Positions 1-51,837 of a stretch of 51,837 nucleotides of DNA are shown here, in pieces; the first letter of the stretch is position 1, and every line of letters begins with the position of its first letter. The translations under genes were made by a program, and so were the position numbers. A model generated the notes under the pieces. That model was not told where the DNA came from. It saw nothing but the letters and a program-made list of their open reading frames with translations, and did not search any database. Source of the stretch: an uncultured bacterium (lineage in GTDB: Bacteria; Patescibacteriota; Minisyncoccia; Phycocordibacterales; UBA2100); assembly GCA_903854215.1 (NCBI GenBank), contig CAINVT010000013.1, forward strand, positions 1 through 51,837, in the 5' to 3' direction.

Positions 1-116
1 AAACGAGAGCGCATGAAATATCTTTGGATTATGTTCCTTCGACATAGCCGCATTTCACCTATACCCCGTGTGTTCATTGTATCACGGTGAAAATACACTT
101 CGCGGTGTATGAATAG

Positions 117-626
117 TTAAACTTTTTTCTGCGCTTCAGTGAGTACTATAAGATCACGCATTTGAATGAATTTACCTTCGTAGTCCTCGACATTTGCCTC
201 CGCCTCCAAAACTTTCACCGCATCATCGAGGGAAAGCCAGACTGTCTCAAACCCGTCGGCAATTTCACTTTCTTCGAGATGAGGCGTTCCTTTCTCTCCC
301 GAGAGGTCAGCGAGGAAACAATATGAAAGTTGATGCAAATTGAACTTGCTCCGATACTCTTCAACAATGCCGAGTTCTCTGACATTTTTGATCTTGCACC
401 CGATCTCTTCCATTGCCTCCCGTTCAAGCGCCTCTTGAATACTCTCTTCTCCCTCAATTCCACCGCCCGGTAACTTATGAAAGTGTTTCTTCGTCGCATG
501 GAGCAGTGCAATCTTTTTATCCGCGTCAAACACGATCGCCCGTGCGGCCCGACGTTCTTTCTCGAGAGCGGCAACCGGAAAATCAAGACCGAAATCGGAA
601 TCTCGAATTGTTCTTAGGATTTCCAT
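117..626 (-). CDS. NUDIX hydrolase
   Basis: Nudix box GGGIEGEESIQEALEREAMEEIG in the translation. Confidence 0.93.
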   Translation of the reverse strand: MEILRTIRDSDFGLDFPVAALEKERRAARAIVFDADKKIALLHATKKHFHKLPGGGIEGEESIQEALEREAMEEIGCKIKNVRELGIVEEYRSKFNLHQLSYCFLADLSGEKGTPHLEESEIADGFETVWLSLDDAVKVLEAEANVEDYEGKFIQMRDLIVLTEAQKKV

Positions 627-693
627 GGTTGCAAATACTATAGCATGCGTATTTCTCGATTGAACGACTGGGTTATTAGGAAATAAGAATTAA

Positions 694-1167
694 TTACTTA
701 CTTAGAGCTTCAATGTCAAAAATATCAACGTCTCTAAGGATAAGTTTTTTATAGGCAATTAAATCTTCTTTTGTAATTACTGGAACGTTTAAACCATATA
801 TATCCATATACACGCTATTGTCTAGATTGTGCGGGGTATGTACCCATTTTTGATTAGTCTTATCAAAGTTTTTCTTTTCATATGCTCCTGCTAGATCAAT
901 GTCTTGATCTTTATATGTTAGAGTCATCAACTTTAAATCCCATTCATCATCTTTATATTGCTCTGGACCATATACTATGTACTCTTTTACATATGGAATT
1001 AAATCATCATATCGATTTTCTGGGATAGATATATCAATATCAGCAAGATCTCTTTTTACTCCATATAGCCGTGAAGCAAAGCCACCCTTTATTTGAAAAG
1101 GAATATCATGTTTTTGGAGTATATTTATAATCCATCTAAAAGCACTTTCTGTATCTTTAATTTCCAT
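694..1167 (-). CDS. Nucleotidyltransferase-like protein (MNT/AbiEii-type fold)
   Basis: GGFASRLYG...DIDISIP pattern typical of nucleotidyltransferase fold. Confidence 0.65.
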   Translation of the reverse strand: MEIKDTESAFRWIINILQKHDIPFQIKGGFASRLYGVKRDLADIDISIPENRYDDLIPYVKEYIVYGPEQYKDDEWDLKLMTLTYKDQDIDLAGAYEKKNFDKTNQKWVHTPHNLDNSVYMDIYGLNVPVITKEDLIAYKKLILRDVDIFDIEALSK

Positions 1168-1235
1168 GTTTTTAGTATATCAAAGTTCCAAATCACTACA
1201 CGGCATCCAAAATGAGACTTATATGGTAACGCTCA

Positions 1236-1262
1236 AAAAACTGCGGACGTTCCGCAGTTCGA
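1236..1262 (-). terminator. Intrinsic terminator downstream of the ydcF-like gene
   Basis: AACTGCGGA-ACG-TCCGCAGTT followed by a T run on the minus strand. Confidence 0.6.
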
Positions 1263-1335
1263 ACTTTTGAGGTCAAACACCGCAAGGGTTTTCCGATGAC
1301 TTTTTTGGATGAGTGCCGAGGCCTCGACAGCAGCG

Positions 1336-2007
1336 TCATGATTTTATGAGATGTTGGGTATATCCTGCTCCAACAAGTTTTTCGTATGCATCCCAGACGT
1401 TTTCGGGAATTTCCTGGTAGATTTGAAAACCTTTATCTGGATACACTTTAATTCTTTGGAGATCTCCGACCATCAAATTTATAAGAACATCTTTAGAGAT
1501 AGCATCATCAGGATATTCTTCGAACGATGTGTCCGGCGAGGTTATGGTGAATTCATTTTCTGGCCACTGTTTTTTCAAGGCCGCTAACGCTCGTCGCTCC
1601 ATATATGATTTCTGAACGACGAGATATTTTCTAGGGTCTAGGCCATGTTGTTTCAAAAGCCTTTTCGTGAAAAGAATATTTTCTCCGGTGTTGGTCGACT
1701 TATTTTCGATCAAGATTTTTTCTGCAGGAACTCCTCGCTCAATTGCGATTTCCGCGAATTTATTTGCGGGCGGAATATCCCACGGTTCCGCAAGCAAATC
1801 GTCCTGATGGGAAATGCCGCCTGTTATCAGTAACAAAGGTGCCCATCCCTTAAGAAAAAGATTAGCGGCCTTTTCGGCAACACGAATATCATTGCTACAG
1901 AGGACCAAGATGCAATCTGCCTTCTCAAGTTGCTGCTTGAGGCTGTGATAGTCCCAAATGATTTTTGCGAGTTTGTCGATTTCAGTTTGATCCATAGCCC
2001 TTAGCAT
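1336..2007 (-). CDS. YdcF/DUF218-family protein
   Basis: ADCILVLCSND...LLITGGIS...SKSTNTGEN pattern of YdcF-like proteins; start trimmed from ORF-track 2085 to MLRAMDQTE because upstream sequence is a palindromic element. Confidence 0.8.
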   Translation of the reverse strand: MLRAMDQTEIDKLAKIIWDYHSLKQQLEKADCILVLCSNDIRVAEKAANLFLKGWAPLLLITGGISHQDDLLAEPWDIPPANKFAEIAIERGVPAEKILIENKSTNTGENILFTKRLLKQHGLDPRKYLVVQKSYMERRALAALKKQWPENEFTITSPDTSFEEYPDDAISKDVLINLMVGDLQRIKVYPDKGFQIYQEIPENVWDAYEKLVGAGYTQHLIKS

Positions 2008-2030
2008 ACGTCCGATAAAAATCCTTTTTG

Positions 2031-2178
2031 CGGGCGATGAGGGATCGGTCAGGGATAATTTCTGCGCCTGATTTAGCAAAATCACCTACTGGGTTCGCGC
2101 AGAAATTTCCACGACCCTGCCTCGCCGCCCGTTCTACTGAACGGGACCCCGGCTGCGGCTTTCGATTCCCTCATCGCC
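2031..2178. repeat. tRNA-Trp-3'-end-flanked palindromic element (element E1)
   Basis: Left arm GGCGATGAGGGATCG and right arm TTCGATTCCCTCATCGCC are inverted copies of the tRNA-Trp T-arm/acceptor 3' end; core shared with elements at 19.5 and 27.5 kb. Confidence 0.75.
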
Positions 2179-2225
2179 TACACTCTATATCACCTGATAC
2201 AATATTTTCCACCTTCGCTCGATTC

Positions 2226-2331
2226 AGCGGGCATTGCTCGCCGAAGTCGAGCTTCGGCGAGATGAATGTTTCCTTCGCAACCTAGCGGGCTTTGCCCGCC
2301 GAAGGTCGCTTCGGCGACCGAAGGCGGGCTG
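2226..2331. repeat. REP-like palindromes, two related units
   Basis: AGCGGGCATTGCTCGCCGAAGTCGAGCTTCGGCGAG and AGCGGGCTTTGCCCGCCGAAGGTCGCTTCGGCGACCGAAGGCGGGC. Confidence 0.7.
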
Positions 2332-2409
2332 TCAGCAGCCAGAACCCCAGATGCTAGTAACCATAAGGATATTCTAGCGTGTTTTTGGACGATATCCCGA
2401 GCCCTCGAC

Positions 2410-3390
2410 AACAAGGGTCATTATCGTTAACTAATCAAGACCTTGGAACCGCTTGAGAGAATTTCAGCAGGCGTCTTGAAATCGATACCCATATGCATCC
2501 GCTCGGTGTTGTAGTACGGGAGATACCTCCTGAGAGCGATTTTGAATGCAGGGACTGACCGGACGATACCGGTCAGGCACTCATCCTGGAGCGTCCGGTT
2601 GAACCGTTCGATATGCGAATTGTCATTCGGTGTACGTACGCGCGAGTGTCGGTGCGCAACTTTCATACGAATGAGACGGTGTGTGAATCGGGTCGAGAAT
2701 TCAGGTCCATGGTCGGTCTGCACCATCTCGAAGGGGAACGACGCATGCTTCTGGGCTCGTGCGAGGAACTGCGCGCTTCCGTATGCACGGAGCTTCGGTG
2801 ACACTTCCGCATACGCCCAGCGGCTGAACAAGTCGATCAGTGTGTATACATACAGACGTGAACCATCAGGCAAGATGAAATGCACCGTATCGCACTGCAA
2901 GAGAGCGCCAGCATGGGTAGCGATGGGGCGCGGTGTCGCATCGTGCGGCCGTTTCCACGGACTCCGTTCTTTGAGCAGATGTGCTCGCTTCAGTGTCCGC
3001 TGTACCGAGCAAAGAGAGACCGCGATACCGTCCCTGAGTAGTTCGCGGTGCACCACCTGCCCACACCGACGGCGACCGATGCGCTTCTCGATGATGGCAG
3101 CTACGATCTCGCGCGGGAGCGCCCGTGGCGAAGTCTTCGGCTTCGAAGACCGTGTCTCGATCTTCCGGAAACCTCCGGTCGGATCCTTCGCGCACCACTT
3201 TACGACTGCGCTGTGCGTATACCCGAAGTGCCGTGCAACCTTCCGAACTGACCAACCTTCTTGCTTTACTAATCGGACCGCTTCCCGACGAACCTTCGGG
3301 AGCTCTGGATTCATGCTGTATGCCATGTATGTCATATTCGCAGATGGGGTGGTTCCAAGCTATTGAAACATTACGAGACATTGACGTTTA
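2410..3390 (-). mobile_element. IS element (IS481/IS3-like) with imperfect terminal inverted repeats around CTTGGAACC
   Basis: DDE transposase plus inverted CTTGGAACC/GGTTCCAAG near both ends (2442-2450, 3351-3359); outer boundaries uncertain. Confidence 0.5.
2427..3335 (-). CDS. HTH + rve integrase-core (DDE) transposase
   Basis: N-terminal HTH (WSVRKVARHFGYTHSAVVKW); LLQCDTVHF...DLFSRWAYAEV...QTDHGPEFS...PNDNSHIERFNRTLQDE. Confidence 0.92.
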   Translation of the reverse strand: MTYMAYSMNPELPKVRREAVRLVKQEGWSVRKVARHFGYTHSAVVKWCAKDPTGGFRKIETRSSKPKTSPRALPREIVAAIIEKRIGRRRCGQVVHRELLRDGIAVSLCSVQRTLKRAHLLKERSPWKRPHDATPRPIATHAGALLQCDTVHFILPDGSRLYVYTLIDLFSRWAYAEVSPKLRAYGSAQFLARAQKHASFPFEMVQTDHGPEFSTRFTHRLIRMKVAHRHSRVRTPNDNSHIERFNRTLQDECLTGIVRSVPAFKIALRRYLPYYNTERMHMGIDFKTPAEILSSGSKVLIS

Positions 3391-3409
3391 CGATATATGA
3401 TTGTATTAT
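3381..3409 (+). promoter_or_regulatory. Sigma-70 type promoter for the 3458 gene
   Basis: TTGACG-17 nt-TATTAT. Confidence 0.6.
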
Positions 3410-3457
3410 ATTGTTCAGTTGATATTCGATTCCAGGACTACAATGGAGATTCCTGCC

Positions 3458-4072
3458 ATGAGTGCGCAAATCATCTCGCTCCAAAACGCTAAAAGAAGTC
3501 GCGTGCGTTGTCCCGAGACCGGCGTCGTCTTCCCTCAGTTATATCGTCTTACCGGCTTTCACTTCAAACTGAAAGCGGGCAGGACATTGGTCGATGGGTT
3601 CCTCAAAAGCGATGACGACCTTGAGGCCGATCTGAACGCCCCCACTCCCCCAGCCTACACGCTGGATGCGGAGACGCTCTATGGCGGCGTTGCCGACCCG
3701 AAGTGGGAACCCATCCATCAACTTGATACGACGATCGATGACTGGCTGGTCTATATTCGACATCACGCGAGCGGCGGCGATTTGGAGGCCTACATCGACG
3801 CGATGTGCGATACCGAGACGTATGAGATCGATGATCGTTGGTTGGGTTTCCACACAGAATTCGGGAGCTTCTCTGTCCTCCACCGCAACGCGAATCGTGA
3901 CGCTCCGAATTGCGCGCTCGTGTACGTGACCAAGATCGGCGATCCACTGTACGGTGGGACGATGGACTGGCACAAAGTCATCGGTAGCGACGGCGAGGAA
4001 ATGGACATCGACGATCTCAATCCGCCGGAAGTTCAGGAGCAGATGGCTCCTATAAAGAACCTGGCGAAATGA
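3458..4072 (+). CDS. Hypothetical protein (~204 aa)
   Basis: ORF with upstream GGAG Shine-Dalgarno, promoter upstream, terminator downstream; no recognised domain. Confidence 0.7.
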   Translation: MSAQIISLQNAKRSRVRCPETGVVFPQLYRLTGFHFKLKAGRTLVDGFLKSDDDLEADLNAPTPPAYTLDAETLYGGVADPKWEPIHQLDTTIDDWLVYIRHHASGGDLEAYIDAMCDTETYEIDDRWLGFHTEFGSFSVLHRNANRDAPNCALVYVTKIGDPLYGGTMDWHKVIGSDGEEMDIDDLNPPEVQEQMAPIKNLAK

Positions 4073-4097
4073 CAATAAATGATCGGCTGATGAGCCG

Positions 4098-4136
4098 GGA
4101 CCCAAGTAGCGATACTTGGGTCCATCTTTTTTTGCA
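4098..4136 (+). terminator. Intrinsic terminator
   Basis: GACCCAAGTA-GCGA-TACTTGGGTC followed by T7. Confidence 0.85.
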
Positions 4137-4196
4137 TGAAAATGCCGCCCATATACCGGGGCGGCGTCGGTTAGAACTGTTTTGGTAGACACAACA

Positions 4197-6467
4197 TCAC
4201 CCTTGCGATTGTAGGCGTGGTGTCTGTGTTTCCGAAGGCGGATCGAGAGCCGAACACACGGGGCAACCTATCGCCTCATGTAATCGCTCGCGCGGCGATG
4301 CCATGTAGGCAAAGCCACATGACCTGCATACCCACCAGTACGCGGCAGTACTTCCTTGCGAGACATACGCCGCTCCTGCTGAATTGCGTTCCGAATACTC
4401 GTTTGAAAGAACCGGGTGTTCGGCGACGCTGGGTCCGATTGTCTCTTCAGACTCTTTTTTCGGGTTATGGCAACGTGGACACGAACGATCCGCGATACGT
4501 TGTCTGACAGATGCCCACCACTTGTGAGCACAGTAGGGGCACAGCCAATAACGATCGCGATTGCTGTGGATCGATATATTTGGAGCAAGATGAGTGAACT
4601 CAAGTTCTGCTGCCAGATCGGGATAGACCAGATCGAGCTGCGTTTCCTTGCTCGCTATCCTACCCGAGCAGACCGGACACCCAACTCCCTTTTTCAGGCG
4701 AGCTGCAGTCCGTCCCCTCCACTCATGTCCACATTTGTCGCACTGCCACCACGGAACTGGCGATGGCAAGATGTTTCGAGCGGAATATTGTTGGAACAAA
4801 TCATGACGCTCGATGGAAAGTGTGTTGAGCGTCGACCGCTCAAAACACTCCGGGCAACCGTGACCGGCGGCGAATCGCCGAACACGGGAAGCTCCGATCT
4901 CGTCCCATTCGTAGCCGCATGTCGCATCCGTGCATTGCCACCGAAGAGTGTGGCTGCTGTGCGGAGTCACCTGAGTTGCGGGCAGTTCGTTCTTGGCCGA
5001 ATACTCCTTCACGAGTTGCGGGAAGCAAAACGCAAGATTGTTTTCTGCCGTAACGACCTTCCCTTCGCACGCCGGACATTTCGACCCTGAAAGGCGTCGG
5101 ATACCGGATGCCTGCCACTCGTAGTGACATTTATGACACTCCCACCAGAGAATGGCGGAGGTGCGAGCATACACGCGATCGGCGGTCGTAATGTTCTTGG
5201 AGGAATAATCCTTGGCGAGCCGCGGAATCTCCGAGACATATTTAGGCCGCATTCCCTCAAGAAGGTCGAGAACTTTGATGACCTTCTCATTGAAATGCAA
5301 CCTGCTACCGCTCTGACTACTCGCCTGCTGGCTTTCTCGTTCACTCCGCTGCCAACGAGGACCATTGCCCGACTCGCGCCTGGCACGCTCCCCTTCGACT
5401 TTCTTCCAGAGACTTTGGACCATCTTGATCCGTTCGCAGTTGGCGACAAAATCAAGAGCGATCACCCGGTCTTTTCCTTGAAAGCGACGTAAGCCGCGGC
5501 CAAGTTGTTGCGAGAAGATATTGGGCGACTCGGTTGAACGAAGAAACGCGAGAACGTTCGCCTGTGGAATGTCGATCCCTTCGTTGAAGCAGTCGACAGT
5601 CACAGCCGTCGTCACCATTCCCTGACGGAATAGTTCCATACGGATATTTCGCTCCTTCATCGGCACGCGGGAGTGGATCGCCAGACTGCCTGGCATAGAT
5701 TCACAGAACTTGTCACACTTATCGAGCGATGAGGTGAAGACGATGATGCGCGGATCGGCGAACTCGGCGGCATGCCGAGCGATGATTGCCGCGATCTCCT
5801 CGTCCCCTTTCTCGACGAAGATCCGCTTGTTGAGTTCACTGACAGAGATCTTTGATCCCGGCCGCGCAAGCGCGGCGTCGATGCTCATTTCATCAGCAAG
5901 TAGCCGATAGTCGACGGGCGTGAGTAGCCCGTTCGCCATCGCCACTTCGAGCGGCAGGTAGAAGAGTTCCGGGCCATAGAGATCCCGAATATCCAGACCA
6001 TCCAACCGATCTGGTGTCGCGGTAACACCGAGTAGCCAGTCAGGAGTGAAATACTCGATGACCGACCGATAGGTCTGCGCTTGTGAATGGTGGCTTTCGT
6101 CAACCACGATGTACTCGAACGCTTTCGGATCGAAGGATCGGAAATGCTGGCCCATGGTTTGGAATGACGCGAAAACGCCATCCATGTTGTGGACCTTTTT
6201 TTCCTGCCCGTGAAAGTAGCCGAACGAGAGCTTGTTCTCCAAGACTGACTCGAACGTGGTTCGGGCCTGGTAAAGAATGTCGTTCTGGTCGCACAAGTAC
6301 ATGAAGCGACCCTTGCACGACTCCCGCCACTGCCGGACGTCAAACGCAACCGTTACTGTTTTTCCGAGTCCGCTCGCCATGACGACCAGACCCTTTTTCT
6401 TTCCTGTCTGACGGGCGACTTGTACTTGCCCGAGACAGTCGCTCTGGTAGTCATACGGCTCAAACAT
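4197..6467 (-). CDS. SF2 DEAD/DEAH helicase with five C-terminal zinc-ribbon (DUF4379-like) repeats
   Basis: Walker A-like VMASGLGKTVT, DESHH box, QQLGRGLRR motif VI; five WxCxxC...CPxC repeats. Start trimmed to MFEPYDYQ with SD GGAG. Confidence 0.88.
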   Translation of the reverse strand: MFEPYDYQSDCLGQVQVARQTGKKKGLVVMASGLGKTVTVAFDVRQWRESCKGRFMYLCDQNDILYQARTTFESVLENKLSFGYFHGQEKKVHNMDGVFASFQTMGQHFRSFDPKAFEYIVVDESHHSQAQTYRSVIEYFTPDWLLGVTATPDRLDGLDIRDLYGPELFYLPLEVAMANGLLTPVDYRLLADEMSIDAALARPGSKISVSELNKRIFVEKGDEEIAAIIARHAAEFADPRIIVFTSSLDKCDKFCESMPGSLAIHSRVPMKERNIRMELFRQGMVTTAVTVDCFNEGIDIPQANVLAFLRSTESPNIFSQQLGRGLRRFQGKDRVIALDFVANCERIKMVQSLWKKVEGERARRESGNGPRWQRSERESQQASSQSGSRLHFNEKVIKVLDLLEGMRPKYVSEIPRLAKDYSSKNITTADRVYARTSAILWWECHKCHYEWQASGIRRLSGSKCPACEGKVVTAENNLAFCFPQLVKEYSAKNELPATQVTPHSSHTLRWQCTDATCGYEWDEIGASRVRRFAAGHGCPECFERSTLNTLSIERHDLFQQYSARNILPSPVPWWQCDKCGHEWRGRTAARLKKGVGCPVCSGRIASKETQLDLVYPDLAAELEFTHLAPNISIHSNRDRYWLCPYCAHKWWASVRQRIADRSCPRCHNPKKESEETIGPSVAEHPVLSNEYSERNSAGAAYVSQGSTAAYWWVCRSCGFAYMASPRERLHEAIGCPVCSALDPPSETQTPRLQSQG

Positions 6468-6531
6468 TGAGCTTCTCCGTTTGAGTGGACTCAGCATGAC
6501 GCTGTGTCAACGAACACGTTTATCTCTTCGC

Positions 6532-6596
6532 AAGATATCATTCAAACAACAATACGTCAAATAAATATTGACATGATGTCAACTTAAATATACAAT
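6532..6596. promoter_or_regulatory. Divergent promoter pair with palindromic operator-like site
   Basis: + strand TTGACA(6568)-17-TACAAT(6591); - strand TTGACG(6560)-17-TATCTT(6537); palindrome TTGACA-TGA-TGTCAA at 6568-6582. Confidence 0.6.
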
Positions 6597-6645
6597 AGTT
6601 TGAGACGTATATGCCGATCTTTTCAACTTCACGAGGAGGCAAACC

Positions 6646-8100
6646 GTGACGCATACAGAAGCTTTCGACTTCCGAGAGCTCGAGGCGCGCGGTTTCAAGC
6701 CGCAAGCTAGAGGCATTCTCGAAAAGGCAATTTCCCGCGGGAGAATCTTCCCTCAGGAGATTTCCATGATCCTCTCTGGATCCATCGCTAGCGACCGGCA
6801 ACAGGTTTCAAAGACGGTTGTCTGGCTTGGTACGGAGCTGCGGCGCCTGAGTGTGACCGTCGCGACCGGCAAGGACGTTGTGGAATTCAAGCATGAGGTC
6901 GTTCCGTTTGTGAACGGCTCCGGTGCTAATCCAAAATCTAACGGAAAGCGTCTCAACGGCAAGGCCGTAGAAAAGCCACCTGCCGAAGAGAAAGAAGGAA
7001 CTTCTGGTCAGGAAATTCTCCTACCTTCGGAAGAGACTCCGGAAACGGATGCGCTCGACGAGGGTCCAGTAGGACCGCAAGAGCTCGACGAGGCAGAGGT
7101 GGCAAGAGTGAACGCCGCCATGCTCGAAGATCAAGGCTCGCGCTTCGAGTCCGACGCGCTCGCGTGTTACTACAAAGAACTCGCGCGCTTCAAGTTGCTG
7201 ACATTCGAGGAGGAATTCCAACTCGGATGGCAAGTGAAAGAAAAGCAGGATCACGCGGCGCGCAACAAACTCGTCGAGCACAATCTTCGGCTCGTCCGGT
7301 GGGTCGCGCGCAAGTATGCCTGGAGCGAACTTCCCTTCGAGGATCTAATCCAAGAAGGAAACATCGGTCTGATGATCGCGGCGGATAAATACGACTACCG
7401 CGTCGGCAGATTTACCACCTATGCAATGTGGTGGGTCCGTCAAAGGATCACTCGTGCAATCATGGACTATGGCAGCCTCATCCGCGTCCCGGTCCACTTG
7501 CAAGAGAATCGATTGAAGGTCGTGAAGGCAGCCGGAGAAATCGCGTTCAAGACCGGTCGTCAACCGACCTTGGCCGAGGTCGCTGAAGCTACCAAGCTTC
7601 CGGCGAAAATGGTGCAGGCAATCCTAACTCGGACAAGCATCAAGGTGATCTCGCTTGATCAACCTGCATTTCGAGGCGATTCGTCGGACCGATTTTCTCA
7701 CCCGATGAGTTATGCCGAGATCATGCCTGACCACATGGCGCTCGATGGTACCCACATCATCGAGGCACGTGACGAACTCCAGGCGGCTCAAAGACGAGTC
7801 GCCGGCGTAATAAAGGCGATCGAGTCGATTGGTTCACCTTCCCGTGGCCCCAGTGGACCAACTAACGGACATTATGCGAGCATCTTTCGCACGTTCTACG
7901 GTCTCGATGGTTCGGCAGAAAGGAGAACCCTCGAAGAAACTGGTGCTGTCTACGACGTCACACGCGAGCGGATTCGTCAGGTTATCGCCAAGATCTGGGC
8001 CAATCTCGCGGAACAAGGGTTCGACATGGACCACGATGCCTTCCTTCAGGAGATGTCGTGCATCGAAGAACTCTCGAAGCTCGTCCATACGGCTTCATAG
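6646..8100 (+). CDS. Sigma-70 family RNA polymerase sigma factor (RpoD-like)
   Basis: Region 2 NLRLVRWVARKY..LPFEDLIQEGNIGLMIAADKYDYRVGRFTTYAMWWVRQRI and region 4 ...VTRERIRQVIAKIW; GTG start after AGGAGG. Confidence 0.93.
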   Translation: MTHTEAFDFRELEARGFKPQARGILEKAISRGRIFPQEISMILSGSIASDRQQVSKTVVWLGTELRRLSVTVATGKDVVEFKHEVVPFVNGSGANPKSNGKRLNGKAVEKPPAEEKEGTSGQEILLPSEETPETDALDEGPVGPQELDEAEVARVNAAMLEDQGSRFESDALACYYKELARFKLLTFEEEFQLGWQVKEKQDHAARNKLVEHNLRLVRWVARKYAWSELPFEDLIQEGNIGLMIAADKYDYRVGRFTTYAMWWVRQRITRAIMDYGSLIRVPVHLQENRLKVVKAAGEIAFKTGRQPTLAEVAEATKLPAKMVQAILTRTSIKVISLDQPAFRGDSSDRFSHPMSYAEIMPDHMALDGTHIIEARDELQAAQRRVAGVIKAIESIGSPSRGPSGPTNGHYASIFRTFYGLDGSAERRTLEETGAVYDVTRERIRQVIAKIWANLAEQGFDMDHDAFLQEMSCIEELSKLVHTAS

Positions 8101-8107
8101 CTCATTT

Positions 8108-8143
8108 ACCCACCCGTCTTAGTTGACGGGTGGCTCTTTTTTA
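8108..8143 (+). terminator. Intrinsic terminator
   Basis: CCACCCGTC-TTAGTT-GACGGGTGG CTC T6. Confidence 0.85.
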
Positions 8144-8150
8144 TAATCGA

Positions 8151-8179
8151 TTGACTTTTTCTGGTAGTCATCGTATTTT
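8151..8179 (+). promoter_or_regulatory. Sigma-70 type promoter
   Basis: TTGACT-17 nt-TATTTT. Confidence 0.5.
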
Positions 8180-8212
8180 CCTTGGAGAGTTTCCTGAAGT
8201 AAGAGGTAAGCT

Positions 8213-9178
8213 ATGAGGGACGGCAACTTCTCATTCGAGGGTGATGTCCCCTTGGCATCTTCCTCGATACGGACCTGTTCGATTTGTGGGAAGCGCTTAT
8301 CGGCGCACAATAAAATCGGACGGTGTTTCCATCATCCAGATCCTGCAGTTGAAAAGAAAAGCTTGGAGCGAGATGCTCAAGCTTCAGCAGCAATGGAAAG
8401 GAGATCGCGACAGCATGTTGTAACTACGCGAACGGCCACTTTGGCCGATATCCCAGTACCTGCTTCAGGCGGAAAAACAACGACCGCAACCGGAACCAGG
8501 AGGAATCCAGTCCCACGCGGACGAACGGGCTATCTGGTCCAGAAGACAAAGTTCTTTGAACTTCTCGCGGGAAAGGAAAAAGAACTCTTCGACGAACTCT
8601 TCAGATTGGGTCGGGAAGAAGCCTCGTATGCAGCCCGATATTTCTGCATCAATGGCGAACCTGAAAAGACCCACGGGGAGCTGGTCAAAGAAGGAACCTT
8701 TCCTTCTATCGGTGTCGAGGGGTGGGCGATCGTTTGTGCTTCCGCGATACTTCGCTATTTAGATCCCGCGTTTCCGGTTTCTAAGCACACAGCAATGCAC
8801 GCTCAAAACATCCGGAGCTGGGTGCTGAAACACAGGGACGTGGCGGCAGATTCGCAGGAGCGGCAACGACGGTATGAAGATGTACTGACAAAGATTCAAG
8901 CTGTAGGCATCTCTCAACTGCCGAAGGCTATGCCAGAGCGGTACTACAACTTCTACCTTGAACTCGCACGAGCATGGGACAAAAATAAGTTCGCCGAACT
9001 AAAGCAGCACGCACGGCTCGCTTCCATCATCGGCACACGATGGGGGTTTGAGGATGGATGCTTCTACACGCTCGAAGAGATCGCTGATGTCGAGCAGATA
9101 ACCCGAGAGCGTGTCCGCCAGATAGAACAAAAAGCACTCAAGCTACTCGGAGTGATAGCAAAGCCCTCGGAAACTTAG
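8213..9178 (+). CDS. Zinc-finger plus sigma-70 region-4-like DNA-binding protein
   Basis: N-terminal CSICGKRLSAHNKIGRCFHH; C-terminal TLEEIADVEQITRERVRQIEQKALKLL. Confidence 0.75.
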   Translation: MRDGNFSFEGDVPLASSSIRTCSICGKRLSAHNKIGRCFHHPDPAVEKKSLERDAQASAAMERRSRQHVVTTRTATLADIPVPASGGKTTTATGTRRNPVPRGRTGYLVQKTKFFELLAGKEKELFDELFRLGREEASYAARYFCINGEPEKTHGELVKEGTFPSIGVEGWAIVCASAILRYLDPAFPVSKHTAMHAQNIRSWVLKHRDVAADSQERQRRYEDVLTKIQAVGISQLPKAMPERYYNFYLELARAWDKNKFAELKQHARLASIIGTRWGFEDGCFYTLEEIADVEQITRERVRQIEQKALKLLGVIAKPSET

Positions 9179-9179
9179 T

Positions 9180-9213
9180 GGGAGCCGCCAACATGATTGG
9201 CGGCTCTTTTCTT
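9180..9213 (+). terminator. Intrinsic terminator
   Basis: AGCCGCCAA-CATGA-TTGGCGGCT followed by CTTTTCTTT. Confidence 0.8.
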
Positions 9214-9283
9214 TGGAGTTTAAGTGAACTTCAACGATCCCAAGACGGTCGCATTTCGGTAAGGAATTTAGCAGCATCTGCCC

Positions 9284-9312
9284 TTGACGTGATGGTGGAA
9301 ATATGCTAATAA
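9284..9312 (+). promoter_or_regulatory. Sigma-70 type promoter
   Basis: TTGACG-17 nt-TAATAA. Confidence 0.5.
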
Positions 9313-9358
9313 GTGCGTAGAGTGCCCTTCGACAACTTCATACGCACAGGAGAGACCA

Positions 9359-11053
9359 ATGTCCCTTAAAGCCATCGATACGTTAAGCACCTCGCAGAGG
9401 GATACCCTGAACCTCCTGGCGGAAGGCCTTGGAAACGTTCAGATCGCCCAACGGTGCCGAACCTCGCTTGATCGCGTCGGCGGCATGCTCGAGGATCTCT
9501 ACGATGCCCTCGGGCTAGAGCCGAGTCTGCCCAAACAGGAAAAGCGTGGACTGGCGATAAACCACTGTAAAAGAAACAGCACGGGAATGACCCTCTTCGA
9601 ACAAACGACTCCTGCTGCCTTCTTGGAGGGTCTTAAACCCTGGCAACGTCAAGCTCTGACGGGAGTCGCACAGAATAAGAAAACCGAAGATATCGCGGCA
9701 GAAGTCGGAGTCACCACGGACGACATCGAAATGACCCTTGCTCGATTTATGGTGTCGGTCAAAGTACCGACCCAAGATAAGGCAATCGAGTTTCTCAAGC
9801 AGGTGGTGAACGTCACAGGCCAACCGATCGAACCAGGACGCGGTTATTCCAGTAGTGGTGACAGGCAAGCATCTCCGCAAGCACAAACGACTGCCGACCC
9901 GGCAAAAGTTTCTGCACAGCCGTCAAACGTTACCTTGAACGAACAAGATCAGCGGATCGACAAAATCCTCATCCTCGTCGAACAGGGAAAAAGCAACGAC
10001 GAAATCGCTGATAAACTCAAGACAACCGTCGGAACGATCGGCACGGCGATGTCCGGTCTATATCGTCGTTTCAACTTGGAAAGACAACCAGGCGGAAACA
10101 AAAAGGAAAGACGCATGCTTCTGGTCAAACATTGGCGCACATATCAAGCGGACGCCGCCGATCAGAAAAATCAACGTGCCGAGCCTCAAATGCCCGCCAC
10201 CCCTGAAGATCCTACATCGGTGGTCGTGCCGCAGGAGAAAGTTACTATACAGAGCGCACCTTCCGAATTGGTGCCAGCTTCGGCGGACTCGACGGAGGAA
10301 ACGGTTCCTGCAGTTGCTTCCATTGCATCGGCAGAAACGGTTACTCAGAACAATGTCGAATGCACACTCACCCTCGAGCAGGCATTCGAGCGCATAGTCG
10401 CCGCTGGTCGTGCGGCACCTTCTGAGCGATCATTGCAACGTTATTGCCTTGAGGGCCGTCTCGTCGCACAAAAGGCGCGTACAACCCTTGGTTCTGAATG
10501 GCTTATCAATGCAGCGTCGTTAGTACGCTTCATCGAGTTGGAACCGCTTGCTCGTGAAAACGACGGTGCTATGGCGGTTGCCTCTGGAGAAACGGTGTTC
10601 TTGAAACCGCCGACCAACGCCGCGGAGAAGAAGGAAAATAAATACCAACTCGCGCGTGACCTGGTGATTCGGACGAGAAATTGCACAAACTTTTTCGTCC
10701 GACGGAAACTTTGCATGGGCGGCCCCGAGTTCAAGGACGTCATCCAGCGGTTGGAAGACGAAGGAGTCGTCGGCAAAATCGGCAGCGGCGATCGCGGCGG
10801 CCGTCAAATATTGCTACCGCCGCCGCAAGATGCTGTCGCGCAGGATACTTCGTTCGCTACCGATCAGGTTCGACAGAACCGGTCGTCGTCGAGATCGATA
10901 TTCTCCGACAACGAGAAGACCGAGAAGCTTCAGGAGCTCCTATTGGTGGTCGGCGACAACAGCCAACTGGGACAGATCCTGGATGAGATCATCGACGATC
11001 TCGCACGTATGGAGAAAATGCGCCAGATTATCAAGCTCCTCAAAGAGGACTGA
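9359..11053 (+). CDS. Multi-HTH regulator: three LuxR-like HTH segments, an excisionase/HTH_17-like segment, and an FtsK-gamma-like winged helix
   Basis: LSTSQRDTLNLLAEGLGNVQIAQRC; LKPWQRQALTGVAQNKKTEDIAAEV; LVEQGKSNDEIADKLKTTVGTIGTAMSGLYRRF; YQLARDLVIRTRNCTNFFVRRKLCMGGPEFKDVIQRLEDEGVVG resembles FtsK gamma. Confidence 0.7.
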   Translation: MSLKAIDTLSTSQRDTLNLLAEGLGNVQIAQRCRTSLDRVGGMLEDLYDALGLEPSLPKQEKRGLAINHCKRNSTGMTLFEQTTPAAFLEGLKPWQRQALTGVAQNKKTEDIAAEVGVTTDDIEMTLARFMVSVKVPTQDKAIEFLKQVVNVTGQPIEPGRGYSSSGDRQASPQAQTTADPAKVSAQPSNVTLNEQDQRIDKILILVEQGKSNDEIADKLKTTVGTIGTAMSGLYRRFNLERQPGGNKKERRMLLVKHWRTYQADAADQKNQRAEPQMPATPEDPTSVVVPQEKVTIQSAPSELVPASADSTEETVPAVASIASAETVTQNNVECTLTLEQAFERIVAAGRAAPSERSLQRYCLEGRLVAQKARTTLGSEWLINAASLVRFIELEPLARENDGAMAVASGETVFLKPPTNAAEKKENKYQLARDLVIRTRNCTNFFVRRKLCMGGPEFKDVIQRLEDEGVVGKIGSGDRGGRQILLPPPQDAVAQDTSFATDQVRQNRSSSRSIFSDNEKTEKLQELLLVVGDNSQLGQILDEIIDDLARMEKMRQIIKLLKED

Positions 11054-11076
11054 GAAACTGGCGAAGCAGAGACTCG

Positions 11077-11108
11077 CCCCGATCCAAAAGATCGGGGCTT
11101 CTTTTTTA
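11077..11108 (+). terminator. Intrinsic terminator
   Basis: GCCCCGATC-CAAAA-GATCGGGGC TTC T6. Confidence 0.85.
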
Positions 11109-11155
11109 CGATATAAAAGAAAACCACCGGCCCGAAGGTCGGTGGTCATTTCGCA

Positions 11156-12949
11156 TTATTTTGGAATGGCGGTTGCCCACCAGAGAGTCCTTTTGACGAT
11201 CGGCCCCAAATCGGTATGCCGTTCGTAATTCCATGCCAACCCGACCACTCTCTCGGCCTCCATGGTCGAGCCGACAGGTAGCTTCCTCGGCGTCGATCCT
11301 GGCACGTCACTTATGTAGTCGCTCGAGACTTGCGATCGGTTGAATACGCAATCGGAGAGACCTGCGACGATCCATTTTGCTTGCAACGTCCGATGCGGCC
11401 TGGTTTGGGTAAGACCGAGCCGGGCCAGACGCTCGACTACAAGAGCGCGTTGCTCTTCCAGCCGCTTGAAGGTCGTAGGATCAATGCCGTACTCGCTCAG
11501 TTTGTGTGACGGAATGAGACACGCCGCGTCAAAGGTTTTTATGTCCTTGAACGCGTCGGAATCTCCAAGTTCGACATATTCCCCGGTGATGAACTCGCGT
11601 CCCTCCTCCGTTTTGAACTCGATCTGTCTCGAACCGAAAAGCACCGAGAGCGTGATCGCGTTGTAGTCGGCTGTCTTGTTTTGCCAGTCCACCGCCTCGA
11701 GCAACATTCGAGCCGCTCGCGGTTGCATGGGTAGTAGTGCAGCCTTCCTTCCGAGTTCCGTGATCCGATCTTGTGCATCCACGAGGCCGATCCTTTTGAG
11801 AACCTCTCGTGCTTCCCTGATGTGATCAAGGGCAGGCGGGTGGAAGAACGCGAGTTCCTCCGGTTCGTACCCAGCAGACAAGACATGCAATACGACCCCC
11901 GATATGTCTTCTTTGATGATCGAAGGAGTCGAGAACAGTGCTCGTTCGGGAAGCGGGACATCGGAGCAGTCGATATAGAAGCCGGACTTCGTCCGACCCG
12001 CACGGCCGCGACGCTGTTCCCGCTCGGCGAGAGCTACGGGTCTTGTATAAAGCCCGTTTACACCATTCTTGTATTCCTGCCCCCTTTGAAGCCCGCTGTC
12101 GACGACTGCGTCGATGTCGGGAATCGTGAGGGAGGTCTGCGCGATAGTGGTCGCGACGATACATTTTGGTTCATCGAAAGATTCGAAGATCCAACCGATA
12201 TCGTCGGCGTTAAGATCGGCATGGAATGGCAGACACTTCGCCGACACTCCGGAGCGCTCCACACTTTGTATCGTCCGTCTGATCTCCTCCTTGCCGGGAA
12301 CGAATACGAGCACGTTGTGGCCGCGCTTAAGCATTCGGACCGCTGCCCCCGCCGCGTGTCCTGTGTGTTCGATTTCTTGAACGGGAAACGGCTTGCCCTC
12401 GCAGTTGATAACTTCAGCGTCGCCGAAGAATTCAGCAAGTTGGTCCGCCTCAATCGTTGCCGAGAGAATGACAATTTTGATTTGCGTTCCCTCGGACAGT
12501 TGTCGCTTGAACCACGCGATCAGAAGCTCCAAGTTCAAGTTCCATTCGTGAGCTTCATCGATCACGAAAACGGTTTCCGTGGGATTCTTCGCGTGATGGA
12601 GCTGACGCAGAACTTCGATGCCGTCGGTGCAGTAGAGGAGACGCGTATCGGATGAGACCCGTTCGCTATATCCCGTCTGAAATCCGACCAGGCCGCCAAT
12701 TTCTGCCTTCATCTCGAAGGCGACATGACGCGCCAGTGACTCTGCCGCAACTCGACGCGGTTCGGTAACTACGACGAGCTCGAACATGTCCAGCAACATA
12801 ACCGGGATCTTGGTGCTTTTGCCGGTTCCCGTTGGGGCGACGACGATGACGACATTGTGGGCCTTGAGGGCTTCCAATATGTCATCTCTGTGTTGCTCGA
12901 CTGTGGAAAAAGTCGGGGTTGAGGTGACAATCTTTGCTAAGGCTTCCAT
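11156..12949 (-). CDS. DEAH-box helicase, HrpA/HrpB-like
   Basis: VVAPTGTGKSTKIP, DEAHEWNLNLELL, LSATIEADQLAEFF, QRRGRAGRTKSG. Start trimmed to MEALAK. Confidence 0.88.
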   Translation of the reverse strand: MEALAKIVTSTPTFSTVEQHRDDILEALKAHNVVIVVAPTGTGKSTKIPVMLLDMFELVVVTEPRRVAAESLARHVAFEMKAEIGGLVGFQTGYSERVSSDTRLLYCTDGIEVLRQLHHAKNPTETVFVIDEAHEWNLNLELLIAWFKRQLSEGTQIKIVILSATIEADQLAEFFGDAEVINCEGKPFPVQEIEHTGHAAGAAVRMLKRGHNVLVFVPGKEEIRRTIQSVERSGVSAKCLPFHADLNADDIGWIFESFDEPKCIVATTIAQTSLTIPDIDAVVDSGLQRGQEYKNGVNGLYTRPVALAEREQRRGRAGRTKSGFYIDCSDVPLPERALFSTPSIIKEDISGVVLHVLSAGYEPEELAFFHPPALDHIREAREVLKRIGLVDAQDRITELGRKAALLPMQPRAARMLLEAVDWQNKTADYNAITLSVLFGSRQIEFKTEEGREFITGEYVELGDSDAFKDIKTFDAACLIPSHKLSEYGIDPTTFKRLEEQRALVVERLARLGLTQTRPHRTLQAKWIVAGLSDCVFNRSQVSSDYISDVPGSTPRKLPVGSTMEAERVVGLAWNYERHTDLGPIVKRTLWWATAIPK

Positions 12950-13094
12950 TGTCGTGATCCTTCTATGTGAATGTGCACTAAGAAATACTATACAATCAAT
13001 TGTAGATAAAATCAATACCGCCGTCGGTCAAAAAGAAAACGGGCCGGTATTCATTGCCGACCCGTTGAGCCGAGACACACTCGGCGAAGAATAA

Positions 13095-13637
13095 TCACGT
13101 GGTCACTGCCTCCGACCGCATTTTCCTTCTATGACTTATTGCGGTATTCGTGACCTTGGCGACCCCAAGCTCGTTGGGTTCCTCCAGTTCAAAGCGCTTG
13201 GGAAATTGGCCCTGCATTTCGAAGCGAAGGTTGAGCCGCCCCTCCTCGGCGTGGACAAATCCGTAGTGCCTTGTCCAGAATCTCATGGCGAGATCGTCGA
13301 GGTAAGATTCGACCGATTGATCGAGGCCGTCGCCGGAGCGATTGAACTCGAATGACACGACCGTGTAATTCTTCACCTTCGCGAGACGCTCTTGTCCCGT
13401 CGCTTTGGTTAGAACAAATCCCGACTCGACAAGCCGATCCCGGATGAAATCGGCTGAAACTGGCGCGTCAAATTCGAGCATTTCGCCACGATGTGCCTGA
13501 CTTCGAGCCCGACGCGCGGTGCCCTGTTCTTGCGTCTCTCTTGAGACCGCGATACCGACGGGAAACGAGTGAGTTTCAAGCGGACCGGAAAGCTTGAACT
13601 GAACAAGAACTTTCTGCACACATGAGAGAGCGGCCAT
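13095..13637 (-). CDS. Hypothetical protein (~181 aa)
   Basis: ORF with SD-like AAGGGGA upstream of MAALSCV; no recognised domain. Confidence 0.6.
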   Translation of the reverse strand: MAALSCVQKVLVQFKLSGPLETHSFPVGIAVSRETQEQGTARRARSQAHRGEMLEFDAPVSADFIRDRLVESGFVLTKATGQERLAKVKNYTVVSFEFNRSGDGLDQSVESYLDDLAMRFWTRHYGFVHAEEGRLNLRFEMQGQFPKRFELEEPNELGVAKVTNTAISHRRKMRSEAVTT

Positions 13638-13776
13638 TGTTCGTCCCCTTTTCAACAGAATGGCACCGATATAATGCTGTGTATTATTAAAGCTGTCAAT
13701 CCCGACATTTGTTACCAACAGCCGGGGCTCGACAACACCCTTGACTCCCCTATGGGTCAGCGTCATCCCCTAGGGT

Positions 13777-15099
13777 ATGGAAACTACAACAATAGCTGTA
13801 GGGGTTATTAGCAAACCAGAGGTTCAAGAGGCAAAGAAAGTGAAGTACTGCTTGTATGCGAGGAAGAGCACTGAATCGGAAGAACGTCAGATACTTTCGA
13901 TTGACTCCCAGATCAAAGAGATGTTGCAACTCGCGGAACGCGAGAGGCTTGAGGTCGTATCAATGAAGCGCGAGTCGCACTCGGCAAAAGAGACCGACCA
14001 GCGACCGGTATTCAACGAGATCATCGCTGAGATTCGTGCAGGCAAGTACAACGGCATCCTCACCTGGGCGCCAGATCGCATCAGTAGAAATGCCGGCGAT
14101 CTTGGCAAGGTCGTCGACCTTATGGATTCTGGCGGCCTGCAGGAGATCCGGACATACAGTCAGAGTTTCAGAAACAATCCGAATGAGAAATTCTTGTTGA
14201 TGATCCTCGGCTCGCAGGCGAAGCTCGAGAATGATAACCGTGGCATCAATGTGAAGCGCGGACTGCGCACGCGCGTCGAAATGGGCCTCTGGCCCGGTCT
14301 CGCACCGACCGGCTATCTCAATCAGCGATTAATGGACAAGAAGTGCCAAGTGATCGTCGATCCGGAACGAGCACCCGTCATCAAGAGGGCTTTCGAGAAG
14401 GTGGCATACGACGGATGGTCTGGCCAGAAGGTATATCACTGGCTTCGGTTTGAACTCAACTTCTACACGACCGGCAACAAGCCGCTCTCGCAGGGCAACC
14501 TCTATCGTCTCTTTATCAATCCCTTTTACTACGGCGTCTTCGAATACCCCAAGAAGAGCGGCAACTGGTACCAGGGCAAACACGAGCCACTGATCAGTAA
14601 GGAGCTGTACGATCTCGTGCAGAGTAAGCTCAGGCGTGAGAGCACAATACGGCGGACGCATGAGTTCGCCTTCACCAAGCTCATCATCTGCGGCCTATGT
14701 GGATCAACGTTCAGCGCCGAAGAGAAATACAAACAGCTCAAGGACGGCACGGTCGCCAAATACATCTATTACGGATGCTGCCGGTCGAAAGACCGGATGT
14801 GCAAGAATAGCTATTTCCGCGAGGAAGAATTGATAGATGAACTGGTAAAGCTGATCGATCAGATCAACTTTAACGACGTCGGCATCCAGAAGAAACTCGA
14901 GGATGAGCTGAAGCGGTTCAATAAGTTTCAGCGGGTCGTGCTTGGCATGACCAACTCACAAAACACGCACGAAGAAGTCGACTTAAAAACCTACGTCAAA
15001 TACACGCTAAAGAATGGTTCGAACGAGGAGAAGCGCGAGCTGATGGGATGCTTCAGATCGAAGATACAGATCACGAAGGGTGTGCTGACGATCGAATGA
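13777..15099 (+). CDS. Large serine recombinase/site-specific recombinase
   Basis: N-terminal YCLYARKSTESEERQILSIDSQ, resolvase SRNAGDLGKVVDLMD, Recombinase domain, zinc-ribbon CGLCGSTFSAEEKY...YGCCRSKDRMCKN. Confidence 0.93.
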   Translation: METTTIAVGVISKPEVQEAKKVKYCLYARKSTESEERQILSIDSQIKEMLQLAERERLEVVSMKRESHSAKETDQRPVFNEIIAEIRAGKYNGILTWAPDRISRNAGDLGKVVDLMDSGGLQEIRTYSQSFRNNPNEKFLLMILGSQAKLENDNRGINVKRGLRTRVEMGLWPGLAPTGYLNQRLMDKKCQVIVDPERAPVIKRAFEKVAYDGWSGQKVYHWLRFELNFYTTGNKPLSQGNLYRLFINPFYYGVFEYPKKSGNWYQGKHEPLISKELYDLVQSKLRRESTIRRTHEFAFTKLIICGLCGSTFSAEEKYKQLKDGTVAKYIYYGCCRSKDRMCKNSYFREEELIDELVKLIDQINFNDVGIQKKLEDELKRFNKFQRVVLGMTNSQNTHEEVDLKTYVKYTLKNGSNEEKRELMGCFRSKIQITKGVLTIE

Positions 15100-15172
15100 T
15101 CGTATCGTCTCAGACAGACTTCAGAATGGGAACCTTTGACCATTCCAGAATGGACATTTATCCTGTATCTAC

Positions 15173-15469
15173 ATGCAAATCATCCAAGGCGTCCTTATAA
15201 CCATTATTGCCGCTTTTATCATCTATTGGCTCGGGATTGGTGGATCAAAGACCGTCATCACAATCGAGGGCACGCGAGTCACCAAGAAGTGGAAAGTGCT
15301 TATCGTGATCGGCTGGATCATGTTTGTAGGAGGCGGTCTTTATTGCCTTTCATGGGCTTCGGTGTCTGGATTCAATAACCCTAAAACCGGCATTGGGTTC
15401 TCATTGGCCTTCGTCGGCCTAATCATACTCTTTATTGGAAAGTTTGGCGCTTGGTGGAATCGACACTGA
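15173..15469 (+). CDS. Small membrane protein (~98 aa)
   Basis: Three hydrophobic segments. Confidence 0.6.
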   Translation: MQIIQGVLITIIAAFIIYWLGIGGSKTVITIEGTRVTKKWKVLIVIGWIMFVGGGLYCLSWASVSGFNNPKTGIGFSLAFVGLIILFIGKFGAWWNRH

Positions 15470-15480
15470 TGATTCTGAGG

Positions 15481-16587
15481 TCATTGATCATATCGAATGA
15501 CTCTTCGTACAATACGATTCTCAGGTATGTTCTTAATCTTCGATTCGACAAATTGAATGACCGTCAGACCCGTCTCAGTCCTTGAGATGATTTCCCTGAG
15601 GGCCGGAAAAATGTGCAGTTGAGTTCCTTCACCACCCTCCCCCTTGAAGTGCTTCAGCCAGACGAGGGCGTGCTTGGTATTTCTCCTCATCTCGATAAGA
15701 GTCACGGTTACGCTTTCAACACCCAGGAAAACGATGTACTCGTATTCCTCATTGCGATTCAATCGTTTCCCTTTTGCTACGGCCTTCTGGGCCTGCTCAT
15801 ACATAAAGGCCTGAGTTTGGGGAGGAAGGAAACTACACATGCATCTGCTCCGTCCGATCGTCGGTGAGTTTATAACCAGACAGTCGTGCCTAAAACACGT
15901 ACTGACGTGCTTCTCTGTAGCGCCGCCATATTCTATAAACAAAATATCTGGTTGCCAGCGCCCTCCATTTCCGTCGATTAAAAGGCCGCAGAAAGCTCCT
16001 CCTATCCCTCTCTCCATCTGCGGACTAAAAAGATTGTAGCTCTGGAAAATTCCCAAGAGAGCGCTCAAAGCCCACTCCGGTTTATCAGGAATCTTGGACA
16101 ATACATCTCTTATCCACGTTTCGGTTAACTGCCTATGGATAGGAAGCGGATTACCAATCTGCACTATTTCCTCGTTCTCACTGATCTGGCTATCGTGATT
16201 AGCGTTGAATGCGATAAGTCTTGGAGTGCCGTCGTGATATGCAACAACCATTTGCAATGTCCTCCCTTGTGGAAATGGGTTTGCGAAAAGAGCCCAGTTT
16301 AATGCTTCTCGCGGAATATCTCCTTGATCGATTCTCTCGTAGAACGAGGTGGCAACTCGTATTGCGAGCCCATAGCTACCAGCAAATGTAATGCCTATAT
16401 TTTTCCTTAGGAACAGCTTCACCACCCTTTCCTCGACTCGCGCATCCTCTTGTTCGTTAAGAACGTGTGCCTGACCAAAACTCGATTCAACAACGTGAAA
16501 ATTTAAAGGGTCCGGCGGGCTGGTCAGCGCCGTGTCCGCAGCAAGAAAAACTTCCGAATCAGATTTCCAAGCTAAGGCGTACGTCAT
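15481..16587 (-). CDS. Proteasome-beta-fold (Ntn-hydrolase-like) protein
   Basis: MTYALAWKSDSEVFLAADTALTS...KLFLRKNIGITFAGSYGLAIRVA resembles proteasome beta/HslV N-terminal pattern with Thr after initiator Met. Confidence 0.6.
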   Translation of the reverse strand: MTYALAWKSDSEVFLAADTALTSPPDPLNFHVVESSFGQAHVLNEQEDARVEERVVKLFLRKNIGITFAGSYGLAIRVATSFYERIDQGDIPREALNWALFANPFPQGRTLQMVVAYHDGTPRLIAFNANHDSQISENEEIVQIGNPLPIHRQLTETWIRDVLSKIPDKPEWALSALLGIFQSYNLFSPQMERGIGGAFCGLLIDGNGGRWQPDILFIEYGGATEKHVSTCFRHDCLVINSPTIGRSRCMCSFLPPQTQAFMYEQAQKAVAKGKRLNRNEEYEYIVFLGVESVTVTLIEMRRNTKHALVWLKHFKGEGGEGTQLHIFPALREIISRTETGLTVIQFVESKIKNIPENRIVRRVIRYDQ

Positions 16588-16596
16588 AATGGGGCA

Positions 16597-17391
16597 TTAA
16601 GCCGCAAACGGGTCGAGAGGATCATTGTTGACTACAGGTGTCGCATCGCGTATCTCTCTTGTCGCATTGGCAGGAATCCCGCCCGAAGGTAGGACGTATA
16701 GTCCTGCGCAACCTCGCGCGGTATCGGCACTTTGAGGACCTAGGTCTTTCCAGTCATAAATATTTAAGGCAAAAATGCACATCCATGCCTCATCGTTGTC
16801 TGACTTTACCCAAAAACATTCGTACGTGAATTTGTCTCGGTTACAGATAATCTTGTCCAGATTACCGTTCTCACGATTGCCTTTGATAGCCTCGACAAAC
16901 TTCGAGTGCTGCGGCTTGATATCTTCCATCACAATTTTTCCATCAACAATCGAACCGATTGGAAAAGGGGTCTCCAAGGTTCCGAACGTATCGATTCCTA
17001 TTCGGACAGCAGGTTCGCGATAGAGCGCCGCGTGAAAACCGGAAATCCATCTCCAGATTGCCTCTTTGATATTAAGGTCACCAGCATCTATCGCGGGACT
17101 GCCTCCGACTTTTTTAAGCTTCAGGCGCACATCCTTTGGGTCGCTCGGTATTCGTCCTGACTGTGGAGCGAGAAGTTGACCCATCATCTCATCGGTCAGA
17201 TTATGCGCATTGTTGCATGCCTTATGTGTCGGCAATATGAGCGGGTCTCTGTGGTCTGTATGAAAGATAGTTTTCGGCGGCAGGTGGTCTCGATCTGTCT
17301 CATCAAGCGGTACAAAATTACCTCCGCACAAATAGCAAAAAGGGAGCGTCTGAACCGCCCTTCGATTAGTTTGGGTTTCCAAAATCACCAT
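16597..17391 (-). CDS. HNH-endonuclease-like protein
   Basis: FCYLCGG...DRDHLPPKTIF...LPTHKACNNAHN: C..C, DH.P, H..CN. Confidence 0.75.
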   Translation of the reverse strand: MVILETQTNRRAVQTLPFCYLCGGNFVPLDETDRDHLPPKTIFHTDHRDPLILPTHKACNNAHNLTDEMMGQLLAPQSGRIPSDPKDVRLKLKKVGGSPAIDAGDLNIKEAIWRWISGFHAALYREPAVRIGIDTFGTLETPFPIGSIVDGKIVMEDIKPQHSKFVEAIKGNRENGNLDKIICNRDKFTYECFWVKSDNDEAWMCIFALNIYDWKDLGPQSADTARGCAGLYVLPSGGIPANATREIRDATPVVNNDPLDPFAA

Positions 17392-17473
17392 GACCTTGAT
17401 ACTACATGGAAAGTCTCGGCAGCGCATCGCAGGGGTAGGCCCTCGACATACTACCGATACTAATTTTCAAGAG

Positions 17474-17544
17474 CGGGCGATGAGGGAATCGAACCCCCGA
17501 CATCGGTTTTGGAGACCGAAGTTATACCATTTAACTAATCGCCC
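17474..17544 (-). tRNA. tRNA-Trp (CCA anticodon)
   Basis: Cloverleaf GGGCGAT...TCGGT-CTCCAAA-ACCGA...GGGGGTTCGATTCCCTC-ATCGCCC; CCA not encoded. Confidence 0.95.
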
Positions 17545-17753
17545 CTCTGGATAGCTGTCAGCTATCAACTGTTAGCTTACAGGAAATACGAAAAGACTCA
17601 AAACATTTGATTTACACATAAAAAGACCTCATTTGATACGTGTTGCTTTTGGACCGCACTTGGCCGCTCAAAAGGTGGTTATTTGGCGTTTAGGAGCCGC
17701 TAGTATATTCTGCCGAACAGAGCTGTACAAAACTGTCTTTTCTGGAGGATCTC

Positions 17754-18449
17754 ATGGAGTATGAGCGCGAAACGCTAGGCCTTAAGTATCAGATGTTCGT
17801 ACTGATCGAATGGCTACGGAAATATATCACGTGTGACTACAAGGATCGCATCGCCGTTACCACATCTTGCGGCATCGATTCCGCGGTCTTGTTGTTCATG
17901 GTCACAAAGATAGACCCTGCAATACCAGTCTTCTTTGGCGACACAGGGATGCATTTTCCCGAGACTCTGGCGTATATGGATACGCTTGTCGACAGATTCA
18001 AGCTGACGAATATTCATGTCATCCAGACGGATCCCGAAGTATTGCGAGTGAACGATCCGGAGTCATTGTTGTGGCGATTGGACACCGACGCATGCTGCGA
18101 CATGCGCAAGGTCGAACCGCTACGACAAATTGTGGGATTACATGCGGCATGGATAACCGGGCGCAAGCGCTATCAGGGAGGTTCACGAAAAGATCTTTCG
18201 CTGATAGAAGATTATGGTGATCAAATCAAAATCAACCCGCTTGCGTGCATGAAGCTAGCAGACATTCGGGTTTGTTTCGATATGTTCGATCTTCCTCGGC
18301 ATCCGCTCGCCGATAGATACACGTCCATCGGCTGTAGAAACTGTACCAAGCCGAACAGCTCTTCTGATCCAGATAAACTTCGAGATGGTCGTTGGCCACA
18401 CGTTGAAGGTAAGAATGAATGCGGCTTACATACTCGAAGAGAACCATAA
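17754..18449 (+). CDS. PAPS/APS reductase family protein (CysH-like)
   Basis: SCGIDSAVLLFMVTKIDPAIPVFFGDTGMHFPETLAYMD; CC...C..C...ECGLH, the Fe-S-type APS reductase cysteine pattern. Confidence 0.85.
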   Translation: MEYERETLGLKYQMFVLIEWLRKYITCDYKDRIAVTTSCGIDSAVLLFMVTKIDPAIPVFFGDTGMHFPETLAYMDTLVDRFKLTNIHVIQTDPEVLRVNDPESLLWRLDTDACCDMRKVEPLRQIVGLHAAWITGRKRYQGGSRKDLSLIEDYGDQIKINPLACMKLADIRVCFDMFDLPRHPLADRYTSIGCRNCTKPNSSSDPDKLRDGRWPHVEGKNECGLHTRREP

Positions 18450-18482
18450 CGAGCCCGGGGCATATCCCCGGGCTTTTCTTTA
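18449..18482 (+). terminator. Intrinsic terminator
   Basis: GCCCGGGGCATATCCCCGGGC TTTTCTTT. Confidence 0.8.
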
Positions 18483-18503
18483 TCATGCCTAGCGAGGAGC
18501 GAA

Positions 18504-18608
18504 ATGAAAACCTACGACCAATTTTTCTTGACGGTACTCCGCCCTAGAAAAATGAAGTGCCCTTGTGGCGTTTTCATTTCGTGGAGGACGGCGGGACACA
18601 AGGTATAA
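18504..18608 (+). CDS. Candidate 34-aa microprotein MKTYDQFFLTVLRPRKMKCPCGVFISWRTAGHKV
   Basis: ATG preceded by GAGGAG; not in the supplied ORF track; coding status unproven. Confidence 0.35.
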   Translation: MKTYDQFFLTVLRPRKMKCPCGVFISWRTAGHKV

Positions 18609-18727
18609 AACTCCGCGACTTGCCTTGGGGTTTTTTACCTTTTATCATGCGGCGAAAAGTAACAACTTCCCTAATCGACAAATATAAGAAAAAACCTCGC
18701 TTTTGGCGAGGTTCTTTCTAAAACGTT

Positions 18728-18886
18728 CTATTTCTTTACTTCCTTGTGCTTGGTGTGAGCTTTGCACCATTTGCAGTATTTCTTGATATCGATTTTGCGC
18801 TCGACGAGCTTGCGGTTCTTGCGGGACCAATAATTGATGCGGCCGCACTTCGTGCAGGCGAGTTTGAAAAGCTGATCTTGCGACAT
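18728..18886 (-). CDS. rpmG: 50S ribosomal protein L33
   Basis: MSQDQLFKLACTKCGRINYWSRKNRKLVERKIDIKKYCKWCKAHTKHKE. Confidence 0.9.
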   Translation of the reverse strand: MSQDQLFKLACTKCGRINYWSRKNRKLVERKIDIKKYCKWCKAHTKHKEVKK

Positions 18887-18933
18887 AGTGAGTGCCACTA
18901 TACCCAAAGACACCCTCGGAGTCAATCAAAAGG

Positions 18934-19338
18934 TCATGCGGTACAGATTTGGTTCCACGGCATGGTCGGTGTCGGTCCACCACCTGCAATGACACTCAAG
19001 AGAGTGCCGACGATAAGCCACGCCGAAAGGATGATGATAAGGCCGATAAAAACAGCCGAAAAGACCTTATTAGCTTGGTGGATCTGATCCGGACTTCCAC
19101 CAGCGGTCATATGTTTGAAGCCTGCCCAGGCGAAGAGAACCGCCGAAAGGAATACTGCGAGATAAATACCGTCGTTGAGAACGTTCTGAGCGAGCAGGGC
19201 GAGGTCACAGACCGATTGGCAACCGCCGGGCACATTGCAATCGTTTGGCACGATCGGCTGCATACCTGCTGCCATCGCAATGGCCGGTACGAAGACGAAA
19301 GACGTCATCAGTACGGTGAGCACCTGTCGACGTAACAT
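18934..19338 (-). CDS. TrbC/VirB2 pilin-like two-TM protein
   Basis: Signal peptide, two TM segments, TAGGSPDQIHQANKVF...LIIILSAWLIV. Start position approximate. Confidence 0.7.
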   Translation of the reverse strand: MLRRQVLTVLMTSFVFVPAIAMAAGMQPIVPNDCNVPGGCQSVCDLALLAQNVLNDGIYLAVFLSAVLFAWAGFKHMTAGGSPDQIHQANKVFSAVFIGLIIILSAWLIVGTLLSVIAGGGPTPTMPWNQICTA

Positions 19339-19383
19339 GGGGATATTGTAGCATGAGCAAAAATAGTTCATACTGGGCTCACT

Positions 19384-19466
19384 GCGTCGGTGGCGGAGTG
19401 GTCAATCGCACTTGGCTGTAAACCAAGCGACTTCGGTCTACGGGGGTTCGAATCCCTCCCGGCGCA
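19384..19466 (+). tRNA. tRNA-Tyr (GTA)
   Basis: GCGTCGG acceptor pairs CCGGCGC; anticodon stem CTTGG-CTGTAAA-CCAAG; long variable arm. Confidence 0.95.
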
Positions 19467-19516
19467 CAAAAACAGTTAGGGCCCAGAGCATGTCTCTGGG
19501 CTCTTACTGTTTTCAG

Positions 19517-19640
19517 CCAGGAGGGATTCGAACGGACGGAGGCACGGGACCCACAGCTTGCTGTGGGACGCCGAGTCAGGGCAGTGACCACTTAGCGCAT
19601 GGCGCTTAGTGAGTCACGCTCGATTCCCTCCTGGGCGCAA
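19517..19640. repeat. tRNA-Tyr-3'-end-flanked palindromic element (element E2)
   Basis: CCAGGAGGGATTCGAACG ... CGCTCGATTCCCTCCTGG inverted arms matching the tRNA-Tyr T-arm; internal hairpins CCCACAGC/GCTGTGGG and GTGAC.CACTTAGCGC/GCGCTTAGTG.GTCAC. Confidence 0.8.
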
Positions 19641-19690
19641 TTTTAATAAAGTGAGACCGCCCACGATTGGACGGTCTCCTCAGCGAGTGT

Positions 19691-19981
19691 TCAGCGTTTC
19701 CGGAACACGGGTTCACCGACAGGCGTGTAGACGACAGCCTGTCCTGTCGCGGCAGCATGCAGCTCGTCGGCGGCGTGAGCGGCTCGCTGATGTTGCACCT
19801 GCTGCGAACGCAACGCGGCATAATCTCCCTCCGATACCCCCGATTTTCCCTGGGCGTCAAACACTCTTTGCTCTTCTGCTCGATGATAATCGGCAATTGC
19901 TTTATGATCGACCATCGTTCCACTCCGTAAAACGAGTTGACCCATCTCTAGGCCACTAGAACCATATACAAACTTGAACAA
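19691..19981 (-). CDS. Hypothetical protein (~96 aa)
   Basis: Open frame with a hairpin (GAGACCGTCC/GGCGGTCTC) downstream. Confidence 0.45.
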   Translation of the reverse strand: MFKFVYGSSGLEMGQLVLRSGTMVDHKAIADYHRAEEQRVFDAQGKSGVSEGDYAALRSQQVQHQRAAHAADELHAAATGQAVVYTPVGEPVFRKR

Positions 19982-19989
19982 AGTCGCAA

Positions 19990-22698
<2,709 letters not shown>

Positions 22699-22760
22699 AT
22701 AGTTTTATTTTTATTCTGCTGGAGGTATCCCTAGCTGCTAATACGCCCATTCGCGTCTGA

Positions 22761-23570
22761 TTATTTCGCCGCGCCACTATGCCCTAGATCTGCCGTAATG
22801 ATTGAAACCGGTATAAAGGCTGATCCGGAAACTGATCGTGACACTCCAGTGCTCATTCCTACCATATTGCCGTCGGTATCGATGAGTGGGCTTCCGTAGA
22901 GGACATTATCACCCGAAATATCTGTTTTGACAAGTGCCCCCGTTGCGCTCACCGCCGGAGTCAAGCTGCTGATAAGCCCGCTTCCGACCCAGGGGTTCGA
23001 TTCTCCTGCGATCAAAACGACCGTTTCGCCCAACTGTGGAGAAGCAGACGGCATACCGATCGGCACCCACGCCGGAGTCGTCGTAGACTCGCTCGATGTC
23101 GCGACCGTAAGCAGTGCAAGTCCTGTTGCCGCATCACGAACCGTTACAAATGCACGGACACTGGAACCATTCGCGAGTGTGACCGTTGCCTGCGCAGAGC
23201 CACCCATTGCAGCGGTGTCGGTAACCATATCTCCTGAAGCGTCGACGACGACACCAAGCCCGAGAAATGTCGACCCGTCGACAGAATACAAACGGGTGAC
23301 CGAAGGCGCTGTTTTCTTAACCGCGCTCGCGATGGTATTGGTGTCGTTCACTACGACGGTCTTTGTTGGCGTGACCACCGTTGCCGTCTGGCCGGGTGAC
23401 GCGACTTCTTTGATTGTCTGTTGAATGACACGATTGACCGTCTGCGCAACCGACGTCGGCGCTTGATCCATCAAGGAGACAGTGACAATACCGGTCGCCA
23501 TCGAGGTGACGAAGGAGATCAGAAGCACCAGGAGGACGACTTGTGATTTTGTGAGTTCTTCGATGTCCAT
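22761..23570 (-). CDS. Trypsin-like/HtrA-fold protein with degenerate catalytic sites
   Basis: N-terminal TM; LGLGVVVDASGDMVTDTAAM, DAATGLALLTV and NVLYGSPLIDTDGNMVGMSTG align with HtrA motifs but lack the triad. Confidence 0.65.
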   Translation of the reverse strand: MDIEELTKSQVVLLVLLISFVTSMATGIVTVSLMDQAPTSVAQTVNRVIQQTIKEVASPGQTATVVTPTKTVVVNDTNTIASAVKKTAPSVTRLYSVDGSTFLGLGVVVDASGDMVTDTAAMGGSAQATVTLANGSSVRAFVTVRDAATGLALLTVATSSESTTTPAWVPIGMPSASPQLGETVVLIAGESNPWVGSGLISSLTPAVSATGALVKTDISGDNVLYGSPLIDTDGNMVGMSTGVSRSVSGSAFIPVSIITADLGHSGAAK

Positions 23571-23626
23571 ATACTGCTAGCATATCATCCGAAAAAGCCG
23601 GTGCAAATTGTGCTTACGTGAACTAT

Positions 23627-24952
23627 TTACGAGCGCGTACGATATTCGGCAATCACCTTCACCAGAGTGTCTACTATTCGTTTATTGTCGTTGGTATGTG
23701 AGTCACGTCCGAATGAAAAGCGTAATGTATTCCGTGACCTCCACTGACTCACCTGCACCTCCTTCGTTGAAACTTCGGCGGCCGAGGCAAGTATTTTCAC
23801 TACATGTGATTCTTTCGCGTCACCCTCGCGGCAAGCGCTCTTGGTCGAGATCGCGATACCCGCATGATCCAAGGCGAGTGTGATGTATTCACTGCTGATA
23901 TCGGGAATAGAAATATTGAGGATGTGCGGCATGGATCGAGCGGGGTTGCCGCCTGTGGTGAGCGATGTCGAACCATTGATGATCGTGCCGGGGAGCTGCG
24001 CGACGATCTGGCTCGCCAGGTCGTCGCGCAGCGCACGCAGTCGTTTCGATTCCGCAGTTCGTTCGCGTCCAATTATTGAAAACGCTTCCGCAAAGCCCGC
24101 TGCGAGTGCGACGTTTTCCGTGCCTGCACGGAGTCCGCGCTCCTGATTTCCACCCAGCTGGATCGGCGCAAGCGTCACCTCTTGATCCACATACAAGCAA
24201 CCGATACCGCGTGGACCGTATAGCTTCCCCGAATCAAGCGTCAGAAGGTCAACGCCGAGTGAATGTACATTAGCCGCATCGTAGAGCGGCGTCTGCCCCG
24301 CATCAGAATGAAATAAGATGGTCGAGTCATGTGTTTTCTCATGTGCACGCAATACACGCGCAATATGCCCGAGCGGTTGTACCACGCCAATCTCACTATT
24401 TCCCCACCCGATCGATACGAAGATTGTTTCTGTGCGCAATAATCGTGCCACGGCGTCGGGTCGAATAATGCCGTTTGCATCCGGATCGACGAAATCAACT
24501 TTTCCACCAAGCCGTTCGACTTCACCAAAACACTCGAGTACCGATGGATGTTCGATTGAGCTGACGATCCAATGAGTTTGAGAGATGGGCGAAATTCCAG
24601 AGGAAGATACAAAGCTCGGAGCTTGGGATCCATTAAGCTCTGAGCTTTGTATCTTGCCAAATTCGATTGCCCGCGCAAATCCCAAGATCGCGAGATTATT
24701 CGCTTCCGTCCCTCCGGAGACAAAGATGATCTCGCGCGCCTTGGCACCGATCTCGCGCGCGATCCGTTCACGAGAATCCTTCAAACTGCGTGCCGCTGCC
24801 ACACCTTCCGCATGAATAGACCCCGGATTGCCGAAAGTGCCCTGCGCGTTTGCAACCACCAGTGCTGCTTCCGGCAGTATCGGTGTCGCGCTCGCATAAT
24901 CGAGATAGATGCGCTCCTTTTTTGACTTTGAACTTCCAAACCATTTCATCAT
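23627..24952 (-). CDS. Cysteine desulfurase (NifS/IscS family)
   Basis: YLDYASATP, FGNPGSIHAEG, FVSGGTEANNLAI, HSDAGQ..., LDSGKLYGPRGIG. Confidence 0.93.
   Translation of the reverse strand: MMKWFGSSKSKKERIYLDYASATPILPEAALVVANAQGTFGNPGSIHAEGVAAARSLKDSRERIAREIGAKAREIIFVSGGTEANNLAILGFARAIEFGKIQSSELNGSQAPSFVSSSGISPISQTHWIVSSIEHPSVLECFGEVERLGGKVDFVDPDANGIIRPDAVARLLRTETIFVSIGWGNSEIGVVQPLGHIARVLRAHEKTHDSTILFHSDAGQTPLYDAANVHSLGVDLLTLDSGKLYGPRGIGCLYVDQEVTLAPIQLGGNQERGLRAGTENVALAAGFAEAFSIIGRERTAESKRLRALRDDLASQIVAQLPGTIINGSTSLTTGGNPARSMPHILNISIPDISSEYITLALDHAGIAISTKSACREGDAKESHVVKILASAAEVSTKEVQVSQWRSRNTLRFSFGRDSHTNDNKRIVDTLVKVIAEYRTRS
24605..24653. repeat. Palindromic repeat inside the cysteine desulfurase gene
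   Basis: GATACAAAGCTCGGAGCTTGGGATCCATTAAGCTCTGAGCTTTGTATC; related copies at 39655 and 51314. Confidence 0.85.
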
Positions 24953-24981
24953 GTCATCATTGTGTACGCCACGCAGCTTTT

Positions 24982-25010
24982 TTGCAAAAGCGTCAATTTT
25001 CGGCTATAAT
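24982..25010 (+). promoter_or_regulatory. Promoter for infB
   Basis: TTGCAA-17 nt-TATAAT. Confidence 0.6.
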
Positions 25011-25062
25011 GCGTCCACTTCAAGGTCACCTATGGTTTCCACGACCCTGCGTATACATTTGC

Positions 25063-26592
25063 ATGCCAAAATCGACTCACAACTCAATAGAGCGTCCTCC
25101 CGTCGTTGTCGTGATGGGTCATGTCGACCACGGTAAATCAACGCTGCTCGATTTCATTCGTCATACGAGTGTGGTCGCCGGTGAGGCAGGCGGCATCACA
25201 CAGCACGTCGCTGCATACGAAGTCGTCCGAGAGGTGGTCAACCCTTCGACGTCACTCAGGGCAAGCAAACGTATTACTTTCATCGATACTCCCGGACACG
25301 CTGCATTCTCTGCGATTCGCGCGCGCGGTGCCAACGTTGCCGACATCGCGATCCTCGTCGTAGCGGCAGACGATGGTGTAAAAGCACAAACGCTCGAAGC
25401 ACTCGCACAGATACGCGAAGCGAAGACTCCGTTCATTGTCGCGATCAACAAGATCGATAAACCGAATGCGAATATCGAACGCACACAGGCATCTCTCCTC
25501 GAGCATGAAGTCTATCTCGAAAAACTCGGCGGCGATGTGCCATGGGTCGCTATCTCTGCGAAAGCTGGCACCGGCGTCGACGAACTCCTCGATCTCATTC
25601 TGCTTGTCGCGGAACTCGCGGAGTTCAAAGCCGATCCGTCGATTCCTGCAACCGGCTATGTGATCGAAGCGCACCGCGATCAGAAGCGCGGCATTGCAGC
25701 CACCCTTATAATCACCGACGGCACACTTGAGAGCGGCATGGCAATACTTGCCGGACGTGCGATCGCGCCGGTACGCATCATGGAAGATCATGCAGGTAAG
25801 ACTCTCAAATCGGCAACCTTTTCGACTCCCGTCACGCTCGTCGGTTTCGATGAATTGCCGGCTGTGGGCGAAACTTTTCATACCTACAAGAATAAGCGCG
25901 AAGCTGAACAGGTGCGCGAGAGCCTTGCGGCCGCCCCGCGTTCAACAGGTGCGACTGCTTCCGTTGCTCCGTTCGGTTCAGATGTATTCTATTTGCCAGT
26001 CATCATTCGTGCTGACGCGAGTGGTTCACTTGAAGCAATCGAACACGAAGCATCGAAGATCGGTGACGAACATGCGCACGTCTCAATCGTTCAATCCGGC
26101 ATCGGCAACATTTCCGAAAATGACGTCAAAGCGGCAATGGCGGGTACGACACATGCAGTGCTCATCGGCTTCAATGTTTCTGTCGATCCGATCGCCGAAG
26201 CACTCGCGCTCCAGCATGGCGTTACGATCGTAACTTTCAACATCATTTACAAGCTCACGGAGCACCTCGAAGAACGCTTAGCGACATTGAAGCCGCGACG
26301 TACCGTCGAAGAGCTCGCCGGCCGCGCACGTGTCATCAAGCAATTCAGCACGCAAAAAGAGATCCATGTTGTCGGCTGCGGCGTCACGGAGGGATACTTC
26401 CTCAAAGGAGGTATCGTGCGTGTGTTTCGCCGCAAACTGCTTATTGGATCAGGCAAGATCACGAACATGCAGTCCAACAAACGGAATGTCGATCGCGTCG
26501 AAGCGACGAGTGAATTCGGCGCGCAGGTCGAATCAAAATTCGAGATCGCCGAAGGCGATATGCTCGAGTATGTCGTCGTGACGACCGTCTAA
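25063..26592 (+). CDS. infB: Translation initiation factor IF-2 (short form)
   Basis: [51 protein letters not shown]. Confidence 0.95.
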
Positions 26593-26598
26593 ATTCGT

Positions 26599-26925
26599 AT
26601 GGGAAGCCGCCGACAAACACAGATCGCCGAAATGATGATGCATCTCGCGGGAGAATTCTTCGCGCGAGAGAGCAATGGCGTGTCGTTGATCACCGTCACG
26701 CGCACTGATGTCTCTCCCGATCTTCGTGCTGTCAAAATTTATTTTTCAGTCTTACCGGAATCCTACGAAAAGCCCGCATTGAACTTTGCCAAGCGCAGCC
26801 GCACTGAATTTCGCGAATATCTCAAGAGTCATGCTCGCATGCAATACTTGCCGGATGTTGATTTCGAAATCGACTTTGGTGAAAAGAACCGCCAGCATAT
26901 AGACGAACTGACGCGAAAGGGATAA
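26599..26925 (+). CDS. rbfA: Ribosome-binding factor A
   Basis: Directly after infB; VSLITVTRTDVSPDLRAVKIYFSVL...YLPDVDFEID. Confidence 0.85.
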   Translation: MGSRRQTQIAEMMMHLAGEFFARESNGVSLITVTRTDVSPDLRAVKIYFSVLPESYEKPALNFAKRSRTEFREYLKSHARMQYLPDVDFEIDFGEKNRQHIDELTRKG

Positions 26926-26962
26926 AGTATCGCGAGTTTGCGCACAACCATAGGAGACTCAC

Positions 26963-27280
26963 ATGGCGATTCAGCCTTTCTTTTTGGTGCTCGGCACCAA
27001 TGCGGGTAAAGTCGACAAAAGCAACGACACGTTGGAATATCGCTTCTGCCGGATCAATGCCGACCCTAACGAGCGAGGTTCGAAAGTCAACTGTCGGACG
27101 TCGGGTGACAAAATGCACCAATCCGAAATCGAACGTCGGTTCGACAAAAAATCTGTAGTCTATCCGGACATCGGGAGCGCGATCAGAGCGGTCGAAGTGG
27201 AAGCCCAGAAGAGTGTGGGTCGTATGACCCCCTATGTGATGCAGATTGAGCCTTTCCCCGACGAAGCATTCCCCGATTGA
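26963..27280 (+). CDS. Hypothetical protein (~105 aa)
   Basis: ORF followed by GTGGGTGGCGACACTGTTCGCCACCC-T-rich terminator. Confidence 0.6.
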   Translation: MAIQPFFLVLGTNAGKVDKSNDTLEYRFCRINADPNERGSKVNCRTSGDKMHQSEIERRFDKKSVVYPDIGSAIRAVEVEAQKSVGRMTPYVMQIEPFPDEAFPD

Positions 27281-27352
27281 TCACGTGGGTGGCGACACTG
27301 TTCGCCACCCGCATCTTCTTTTTAACCGTGATAAATGATATCCTTGCACAAC

Positions 27353-27424
27353 GGCCTGGTGGCGAAGTGGTAACGCGTGAGTCTGCAAAACTCTTATGCG
27401 TGGGTTCGATTCCCACCCAGGCCT
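27353..27424 (+). tRNA. tRNA-Cys (GCA)
   Basis: GGCCTGG/CCAGGCC acceptor; TGAGT-CTGCAAA-ACTCT anticodon arm. Confidence 0.95.
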
Positions 27425-27457
27425 CAGAATGGGAATACGGTGCGTGTGCACCATATG

Positions 27458-27565
27458 TTGGGAATCGAAAGCCGCAGCGCTGTCGCTTTGCGACCGCGAG
27501 GCCGGGCCGGCGGTACTTAGCGCCGCAGCGCTTAGTAACCGTGGCCGATTCCCACACAGGCCTCA
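27458..27565. repeat. tRNA-Cys-3'-end-flanked palindromic element (element E3)
   Basis: Inverted TTGGGAATCGAA and direct CGATTCCCACACAGGCCTCA (19/20 identical to tRNA-Cys 3' end 27407-27426); core shared with E1 and E2. Confidence 0.8.
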
Positions 27566-27658
27566 AAAGTTTGTCCGTATGGTAGATTTATATGTATGCC
27601 TCACTTCACCAAGGCTTCGCGGGGCAATGTCCACCGTCGCGAAGGCTTTGGCGAGAAT

Positions 27659-27742
27659 GCCGGGATGGTGTAATTGGTAGCCACGTTCGACTTAAGATCG
27701 AATATCCGAGAGGATGTGTGGGTTCGAGTCCCACTCCCGGCA
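27659..27742 (+). tRNA. tRNA-Leu (TAA)
   Basis: GCCGGGA/TCCCGGC acceptor; TTCGA-CTTAAGA-TCGAA; long variable arm. Confidence 0.93.
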
Positions 27743-27753
27743 CAAAAGAATCG

Positions 27754-27787
27754 CGCAACACCATCCGATGTTGCGCGTTTTTTCATG
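27754..27787 (+). terminator. Terminator after tRNA-Leu
   Basis: GCGCAACA-CCATCCGA-TGTTGCGC GTTTTTT. Confidence 0.8.
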
Positions 27788-28340
27788 TAGCTTTCGCCAG
27801 CAAGGGAAGAAATTTTTCTCCCCGATACCTTTCGAGCCGGGAAAAATATTCCCTCGCCTCCTGGTCACGGATCACATAGACCTTCAATCCGAGCAGGCAG
27901 CGCAGATGATTGAACATGATACGTGCCGTTCTGCCATTACCCGTCTTGAATGGGTGAATACAGATGAGGCGATCGTGCATTCTCCATGCTTCTTCCGTAA
28001 TGTCATACTCAGCCGAATGCACCATACGGAGAAGCATGCTCTCTGCATCCTGCACCCAGTCGCCGAGCATTATACGCATGCGCTCAGCACTCGGAATAAT
28101 TGTCCGCACTGCTCCTTCCGTTCCCGACCGAAGCAAACTATCGTACTCACGATGCTTGCCGGTTATCAAGCCATTTACAAATCTAGGATCGAGAAAGCGA
28201 GAGGCATTTGCGATGATCACACACATCTCGATATGGCGTTTCGTGCTGCCGCGTTCGGGATTGAACGAGATTATACCGGTAAGCGCTTCGCTTTCTTGGA
28301 TGAACTGCATCCAATCTTCACTCAACTTAGAGATCGACAT
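27783..28340 (-). CDS. Fic/DOC family protein
   Basis: Fic motif HPFKTGNGRTAR. Confidence 0.85.
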   Translation of the reverse strand: MSISKLSEDWMQFIQESEALTGIISFNPERGSTKRHIEMCVIIANASRFLDPRFVNGLITGKHREYDSLLRSGTEGAVRTIIPSAERMRIMLGDWVQDAESMLLRMVHSAEYDITEEAWRMHDRLICIHPFKTGNGRTARIMFNHLRCLLGLKVYVIRDQEAREYFSRLERYRGEKFLPLLAKAT

Positions 28341-28505
28341 CGTAGTCGCCTTTCCATGTCTCTATGACTACCGCCATACTATCAGCAGAGAAGCTATTCT
28401 CAAATCCCTAAAATATTGTAGAATGCCCTCTGACGCACACATATATACATATGTGTGATGCGTTCGGCTGACATCAGAACCAGTTCTGATGTCTCGCCTC
28501 ACTCG

Positions 28506-28578
28506 GCACCCATAGCTCAGCTGGTAGAGCAGTCGCCTCTTAAGCGAACGGTCGTTGGTTCGAATCCAACTGGGTGCA
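28506..28578 (+). tRNA. tRNA-Lys (CTT)
   Basis: GCACCCA/TGGGTGC acceptor; anticodon loop CTCTTAA. Confidence 0.9.
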
Positions 28579-28588
28579 CAAGATACAT

Positions 28589-29065
28589 ATGGGCTTACTT
28601 TCAAGATACAAGAAGGAGAAGGAAAGAGCGAGGGCTTTTTATAAGAGTATTGATAAAGTTCGTTGCCCGTACTTTGGAGCAGACATCATCTTTAATGCGG
28701 ATGGATTCCACCATCTTCAATTCTCGGCAGAACGCGAAAGACCGAAGGAGGAACAATTACTAAAATTTAGCCTTCTCAATGCAGTTCCGCATATTCTGAG
28801 GAACGCTGGAACTATTCAAGAATACAGACATACGATGGAGCCCATCGGACAAAAACGTTTTTCAGACGGAGCTCGAGAAATGAGAGAGATTGAATACTGG
28901 GGTGTTATTGCGATCACAAAAGGCGAACGGCCCATAAGAATCAAAATAATCTTACGTCGTGTCGGTAATGGAAATATAATTTTTTGGAGTGTAATGCCAA
29001 CGGTTAAATTAAAAGACGGGGAATCCTACCTTCATCTAGCAAGTCAAAATATCGACAAAGAATAA
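28589..29065 (+). CDS. Hypothetical protein, possibly a BECR-fold nuclease-like toxin
   Basis: ORF immediately after tRNA-Lys; followed by hairpin AACCCCAGACTATATCTGGGGTTTTC. Confidence 0.5.
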   Translation: MGLLSRYKKEKERARAFYKSIDKVRCPYFGADIIFNADGFHHLQFSAERERPKEEQLLKFSLLNAVPHILRNAGTIQEYRHTMEPIGQKRFSDGAREMREIEYWGVIAITKGERPIRIKIILRRVGNGNIIFWSVMPTVKLKDGESYLHLASQNIDKE

Positions 29066-29399
29066 ACGACGAAACCCCAGACTATATCTGGGGTTTTCTC
29101 GAAGTGCCTGCCTTCAGCTTAAGTATATGAGCTGAACGGGGCTTACGCCCACAGGCACAGATGCATAATATACCAGCTTTCGATGAAAATCCAATGAATG
29201 TAGGTAGGTAGGTAGATCTGTCTAAAGCAAAGACTAAATATGTGCATAAGGCACACTTAAATCCACTGAGTTCAAAATCATCCATCAGTACACTGGCGTT
29301 TGGAAAAGAAGATTCTAGAAAAATGCTGGCTTTAATGTATTATGACGATTCAGTCCCAGCATTGGAACGAAAAAGAGTACAGGCAATGTTGGTACTTAA

Positions 29400-29481
29400 G
29401 GGCGAGTGGCGGAATTGGTATACGCGCCAGCCTTAGGAGCTGGTCCCGCAAGGGTTGGGAGTTCGAGTCTCCCCTCGCCCA
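29400..29481 (+). tRNA. tRNA-Leu (TAG)
   Basis: GGGCGAG/CTCGCCC acceptor; CCAGC-CTTAGGA-GCTGG. Confidence 0.93.
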
Positions 29482-29495
29482 CTTTAATATATTCG

Positions 29496-29906
29496 CTATT
29501 GGCCGCCGACGAAATTGATCGTCGGGGCGTTCACACTTTGCACATTCATGTCCGGATTGGCGACGTTGAGGCCGAAGGTGTTATCAAGAAACGCGATGAT
29601 CCCGTAGACCGAAACCATGATGAGCATACCGAGCGTGCCGTAAATCATGTGCTGTTTACCGGATGACGTATCTTCGCCTCGGCTCACGTTGACCATGAAC
29701 TGGAAGAGTCCCCACATGAACATGAAGAAGCCCGTGGCGAAGATGACGAGAAGAATCGGGTCGACGATGTATGTGCCGAATTTCGTGATGAGATTATCGA
29801 CACTTGTTGATTGTGCATAGACTACACCACTGCTGCTGATCAGCAGAAAAAAGCCCAGACCGATGATCCTCATCGCCCGCTTACTTTTTTCAGAAATAGT
29901 GCGCAT
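29496..29906 (-). CDS. TrbC/VirB2 pilin-like membrane protein
   Basis: Two TM segments separated by SRGEDTSSGKQHMIYGT. Confidence 0.7.
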   Translation of the reverse strand: MRTISEKSKRAMRIIGLGFFLLISSSGVVYAQSTSVDNLITKFGTYIVDPILLVIFATGFFMFMWGLFQFMVNVSRGEDTSSGKQHMIYGTLGMLIMVSVYGIIAFLDNTFGLNVANPDMNVQSVNAPTINFVGGQ

Positions 29907-29960
29907 GCAGTATGTATTCCATCCCTCTGTGGAAAATAGCAGGGGGAGAAGCTGATATGA

Positions 29961-30410
29961 TTAATTCGTGGAGCCGCCAATCTGGATCTGTGCGGGAGTC
30001 TCTGCGGAATTACTGTTGTTGACACCGAAGGTTGCCTGCAAGAGGTGGATTACGCCCCAGATCGAAACCATGATGAAGATCGCGACGATGGAGTAGAAGA
30101 TCGTCGTAAGACCATTTGCACGGTCTTCGCCCTGCGAAACAATGTATTTGACGAGACCCCAGAAAAAGACGACGATCGCGAGCGTGATGAAGAGAACCAT
30201 CACGTCGTTGAGGGCGGTATTGGCGAACTGGATCAAACCGATGATGCCCTGCTGCGGGGTCGTACTGACGATTCCCTGAGCGCTGGCGACGAACGGAAGG
30301 ATCAGGGCACTTGCTACGGAAAGAACAGGGATGATACTTTTGCGCATAAATGATTGAAGACGCGATTTATATATAAGTCCCTTCATTGTAGCGTTAGATG
30401 CGGCACTCAC
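29961..30410 (-). CDS. TrbC/VirB2 pilin-like membrane protein
   Basis: Signal peptide, TMs, IVSQGEDRANGLTTIFYSIVAIFIMVSIWGVIHLL. Confidence 0.7.
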   Translation of the reverse strand: MSAASNATMKGLIYKSRLQSFMRKSIIPVLSVASALILPFVASAQGIVSTTPQQGIIGLIQFANTALNDVMVLFITLAIVVFFWGLVKYIVSQGEDRANGLTTIFYSIVAIFIMVSIWGVIHLLQATFGVNNSNSAETPAQIQIGGSTN

Positions 30411-30448
30411 AAGCGATATGGGCAGCTCCTGTGGATAAACTTATTGGG

Positions 30449-30559
30449 TGTGTCCCTGGCTGCAAGACTTTCACCGTCGGGATTTTTCTGCTGAAAAATC
30501 CCTCCGTTTCGCGCCAGTCGCGCTGCAAAGACGGTGAAAGTCTTGCAGCCAGGGACACA
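30449..30559. repeat. Long perfect inverted repeat (30-bp arms) with conserved core
   Basis: TGTGTCCCTGGCTGCAAGACTTTCACCGTC (30449-30478) and exact reverse complement (30530-30559); core 30494-30529. Confidence 0.95.
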
Positions 30560-30570
30560 TCCCGATAAAC

Positions 30571-30954
30571 TCAATGTTCCGGTGGCGCGGCACTCGGTTT
30601 ACCAGCCTTTGCAAGTGCGAGCACGGCGACGAAGCACAAGAAAAGTATTATGAAGACGCCGATGATGAAAAAGATCGGCCCCTGCAAGATGTTAATGATA
30701 CCGAGCAGAACGACAAGGACGAAGAGTATCGTGACGCCCCAGAACATGAGTTTGAGTCCTTCGGTACGTTTTTCCAAACCGAGGAGAACGAGATATTGTA
30801 CGAAGCCGCCGACAAAGATGAGAATTGCTGCGACAATCATCAGACCCGCACAGATATTGAAAAGCCCCAGAAATGTCGCGACCGTTTGCGCCGCAGCAAT
30901 CCCCGGTATGAAGACCGCTGCGATCGTCGACCATACGAGTGCGTTCGTTCTCAT
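30571..30954 (-). CDS. Pilin-like/membrane protein
   Basis: Multiple TMs, LEKRTEGLKLMFWGVTILFVLVVLLGIINIL; start set at MRTNALVW to avoid overlap. Confidence 0.65.
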   Translation of the reverse strand: MRTNALVWSTIAAVFIPGIAAAQTVATFLGLFNICAGLMIVAAILIFVGGFVQYLVLLGLEKRTEGLKLMFWGVTILFVLVVLLGIINILQGPIFFIIGVFIILFLCFVAVLALAKAGKPSAAPPEH

Positions 30955-30991
30955 AGCATGTATTTTGAACATCGAGAAAAGCGTCTTTCCA

Positions 30992-31354
30992 TTAGTACAC
31001 GACGACTCCATTGGTAGCCGCTGGCGGCGGTCCGCCGAAGAGACTGTACTGGAGTACTTGGATAATTCCCCAAATAGAAACCATCGCGAATATGATGACG
31101 ATGCCCCAATAGAGCGTCTTCTTCAAATCATCACCGCTCGCCTCTCCGCGACTCATTTTGAAGATGTTACCGGCAATACTATAAAAATAAACGGCAACAC
31201 TCGCGGTGATGAGCAGTACGGCACCATCGTTGAGGATTGTCGCCGCGGATTGTGCTAACGCCTGCAACGTTGTCGGAGCCGATTGTGCCCATACAACGGC
31301 AGGTAGTGCCACGAATGATGTTATCAGAGCTAGTGGTGTGCGAAATGATTTCAT
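30992..31354 (-). CDS. TrbC/VirB2 pilin-like membrane protein
   Basis: Signal peptide, MSRGEASGDDLKKTLYWGIVIIFAMVSIWGIIQVLQ. Confidence 0.7.
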   Translation of the reverse strand: MKSFRTPLALITSFVALPAVVWAQSAPTTLQALAQSAATILNDGAVLLITASVAVYFYSIAGNIFKMSRGEASGDDLKKTLYWGIVIIFAMVSIWGIIQVLQYSLFGGPPPAATNGVVVY

Positions 31355-31364
31355 ACGTTTTGTG

Positions 31365-31736
31365 CTATCCGAGCAGCTGGGTAACGGTACTACCGATGAG
31401 ATTCGCGAGCACCCATGCGGCGAGTATCAAGAGCGCGCCGAGAACGGAATAGAAAAAATTGCGCCTTGCCGTCTCGAGTTGTGCCGGTCTTCCTTGGGCC
31501 GTAACGAACAGAAATCCTGAATACACGATGAATACCGTGATGATCGGAAGCGAGATTTTGACCATTGCCGACATCGCCGCAGCGATGAAGTTTTGAAATG
31601 ACATAATCCCCGTCGGACTTTGAAAACAATTCGTCGATGATGTTGTACAAGGGGTCGTATCCGCATGCGCTACGACGATGCAGAGAATGAAGACGATCGG
31701 TGCCGTAAAGATGATGTGTCGGATGAGTGATTTCAT
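31365..31736 (-). CDS. TrbC/VirB2 pilin-like membrane protein
   Basis: Two TMs; TAQGRPAQLETARRNFFYSVLGALLILAAWVLANLI. Confidence 0.75.
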   Translation of the reverse strand: MKSLIRHIIFTAPIVFILCIVVAHADTTPCTTSSTNCFQSPTGIMSFQNFIAAAMSAMVKISLPIITVFIVYSGFLFVTAQGRPAQLETARRNFFYSVLGALLILAAWVLANLIGSTVTQLLG

Positions 31737-31742
31737 ACGTGT

Positions 31743-33047
31743 TTATTGTCCGCTTATTATTTGGGTCATTTGAGCATCTGCACGACCGACGGCATCCGCA
31801 AGAAGCATCGAGCCGCTCGTCGTGTTCTCAATCATAGTCTGAAATAGCGTCGCCGTCTTGTCCGGGTTGGGATCAGCCCATCCGTACGAGACAATCGTCT
31901 CAGCATTGAAGAGGCTCTGATCACCCGTCGCTGTAAGTGAAAGCACGTCGCGTCGTGCCGATGAAAGGCCGAAGGCAGTCGCGTATGCGGCAGAATTTGC
32001 GGTAGCAACGAGTGTAGCTGCGACAGCCTGAGCTCCTGCTATATTTTTTGATGTCCGAGCAACGGCGATACCGTACACGCGAGCAATGTCGACGGAATGC
32101 GAAGCGCTGCGGATCTGTGGAAGCGCTGCAACCGCGAAATTGAGATTCGGATTCTCCTGTTTGATGAGTGGCTCCTCGCTCGCATAACCGACATATAGCC
32201 CGAGATTCCCCTGTGCGAAATCCTGACTTGCCTTCGGCAATGAACCGTTCCACGAATAATCCGTCTTCGACGGATCAGCGAATTCGGTATAGAACCGGAG
32301 TGCGGTCTCGACTGCCGGTTCGGACGAACTAATGCCGGATTTCGATATCGTGGAATCGAGCTTGCCGGTTGAGTCGTATGTGGTCAATGTTCCCCCCGCC
32401 TGCAAGATCAGTGCGGCAAGAATATCTTTGGCATCGTCGATGTTCTGATATTCACCCAGTGCAATGGTACTTGTAAGAATGTTGCCGGCATCGTCGCGTT
32501 TGGTGAGCTTCGTCGCCATATCGAAGAGTTGATCCCAATATTGGGGCGGTTGGGCATAACCGGCAGTCGCCAAAAGATCCTTGTTCCAATATAAGACGAG
32601 CGGGTCAGCCGCGATCGGTAGCGCCACGACCCCCTTTGGTACGAGAAACGGATTGGCCCCTTCGATGAACGCGTTTTGAAATTGAGTGACCGATACGCTC
32701 GTGAACGGGATGAGCGCGACCTCGCCGGAATCAGGAACGGCGCGGTCTTGCGTCATCATGAAAAGATCCGGACCGCTTCCGGCCGCAAGTGCCGCGGTGA
32801 GATCCGTTGTATAGGTCGTCGAATTTTTTTGAACATACGTGACCTGTGAAAGTGCCGGATAGGTATTGGCGGCGTTTTGGATCATCGAGGTGAATGTCGG
32901 TCCATCGACGGTGCCCCAGATCGTGACCGGCCCGACGGTCGAGCTCTTGGCGGTCGATGTTGCAATCGCAAATATGAGGACGCCCGCGACAGCACAGGCA
33001 CCAAAGACGGCGAGCAAAGTCAGTTGAAATCCGGAAAGTTTTTTCAT
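31743..33047 (-). CDS. Extracellular solute-binding protein family 1-like
   Basis: N-terminal TM/signal; GPVTIWGTVDGPTF...GSGPDLFMMTQD...LVLYWNKDLLATAGYAQPPQYWDQL. Confidence 0.85.
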   Translation of the reverse strand: MKKLSGFQLTLLAVFGACAVAGVLIFAIATSTAKSSTVGPVTIWGTVDGPTFTSMIQNAANTYPALSQVTYVQKNSTTYTTDLTAALAAGSGPDLFMMTQDRAVPDSGEVALIPFTSVSVTQFQNAFIEGANPFLVPKGVVALPIAADPLVLYWNKDLLATAGYAQPPQYWDQLFDMATKLTKRDDAGNILTSTIALGEYQNIDDAKDILAALILQAGGTLTTYDSTGKLDSTISKSGISSSEPAVETALRFYTEFADPSKTDYSWNGSLPKASQDFAQGNLGLYVGYASEEPLIKQENPNLNFAVAALPQIRSASHSVDIARVYGIAVARTSKNIAGAQAVAATLVATANSAAYATAFGLSSARRDVLSLTATGDQSLFNAETIVSYGWADPNPDKTATLFQTMIENTTSGSMLLADAVGRADAQMTQIISGQ

Positions 33048-33069
33048 AGCTTTGGTATATTGTATATCG

Positions 33070-33660
33070 TCAAATGTTCTCTACTACTACACCTGAGATG
33101 TGATGCAGCAAAAGACCGTAGTGATGCGCACCGGCCGAGAATTCACGCGTTAATTCGAAACCATTTTCTCGTGCCAGCACACATGCCGCATCCCGCGTCA
33201 CAACATCTTCACGACACGGTCCCATGCCGCTGAATGAGTCGTGCCAATCAATGATAGCGAGTCGACCGGTCGGTTTCAAAATGCGTTGCGCCTCACGGAA
33301 AATCGCAGTTTTGTCCGGTACTTGAAATAAGATATTCGAGGCAATGACGAGGTCGAGGTGATGATCGGCGATCTTGGATCCACCCGGCGCTTCAAGATCT
33401 CCCCATATAAATTCCATTGCTCCCTCAATGCCGCGCTTGCGTGCCTCGGTATGAATACGTCGCAAGAGATCTTTCTGAATATCGATTACATATACCCGAC
33501 CCGCTTTTTTCAAGAGTTCAGCAACATGAAGCGAATAGGCACCGCTCCCCGCACCAAAATCAGCGACCAGCATTCCCGGATCTATTCGCAATTCAGCGAT
33601 GTTTTTTGCAGGATGCGCAAAGCCTGCCACCGGTAAGATCTGATGCGTGTGCACATTCAT
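33070..33660 (-). CDS. Class I SAM-dependent methyltransferase
   Basis: GMLVADFGAGSGAYSLHVAELL...GRVYVIDIQKDLL. Confidence 0.88.
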   Translation of the reverse strand: MNVHTHQILPVAGFAHPAKNIAELRIDPGMLVADFGAGSGAYSLHVAELLKKAGRVYVIDIQKDLLRRIHTEARKRGIEGAMEFIWGDLEAPGGSKIADHHLDLVIASNILFQVPDKTAIFREAQRILKPTGRLAIIDWHDSFSGMGPCREDVVTRDAACVLARENGFELTREFSAGAHHYGLLLHHISGVVVENI

Positions 33661-33971
33661 TACTCACTAGTATACCGCGAGAAACGTCAAGCGACGTACG
33701 GCGGTGTGGAGAAAATATACAAAAGTGAAAGGCCCCAACACGAAGTTGGAGCCTTTGCCGATTTTGTCTTTCAGTTCGGCGAACTGCTTGAGTCCGATCA
33801 GACTCGCGTCAGAAACTCACTCAAGGTCCGTTCATGGCTTTCCCTCCATGTCATAAACGAGCAAAAAAACACGAAAGAGAGTTTTACATCGAGGATAACT
33901 CACAACCTCTCGCCGCCGACCCGCTTCATTTCTCCCGAAGGTGGTTGCGGGTGGCCGGCGCCGCCCGATGG

Positions 33972-34070
33972 TCAGATCTTGCCGATGCCGAAGTTTTCGT
34001 TCACACAATGGCCCTGCCGATGGCAAAGGCCGGACGTATCGCGTTTCCAAAAGAAAAGAACCCGTTCCAT
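33972..34070 (-). CDS. Candidate 32-aa microprotein MERVLFFWKRDTSGLCHRQGHCVNENFGIGKI
   Basis: ATG preceded by AAAGGAG-TCAACA; not in supplied ORF track; hairpin terminator at ~33730-33757 on the minus strand. Confidence 0.3.
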   Translation of the reverse strand: MERVLFFWKRDTSGLCHRQGHCVNENFGIGKI

Positions 34071-34241
34071 TGTTGACTCCTTTCGTTGTCAGCTCGAGCA
34101 ATATACATGGTGCAATTATTTTGTCAAGTATTTTTTGATCACCGCCACTGACACCCTATAAAATGGCTAATTTACTCGATATTCCCGAGGAAGGTTTAAT
34201 CTTCCACTTTTTTAAGCTATTTTCCTTCCTCTTCGGTTGCT

Positions 34242-36740
34242 TCACCCAGTAGGTGAATCTGCTGATTCAAATACAACGAATGAAGCAAGTGAATCTCCTT
34301 CGCGGAGCTTCATGATTCGGACGCCCTGAGTTGCACGCGATAGTGTCGGAATCTCGTCGAGACCGGTTCGGATCGCTTGGCTCTTTTGTGACATGGCGAC
34401 GAGTTCACCATTCTGATTCAAGATCACAGTCGCGCCGACAAGCTGCTTCGTCTTCGTTGTTATTGACATCGTCTTGATGCCCGAACCGCCGCGGCCCTGT
34501 GTCTTATATTCACTCAATTTGGTCTTCTTGCCATAGCCGGTACTCGACAGCACGAGTAATTGCGCGTCTTTGATCCCCTTCGGGACGACACCGGCACCGA
34601 CGAGTGTGTCGTCTTTGCCGAGCTTGATGCCGCGCACACCCGCGGCTTGGCGACCCATCTCGCGCACATCATTGCTGGAGAAGCGGATCGATTGTCCTTT
34701 TGCAGTCACGACGACTGCGTCGTCGCCGTTGCGAATGAATTGCGCCGAGATCAATGAATCGCCCTTGTCGAGGGTGATCGCAATGAGACCGGAGCGGCGG
34801 ACTTCTTTGAATTGTGCAGCCGAAGATTTCTTTACGGTACCGTTTTTGGTCGCCATCATGAGTGCCAAGCCTTCGCTCGCCTTCACTTCCTTCGGCATTG
34901 CGAGGATCGAAGTGATACTCTCCCCCGTTTCAAGCGAGAGGAAATTCTGGATCGATTTGCCCTTGGTCGCACGCTTGCCCTCGGGTAAATCATACATTTT
35001 GAGCTGGTACGCCTTGCCGCGATCGGAGAAGAAGAGAAGGTCGTTGTGCGTCGAAGCAGTGAGGAATTGCGTGACGAAATCTTCTTCCTTCGTATCAAGA
35101 TCGACAACGCCGACACCACCGCGCTTCTGCTTGCGGTATTCGCCCGGATTGGTGCGCTTGATGTAACCACCCGAGGTCAAGACCAAGACCGATTCTTCAT
35201 CGGCAATGAGGTCCTCGGTACTCAAAATCGTTGCGCCACGCTTCACGATCTTCGTGCGACGATCATCACCATATTTCTCGACGACATCAGCGATCTCCTT
35301 CTTGATGAGATTCATCATCTTGACGGCGCTCTTGAGAAGCGCGGTCAATTCCTCGATCAAAGCCTGGACTTCTTTGAGTTCATCTTCGATCTTCTTGCGT
35401 TCGAGCGCGGCGAGGCGTTGCAGACGCATTTCGAGGATCGCCACCGCTTGTCGTTCGGAGAATTTGAACGTCTTCATGAGTCCGAGGCGCGCCGCATCAA
35501 CATCCTTACTCGCACGAATGAGCTTGATGATCTCGTCGATATGGTCGAGCGCTTTCTTGAGACCGAGCAAGATGTGCTCGCGTTCCTGCGCTTTGTTGAG
35601 GTCGAACTTCGTACGACGTGTGACGACTTCGCGGCGGTGTGCGATGAAATATTCAATGATTGCCTTCAGAGAAAGCGTCTGCGGCACGCCATCGACGAGT
35701 GCCACGACATTGTAGTGGAATGTCTCTTCAAGCTGCGTGTGTTTATACAAATAATTAAGGACCGTCTGTGGATGCGCGTTATTCTTGAGTTCGATCACCA
35801 CACGGATGTCTTTGGCGGATTCGTCGCGAACATCGCGGATGCCGTCAAGTCTCTTCTCGTGCACGAGGTCGGCGATCTTCATCAGAAGGTCGGACTTGTT
35901 CACGCGGAACGGAATCGAGGTCACGATGATCTGATAGTCACCCTTCTTGTTCTCGGTGATCTCCGCGTCGCCACGCACAACGACGCCACCGCGGCCGGTC
36001 GCATACGCGTGTGCAATGTCTTTCTGGTTGAACGCGATGCAGCCCGTTGGGAAATCGGGCCCTTTGACGAATTCGAGCAGATCTTCGGTCGTGCTCTCTG
36101 GATTGTCGATGAGGTGAATCGCCGCGCCGCAGACTTCGCGCAGATTGTGCGGCGGAATATTGGACGCCATACCGACGGCAATACCGAGCGTACCGTTGAG
36201 CAAAAGATTCGGTATAGCAGCCGGCAAGACGGTCGGCTCTTGTTTCGTATTGTCGTAGTTCGGTGCAAAATCGACGGTGTCCTTCTCGATATCGCGCATC
36301 ATTTCGCCCGCGAGACGAGCCATCTTCGCTTCGGTATAACGATAGGCGGCAGCGCCGTCTCCATCGATCGAACCGAAGTTACCTTGGCCGATTATGAGCG
36401 GATAGCGCATCGTGAAGTCTTGTGCCATTTTCACCATCGCATCGTAAACGGACGCATCGCCGTGCGGATGGTATTTACCGAGCACATCGCCGACGACGGT
36501 CGCGGATTTGCGGGTCTTGGCACTTGCCGTAAGACCGGCATCTTGCATGGCAAAGAGAATGCGGCGATGCACGGGCTTCAAGCCATCGCGAACATCGGGA
36601 AGTGCACGCGCGGTAATGACAGACATCGCATAATCGAGGTACGATTCACGCATTTCGGTCGAAATAGAACGAGAAACGACACTCGACCCCGCAGGTCGAA
36701 TATCTCCGGTAGGTGCTGGTGCTGTGACTTTCTTAGTCAT
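34242..36740 (-). CDS. gyrA: DNA gyrase subunit A
   Basis: [32 protein letters not shown]; GyrA C-terminal repeats. Confidence 0.96.
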
Positions 36741-36833
36741 ACTAGTCGGACTAGTATAACAAAAAGGAGCCTGTTTGTCCCGTCCAAAAAATATTGCCGC
36801 CGCGCTACGATGATAGATAGCGCGGCGATTTTG

Positions 36834-37067
36834 TCACAGATAGTTGTACGCACACATGAGGATTACGAACAAGCTAATGAACGAGCCTATCGCGATGACA
36901 TTTTGGTTAGCCTTCGCGTCAGGCCACCCCCACGGTGATAGTAACTCATAGTCACCACAGGCAAGGTCCGGTTCTGCGGGTTTCTGAGACTCCCGAAAGG
37001 CAAACTCGTTCGGATTGCCCAAAATCAAAACAACCTCCTCTTCTTCTCGGATGAATGCAGATGGCAT
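36834..37067 (-). CDS. Small protein with C-terminal TM
   Basis: ORF followed by hairpin CGCCGCGCTATCTATCATCGTAGCGCGGCGG on minus strand. Confidence 0.5.
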   Translation of the reverse strand: MPSAFIREEEEVVLILGNPNEFAFRESQKPAEPDLACGDYELLSPWGWPDAKANQNVIAIGSFISLFVILMCAYNYL

Positions 37068-37094
37068 TATGCCACAAATATTTAAAATCTCAAA

Positions 37095-37358
37095 CTATTG
37101 CGCCGCCTCGGTTTGTCCAAAATCTGCATTCGTAGTCGAGTCAGTGGAAGGAACAACGACTGAAGAGGACGTGTCGACGTCCGAAGTATCCGTCACTGTT
37201 TGTTGTTCGGTCACACTGGTATGAATACTGGAAAAGAATGCATACGCCCATCCGATAAAAAGCACGATGACTACACCGGTGGCAATAAGTAAGGCAACCG
37301 CACGGCGCTCATGATGCGGTCGTTGTTTGAGACGATGAATTGTTCTATGTGCAAGCAT
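37095..37358 (-). CDS. Small membrane protein
   Basis: One TM (AVALLIATGVVIVLFIGWAYAFF), Ser/Thr-rich C-terminus. Confidence 0.5.
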   Translation of the reverse strand: MLAHRTIHRLKQRPHHERRAVALLIATGVVIVLFIGWAYAFFSSIHTSVTEQQTVTDTSDVDTSSSVVVPSTDSTTNADFGQTEAAQ

Positions 37359-37413
37359 ACCGAAAAAAGCTGGCAGCCTCCGGGCGTGAGCTTTCTACAA
37401 CTATACCACTGCC

Positions 37414-38034
37414 TTATGCACTCAAAACGACTACTTCACTTTCTTTGTCCGCAACATCGCGAGGCTTCACCGTCAACTTGTCGACCGGCAATACGCTTTC
37501 CGCGCCAGCTTCCTTGAGGAATACTTTCAATGATTTATCGTCGTATAAGACTGGAATGACGATCTTCGCTTCGAGCTTCGTGGCGAGCTTCTGCGCCTCT
37601 GCGGGCGAAAGTGCGCCATTATCGCCGATCGGAATAATGAGAATGTCTGGTGCATCCATTTCCAAAACTTCCGCCGGGAGATCAAGATCGCCCAACGCGC
37701 CGAGGTACAGCACCGACAATCCATCAAAGTGGATCGAGTAGACGGTGTTAATCTTGCCCTCACCTCCATAGGTCGAACCGGCCGCAAACGCAGCGACACT
37801 GATATCTTTGACCTCGTATTCGCCGGGACCCGAGATAACGAACGCCTCGCGATCACCGCGCGAAGCTTCATCAGCGCCGTTCATATCAGGGTGGTCGAAC
37901 GAGACGAATGCGACATCAGCGCCGAAATTGACCGGCTTGTAATTCTTCGAGGCTTTTGAGACCGGCCCCAAGACCAGTGTTGTGTCCCCTGCTGCCGCTC
38001 GTATGCATGCTCCTTCGTGATATGTGAGAATCAT
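37414..38034 (-). CDS. MBL-fold-like protein
   Basis: Beta-lactamase-like fold pattern (VISGPGEYEV, YSIHFDGLSVLYLGALGD, DILIIPIGDNGALSP). Confidence 0.7.
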   Translation of the reverse strand: MILTYHEGACIRAAAGDTTLVLGPVSKASKNYKPVNFGADVAFVSFDHPDMNGADEASRGDREAFVISGPGEYEVKDISVAAFAAGSTYGGEGKINTVYSIHFDGLSVLYLGALGDLDLPAEVLEMDAPDILIIPIGDNGALSPAEAQKLATKLEAKIVIPVLYDDKSLKVFLKEAGAESVLPVDKLTVKPRDVADKESEVVVLSA

Positions 38035-38062
38035 GCGATAAATATAGCCGACTTTCCGATAC

Positions 38063-38090
38063 TTGACAAATATTGATACGGGAGTACAAT
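38063..38090 (+). promoter_or_regulatory. Strong sigma-70 promoter for ncRNA
   Basis: TTGACA-16 nt-TACAAT. Confidence 0.7.
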
Positions 38091-38096
38091 ATTGGA

Positions 38097-38300
38097 GTTC
38101 ATATCGCTGTTTTTGTGAGCACTCAAAACGGCGACGTCGGGGGATACAACATCTCCCAGAGCGTCGCGGATAGGAGGAACACGCAGAACCTCTGACGGTG
38201 TACCCACTTGGGATTGCCGGAAGAGGCTCGTAAAGCGATGGTACCGATCCTTACTCTTACGCCCCTGCCGACAAACGGTCAGGGGCGTTCAATTTAAGCC
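38097..38300 (+). ncRNA. Unassigned structured ncRNA (~195-200 nt)
   Basis: Promoter upstream, nested hairpin GGCGACG..GGGGGAT/ATCTCCC..CGTCGC, terminator-like CGCCCCTGCCG/CGGTCAGGGGCG; no ORF in the supplied track spans it. Confidence 0.6.
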
Positions 38301-38468
38301 CCTAGAACTTGATAAATTTGTTTATTTGTAATACATATCGGTAATCTGTATCCAAACCTAATTAATATTACAGCGAGTACTTGCACCCGCCATTGTTTCT
38401 CTATATAGTGCATTCACTCATTACTAGATACCGCAGACGGCTAACCCTTCTAGGCTTTCGAGTCACGG

Positions 38469-39632
38469 TTGCAGACCCTAGAAGAACCCGAAGCGATAAT
38501 AACTATGACTGATGAGATAAAGACCGCCGAAATAGAGGCGGAAGTCCGCGAGTCCAGCGAGGTTCCGGCGGAAGCGATGGGCCCGATGGCAAAATTAATG
38601 GAGACGGCTGCGAAGCCGCCGGCGATGGATGACGTCGTCGAAGGACCGGTCGTTGCGACAGGGCGCGCACGCGTCTTCGTCGATTTGGCACCGTTCGGTA
38701 CCGGCATCATCTATGGCCGCGAGTATCTCTCGGCTCGCGAAACGCTGAAGAACGTCAACATCGGAGACCTCGTGACGGCCAAGGTCGTCGGCATCGAGGG
38801 TGTTGATGGTTACATCGAATTGTCGTTGCGCGAAGCTCGCCAAGCGCTCACCTGGGGCGAAGCGGAGACCGCATTGCAAAAGAAGACACCGTTCGAATTG
38901 GAAATCACAGACGCGAACAAGGGTGGTCTTATCATCAATTGGAAAGGCATCCAAGGATTCCTTCCTGCTTCCCAACTTTCACCGGCGCACTATCCGCGCG
39001 TGGCTGACGGCGACAAGGACAAGATCTTCGTCGAGCTCAAGCGTATGATCGGCACCAAGCTTGAAGTGATGATCATCACGGCAAGTCCAAAGGAACAGAA
39101 GCTCATCTTTAGTGAAAAAGGCGCGGGTGCTGCGACGGAACGTACATCGCTCGTCGAGAAGTACCATGTCGGCGACATCCTTGATGGTATCGTCACCGGT
39201 GCGACTGAATTCGGGGTGTTCGTGAAGATCGAGGACGGCCTTGAAGGGCTCGTGCATATTTCTGAAATGGATTGGGCGCTCGTAGAAAATCCGAAGTCTC
39301 GCTATAAGGTCGGTGAAGCGGTCAAGGTCAAGGTCATCGAGATCAAGGATGAGAAGATCTCGCTCTCGATCAAAGCATTGCTCGAAGATCCATGGAAAGC
39401 AGCCGCTGCAAAGTACAAAAAAGATCAGCGCGTTGAAGCTGTCGTCATCAAATACAATAAGCATGGCGCACTTGCCTCAATAGAGGAGGGTGTCGCGGGA
39501 CTCGTACACATTTCCGAATTCGGTAGCGAAGATGAACTTCGTGCCAAGATCGAGCTCGGCAAAGTATATCCGTTCACGATCACCTTCTTCGAACCGAAGG
39601 AGCGCCGCATGACGTTGAAGCCTGTGCAATAA
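38469..39632 (+). CDS. rpsA: 30S ribosomal protein S1-like (four S1 domains)
   Basis: S1 repeats incl. VGDILDGIVTGATEFGVFVKIEDGLEGLVHISEM; start could be 38505. Confidence 0.85.
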   Translation: MQTLEEPEAIITMTDEIKTAEIEAEVRESSEVPAEAMGPMAKLMETAAKPPAMDDVVEGPVVATGRARVFVDLAPFGTGIIYGREYLSARETLKNVNIGDLVTAKVVGIEGVDGYIELSLREARQALTWGEAETALQKKTPFELEITDANKGGLIINWKGIQGFLPASQLSPAHYPRVADGDKDKIFVELKRMIGTKLEVMIITASPKEQKLIFSEKGAGAATERTSLVEKYHVGDILDGIVTGATEFGVFVKIEDGLEGLVHISEMDWALVENPKSRYKVGEAVKVKVIEIKDEKISLSIKALLEDPWKAAAAKYKKDQRVEAVVIKYNKHGALASIEEGVAGLVHISEFGSEDELRAKIELGKVYPFTITFFEPKERRMTLKPVQ

Positions 39633-39654
39633 CTCACTACAAACAGGTAATTTT

Positions 39655-39694
39655 ACAAAGCTCAGAGTTTGGTTACCAAGCTCTGAGCTTTGTA
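39655..39694. repeat. Palindromic repeat
   Basis: ACAAAGCTCAGAGTTTGGTTACCAAGCTCTGAGCTTTGT. Confidence 0.85.
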
Positions 39695-39713
39695 GTTTTG
39701 GGTGATTTGGTGG

Positions 39714-40214
39714 CTAACTTCTACTGATCTTTCCGAAAACATTTTTGGTCGCTTCTCTCAACGCTTCGTTATCACTCAGATCTAAAGCGAAAGTTTCAAA
39801 ATCATTTGGCGATCGAAGTGACCTCGCAACTTCCCGCATCAATTGCTCGTTTCCAGGCAACATCTCGCGTATGTAATTCTCCAGATTCTCGACATCGAAC
39901 CAACGACAATCAACCATCTCGTCGTTATCAGCTATAGAAATTTTTGAATCGAGTCGTACCGTATAAAAATATATGCGTCGCTCTCCTTCGACAATCGTGC
40001 CGATGAAACGCAGATCTTCTTTTTTTAATTCTAATCCACTTTCTTCTTTTACTTCACGCACCGCACAATCTTCGATAGATTCACCTTCTTCGCACTTCCC
40101 GCCGAATCCGTTCCTGATTCCGGGCATCCTTTTGCCGGGCGCTTGGCGACCCATCAAGATAAGATTCGTGTCATCTTCGGCAAAGACAGGAAAGACGACG
40201 GAGAGTAATTTCAT
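39714..40214 (-). CDS. NUDIX hydrolase (8-oxo-dGTPase-like)
   Basis: GFGGKCEEGESIEDCAVREVKEESGLEL. Confidence 0.9.
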   Translation of the reverse strand: MKLLSVVFPVFAEDDTNLILMGRQAPGKRMPGIRNGFGGKCEEGESIEDCAVREVKEESGLELKKEDLRFIGTIVEGERRIYFYTVRLDSKISIADNDEMVDCRWFDVENLENYIREMLPGNEQLMREVARSLRSPNDFETFALDLSDNEALREATKNVFGKISRS

Positions 40215-40250
40215 ACACAGTAAGTATACATGCGCTCCGTGCTATACACA

Positions 40251-40968
40251 GGAGGTTAAACCTCCTTCCGTAATAGGTCTATAATGCGAGCTATATGGGA
40301 AGGGGTCTTTCCTTTGCACCGGGGGAGTTTTATCACGTATACAATCGTGGCACTGAGAAGCGTCGCATTTTTTGTAATGTGTATGACTACAAGCGTTTTT
40401 TGGCACTTTTATACATCTGCAATCAAAACAAACGTATCGAACTGACCAAATCAGGAATAACAAACGTATTCGCGACGACCCGAGCCGGAGAACCCCTCGT
40501 TCATATCGTCACCTACTGTTTGATGCCAAATCATTTTCACTTGGTTCTCAGGGAGAACATCGTCGGCGGTATCAGTCTTTTCATGCAGAAGGTCACGACC
40601 GCCCATACGATGCATTTCAATAAAAGGAACGGACGGACCGGAGCGCTTTTTGAAAGTTCGTTCAAGGCTCGTCATATTGGAGACGACGTATATTTCAAAT
40701 ATCTGATCGCATATGTACATTTGAATCCCATCAAACTCATTGAACCGCAGTGGAAAGAGACGGGTATCAATGATCATATACAGGCACGCACATATCTGGA
40801 TCATTACACCTATTCAAGCTATCTCGACTATTGTGGGGTCAAGCGCCCCGAAAACGTGATCATCGACGAAAGCATATTACCAACATTTTTTGATGTCCCT
40901 ATGGATTTCAAATCATGCGTCACAGAATGGCTCAACTACGCTTCCCCACCGGAGGAGGTTTAACCTCC
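40251..40968 (+). mobile_element. RAYT unit flanked by palindromes
   Basis: GGAGGTTAAACCTCC (40251-40265) and GGAGGTTTAACCTCC (40954-40968) flank the Y1 transposase. Confidence 0.75.
40295..40963 (+). CDS. REP-associated Y1 transposase (RAYT)
   Basis: FYHVYNRGTEKRRIF, LMPNHFHLVLRE (HUH motif), NGRTGALFESSFKARHI. Confidence 0.92.
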   Translation: MGRGLSFAPGEFYHVYNRGTEKRRIFCNVYDYKRFLALLYICNQNKRIELTKSGITNVFATTRAGEPLVHIVTYCLMPNHFHLVLRENIVGGISLFMQKVTTAHTMHFNKRNGRTGALFESSFKARHIGDDVYFKYLIAYVHLNPIKLIEPQWKETGINDHIQARTYLDHYTYSSYLDYCGVKRPENVIIDESILPTFFDVPMDFKSCVTEWLNYASPPEEV

Positions 40969-41169
40969 TTCTTCTTCACGTTCTGCCAGATCGAATATCG
41001 CAGTTCGTTCGTCCGCCGTCATATCAGCAATATTCGCCACACATCGCTTCGGCATCACTAATGTGTGCCCGGATGTGATTGGCATATTACCGAGAACCGC
41101 CCAAGCGAGATCATTCTCTGTTATCTTTCGCTCGTATATCGAAGCGTTGTCGCAAAAAGCACATGTCAT
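40960..41169 (-). pseudogene. Truncated HIT-family protein
   Basis: CAFCDNASIYERKITEND..AVLGNMPITSGHTLVMPKRC is the HIT N-terminal half; HxHxH region missing; stop lies in the RAYT palindrome. Confidence 0.75.
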
Positions 41170-41184
41170 ATCGCTATCGATTGA

Positions 41185-41775
41185 CTAATTAAACGTATTC
41201 ATCGCCACAGCGTAACCATCGGCAATAATCGAACTAATTGCCCGGGATGCTTTTTTGAAAATCGCGTCGACGGTCGGCAATTCGGACTGCTTGAATCGCG
41301 CGAGAATGAATTCGGCAACTTCTGCTTCACCCAGCGGCTTCTTAATCTTCCCCGAGGCAGTCGTCGGTGAGATACCGATGCGCACGCGCGCGAATTTTTT
41401 GGTCTTCACCGCGCGTGTTATCGATTCGAGCCCCTTGTGCCCGCCACTCCCGCGATCGAACGAGACCTTCATGGTGCCGATTGCGAGATCAAGATCGTCA
41501 TACACGACAACCATATGCTCTGCCGCCTTTACACTCTTCACATAGTTGACGACCGCAGTGCCAGATTTGTTCATGAAGGTATCAGGGAGCACCAGAGTGA
41601 CAGTATTTGTGCCAACGGTGCCTTTTGCGATCGTTGCTTTCGATTTTGCATCCGCTTTCCACGCGCTAAAATCGTTATCTTTCGCGAATTGTTCAACTGT
41701 CATCCGTCCGGTGTTGTGCCGCGTGCCGTCGTATTCCTCACCCGGATTGCCCAAACCAACGATGATCCATGTCAT
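41185..41775 (-). CDS. pth: Peptidyl-tRNA hydrolase
   Basis: IIVGLGNPGEEYDGTRHNTG, TFMNKSG, VYDDLDL, GGHKGLESI. Confidence 0.95.
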   Translation of the reverse strand: MTWIIVGLGNPGEEYDGTRHNTGRMTVEQFAKDNDFSAWKADAKSKATIAKGTVGTNTVTLVLPDTFMNKSGTAVVNYVKSVKAAEHMVVVYDDLDLAIGTMKVSFDRGSGGHKGLESITRAVKTKKFARVRIGISPTTASGKIKKPLGEAEVAEFILARFKQSELPTVDAIFKKASRAISSIIADGYAVAMNTFN

Positions 41776-41934
41776 ATTCGTACAAAATACCATGCATGTA
41801 CGAAAAGTAACAATGTCCAAGTAACAAGTGTCAAGAAAATAAAATACTGACGCTGTAATTTTCTTTTCATGTTTGTTTGATGCTTGATACTTGCTACTTG
41901 AAACTTATTTTACGTATGCACCATCCAAAAGACT

Positions 41935-42627
41935 TTGCGTCAACGGCATGCACGCAGTAGAATGCAACGCATGACCGATCCCCTGATGCATGAATCTCCA
42001 TCATCGGACACTTCACAAAATTTTTCTCACGCTGTTCCTGCGAAATCCGAATTTTCTTCTGACGCTCCGATAAAAAAATCTTCTGATCGCACGCTTTTCA
42101 TTTCGATCATCATTGCGCTCGTGCTCGCATTCGCGATCCGCTTCTTCATCGCCGCACCGTACGTCGTTTCCGGATCTTCAATGGAACCGAATTTCAATAA
42201 TTGGGATTATTTGATCGTTGACCGGCTTACCTATGACTTCGAAACGCCCCAGCGCGGCGACGTGATCGTTCTTGATCTACCACAACAGACGAGCAGGGCT
42301 CTCATCAAGCGTGTTATCGGTCTTCCCGGCGACACGGTTGTACTTTCGGGGTCAAATCCGACGATAACGATCATCAATACGGCTCATCCGAACGGTTTTA
42401 CGCTGAACGAACCCTATATCGACCCGAATAATTACGGCGGCATCACTAATACGCGGTACACCCTTGGCCCCGATCAATACTTCGTGATGGGCGATAACCG
42501 AAAAGTCTCCGCAGATTCGCGCACCTGGGGCATTTTGCCGCGTACTGACGTTGTCGGTCGCGTCTTGTTGCGTCTGTATCCGTTCAATCAGATTAATATT
42601 CTTCCTGCCGAAGAACGATATCAGTAA
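41935..42627 (+). CDS. lepB: Signal peptidase I
   Basis: VVSGSSMEPN, IKRVIGLPGDTV, FVMGDNRKVSADSRTWG. Confidence 0.95.
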   Translation: MRQRHARSRMQRMTDPLMHESPSSDTSQNFSHAVPAKSEFSSDAPIKKSSDRTLFISIIIALVLAFAIRFFIAAPYVVSGSSMEPNFNNWDYLIVDRLTYDFETPQRGDVIVLDLPQQTSRALIKRVIGLPGDTVVLSGSNPTITIINTAHPNGFTLNEPYIDPNNYGGITNTRYTLGPDQYFVMGDNRKVSADSRTWGILPRTDVVGRVLLRLYPFNQINILPAEERYQ

Positions 42628-42686
42628 TTATAAGTAGTAAGAAATGTGATGAGGAGTTTTAGTAGGTTCGTCGTAAGTTTTTTACA

Positions 42687-43895
42687 GTGATTATGATACG
42701 TCTCAAGGACACTCGCTATCAGAACACCGCCTCGTTTCTCGATTCAGCGATCAACGTTGCTGAATATTACGGATTTGCACCGCTTGAATCCATCCCGCGT
42801 ATACCGCGCGAGATGAAGAAAAACAGCACAACGAATCCGAAAGATTCCGACATCGCATTCGCTCGTCGTGATGAACGCACACTGCCTTCAGCCGCGCGCA
42901 AATGTCTTGCGGCTATGCGCCCGGCACATGGCACACTGCTGGCATGGCGCACGATCGGCAACACAACAGGCATTCCCAGCACATCACTCGAACTCCATGT
43001 CATGGGCGCACCTTCGACGATCGCTGAAGCACTGCTCATCGTCGTTGCGAACACCATCGCGGCAGAAGCCGGCATCGCCGAGCGTGTTTTGTCGATCAAC
43101 AACATCGGCGCGCCAGATTCATGCGGCCGTTTCGTCCGCGATGTCGGCCTCTATCTCCGCAAACACATCGAATCGATCAGTCCGACACTTCGTCCTCGGG
43201 CCGCGGAGGATCCCTTGGGCACACTCGTACAATTGATAGAGCGCGGACATCCTGCCGTCTCACGTGCACCGCAAGCGATGGAATACCTTACCGAAGAAGA
43301 ACGTCACCGATTCTGGGAATTGCTCGAATATCTCGAAGTATTTGGACAACCGTACGAACTGAACGGACAAATTCTCGGCAGCCGTGACTGTTGGGCACAT
43401 TCTCTCTTCGATCTTTCGATGGTCGACAGTGAGACGGGCACCCCGGTACCGATCGCTTTTGGCGGTCGCTATGACCCCTTGGCCAGTCGCTTCGCACAAT
43501 CACCCATGTCTGCGGCAATGGTTTCGATCTCGGTCGAATCGCATGGTAAGTCAGAGCTCAGCAAACGACTCGTCCCGGCGGCACCTCTCATGTATTTTGC
43601 CTACCTCGGCACCGAAGCACGCCGCCGCACGCTTGGTGTCTTGGAGATGCTTCGTCGTGCATCGATCCCCGTTCATCAGGGGATGTGGTATGAACGCATC
43701 GGCGACCAAATGGCAGCCGCTCGTGACCTCGCAACTCCGTACATACTTATCATGGGCCACAAAGAGGCGATGGAAGGCACCGTCATCGTACGCGAAGTCG
43801 CAACCAATTCTCAAGAAGATGTTCCGATCTCCGACCTCACCACCTATCTCAAACGGCATCGTATCGCTCCGTGGCAGACAGCGGTGAGCGCTTAA
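42687..43895 (+). CDS. HisRS/HisZ-like class II synthetase paralog
   Basis: PIAFGGRYDPLASRF resembles HisRS GGRYDGL; C-terminal anticodon-binding-like domain; motif 2 not recognisable. Confidence 0.6.
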   Translation: MIMIRLKDTRYQNTASFLDSAINVAEYYGFAPLESIPRIPREMKKNSTTNPKDSDIAFARRDERTLPSAARKCLAAMRPAHGTLLAWRTIGNTTGIPSTSLELHVMGAPSTIAEALLIVVANTIAAEAGIAERVLSINNIGAPDSCGRFVRDVGLYLRKHIESISPTLRPRAAEDPLGTLVQLIERGHPAVSRAPQAMEYLTEEERHRFWELLEYLEVFGQPYELNGQILGSRDCWAHSLFDLSMVDSETGTPVPIAFGGRYDPLASRFAQSPMSAAMVSISVESHGKSELSKRLVPAAPLMYFAYLGTEARRRTLGVLEMLRRASIPVHQGMWYERIGDQMAAARDLATPYILIMGHKEAMEGTVIVREVATNSQEDVPISDLTTYLKRHRIAPWQTAVSA

Positions 43896-43928
43896 CGTAG
43901 AGAAATTGAAGGTATAAAATGGTCGAAT

Positions 43929-44426
43929 ATGAGCAACTTCGAACGCATCGGACCGCGAAACAGGGTAGAAAATATCGAGGCTGATGAAGTAAAGATCATC
44001 GAGGATTTTTGTACAGCGGTACAAGAAATGCCAGCTCGACAACAACTGGAAGCGATTCGAGATTTTCTTCGAAACAATTTACTCAACGCGATGAAGCCTG
44101 GAGCCAAAATTCCACCGGAAGTTATTAGTCGAGTATGGGACCAAAAGACTTTGAAAGCTGTTTCGACTATTCTTAGTGATAGGTATGGTGTCTGTCTAGA
44201 TTGGCATGTAGTCGGACAAGTCTTGCTCAACAAACTCGGTATAGAGACCCGCTTCCAAGTAGGTGCTGTGGAGGGCGGTCCGAAGCACACATATTTGGAT
44301 GTTAAAATTGACGGTATGTGGGAAATTTTTGACCCTTTTGCTGAGCAATATTTGGAGGATAGTGGCCAAAAAGGTACTCTATTTCAACCCGATTATTATC
44401 TAAATTCAAATGCCTACTTAACGTAG
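43929..44426 (+). CDS. Transglutaminase-like protein
   Basis: YGVCLDWHVVGQVLL...GGPKHTYLDV...WEIFDPFA (Cys-His-Asp). Confidence 0.7.
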   Translation: MSNFERIGPRNRVENIEADEVKIIEDFCTAVQEMPARQQLEAIRDFLRNNLLNAMKPGAKIPPEVISRVWDQKTLKAVSTILSDRYGVCLDWHVVGQVLLNKLGIETRFQVGAVEGGPKHTYLDVKIDGMWEIFDPFAEQYLEDSGQKGTLFQPDYYLNSNAYLT

Positions 44427-44440
44427 CATTAAAAGTATCT

Positions 44441-44797
44441 ATGGTGGAAAAACTAGATTTGAATGCTCTGCGAAATGAGATGCGAAATAAGAAAAACGCC
44501 GAAGCTGTTTTGGAAAAAACAAGAGTCCAGGAGATTCAAGAGTCGACGGACAAAATTGCACATCTCGAAGAAATAACAAGCGGTCCAACAGAACGCGAAG
44601 TATTTCTTGCTAAAAGCTCAGATGAACAAGCGGCGATATTGGCGCAATTACACGAAGACCATCCTGAAACTAAGGCATCAGTTCCATCTGTAGAGGAGTA
44701 TGTGCGCTTCGCTTTTAGTAGACCTGATATGGCTAAAATCAGGCTTGTAGCAGCAAGGAACGAACTCGCGCAATTACTAAATGACTCGCAAGAATAA
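44441..44797 (+). CDS. Hypothetical protein
   Basis: ORF 118 aa, charged/helical. Confidence 0.5.
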   Translation: MVEKLDLNALRNEMRNKKNAEAVLEKTRVQEIQESTDKIAHLEEITSGPTEREVFLAKSSDEQAAILAQLHEDHPETKASVPSVEEYVRFAFSRPDMAKIRLVAARNELAQLLNDSQE

Positions 44798-44840
44798 TGA
44801 AACTTGCCTGCAATTGCAGCCTGTGTTACATTTCTGAGAC

Positions 44841-45152
44841 ATGATTAACGCAGAAGTACAGAAAAGCGGAAGCGAAAATGCGCTTTCAACTATTCGCAAA
44901 TTTAGCCGCCGCGTGCAGGGTACCGGTCTCATCAAGACTGTCCGTGCCAATCGTTACTATGTCCGCCCCGGCTCCAAGATCGTCAAAAAGAAGCGCGCGC
45001 TCAAGCTCATCAAACGCCGCGAGGAATACCGCCAGAATGTGAAGGAAGGTAAGATTATCGAGGCTCCGAAGCGCGGCAATTTCAATCGTGAACAAACGAC
45101 AACATCCTCTGGACCGGCACGGTTTGGCGAATCGACTCCAATCGCCCGCTAG
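44841..45152 (+). CDS. rpsU: 30S ribosomal protein S21-like
   Basis: EVQKSGSENALSTIRKFSRRVQGTGLIKTVRANRYYVRPGSKIVKKKRAL. Confidence 0.75.
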   Translation: MINAEVQKSGSENALSTIRKFSRRVQGTGLIKTVRANRYYVRPGSKIVKKKRALKLIKRREEYRQNVKEGKIIEAPKRGNFNREQTTTSSGPARFGESTPIAR

Positions 45153-45156
45153 CTAA

Positions 45157-45558
45157 ATGATTGACATCAAGTGCACACTCCGTGCCGCCTGCCCGACTCT
45201 TACCCAAAGAGGCGGGCGGATTCCGTTTGCAGAAATCGCTCGATCGATCCTCGGCGCTTCATACGAACTTTCACTTGTTATCTGCGGCGACGCGCTCGCC
45301 CGTCGCATGAACATCGAGTATCGCCAAAAGTCGTATTTCCCCAATGTCCTTTCATTTCCTCTCACCAAAACAGAAGGTGAGATTTTTCTCAATATCCGCA
45401 AGGCGGAGCGTGAGGCGCATCAGGGTGCAATGCCAGTGCGAGAACGAATCGCATATCTTTTCGTACATGGCTGTTTCCATCTCAAGGGACTCGATCATAG
45501 CGATACGATGGAGCGCGAAGAGGTGCGCATTATGCGGAAATTCGGCCTCGGTTCTTAA
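45157..45558 (+). CDS. ybeY: Endoribonuclease YbeY
   Basis: HGCFHLKGLDH zinc motif. Confidence 0.93.
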   Translation: MIDIKCTLRAACPTLTQRGGRIPFAEIARSILGASYELSLVICGDALARRMNIEYRQKSYFPNVLSFPLTKTEGEIFLNIRKAEREAHQGAMPVRERIAYLFVHGCFHLKGLDHSDTMEREEVRIMRKFGLGS

Positions 45559-45571
45559 TCCAATAGTGCGA

Positions 45572-45719
45572 GCGTATCAGTCGCGATATGCCCGACGGGG
45601 TCTTTGCAGCGCGACCGGCGCGAAACGGAGGGATTTTTGATTCTGCAGAATCACGTCGCGTACTGTCCTTTTGACGCGACGAATTCCCGACCCCGTCGGG
45701 CATATCGCGACTGATACGC
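45572..45719. repeat. Long perfect inverted repeat (31-bp arms) with conserved core
   Basis: GCGTATCAGTCGCGATATGCCCGACGGGGTC and exact reverse complement (45689-45719); core 45603-45638. Confidence 0.95.
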
Positions 45720-45805
45720 ATCGAGCTATCCACGGTATTTTTCTAGTGAAATACGGATGACTGCCGTACAATGGATACACTAAGCTCGCGATTTATCGCG
45801 GACGG

Positions 45806-46981
45806 ATGTATATGCAGAAGATTTACACCGGTATCGACATTGGAACGTACCACGTGAAAGTGGTCATTGCTGCTGCGCCGACAAGCTTCGATGTGCCGAT
45901 GCAGATACTCGGCACCGGTACCGCATCGAGCAAAGGCATGCGCCACGGCTACATCATCGACCAAGACGAAGCGACAAGGTCGATCCGTGAAGCGGTCGGA
46001 CGCGCATCAGCAGCCGCAAAAGTACAGGTAAAAAGTGCACGCGTGGCCGTAGGCGGCGTATCGCTCGATGAGATCCGTTCGACCGGTGATATTTCTCTGG
46101 CGCCGAGCGGTGGCATCGTGACCGAAACGATCCTCACCAAACTCAAGAACGAAAGTGAGAAACGTGCATCGGCAAAGCTTGCCAACCGCACGGTCATTCA
46201 TGTCATCCCGTTGGAATATCGGCTCGACGGCACGAAAGTACTCGGCAACCCCGAAGGTCTGCAGGGCACAAAACTTTCCGTCGATACGCTCATCATCGCC
46301 ATGCTCACGCAGCATCATGACGACCTGATCAGCGCAGTCGAAAAGGCGAATGTCGAAGTCGAAGATGTGATGGCGTCCCCGCTCGCGGCGAGTCTCGTCA
46401 CACTCACCAAAAGCCAAAAGACGGCCGGTGTCGTCTTGGCCAATATCGGCGCTGAAACACTCTCAATAATCGTATTCGACAACGATATCCCGATCTCCCT
46501 CAAGATGTTTCCGATCGGCTCGTCTGATATCACCAATTCGATCGCCCTCACCTTCCAAATTCCGCTTTCAGAAGCAGAGAGTCTCAAGCGCGGCGGTGTG
46601 ACCGGAAGTGATATTCCGCAAAAGAAAATGGAAGCAATCGTCACTGCACGCATCAAGGAAATGTTCGCGCTCATCGATGCGCATTTGAAAACGATCGCAC
46701 GTCAGCGTCTGCTGCCTGCAGGTATCGTCATCACGGGTGGTGGATCAGGCATCATGAATGCGAACGATATCGCGCGCGCGGTCTTACGGCTTCCTTCACA
46801 GATCGGGAACGTCGGTTTTATGACGAGGACTTCATCCGTCGACGCAACGTGGGCTGTCGCATACGGACTTTGTCGCTGGGCATACGCGCAAGATAATTCC
46901 GACTCCGGTCGCTCACTGAGCGACGTGCTCGAAAATGCATGGGATTCTCTCAAACGGATTGTACGTTCATTGCTTCCGTAA
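45806..46981 (+). CDS. ftsA: Cell division protein FtsA
   Basis: YTGIDIGTYHVKVVIA; VITGGGSGI; directly upstream of ftsZ. Confidence 0.93.
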   Translation: MYMQKIYTGIDIGTYHVKVVIAAAPTSFDVPMQILGTGTASSKGMRHGYIIDQDEATRSIREAVGRASAAAKVQVKSARVAVGGVSLDEIRSTGDISLAPSGGIVTETILTKLKNESEKRASAKLANRTVIHVIPLEYRLDGTKVLGNPEGLQGTKLSVDTLIIAMLTQHHDDLISAVEKANVEVEDVMASPLAASLVTLTKSQKTAGVVLANIGAETLSIIVFDNDIPISLKMFPIGSSDITNSIALTFQIPLSEAESLKRGGVTGSDIPQKKMEAIVTARIKEMFALIDAHLKTIARQRLLPAGIVITGGGSGIMNANDIARAVLRLPSQIGNVGFMTRTSSVDATWAVAYGLCRWAYAQDNSDSGRSLSDVLENAWDSLKRIVRSLLP

Positions 46982-47110
46982 TTTTTGTACCGTCCCCGTC
47001 CGCTGGATCAGGTTTTTATATACCGTCGCACGTTTTTCTCCTCTTTGACGCGATACGCAACCGCATTCATGTCAATTTTGATTTCTAAAAAATCTGCTAT
47101 CATGTGACCT

Positions 47111-48355
47111 ATGACAAAGCAGGTCAAACCCGACGTAGAATCGTTTGCCCGCATCCGAGTCGTTGGCGTTGGTGGCTCCGGGTGTAATGCAGTTAACCAC
47201 ATGGTCGATACCCACGTGCAAGGTGTCGATTTCATCGCGGTCAACACTGACGCGCAGGATCTCGCCAAGTGCAAAGCACGCAAGAAGATCCACATCGGCA
47301 AGACACTCACCCGCGGCCTCGGTGCCGGTATGAATCCCGACCTCGGCAAGCAAGCGGCAGAAGAAACCCGTGAAGAGATCCAAGAAGCGATCAAGGGTTC
47401 TGATATGGTCTTCATCACCTGCGGCATGGGCGGCGGCACCGGTACCGGTGCGGCACCCGTCGTTGCGAAGATTGCGCGCGAACTCGGTGCACTCACCGTG
47501 GGCGTGGTCACGCGCCCCTTCGTCTTCGAAGGTGCACAACGTGCTCGTCTCGCTGAAGCAGGGCTTGCCGAACTCCGCAAGGCAGTCGATGCGCTCATTA
47601 TGATTCCCAACGACAAGATTCTTGCCATCGTTTCGCGCGATACAGGCATCAAGAGCGCCTTCGCCATGTGTGATGACGTCTTGAAGCAAGCAGTCGAGGG
47701 GATTTCTGATCTCATCACGACGACCGGTATCATTAATGTCGACTTCGCTGACGTGCGGGCGATCATGCAAAATGCCGGCTCAGCACTCATGGGCATCGGC
47801 ATCGCGATCGGCGAGAAGCGCGCAGAGAACGCCGCGCGAGCCGCGATTAACTCGCCACTGTTGGACGTCTCGATTCATGGCGCTAAAGGTGTCTTGTTTT
47901 CAATTGCCGGGGGTGACGATCTCGGCATGCTTGAGATCCAGGATGCGGCCAATGTCATCACCGAAGCGATCGACCCCGATGCGAAGGTCATCTTCGGTGC
48001 AGTCACCGACGACACTCTCAAGAAAGGCCAGATACGTGTCACCGTTATCGCAACTGGATTTCCCGAAGGAGTCACACGTCCGCCATCAAATACGTCTACG
48101 ACACCGGCAAATGTATTCATAAGTTCACAGCGCGCCGCAGCTAAAAAAGATCAAGATGTCCCACCGGCAACCGTGCGCGTAGAACCAAAAAAGATCATCG
48201 ATACAGCTAGTGCTGACAAAATGGAAAAAGAAAAGCCGACATCGATCCTCAAAGATATTCATCACGAACCGATCCATGAGACCCCACCGATCGATACGAG
48301 TGGAGATGATGAGGACACGTGGGGTGGGCTTCCCTCTTTCTTGCGCCGCAAGTAA
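47111..48355 (+). CDS. ftsZ: Cell division protein FtsZ
   Basis: [34 protein letters not shown]. Confidence 0.98.
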
Positions 48356-48456
48356 CTTACAAGCGCATAGCGGTAAGCGTTTAGCGTATAGTAGAATGCT
48401 CGTATGCCAGTTTATCAGTCTATTTCTAATCGCTAAACGCTAATCGCTGCACCTGT

Positions 48457-49398
48457 ATGTATGATTTAGCTATCGTGGGCGGGGGCCCCGCAGGGGCCGC
48501 CGCAGCAGTCTACGCAGCACGTAAGCGTCTTAAGACCATCTTTATATCCGCCGAATGGGGCGGTCAAAGCACCGTCTCAACGGAAATTCAAAATTGGATC
48601 GGAACGTCGACGATCTCCGGTGCCGATCTTGCAAAAAGTCTTCAGAAGCATGTCGAAGCATACGCGGCTGATATCGTTACGATCGTTTCCCCGGTGTATG
48701 CCACATCCGTAACGACACACGATGACGCTGTCGAAATCACGACAAGCGCGGGCGAAATCTATCACGCAAAGACGTTGCTTATCGCAAGCGGTTCCAAACG
48801 TCGTAAACTCGACGTACCGGGTGCCGATACGTACGACCAAAAAGGTCTTACCTACTGTGCGACATGCGACGGACCGCTTTTCGATGGTCAAGACGTCGCG
48901 GTTGTTGGCGGTGGCAACGCAGCGATGGAGACCGTGCTGCAACTTCTTGCCTATTGCAAAAGCGTGACCTTGCTCAATCGATCAGAAATCTTGCGCGCCG
49001 ACGAAATAACGATCGCATCAGCATTGAAACACCCTCATTTTCATATCATCAAGAATGTGCGACCGACAGAGATTGTCGGTGAAAAATTCGTCACCGGTTT
49101 GCGATACAAAGATATTGTGACAAATGCGGAAACACTGTTGCCGGTCACCGGCGTTTTCGTTGAGATCGGGCTTTTGCCGAATACCGAGTGGTTGGGAACT
49201 GCCGTCGACCTATCGCCGAACAAGCATGTTGTCGTTGACGCCAAAACGCAACGCACCTCACACCGCAGAATCTGGGCGGCGGGCGATTGCACCGACGGTC
49301 TCTATCATCAAAACAACATCGCCGCAGGCGACGCTATCAAGGCGCTTGAAGATATCTATCTGGCACTTCGTCGTAATTCATCCACCTCCGAAGTCTGA
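48457..49398 (+). CDS. trxB: Thioredoxin reductase-like FAD-dependent oxidoreductase
   Basis: DLAIVGGGPAGAAAAVYAARK, YCATCDGPLF, AAGDCTDG. Confidence 0.9.
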   Translation: MYDLAIVGGGPAGAAAAVYAARKRLKTIFISAEWGGQSTVSTEIQNWIGTSTISGADLAKSLQKHVEAYAADIVTIVSPVYATSVTTHDDAVEITTSAGEIYHAKTLLIASGSKRRKLDVPGADTYDQKGLTYCATCDGPLFDGQDVAVVGGGNAAMETVLQLLAYCKSVTLLNRSEILRADEITIASALKHPHFHIIKNVRPTEIVGEKFVTGLRYKDIVTNAETLLPVTGVFVEIGLLPNTEWLGTAVDLSPNKHVVVDAKTQRTSHRRIWAAGDCTDGLYHQNNIAAGDAIKALEDIYLALRRNSSTSEV

Positions 49399-50149
49399 CT
49401 TCAAGTCAGACTTGATGGTATTAAAAAACCCGCATGGTCAGCCTTTCTATCCTGCCACGCACCCACCATGTCTTTGACATCGGACTTAAATTTTCTAGAA
49501 CTTTCATAGAGTGCGAAAAGCATATTGTCGGTTTCGGGCATGATGGGTGAGGACTGCCATCGCGCATATTCTCGCAGACTCGAATAGGGATATTCCAATG
49601 CCTGATCCCAACTCTGGTTGAACGATGCGACTGCGGCCGGAATACCACCTGGGAGAATTTCAAACACGTTTTTTCCCATCACGTACGCACTGACGTAGCG
49701 CAGATCTTCATCACTATCAATACTGCGTGCTTTGTAACTCCCCTGGAACAGCGAGCCCTGTTCGTTATGGAGCGCGTTAAAATATTTTGTCATGCTGCCG
49801 CAGAGTCGTTGCATAAATTTAGCGACGCCACCCTCGATCTCCTCCCGAAGAATCAGGTGAAAATGATTCGACATTAACGTCCAGGCGAGTACTTGTACTA
49901 TCGGCTCTCGTTTTTTCCAACTATTTTGCCAGCACAATTTCATCTCATGCCCGACAGATAATTCCCAGTCCCGCGAAGGCTGGGTCGAGTTGAGGTAAAA
50001 TAGATTTTCGATAAAACGTTGTTTCTCCCGTCCTGACGGAGCAATTACTACCCCGCGAGTCCCTCTCTGGATGACATGCAGATACGATCCGACAGTGTGT
50101 TTTTCTACGCGCATAAGGTAAGGCATAAGTCTAACTTCAAGTCAGACTT
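49391..50149 (-). mobile_element. RAYT unit flanked by direct copies of a palindrome
   Basis: AAGTCTGACTTCAAGTCAGACTTGATG (49391) and AAGTCTAACTTCAAGTCAGACTTGATG (50127). Confidence 0.8.
49401..50126 (-). CDS. REP-associated Y1 transposase (RAYT)
   Basis: LHVIQRGTRGVVI, TLMSNHFHLILREE (HUH), EQGSLFQGSYKARSI. Confidence 0.92.
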   Translation of the reverse strand: MPYLMRVEKHTVGSYLHVIQRGTRGVVIAPSGREKQRFIENLFYLNSTQPSRDWELSVGHEMKLCWQNSWKKREPIVQVLAWTLMSNHFHLILREEIEGGVAKFMQRLCGSMTKYFNALHNEQGSLFQGSYKARSIDSDEDLRYVSAYVMGKNVFEILPGGIPAAVASFNQSWDQALEYPYSSLREYARWQSSPIMPETDNMLFALYESSRKFKSDVKDMVGAWQDRKADHAGFLIPSSLT

Positions 50150-50154
50150 GATGA

Positions 50155-51291
50155 TTAAAAATCATCCGTGAGCGGTGAGCCGAGACCGGTCACGTAATCG
50201 TAGTGTGCGCGAGCAGTGCAGAGATAGCCGCAATCACCGTTCGATCCACTGGTGATATCGCGAAAATACAATTTGCTTTCACTTCCAGATTTGTCAGCAT
50301 ATAAATGTACAGGCGTGATCCCGCTTCCCAGTGCGGCAATGGCAGCCCACTGCGGCGCGCCGGCCGACGTACCGCCGACTTCTCGCCACACTCCGGCATG
50401 ATAGATCGGAAATCCCGATGCGGAGTCGGCATCATACGATACATCGGGAATCGCGCGCATACCCCCGGCCTTAGGAATCACATATGATGTCTGATAACTC
50501 GGTTCTCTTTCATACGTGGAAATACCACCACCCGATCCGGACCACGCAGTCTCTTTCGAAAAGGTGGCGTTTGAATTCAGTGCGATCGACGTGCCGCCGA
50601 CACCAATCACGTAGGGTGATGCCGCAGGCCACGATGCACCGGCACCATTATCGCCGGAAGATGCGAAAAAGAGTGCGTTCGAGACGCTTTTGAAATGCGA
50701 ATCGAGCGATGTCTCTTCGGGAAATTCCGCTCCACCCCAACTCATCGAGATCGCCACGACGCCCGGTAGAGACGCCGCATAATCAATCGCTTTCAGAAGA
50801 TTTGCACCGCCTTGAGTCGTTGCAGCCACGAACACGATCTTCGCCGATGGTGCGATTGCATGCGCCCATTCCACATCAAGCGACGTTTCGAGTGTCCATC
50901 CGCTGTTACTGCCCTCCTTCGTACTCATGAGATGCTTTGTAAAACAGCCGTTCGCCGTCGTACACGCGGGCAAATTGAAGGTCGTATCGAAGACTGCGAG
51001 ATCGGATTCGATCGTTGCATCGTTATAAGCTCCGACAATCACGATCGTCCCCTTTCCGCCGTTATTCGGCAAACCATAGATCTTTTTGATCTGCACCGGT
51101 GTGATACCGATCGGTACTTTTGATGTCGAATGCACATGTATAGGCGGTATTCCTCGAAAATCAGAGAAATGATACGCCGCCTGAGCGGTGAGCGGCACGC
51201 ACAAGAAGAACAACGCGATCACGAATACGCTCGCACCGATTCTCCGAATCAATGACCCCATATCCGAGCATCGTATATCGCGTACAATCAC
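50155..51291 (-). CDS. S53 family peptidase (sedolisin/kumamolisin-like)
   Basis: TLETSLDVEWAHAIAP (E..D) and GGTSAGAPQWAA (Ser); signal peptide. Confidence 0.85.
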   Translation of the reverse strand: MIVRDIRCSDMGSLIRRIGASVFVIALFFLCVPLTAQAAYHFSDFRGIPPIHVHSTSKVPIGITPVQIKKIYGLPNNGGKGTIVIVGAYNDATIESDLAVFDTTFNLPACTTANGCFTKHLMSTKEGSNSGWTLETSLDVEWAHAIAPSAKIVFVAATTQGGANLLKAIDYAASLPGVVAISMSWGGAEFPEETSLDSHFKSVSNALFFASSGDNGAGASWPAASPYVIGVGGTSIALNSNATFSKETAWSGSGGGISTYEREPSYQTSYVIPKAGGMRAIPDVSYDADSASGFPIYHAGVWREVGGTSAGAPQWAAIAALGSGITPVHLYADKSGSESKLYFRDITSGSNGDCGYLCTARAHYDYVTGLGSPLTDDF

Positions 51292-51313
51292 GTTTAATCA
51301 CTTATCCCCCGAA

Positions 51314-51341
51314 GTTACCAAGCTCTGAGCTTTGTAGTTTT
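51314..51341. repeat. Half copy of the ACAAAGCTC palindromic repeat
   Basis: GTTACCAAGCTCTGAGCTTTGTAGTTTT identical (28 nt) to the right half of the 39.65-kb copy. Confidence 0.85.
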
Positions 51342-51391
51342 CACCATATGCATTCATTTGTGGATCGTGACAGCCGGTATATAATTTCCTC

Positions 51392-51646
51392 ATGACAAAG
51401 AAGACGACGCTTAATGAACTCGGTTCGATGCTCGAACACGTCGTCAAACACATGGCGACAAAAGAAGATCTTGCTGAGTTACGTACAGAACTGAAAGGTG
51501 ATATTACCAACGTCAGTGGGCAGATCATTACGCTTCAGACTCAAGTCAACTCGATCGAAAGCGATATCCGCGGCATGAAGCATTCAAAATTAGAGTTTCG
51601 CGTCGCTGATCTGGAAGAAAAAGTCTTCGGAAAAGTTCGCGACTAG
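51392..51646 (+). CDS. Small coiled-coil protein
   Basis: 84 aa heptad-like sequence; hairpin CGAGCCACCC-TA-GGGTGGCTCG at ~51669-51691 downstream. Confidence 0.55.
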   Translation: MTKKTTLNELGSMLEHVVKHMATKEDLAELRTELKGDITNVSGQIITLQTQVNSIESDIRGMKHSKLEFRVADLEEKVFGKVRD

Positions 51647-51837
51647 AAATCCCCTGGACACCATCAAGCACGAGCCACCCTAGGGTGGCTCGTACGGCAC
51701 TTTTCACGCCAAGTATTTTCCACTACCAGAATGGAACCGAAATGAATTTAGCATTTTTGCCGGATTGTTGCGAATAATTTCTTCTTGGCGGACTGCATCT
51801 CTTGTGCTGCTTTGAGGTGATTTTTCTCCATCATCGT

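What the first reader, a model, noticed from the sequence alone, without database searches (positions are those of the whole stretch)
19384..19640. tRNA-attached palindromic element family: tRNA-Tyr copy (E2) carries inverted then direct copies of the tRNA's own T-arm
Right after tRNA-Tyr there is CCAGGAGGGATTCGAACG (reverse complement of the tRNA T-arm TTCGAATCCCTCC), an ~80-nt core of two hairpins (CCCACAGC/GCTGTGGG; GTGAC.CACTTAGCGC.AT.GCGCTTAGTG.GTCAC) joined by GACGCCGAGTCAGGGCAGTGA, then CTCGATTCCCTCCTGGGCGC, a direct near-copy of the tRNA 3' end. E1 (2031-2178) and E3 (27458-27565) have the same layout with arms from their own tRNA. The core linker is conserved (E1 GGCGGCGAGGCAGGGTCGTGG, E2 GACGCCGAGTCAGGGCAGTGA, E3 GACCGCGAGGCCGGGCCGGCGG). 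The element appears to customise its arms to the host tRNA. It could be a mini mobile element targeting tRNA 3' ends or a tRNA-processing/maturation RNA. I do not recognise it as a described family.
Basis: seen in the sequence. Interest (0 to 1): 0.82.

Follow-up and report, generated by a model that had tools for sequence, protein, structure and literature searches.

The report
Tiny hairpin inserts behind tRNA genes
Next to many transfer-RNA genes of ultra-small bacteria (Patescibacteria) sit tiny non-coding DNA inserts that fold into a conserved three-way hairpin and carry arms matching the gene they landed in; two nearly identical genomes, one with and one without such an insert, show that they move.

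Summary
E2 (tRNA-Tyr), E3 (tRNA-Cys) and E1 (arms match tRNA-Trp, 15.3 kb away, not adjacent) belong to a large family. A covariance model finds it in 59/71 genomes of the bacterial family and 41/384 sampled across the phylum, up to 31 copies per genome. Of 211 distinct copies, 140 lie within 150 bp 3' of a tRNA on the same strand; others follow tmRNA genes, the topA 3' end or a few protein genes. Every helix shows strong covariation. Arms match their own tRNA far better than other tRNAs.

Decisive test: in two genomes about 98% identical in flanks, one has an uninterrupted tRNA-Leu/tRNA-Val junction; the other carries a 129-bp unit there, flanked by an exact 18-bp duplication of the tRNA 3' end. 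Other copies show perfect duplications of 34-61 nt. So it is a mobile, non-coding insertion element cut at the T-loop (C|RA), not a tRNA-maturation RNA. G-U wobble is four-fold rarer in P3 than in tRNA stems, so the conserved fold is probably a DNA hairpin.

The mobilising enzyme is unknown: no tested recombinase, Y1 transposase or reverse-transcriptase family tracks copy number. How arms come to match each target is inferred. Not in Rfam; no paper found in the library searched.

The parts
19384..19467 (+). tRNA-Tyr (gta), target gene of E2; junction in the T-loop GGGGTTC|GAATCC
   Evidence: ARAGORN; Rfam
19468..19516 (+). trailer with terminator-like hairpin AAACAGTTAGGGCCCAGAG CATGT CTCTGGGCTCTTACTGTTTT
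   Evidence: sequence
19517..19533 (+). E2 inverted arm (T' plus acceptor part), near-complement of tRNA-Tyr 3' end
19534..19619 (+). E2 core: P2 hairpin with GGAG/CCGAG internal loop, junction AGGG, P3 hairpin with bulged A
   Evidence: (37.7 bits)
19621..19639 (+). E2 direct copy of tRNA-Tyr 3' end (right arm)
27353..27425 (+). tRNA-Cys (gca), target gene of E3
27456..27469 (+). E3 inverted arm (generic T-arm part)
27470..27546 (+). E3 core P2 + P3
   Evidence: 72.3 bits
27547..27566 (+). E3 direct copy of tRNA-Cys 3' end (18 of 19 over GATTCCCACMCAGGCCTCA)
2161..2181 (-). E1 inverted arm GTAGGCGATGAGGGAATCGAA, complement of tRNA-Trp 3' end
2047..2160 (-). E1 core (P2, P3 with enlarged P3 loop)
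   Evidence: 88.3 bits
2030..2046 (-). E1 direct copy of tRNA-Trp 3' end
2182..17472 (.). 15-kb stretch between E1 and its matching tRNA-Trp; most genes without an orthologue in sister genome G038; holds a serine recombinase (13777-15099) and an rve-type transposase (2427-3335)
   Evidence: Pfam; tblastn
17473..17544 (-). tRNA-Trp (cca), the tRNA that E1's arms match

Best explanation
The element is a small (about 75-180 bp) non-autonomous, non-coding mobile DNA element of Patescibacteria. It inserts into the 3' ends of conserved genes, above all in the T-loop of tRNA and tmRNA genes (junction ..C|RA), in one orientation, and duplicates the target from that junction to or beyond the gene end (18 bp in the cleanest case; 6 to 61 nt seen), so the target gene stays intact. 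The moved unit is [trailer or hairpin Hb - target-complementary arm T' - core P2/P3 ending in GACC]. T' pairs with the target from about -4 to +8 around the junction; together with the direct copy it closes a three-way hairpin that is probably recognised as folded single-stranded or cruciform DNA by an enzyme supplied in trans. Shown: family, position, orientation, target duplication, one empty site, one within-genome copy between two tRNA-Glu genes, covariation. Inferred: DNA rather than RNA as the folded form, enzyme in trans, arms acting as target recognition or being re-templated by template switching.
For: Empty site: G453 has tRNA-Leu ..GAGTCTCCCCATGCCCAC|CCGGGG.. running into tRNA-Val; G454 (98% identical flanks) has a 129-bp unit between two exact copies of that 18-mer. 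Other copies with perfect repeats of 61, 57, 56, 48, 47 and 34 nt. G038: tRNA-Glu(ctc) and (ttc) copies are nearly identical from T-arm to right copy and nowhere else (core 97%). 140/211 copies within 150 bp 3' of a tRNA on the same strand, 9 in any other arrangement. Own-tRNA match: direct arm beats every other tRNA in 78/140, inverted arm exceeds the 95th percentile in 109/140. tmRNA targets. Covariation in all helices, 749 and 867 double-changed cells v 197 and 208 in shuffles. P3 distal G-T 0.9%, A-C 0.4% v tRNA stems 4.0% and 0.3%. Tandem L215: Hb and core nearly identical, arms differ per tRNA.
Against: No mobilising enzyme was found: Y1_Tnp and RVT_1 do not track copy number, and most copy-rich genomes carry only one tyrosine recombinase, G029 none. 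The clean empty site rests on one genome pair of MAGs, and the occupied copy straddles two contigs that overlap there with a few odd bases at their ends. Only 83/211 copies keep an anchored direct repeat of 9 nt or more. A P3 G-T pair conserved in about 85% of copies shows strand preference, which RNA could also explain. No copy in viral contigs.
Confidence: 0.72

Rival explanations
1. Integron-like system: the element is an attC-like folded-ssDNA recombination site and the tRNA T-arm is the attI-like platform; cassettes (usually empty, once 15 kb at tRNA-Trp) are inserted between them by a Xer/Int-type recombinase.
For: Structure conserved beyond sequence, bulged base and conserved mismatch that distinguish strands, variable terminal loops, same orientation as the gene, arm duplicated at both ends; E1 with 15 kb of cargo; several elements in a row at one tRNA.
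Against: Usually one Phage_integrase-family gene per genome, as expected for a housekeeping Xer, and none found in G029 with 6 copies; junction GACC|GA is not G|TTRRRY; units are non-coding; arms follow the locus instead of being fixed.
Confidence: 0.12
2. Structured RNA co-transcribed with the tRNA (3'-trailer regulator or processing RNA); arms kept complementary by selection on RNA pairing.
For: Same strand and short distance to tRNA in nearly all copies; low folding energies; covariation; conserved G-U pair on the transcribed strand.
Against: Terminator-like hairpins between tRNA and core in many copies; wobble pairs four-fold rarer than in tRNA stems of the same genomes; patchy presence; copies at topA, rpsI and tmRNA; clean insertion with duplication.
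Confidence: 0.1
3. Scars of integrative islands: the element is the attR end of tDNA-targeted islands whose interior was lost or which use a phage or plasmid integrase in trans.
For: T-loop-to-3'-end direct repeats and restored target genes are the signature of tDNA islands (PMC4383910); Dehalococcoides islands insert in the tmRNA T-loop with a 20-bp repeat and a serine recombinase (PMC3146451); E1 borders a 15-kb stretch with a serine recombinase.
Against: The clean insertion is the 129-bp unit itself, not a deleted island; cores do not group by target tRNA; the serine recombinase has no homologue in G038, which has 18 copies.
Confidence: 0.15
4. Replication template switching alone makes inverted and direct copies of tRNA ends; no transposition.
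For: Copy - inverted copy - copy is the formal product of a template switch; P2 stem flip between two otherwise identical loci L166/L187; template switching creates and maintains stems (PMC8794818).
Against: The core is homologous across the phylum and appears complete at new sites; in the fresh G454 insertion the inverted arm is imperfect while the repeat is perfect.
Confidence: 0.05

Closest known systems
tRNA/tmRNA-integrated genomic islands and IMEs (Islander; Dehalococcoides ssrA islands)
   Same: Insert in T-loop region, restore the gene, leave a direct repeat of the gene 3' end.
   Different: No genes, no integrase, 75-180 bp, covarying three-way hairpin, target-complementary inverted arm, no fixed target.
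Integron attC sites and cassettes
   Same: Structure-conserved, strand-asymmetric hairpin at the 3' side of a gene, element arm repeats the platform sequence.
   Different: No R-box consensus, no IntI, non-coding units, arms are locus-specific.
MITEs and REP/BIME elements with RAYT (Y1) transposases
   Same: Short non-autonomous palindromic repeats, tens per genome, target duplication (MITE).
   Different: No fixed terminal inverted repeats; Y1 genes here carry their own palindromes and copy number is independent of them.
E. coli tyrT RtT repeats (Rfam RF00391; from memory)
   Same: Repeats behind a tRNA gene, each including a stretch of the tRNA 3' end; L243 here has a similar 1.6-copy tandem.
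   Different: No Rfam match; RtT is not known to be dispersed over many tRNAs or to carry an inverted arm.
Retroelement primer-binding sites / TPRT products
   Same: Variable-length target duplications; complement of the last 18 nt of a tRNA.
   Different: Copy-rich genomes without any RVT_1 gene (G038, G039, G052, G028); non-tRNA targets.

Membership tests
Integron attC/cassette | dedicated IntI-type tyrosine recombinase | tested here: not met
   usually one Phage_integrase-family gene per genome, as expected for Xer; none detected in G029, which has 6 copies
Integron attC/cassette | R-box core G|TTRRRY at the junction | tested here: not met
   junction GACC|GA, GACC|AA
Integron attC/cassette | folded, structure-conserved site with extrahelical base | tested here: met
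   covariation and conserved bulged A
tDNA integrative island / IME | direct repeat from T-loop to gene 3' end, gene restored | tested here: met
tDNA integrative island / IME | carries its own integrase | tested here: not met
   units of 75-180 bp without genes; only E1 borders a 15-kb stretch with a serine recombinase
MITE | short non-coding unit with target-site duplication | tested here: met
   129-bp unit, 18-bp duplication
MITE | terminal inverted repeats shared with an autonomous transposon | tested here: not met
   arms vary with the locus; no autonomous relative found
REP/RAYT | co-occurrence with Y1 (RAYT) transposase | tested here: not met
   G052 and G002: 19 copies, no Y1_Tnp; G012, G037: 6 Y1_Tnp, no copies
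Retroelement (TPRT, DGR, group II) | reverse transcriptase in the genome | tested here: not met
   RVT_1 absent from G038, G039, G052, G028, G060, G062 with 13-26 copies
Described Rfam RNA family | match at gathering score | tested here: not met
   permissive scan of the E2 region also negative
Structured RNA | G-U wobble enriched over A-C mismatch as in tRNA stems | tested here: inconclusive
   P3 distal ratio about 2:1 and P1 1.7:1 v about 14:1 in tRNA, but one strongly conserved G-T pair

The most novel reading that the evidence does not exclude
A new class of mobile DNA in which a bipartite, target-complementary arm carried next to a folded core directs insertion (guide-like) and is rewritten to the new locus at each move, so a roughly 100-bp non-coding element can re-target itself to almost any tRNA, tmRNA or conserved gene 3' end, mobilised by a still unknown host enzyme.
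Probability: 0.25. Interest if true: 0.93.

Novelty: new variant of a known kind. Interest (0 to 1): 0.78.

Why it matters
It is a widespread, apparently undescribed class of mobile DNA in the Patescibacteria, a very large group of barely cultivated bacteria with tiny genomes in which classical mobile elements are thought to be scarce (own knowledge). It puts inserts behind tRNA, tmRNA and topA genes, and nearby segments differ by inversion between close genomes. The match between arm and target makes target choice of a mobile element readable from sequence, and raises a testable question: is a short complementary arm a guide, or a by-product of template switching?

Tried and rejected
Rfam at gathering and permissive thresholds: no family. 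Tyrosine recombinase (PF00589), Y1 transposase (PF01797) and reverse transcriptase (PF00078) as movers: counts do not follow element counts. Y1-gene flanks: own, different palindromes. Viral contigs: no hit. Target-specialised lineages: core similarity is no higher for the same anticodon in other genomes than for different tRNAs (0.54 v 0.53). The inverted arm as a copy of tRNA 5' strands was rejected because it contains complements of post-tRNA flank and works the same way at topA. A group II intron D5-D6 or retroviral PBS origin was considered from memory; the second core type lacks the bulge and RT is absent from copy-rich genomes. The Betaproteobacteria pattern hit (L196) was not confirmed by the model. 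Papers: nothing matching found in the held library.

Full report
Check of the observation. The window is contig C13 of a 1.1-Mb genome; the labels of related records (Candidatus Kaiserbacteria and other Paceibacterota) place the family in the Patescibacteria. tRNA-Tyr lies at 19384-19467. The inverted arm, the two hairpins and the direct copy of the tRNA end are present as described. The three elements fold better than 200 shuffles (z -5.4, -8.5, -3.2). E1 is not next to a tRNA: in a ranking against 43 tRNA 3' ends of the own genome both its arms pick tRNA-Trp, 15.3 kb upstream on the same strand. E3's direct arm picks tRNA-Cys, but its inverted arm is only the generic T-arm part. E2's inverted arm picks Tyr; its direct arm ties Tyr with Trp.

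More copies. A scan of own-genome tRNAs showed two further cases, behind tRNA-Val(gac) and tRNA-Met. A covariance model from E1, E3, E4 and E5 (E1's P3 loop was shortened in the seed alignment) found the family in 59 of 71 genomes of the bacterial family, all six genera, up to 31 copies in one genome, and in 41 of 384 genomes drawn over the phylum, 33 of 317 genera. An exact-pattern scan of GTDB gave 71 loci, almost all in Patescibacteria. One confirmed copy lies in a 2.3-Mb genome labelled Endomicrobiales, on a contig with genes unusual for Patescibacteria. Rfam has no such family.

Position and arms. Of 211 distinct copies, 140 lie within 150 bp downstream of a tRNA gene on the same strand; only 9 lie near a tRNA in another arrangement. 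In the one-contig genome G038 the chance expectation for such placement is below 0.1 of 18 hits (my estimate: 46 tRNAs x 150 bp on one strand of 859 kb). Among the 140, the direct arm scores 13.1 against its own tRNA and 5.2 against others, beating every other tRNA in 78; the inverted arm exceeds the 95th percentile of other tRNAs in 109. Three copies without a tRNA follow tmRNA genes. Seven sit at the same codon of a gene whose protein end reads MMEGTKTIPERCSNK..NHNPHKL, which I read as the topA zinc-ribbon end (from knowledge). Single copies follow rpsI and a membrane-protein gene.

Anatomy (top strand). Gene end X and flank; terminator-like hairpin or a small GCGAAGC-type apex; complement of the acceptor end; hairpin Hb; T', complement of the target from about -4 to +8 around the junction; core with P2 (GCC-GGA-GC..GC-GA-GGC internal loop), junction (C/A)GGG, P3 (GGTCG..TGACC with a conserved G-T pair and a bulged A); then X again, starting exactly after GACC. 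Not every copy has every part. In L186, T' (ATTGTTTTCGTG) also complements CACG upstream of the junction, which only the left copy or the unoccupied target contains. All helices covary: 749 and 867 cells with changes on both sides, against about 200 in shuffles, 0/500 shuffles as high on any measure.

Mobility. (1) G453 and G454 share flanks at 98% identity. G453 reads tRNA-Leu GAGTCTCCCCATGCCCAC|CCGGGG tRNA-Val. G454 has a 129-bp unit between two exact copies of that 18-mer; its left and right flanks, read from two contigs that end inside or just after the element, equal the empty site. (2) Other copies have perfect repeats of 34-61 nt, some of which include the natural terminator. (3) In G038 the units behind tRNA-Glu(ctc) and tRNA-Glu(ttc) are nearly identical from the T-arm to the right copy (core 97%), and similarity stops on both sides. 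(4) At tRNA-Asp, G453 carries this element and G454 a different one. (5) Elements follow each other in tandem behind single tRNAs.

DNA or RNA? In P3's variable part G-T pairs make 0.9% and A-C 0.4% of cells, against 4.0% and 0.3% in tRNA acceptor and T stems of the same loci. Double changes are thus common but wobble intermediates rare. Together with terminator-like hairpins in front of many cores this favours a DNA-level hairpin, either as recombination substrate or kept perfect by template switching, a process reported to create and repair stems (PMC8794818). It is not proof; the strand-specific G-T pair and bulge show that one strand matters.

How it works. The best-supported picture is insertion at ..C|RA in the loop of the T-arm with duplication of the target 3' end, by an enzyme supplied in trans. 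tRNA and tmRNA genes are the usual targets of integrases (PMC4383910), and Dehalococcoides islands insert in the middle of the tmRNA T-loop (PMC3146451). No candidate fits yet: tyrosine recombinase usually one per genome and none in G029, Y1 transposase and reverse transcriptase uncorrelated, the window's serine recombinase without a homologue in G038. Arms: cores do not cluster by tRNA, and in L215 three neighbouring tRNAs carry near-identical Hb (two of them near-identical cores) with arms fitted to each tRNA, so arms are re-set; gene conversion between those neighbours is possible. In the fresh G454 insertion the repeat is perfect but the inverted arm has a few mismatches to the target, so it was either carried in as an imperfect guide or copied inaccurately; the data do not decide.

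Verdict. A real, widespread, apparently undescribed family of tiny mobile DNA elements; a new variant of non-autonomous integrative elements, with an unusual target-matching arm whose role is open.

Noticed in passing
L286-L307 (e.g. L298, L305 in G038; L302 in the own genome); also L280, L200, L195: A second repeat family with core ..AAGGTGTACNGNNNCTGTAAG.. (22 copies in 17 of 71 genomes); some copies have tRNA-matched arms, and in L292 and L307 it is nested inside a first-type element, after its GGCGGG.
   Followed up: partly
L261 (1666-1892) against L280 (2140-2366): Between two near-identical genomes the tRNA-Asp/tRNA-Met segment is inverted, with breakpoints at the two tRNA 3' ends where the elements sit.
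   Followed up: partly
window 2182-17472: 15-kb stretch between E1 and tRNA-Trp with a serine recombinase, sigma-70-like and helicase genes, mostly without homologues in G038: a candidate island.
   Followed up: partly
window 40295-40963 (+) and 49401-50126 (-): Two Y1/RAYT-like transposase genes; related genes in the family are numerous and flanked by short palindromes such as GGAGGTTAAACCTCC.
   Followed up: partly
L231:3268-3379: One element with an exact 21-nt repeat behind tRNA-Asp in a genome labelled Endomicrobiales, suggesting transfer beyond Patescibacteria.
   Followed up: partly
L047, L048, L054, L144, L152, L154, L186: The 3' end of topA is a recurrent non-tRNA insertion site, always at the same codon.
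   Followed up: partly
L166:6695 and L187:6319: Same locus in two close genomes; within the element only the P2 stem differs, by a paired flip (GGAGCGCGGCGGCGCG to GGAGGGCGACGGCCCG).
   Followed up: no
L243:1390-1720: Tandem array of [tRNA-Arg 3' end + trailer + core], 1.6 copies with a 56-nt perfect repeat, resembling the E. coli tyrT repeats.
   Followed up: no
L069:196-410: Rfam group I intron match about 1.1 kb from an element.
   Followed up: no

What the first reader, a model, noticed from the sequence alone, without database searches (positions are those of the whole stretch)
27353..27566. tRNA-Cys copy (E3): 19/20 direct duplication of the tRNA 3' end 139 bp downstream
CGATTCCCACCCAGGCCTCA (27407-27426, tRNA-Cys T-arm to just past the gene) recurs as CGATTCCCACACAGGCCTCA (27546-27565). 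Between them lie the inverted T-arm TTGGGAATCGAA, a hairpin TGTCGC/GCGACC, the conserved linker, and ACTTAGCGC/GCGCTTAGT, the latter also in E2. This resembles a target-site duplication at a tRNA, but the insert is only ~120 bp with no gene. GCTGCGGCTTTCGATTCCC (19 nt) is identical between E3 (minus strand) and E1.
Basis: seen in the sequence. Interest (0 to 1): 0.72.

Follow-up and report, generated by a model that had tools for sequence, protein, structure and literature searches.

The report
Gene-less mobile element behind tRNA genes
The 139-bp repeat behind this cysteine tRNA gene is one copy of an apparently undescribed family of tiny gene-less elements that sit at the ends of tRNA and a few protein genes across Patescibacteria, fold into a conserved shape, and carry both a copy of the host gene's end and a short antisense stretch matching the insertion site.

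Summary
The tRNA-Cys 3' end (T, 27408-27426) is recopied (T'', 27547-27565) with an inverted copy (T', 27460-27469) and two further hairpins between. E3, E2 (tRNA-Tyr) and E1 (copy of tRNA-Trp, 15.4 kb away) belong to one family, absent from Rfam 15. A covariance model finds it in 45/52 genomes of the genus (Ca. Kaiserbacteria), 179/247 of the order and 43/380 of the phylum.

Of 100 aligned copies, 85 follow a same-strand tRNA (17 isotypes). T'' matches that tRNA in 64/85, against 0.3% for other isotypes. Stems covary strongly (464 double changes; shuffled 125). Other targets are tmRNA and the 3' ends of topA and probably rpsI. The two topA ends differ mainly at synonymous sites (pS 0.77, pN 0.10), so one came from another genome: the elements move between genomes rather than arise by local duplication.

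T' is complementary to the target on both sides of the junction (3 nt on the gene side). I infer a folded single strand carrying a replacement gene end and a built-in target guide, joined at C|R by an unidentified enzyme. Mobility is well supported; the chemistry is not shown.

The parts
27353..27425 (+). tRNA-Cys (GCA), host gene of E3
   Evidence: ARAGORN; Rfam
27408..27426 (+). E3 T: tRNA 3' part from about T-loop position 57 on; proposed left end of the element (carried gene end)
27436..27455 (+). E3 H1 hairpin
27460..27469 (+). E3 T'b (GGGAATCGAA), complementary to TTC|GATTCCC of the tRNA; proposed guide
27471..27502 (+). E3 H2 hairpin with GSA/GA internal loop
27505..27546 (+). E3 P3/H3 hairpin, GGCC..GGCC base, ACTTAGCGC/GCGCTTAGT; right end of the element
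27547..27565 (+). E3 T'': displaced tRNA 3' end copy
19384..19467 (+). tRNA-Tyr, host gene of E2
19450..19467 (+). E2 T (tRNA-Tyr 3' end)
19468..19513 (+). E2 H0 terminator-like hairpin, also present at tRNA-Tyr of G033
19516..19533 (+). E2 T' (inverted tRNA-Tyr end)
19535..19577 (+). E2 H2
19579..19621 (+). E2 H3
19622..19639 (+). E2 T''
17473..17490 (-). T of tRNA-Trp (3' end), left boundary of the 15.4-kb island
2161..2178 (-). E1 T' (GGCGATGAGGGAATCGAA), complementary to the tRNA-Trp end
2119..2159 (-). E1 H2
2047..2117 (-). E1 H3 ending CCCTGACC
2030..2046 (-). E1 T'' = copy of the tRNA-Trp 3' end (one T missing), right boundary of the island
13777..15099 (+). large serine recombinase inside the tRNA-Trp island
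   Evidence: Pfam Resolvase, Recombinase, Zn_ribbon_recom
30446..30562 (-). class B hairpin element e30: 33-bp arms around an H2/H3-like core; absent at the orthologous site in G033
45572..45719 (+). class B hairpin element e45

Best explanation
E3 is one copy of a gene-less mobile element family of roughly 100-250 bp. Proposed unit: T (a copy of a host gene's 3' end), optional H0/H1 hairpins, T' (antisense of the target), H2, and P3/H3 ending in GTGACC or a like sequence. It is joined to a target gene at C|R in the tRNA T-loop (or the equivalent point near another gene's end). The gene receives the carried end T and stays intact; its own old end is left on the far side as T''. The working form is most likely the sense strand folded as a single strand. 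T' pairs with 3 nt on the gene side of the junction and about 7-18 nt on the other side and so names the target, much as guide and cleavage-site pairing does in IS200/IS605 elements. Shown here: the anatomy, its spread, the gene-specific ends, the covariation, the strand bias in wobble pairs, and the non-local origin of one topA end. Inferred: single-stranded intermediate, guide role of T', order of events. Unknown: the enzyme.
For: Spread: 265 matches in 45/52 genomes of the genus (summed), 179/247 of the order, 43/380 of the phylum. Position and gene-specific ends: 85/100 copies have a same-strand tRNA upstream, most 30-80 nt away; T'' matches its own tRNA's last 17 nt with <=3 mismatches in 64/85, other isotypes 0.28%; tRNAs without a hit show such a recopy in 9/101, with a hit 53/70. 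Covariation: 95.9% of cells paired, 464 double changes vs 125 shuffled. Strand: G.T 24 vs A.C 4 in H2/P3/H3, p 2e-4; wobble 1.7% of pairs vs 6.2% in tRNAs of the same loci. T' agrees with T, not T'', at 24 of 31 differing positions and continues for three bases across the junction onto the gene side, including rare TGC loops. Non-local ends: topA T vs T'' in four genomes pS 0.77, pN 0.10, p 2e-13; T'' decayed while T is intact in G064 and G069; G033 topA lacks the element. Core nearest neighbours share target 22/97 (shuffled 4.3), and cores also switch target. Tandem copies behind one tRNA.
Against: No enzyme identified: Y1 transposase number does not follow element number (Spearman -0.04; some genomes have many elements and no Y1); about one Xer-like recombinase per genome. 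No excised or circular form seen. Only species representatives, so no strain-level gain or loss. Model R2 contains T-loop complement, so it favours tRNA sites. Folding and sense orientation at 3' ends would also suit an RNA.
Confidence: 0.6

Rival explanations
1. A conserved structured RNA in tRNA 3' trailers (terminator, processing or tRNA-maturation switch), inherited with the gene; T', T and T'' compete for pairing.
For: Always sense strand and downstream of transcribed genes; strong covariation; G.T over A.C bias; orthologous copies at tRNA-Cys in G000, G033, G019 with a concerted A/G change in T, T' and T'' between G000 and G033.
Against: Patchy per gene; the same core behind tRNA, tmRNA and topA; topA ends that are two different coding alleles; very few wobble pairs.
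Confidence: 0.2
2. The elements are reduced attachment-site remnants of larger integrative islands such as the 15.4-kb tRNA-Trp island with its serine recombinase; the island's recombinase mobilises them.
For: E1 forms the far boundary of that island, with tRNA-Trp T at the other end.
Against: E1 and the G033 tRNA-Trp element share a missing T in T'', so E1 seems older than the island; serine integrases are not known to need folded sites; nearly all copies seen are gene-less.
Confidence: 0.1
3. Local fold-back or template-switch duplication of gene ends without any transposing unit.
For: T, T', T'' are alternating direct and inverted copies of one sequence.
Against: A core conserved across the phylum lies between them; topA ends diverged as two coding alleles.
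Confidence: 0.04
4. An intron-like RNA in the T-loop that splices T'' onto the gene, T' acting as internal guide.
For: T' is complementary to the joined ends TTC|GATTCCC.
Against: No group I or II core (Rfam); the unspliced gene is already complete; T'' decays in G064 and G069 while T stays intact.
Confidence: 0.04

Closest known systems
IS200/IS605 elements, REP/REPIN and their Y1 (RAYT) transposases
   Same: Small, folded ends; one strand used; a guide at the hairpin foot pairs with the cleavage site; non-autonomous copies; no target duplication (from general knowledge of the family).
   Different: Guide here is about 10-20 nt and gene-specific; carries a replacement gene end; no relation to Y1 copy number; no fixed tag such as GTAG.
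Integrative elements at tRNA, tmRNA and gene 3' ends (tyrosine-integrase islands, satellites)
   Same: Targets, orientation and gene-end restoration with a displaced copy beyond.
   Different: No genes, about 100-250 bp, conserved folded core with an inverted target copy, no dedicated integrase seen.
Integron cassettes (attC)
   Same: Folded single-strand site, tandem arrays behind a fixed site.
   Different: No attC boxes seen by eye, no integron integrase identified, no cassette genes.
MITEs / palindromic elements
   Same: Short, gene-less, repeated, inverted arms (class B).
   Different: Class A arms follow the target gene.
TIGR arrays (PMC12045711)
   Same: Structured guide arrays, also reported from parasitic bacteria and phages.
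   Different: There, short dual spacers with box C/D motifs next to a Tas gene; here copies of gene ends; presence of Tas genes was not examined.

Membership tests
Any Rfam 15 family | Score above a curated family cut-off | tested here: not met
   Only tRNA reaches a cut-off
IS200/IS605 or REP (Y1/RAYT) element | Hairpin-foot guide complementary to the cleavage site, one strand | tested here: met
   T' pairs 3 nt upstream of the junction; sense-strand wobble bias. That the junction is a cleavage site is inferred.
IS200/IS605 or REP (Y1/RAYT) element | Y1 transposase present with the elements | tested here: not met
   Several element-rich genomes have none; Spearman -0.04
IS200/IS605 or REP (Y1/RAYT) element | Cleavage and joining by Y1 in vitro | not testable with these tools
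   Needs biochemistry
tRNA-targeting integrative element | Gene 3' end recopied at the far boundary | tested here: met
   64/85, topA
tRNA-targeting integrative element | Integrase gene in cis | tested here: not met
   Units of about 100-250 bp are too short for one; E1 only bounds a larger island
tRNA-targeting integrative element | Dedicated integrase in the genome | tested here: inconclusive
   About one Xer-like gene per genome; serine recombinases not counted
Transposon/MITE with target-site duplication | Fixed-length duplication of the empty site, fixed terminal repeats | tested here: not met
   Copies vary in length and match gene ends; topA T and T'' are different alleles
Integron cassette | attC core boxes and IntI | tested here: inconclusive
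   No GTTRRRY-type boxes seen by eye; no second tyrosine recombinase in most genomes
Group I/II intron | Catalytic core | tested here: not met
   No Rfam hit
Viral or plasmid-borne element | Copies on phage, virus or plasmid records | tested here: not met
   none, only chance matches and one tRNA-Cys

The most novel reading that the evidence does not exclude
A phylum-wide class of gene-less mobile elements that choose their insertion site by base pairing of a built-in antisense guide on a folded single strand, change host gene by changing that guide, and keep the host gene working by carrying its 3' end with them.
Probability: 0.4. Interest if true: 0.95.

Novelty: categorically new. Interest (0 to 1): 0.85.

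Why it matters
Patescibacteria have small genomes and few recognised mobile elements, yet most genomes examined in this order carry this one, up to about 16 copies. If the guide reading holds, it is a minimal base-pair-guided insertion system aimed at tRNA, tmRNA and conserved gene ends, a new handle on gene exchange in organisms that are hard to culture, and possibly a compact targeting tool. Even as an RNA it would be a large unregistered structured family.

Tried and rejected
Target-site duplication by a cut-and-paste element: rejected because T and T'' in topA are distinct alleles. Y1 transposase as the driver by co-occurrence: no correlation. Dedicated tyrosine integrase: about one Xer-type gene per genome. 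Class B arms as copies of another locus: no third copy in G000 or G033. Viral carriage: 12 IMG/VR pattern matches looked like chance, none scored by the model. Rfam, phage and plasmid searches negative. Papers: seven library searches found no description; the library is open-access only, so an earlier description elsewhere is possible.

Full report
What is there. Between T' and T'' lie two hairpins: H2 (27471-27502) with an internal loop GCA/GA, and H3 (27505-27546). E2 behind tRNA-Tyr has the same order. E1 (2030-2178, minus) ends in a copy of the tRNA-Trp 3' end, and its T' is complementary to tRNA-Trp, whose gene lies 15.4 kb away on the same strand.

A family. Ten copies were aligned and a covariance model built (R2). 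In the window it finds E3, E2 and E1 and nothing else of weight; E1 was not among the ten. In the genus it finds 265 matches in 45 of 52 genomes (summed), in the order 179 of 247 genomes and 120 of 151 genera, in the phylum 43 of 380 genomes, including other classes, where the anatomy is the same and the right end usually reads GTGACC. Named records place the genus as Candidatus Kaiserbacteria. No Rfam 15 family matches.

Targets. Of 100 aligned copies, 85 have a same-strand tRNA upstream, of 17 isotypes, most 30-80 nt away. T'' repeats the last 17 nt of that very tRNA with at most 3 mismatches in 64 of 85, against 0.28% for tRNAs of other isotypes. tRNAs without a model hit show such a recopy in 9 of 101, those with one in 53 of 70. 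R2 itself contains T-arm complement and therefore favours tRNA sites. A search with the core of another copy led to sites at the ends of topA (G000, G017, G003, G020, with worn copies in G064 and G069), at what reads as the end of rpsI (L203, by eye), and at tRNA acceptor ends. One copy follows a tmRNA (L237). Some genes carry two copies in tandem, and in L107 the distal copy is more diverged.

Structure. Over 97 distinct rows 95.9% of pair cells are standard pairs, with 464 cells changed on both sides against 125 after shuffling, and slid structures fall to 31-44%. The alignment was fitted to the model, which leans towards it, and P1 (T' with T'') follows the target by construction, but H2, P3 and H3 do not. 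In H2, P3 and H3 (one poorly defined column pair left out) G.T mismatches outnumber A.C 24 to 4 (p 2e-4), so the sense strand is probably the one that folds; the model's own tolerance of G.U may add to this. Wobble pairs are only 1.7% of pairs, against 6.2% in tRNAs of the same loci, which hints at DNA rather than RNA pairing; this is suggestive only.

Mobility. In topA the two ends T and T'' both encode ..KTIPERCS[DN]K.C..HNPHK.. and differ mostly at synonymous sites: pS 0.77, pN 0.10 over four genomes. A local duplicate with one copy freed from selection would not look like this; one end comes from another genome. In G064 and G069 T'' has decayed while T is intact, so T serves the gene and T'' is the displaced end. 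G033, the nearest relative, has topA without the element and tRNA-Tyr with its terminator hairpin and only a T'-like remnant where G000 has E2; whether that is loss or an empty site cannot be told. Nearest neighbours among cores share the target gene in 22 of 97 cases (shuffled mean 4.3, largest 15) and the genome in 12 (mean 2.4, largest 10), with close pairs at different genes and in different families, so the cores both travel and switch target.

How it most likely works. T' agrees with T rather than T'' at 24 of 31 positions where they differ, as expected if T and T' travel together. T' also continues across the junction onto the gene side for three bases and then stops, and follows rare TGC loops (the tRNA end is off by one to a few bases in some rows of that table, so its distance columns are shifted). 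At topA it reads GTC against GAC. Those three bases are not part of the carried T, so T' looks like a guide to the target. The base of H3 (GGTC..GACC) closes the right end at the same point. This is the logic of guide and cleavage-site pairing in IS200/IS605 elements (general knowledge), with a longer, gene-specific guide. The enzyme is not known: Y1 transposase copies do not follow element copies (Spearman -0.04), and genomes have about one Xer-like recombinase.

Related hairpins. e30 and e45 share an H2/H3-like core with 31-33-bp arms. e30 is wholly absent at the orthologous site in G033, with GATAAACT on both sides of the insertion. Other class B copies do not show a consistent flanking repeat (by eye).

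The island. Between tRNA-Trp and E1 lie 15.4 kb with a large serine recombinase, helicases and sigma-factor-like genes. In G033 the same tRNA-Trp is followed by a short element and then by the ortholog of the window's NUDIX gene. E1 and the G033 copy share a missing T in T'', so E1 probably predates the island.

Limits. Species representatives only, no reads, no expression data, literature limited to an open-access library. The claim that the family is undescribed rests on Rfam, the phage, plasmid and viral collections and seven paper searches.

Noticed in passing
window 2030-17490: 15.4-kb island between tRNA-Trp and E1 with a large serine recombinase, a zinc-finger helicase, an IS481-like transposase and sigma-factor-like genes; absent from G033.
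   Followed up: partly
window 40295-40963 (+) and 49401-50126 (-): Two RAYT-like Y1 transposase genes; palindromes TACAAAGCTCAGAGTTTGGT/ACCAAGCTCTGAGCTTTGTA lie at 39654-39694 and a copy at 51314-51341, possibly their REP sequences.
   Followed up: no
window 30446-30562 and 45572-45719; G000:C36, C64, C33; G033:C22, C24: Class B hairpin elements with nearly identical cores and highly diverged but almost perfectly paired arms.
   Followed up: partly
G000:C64:8182-8302: A class B element lies just downstream of the genome's only Xer-like recombinase gene (C64:8470-9009 -).
   Followed up: no
L065, L066 (G029): A third hairpin subclass with H2 GTTGC GGA ... GA GCAGC.
   Followed up: no
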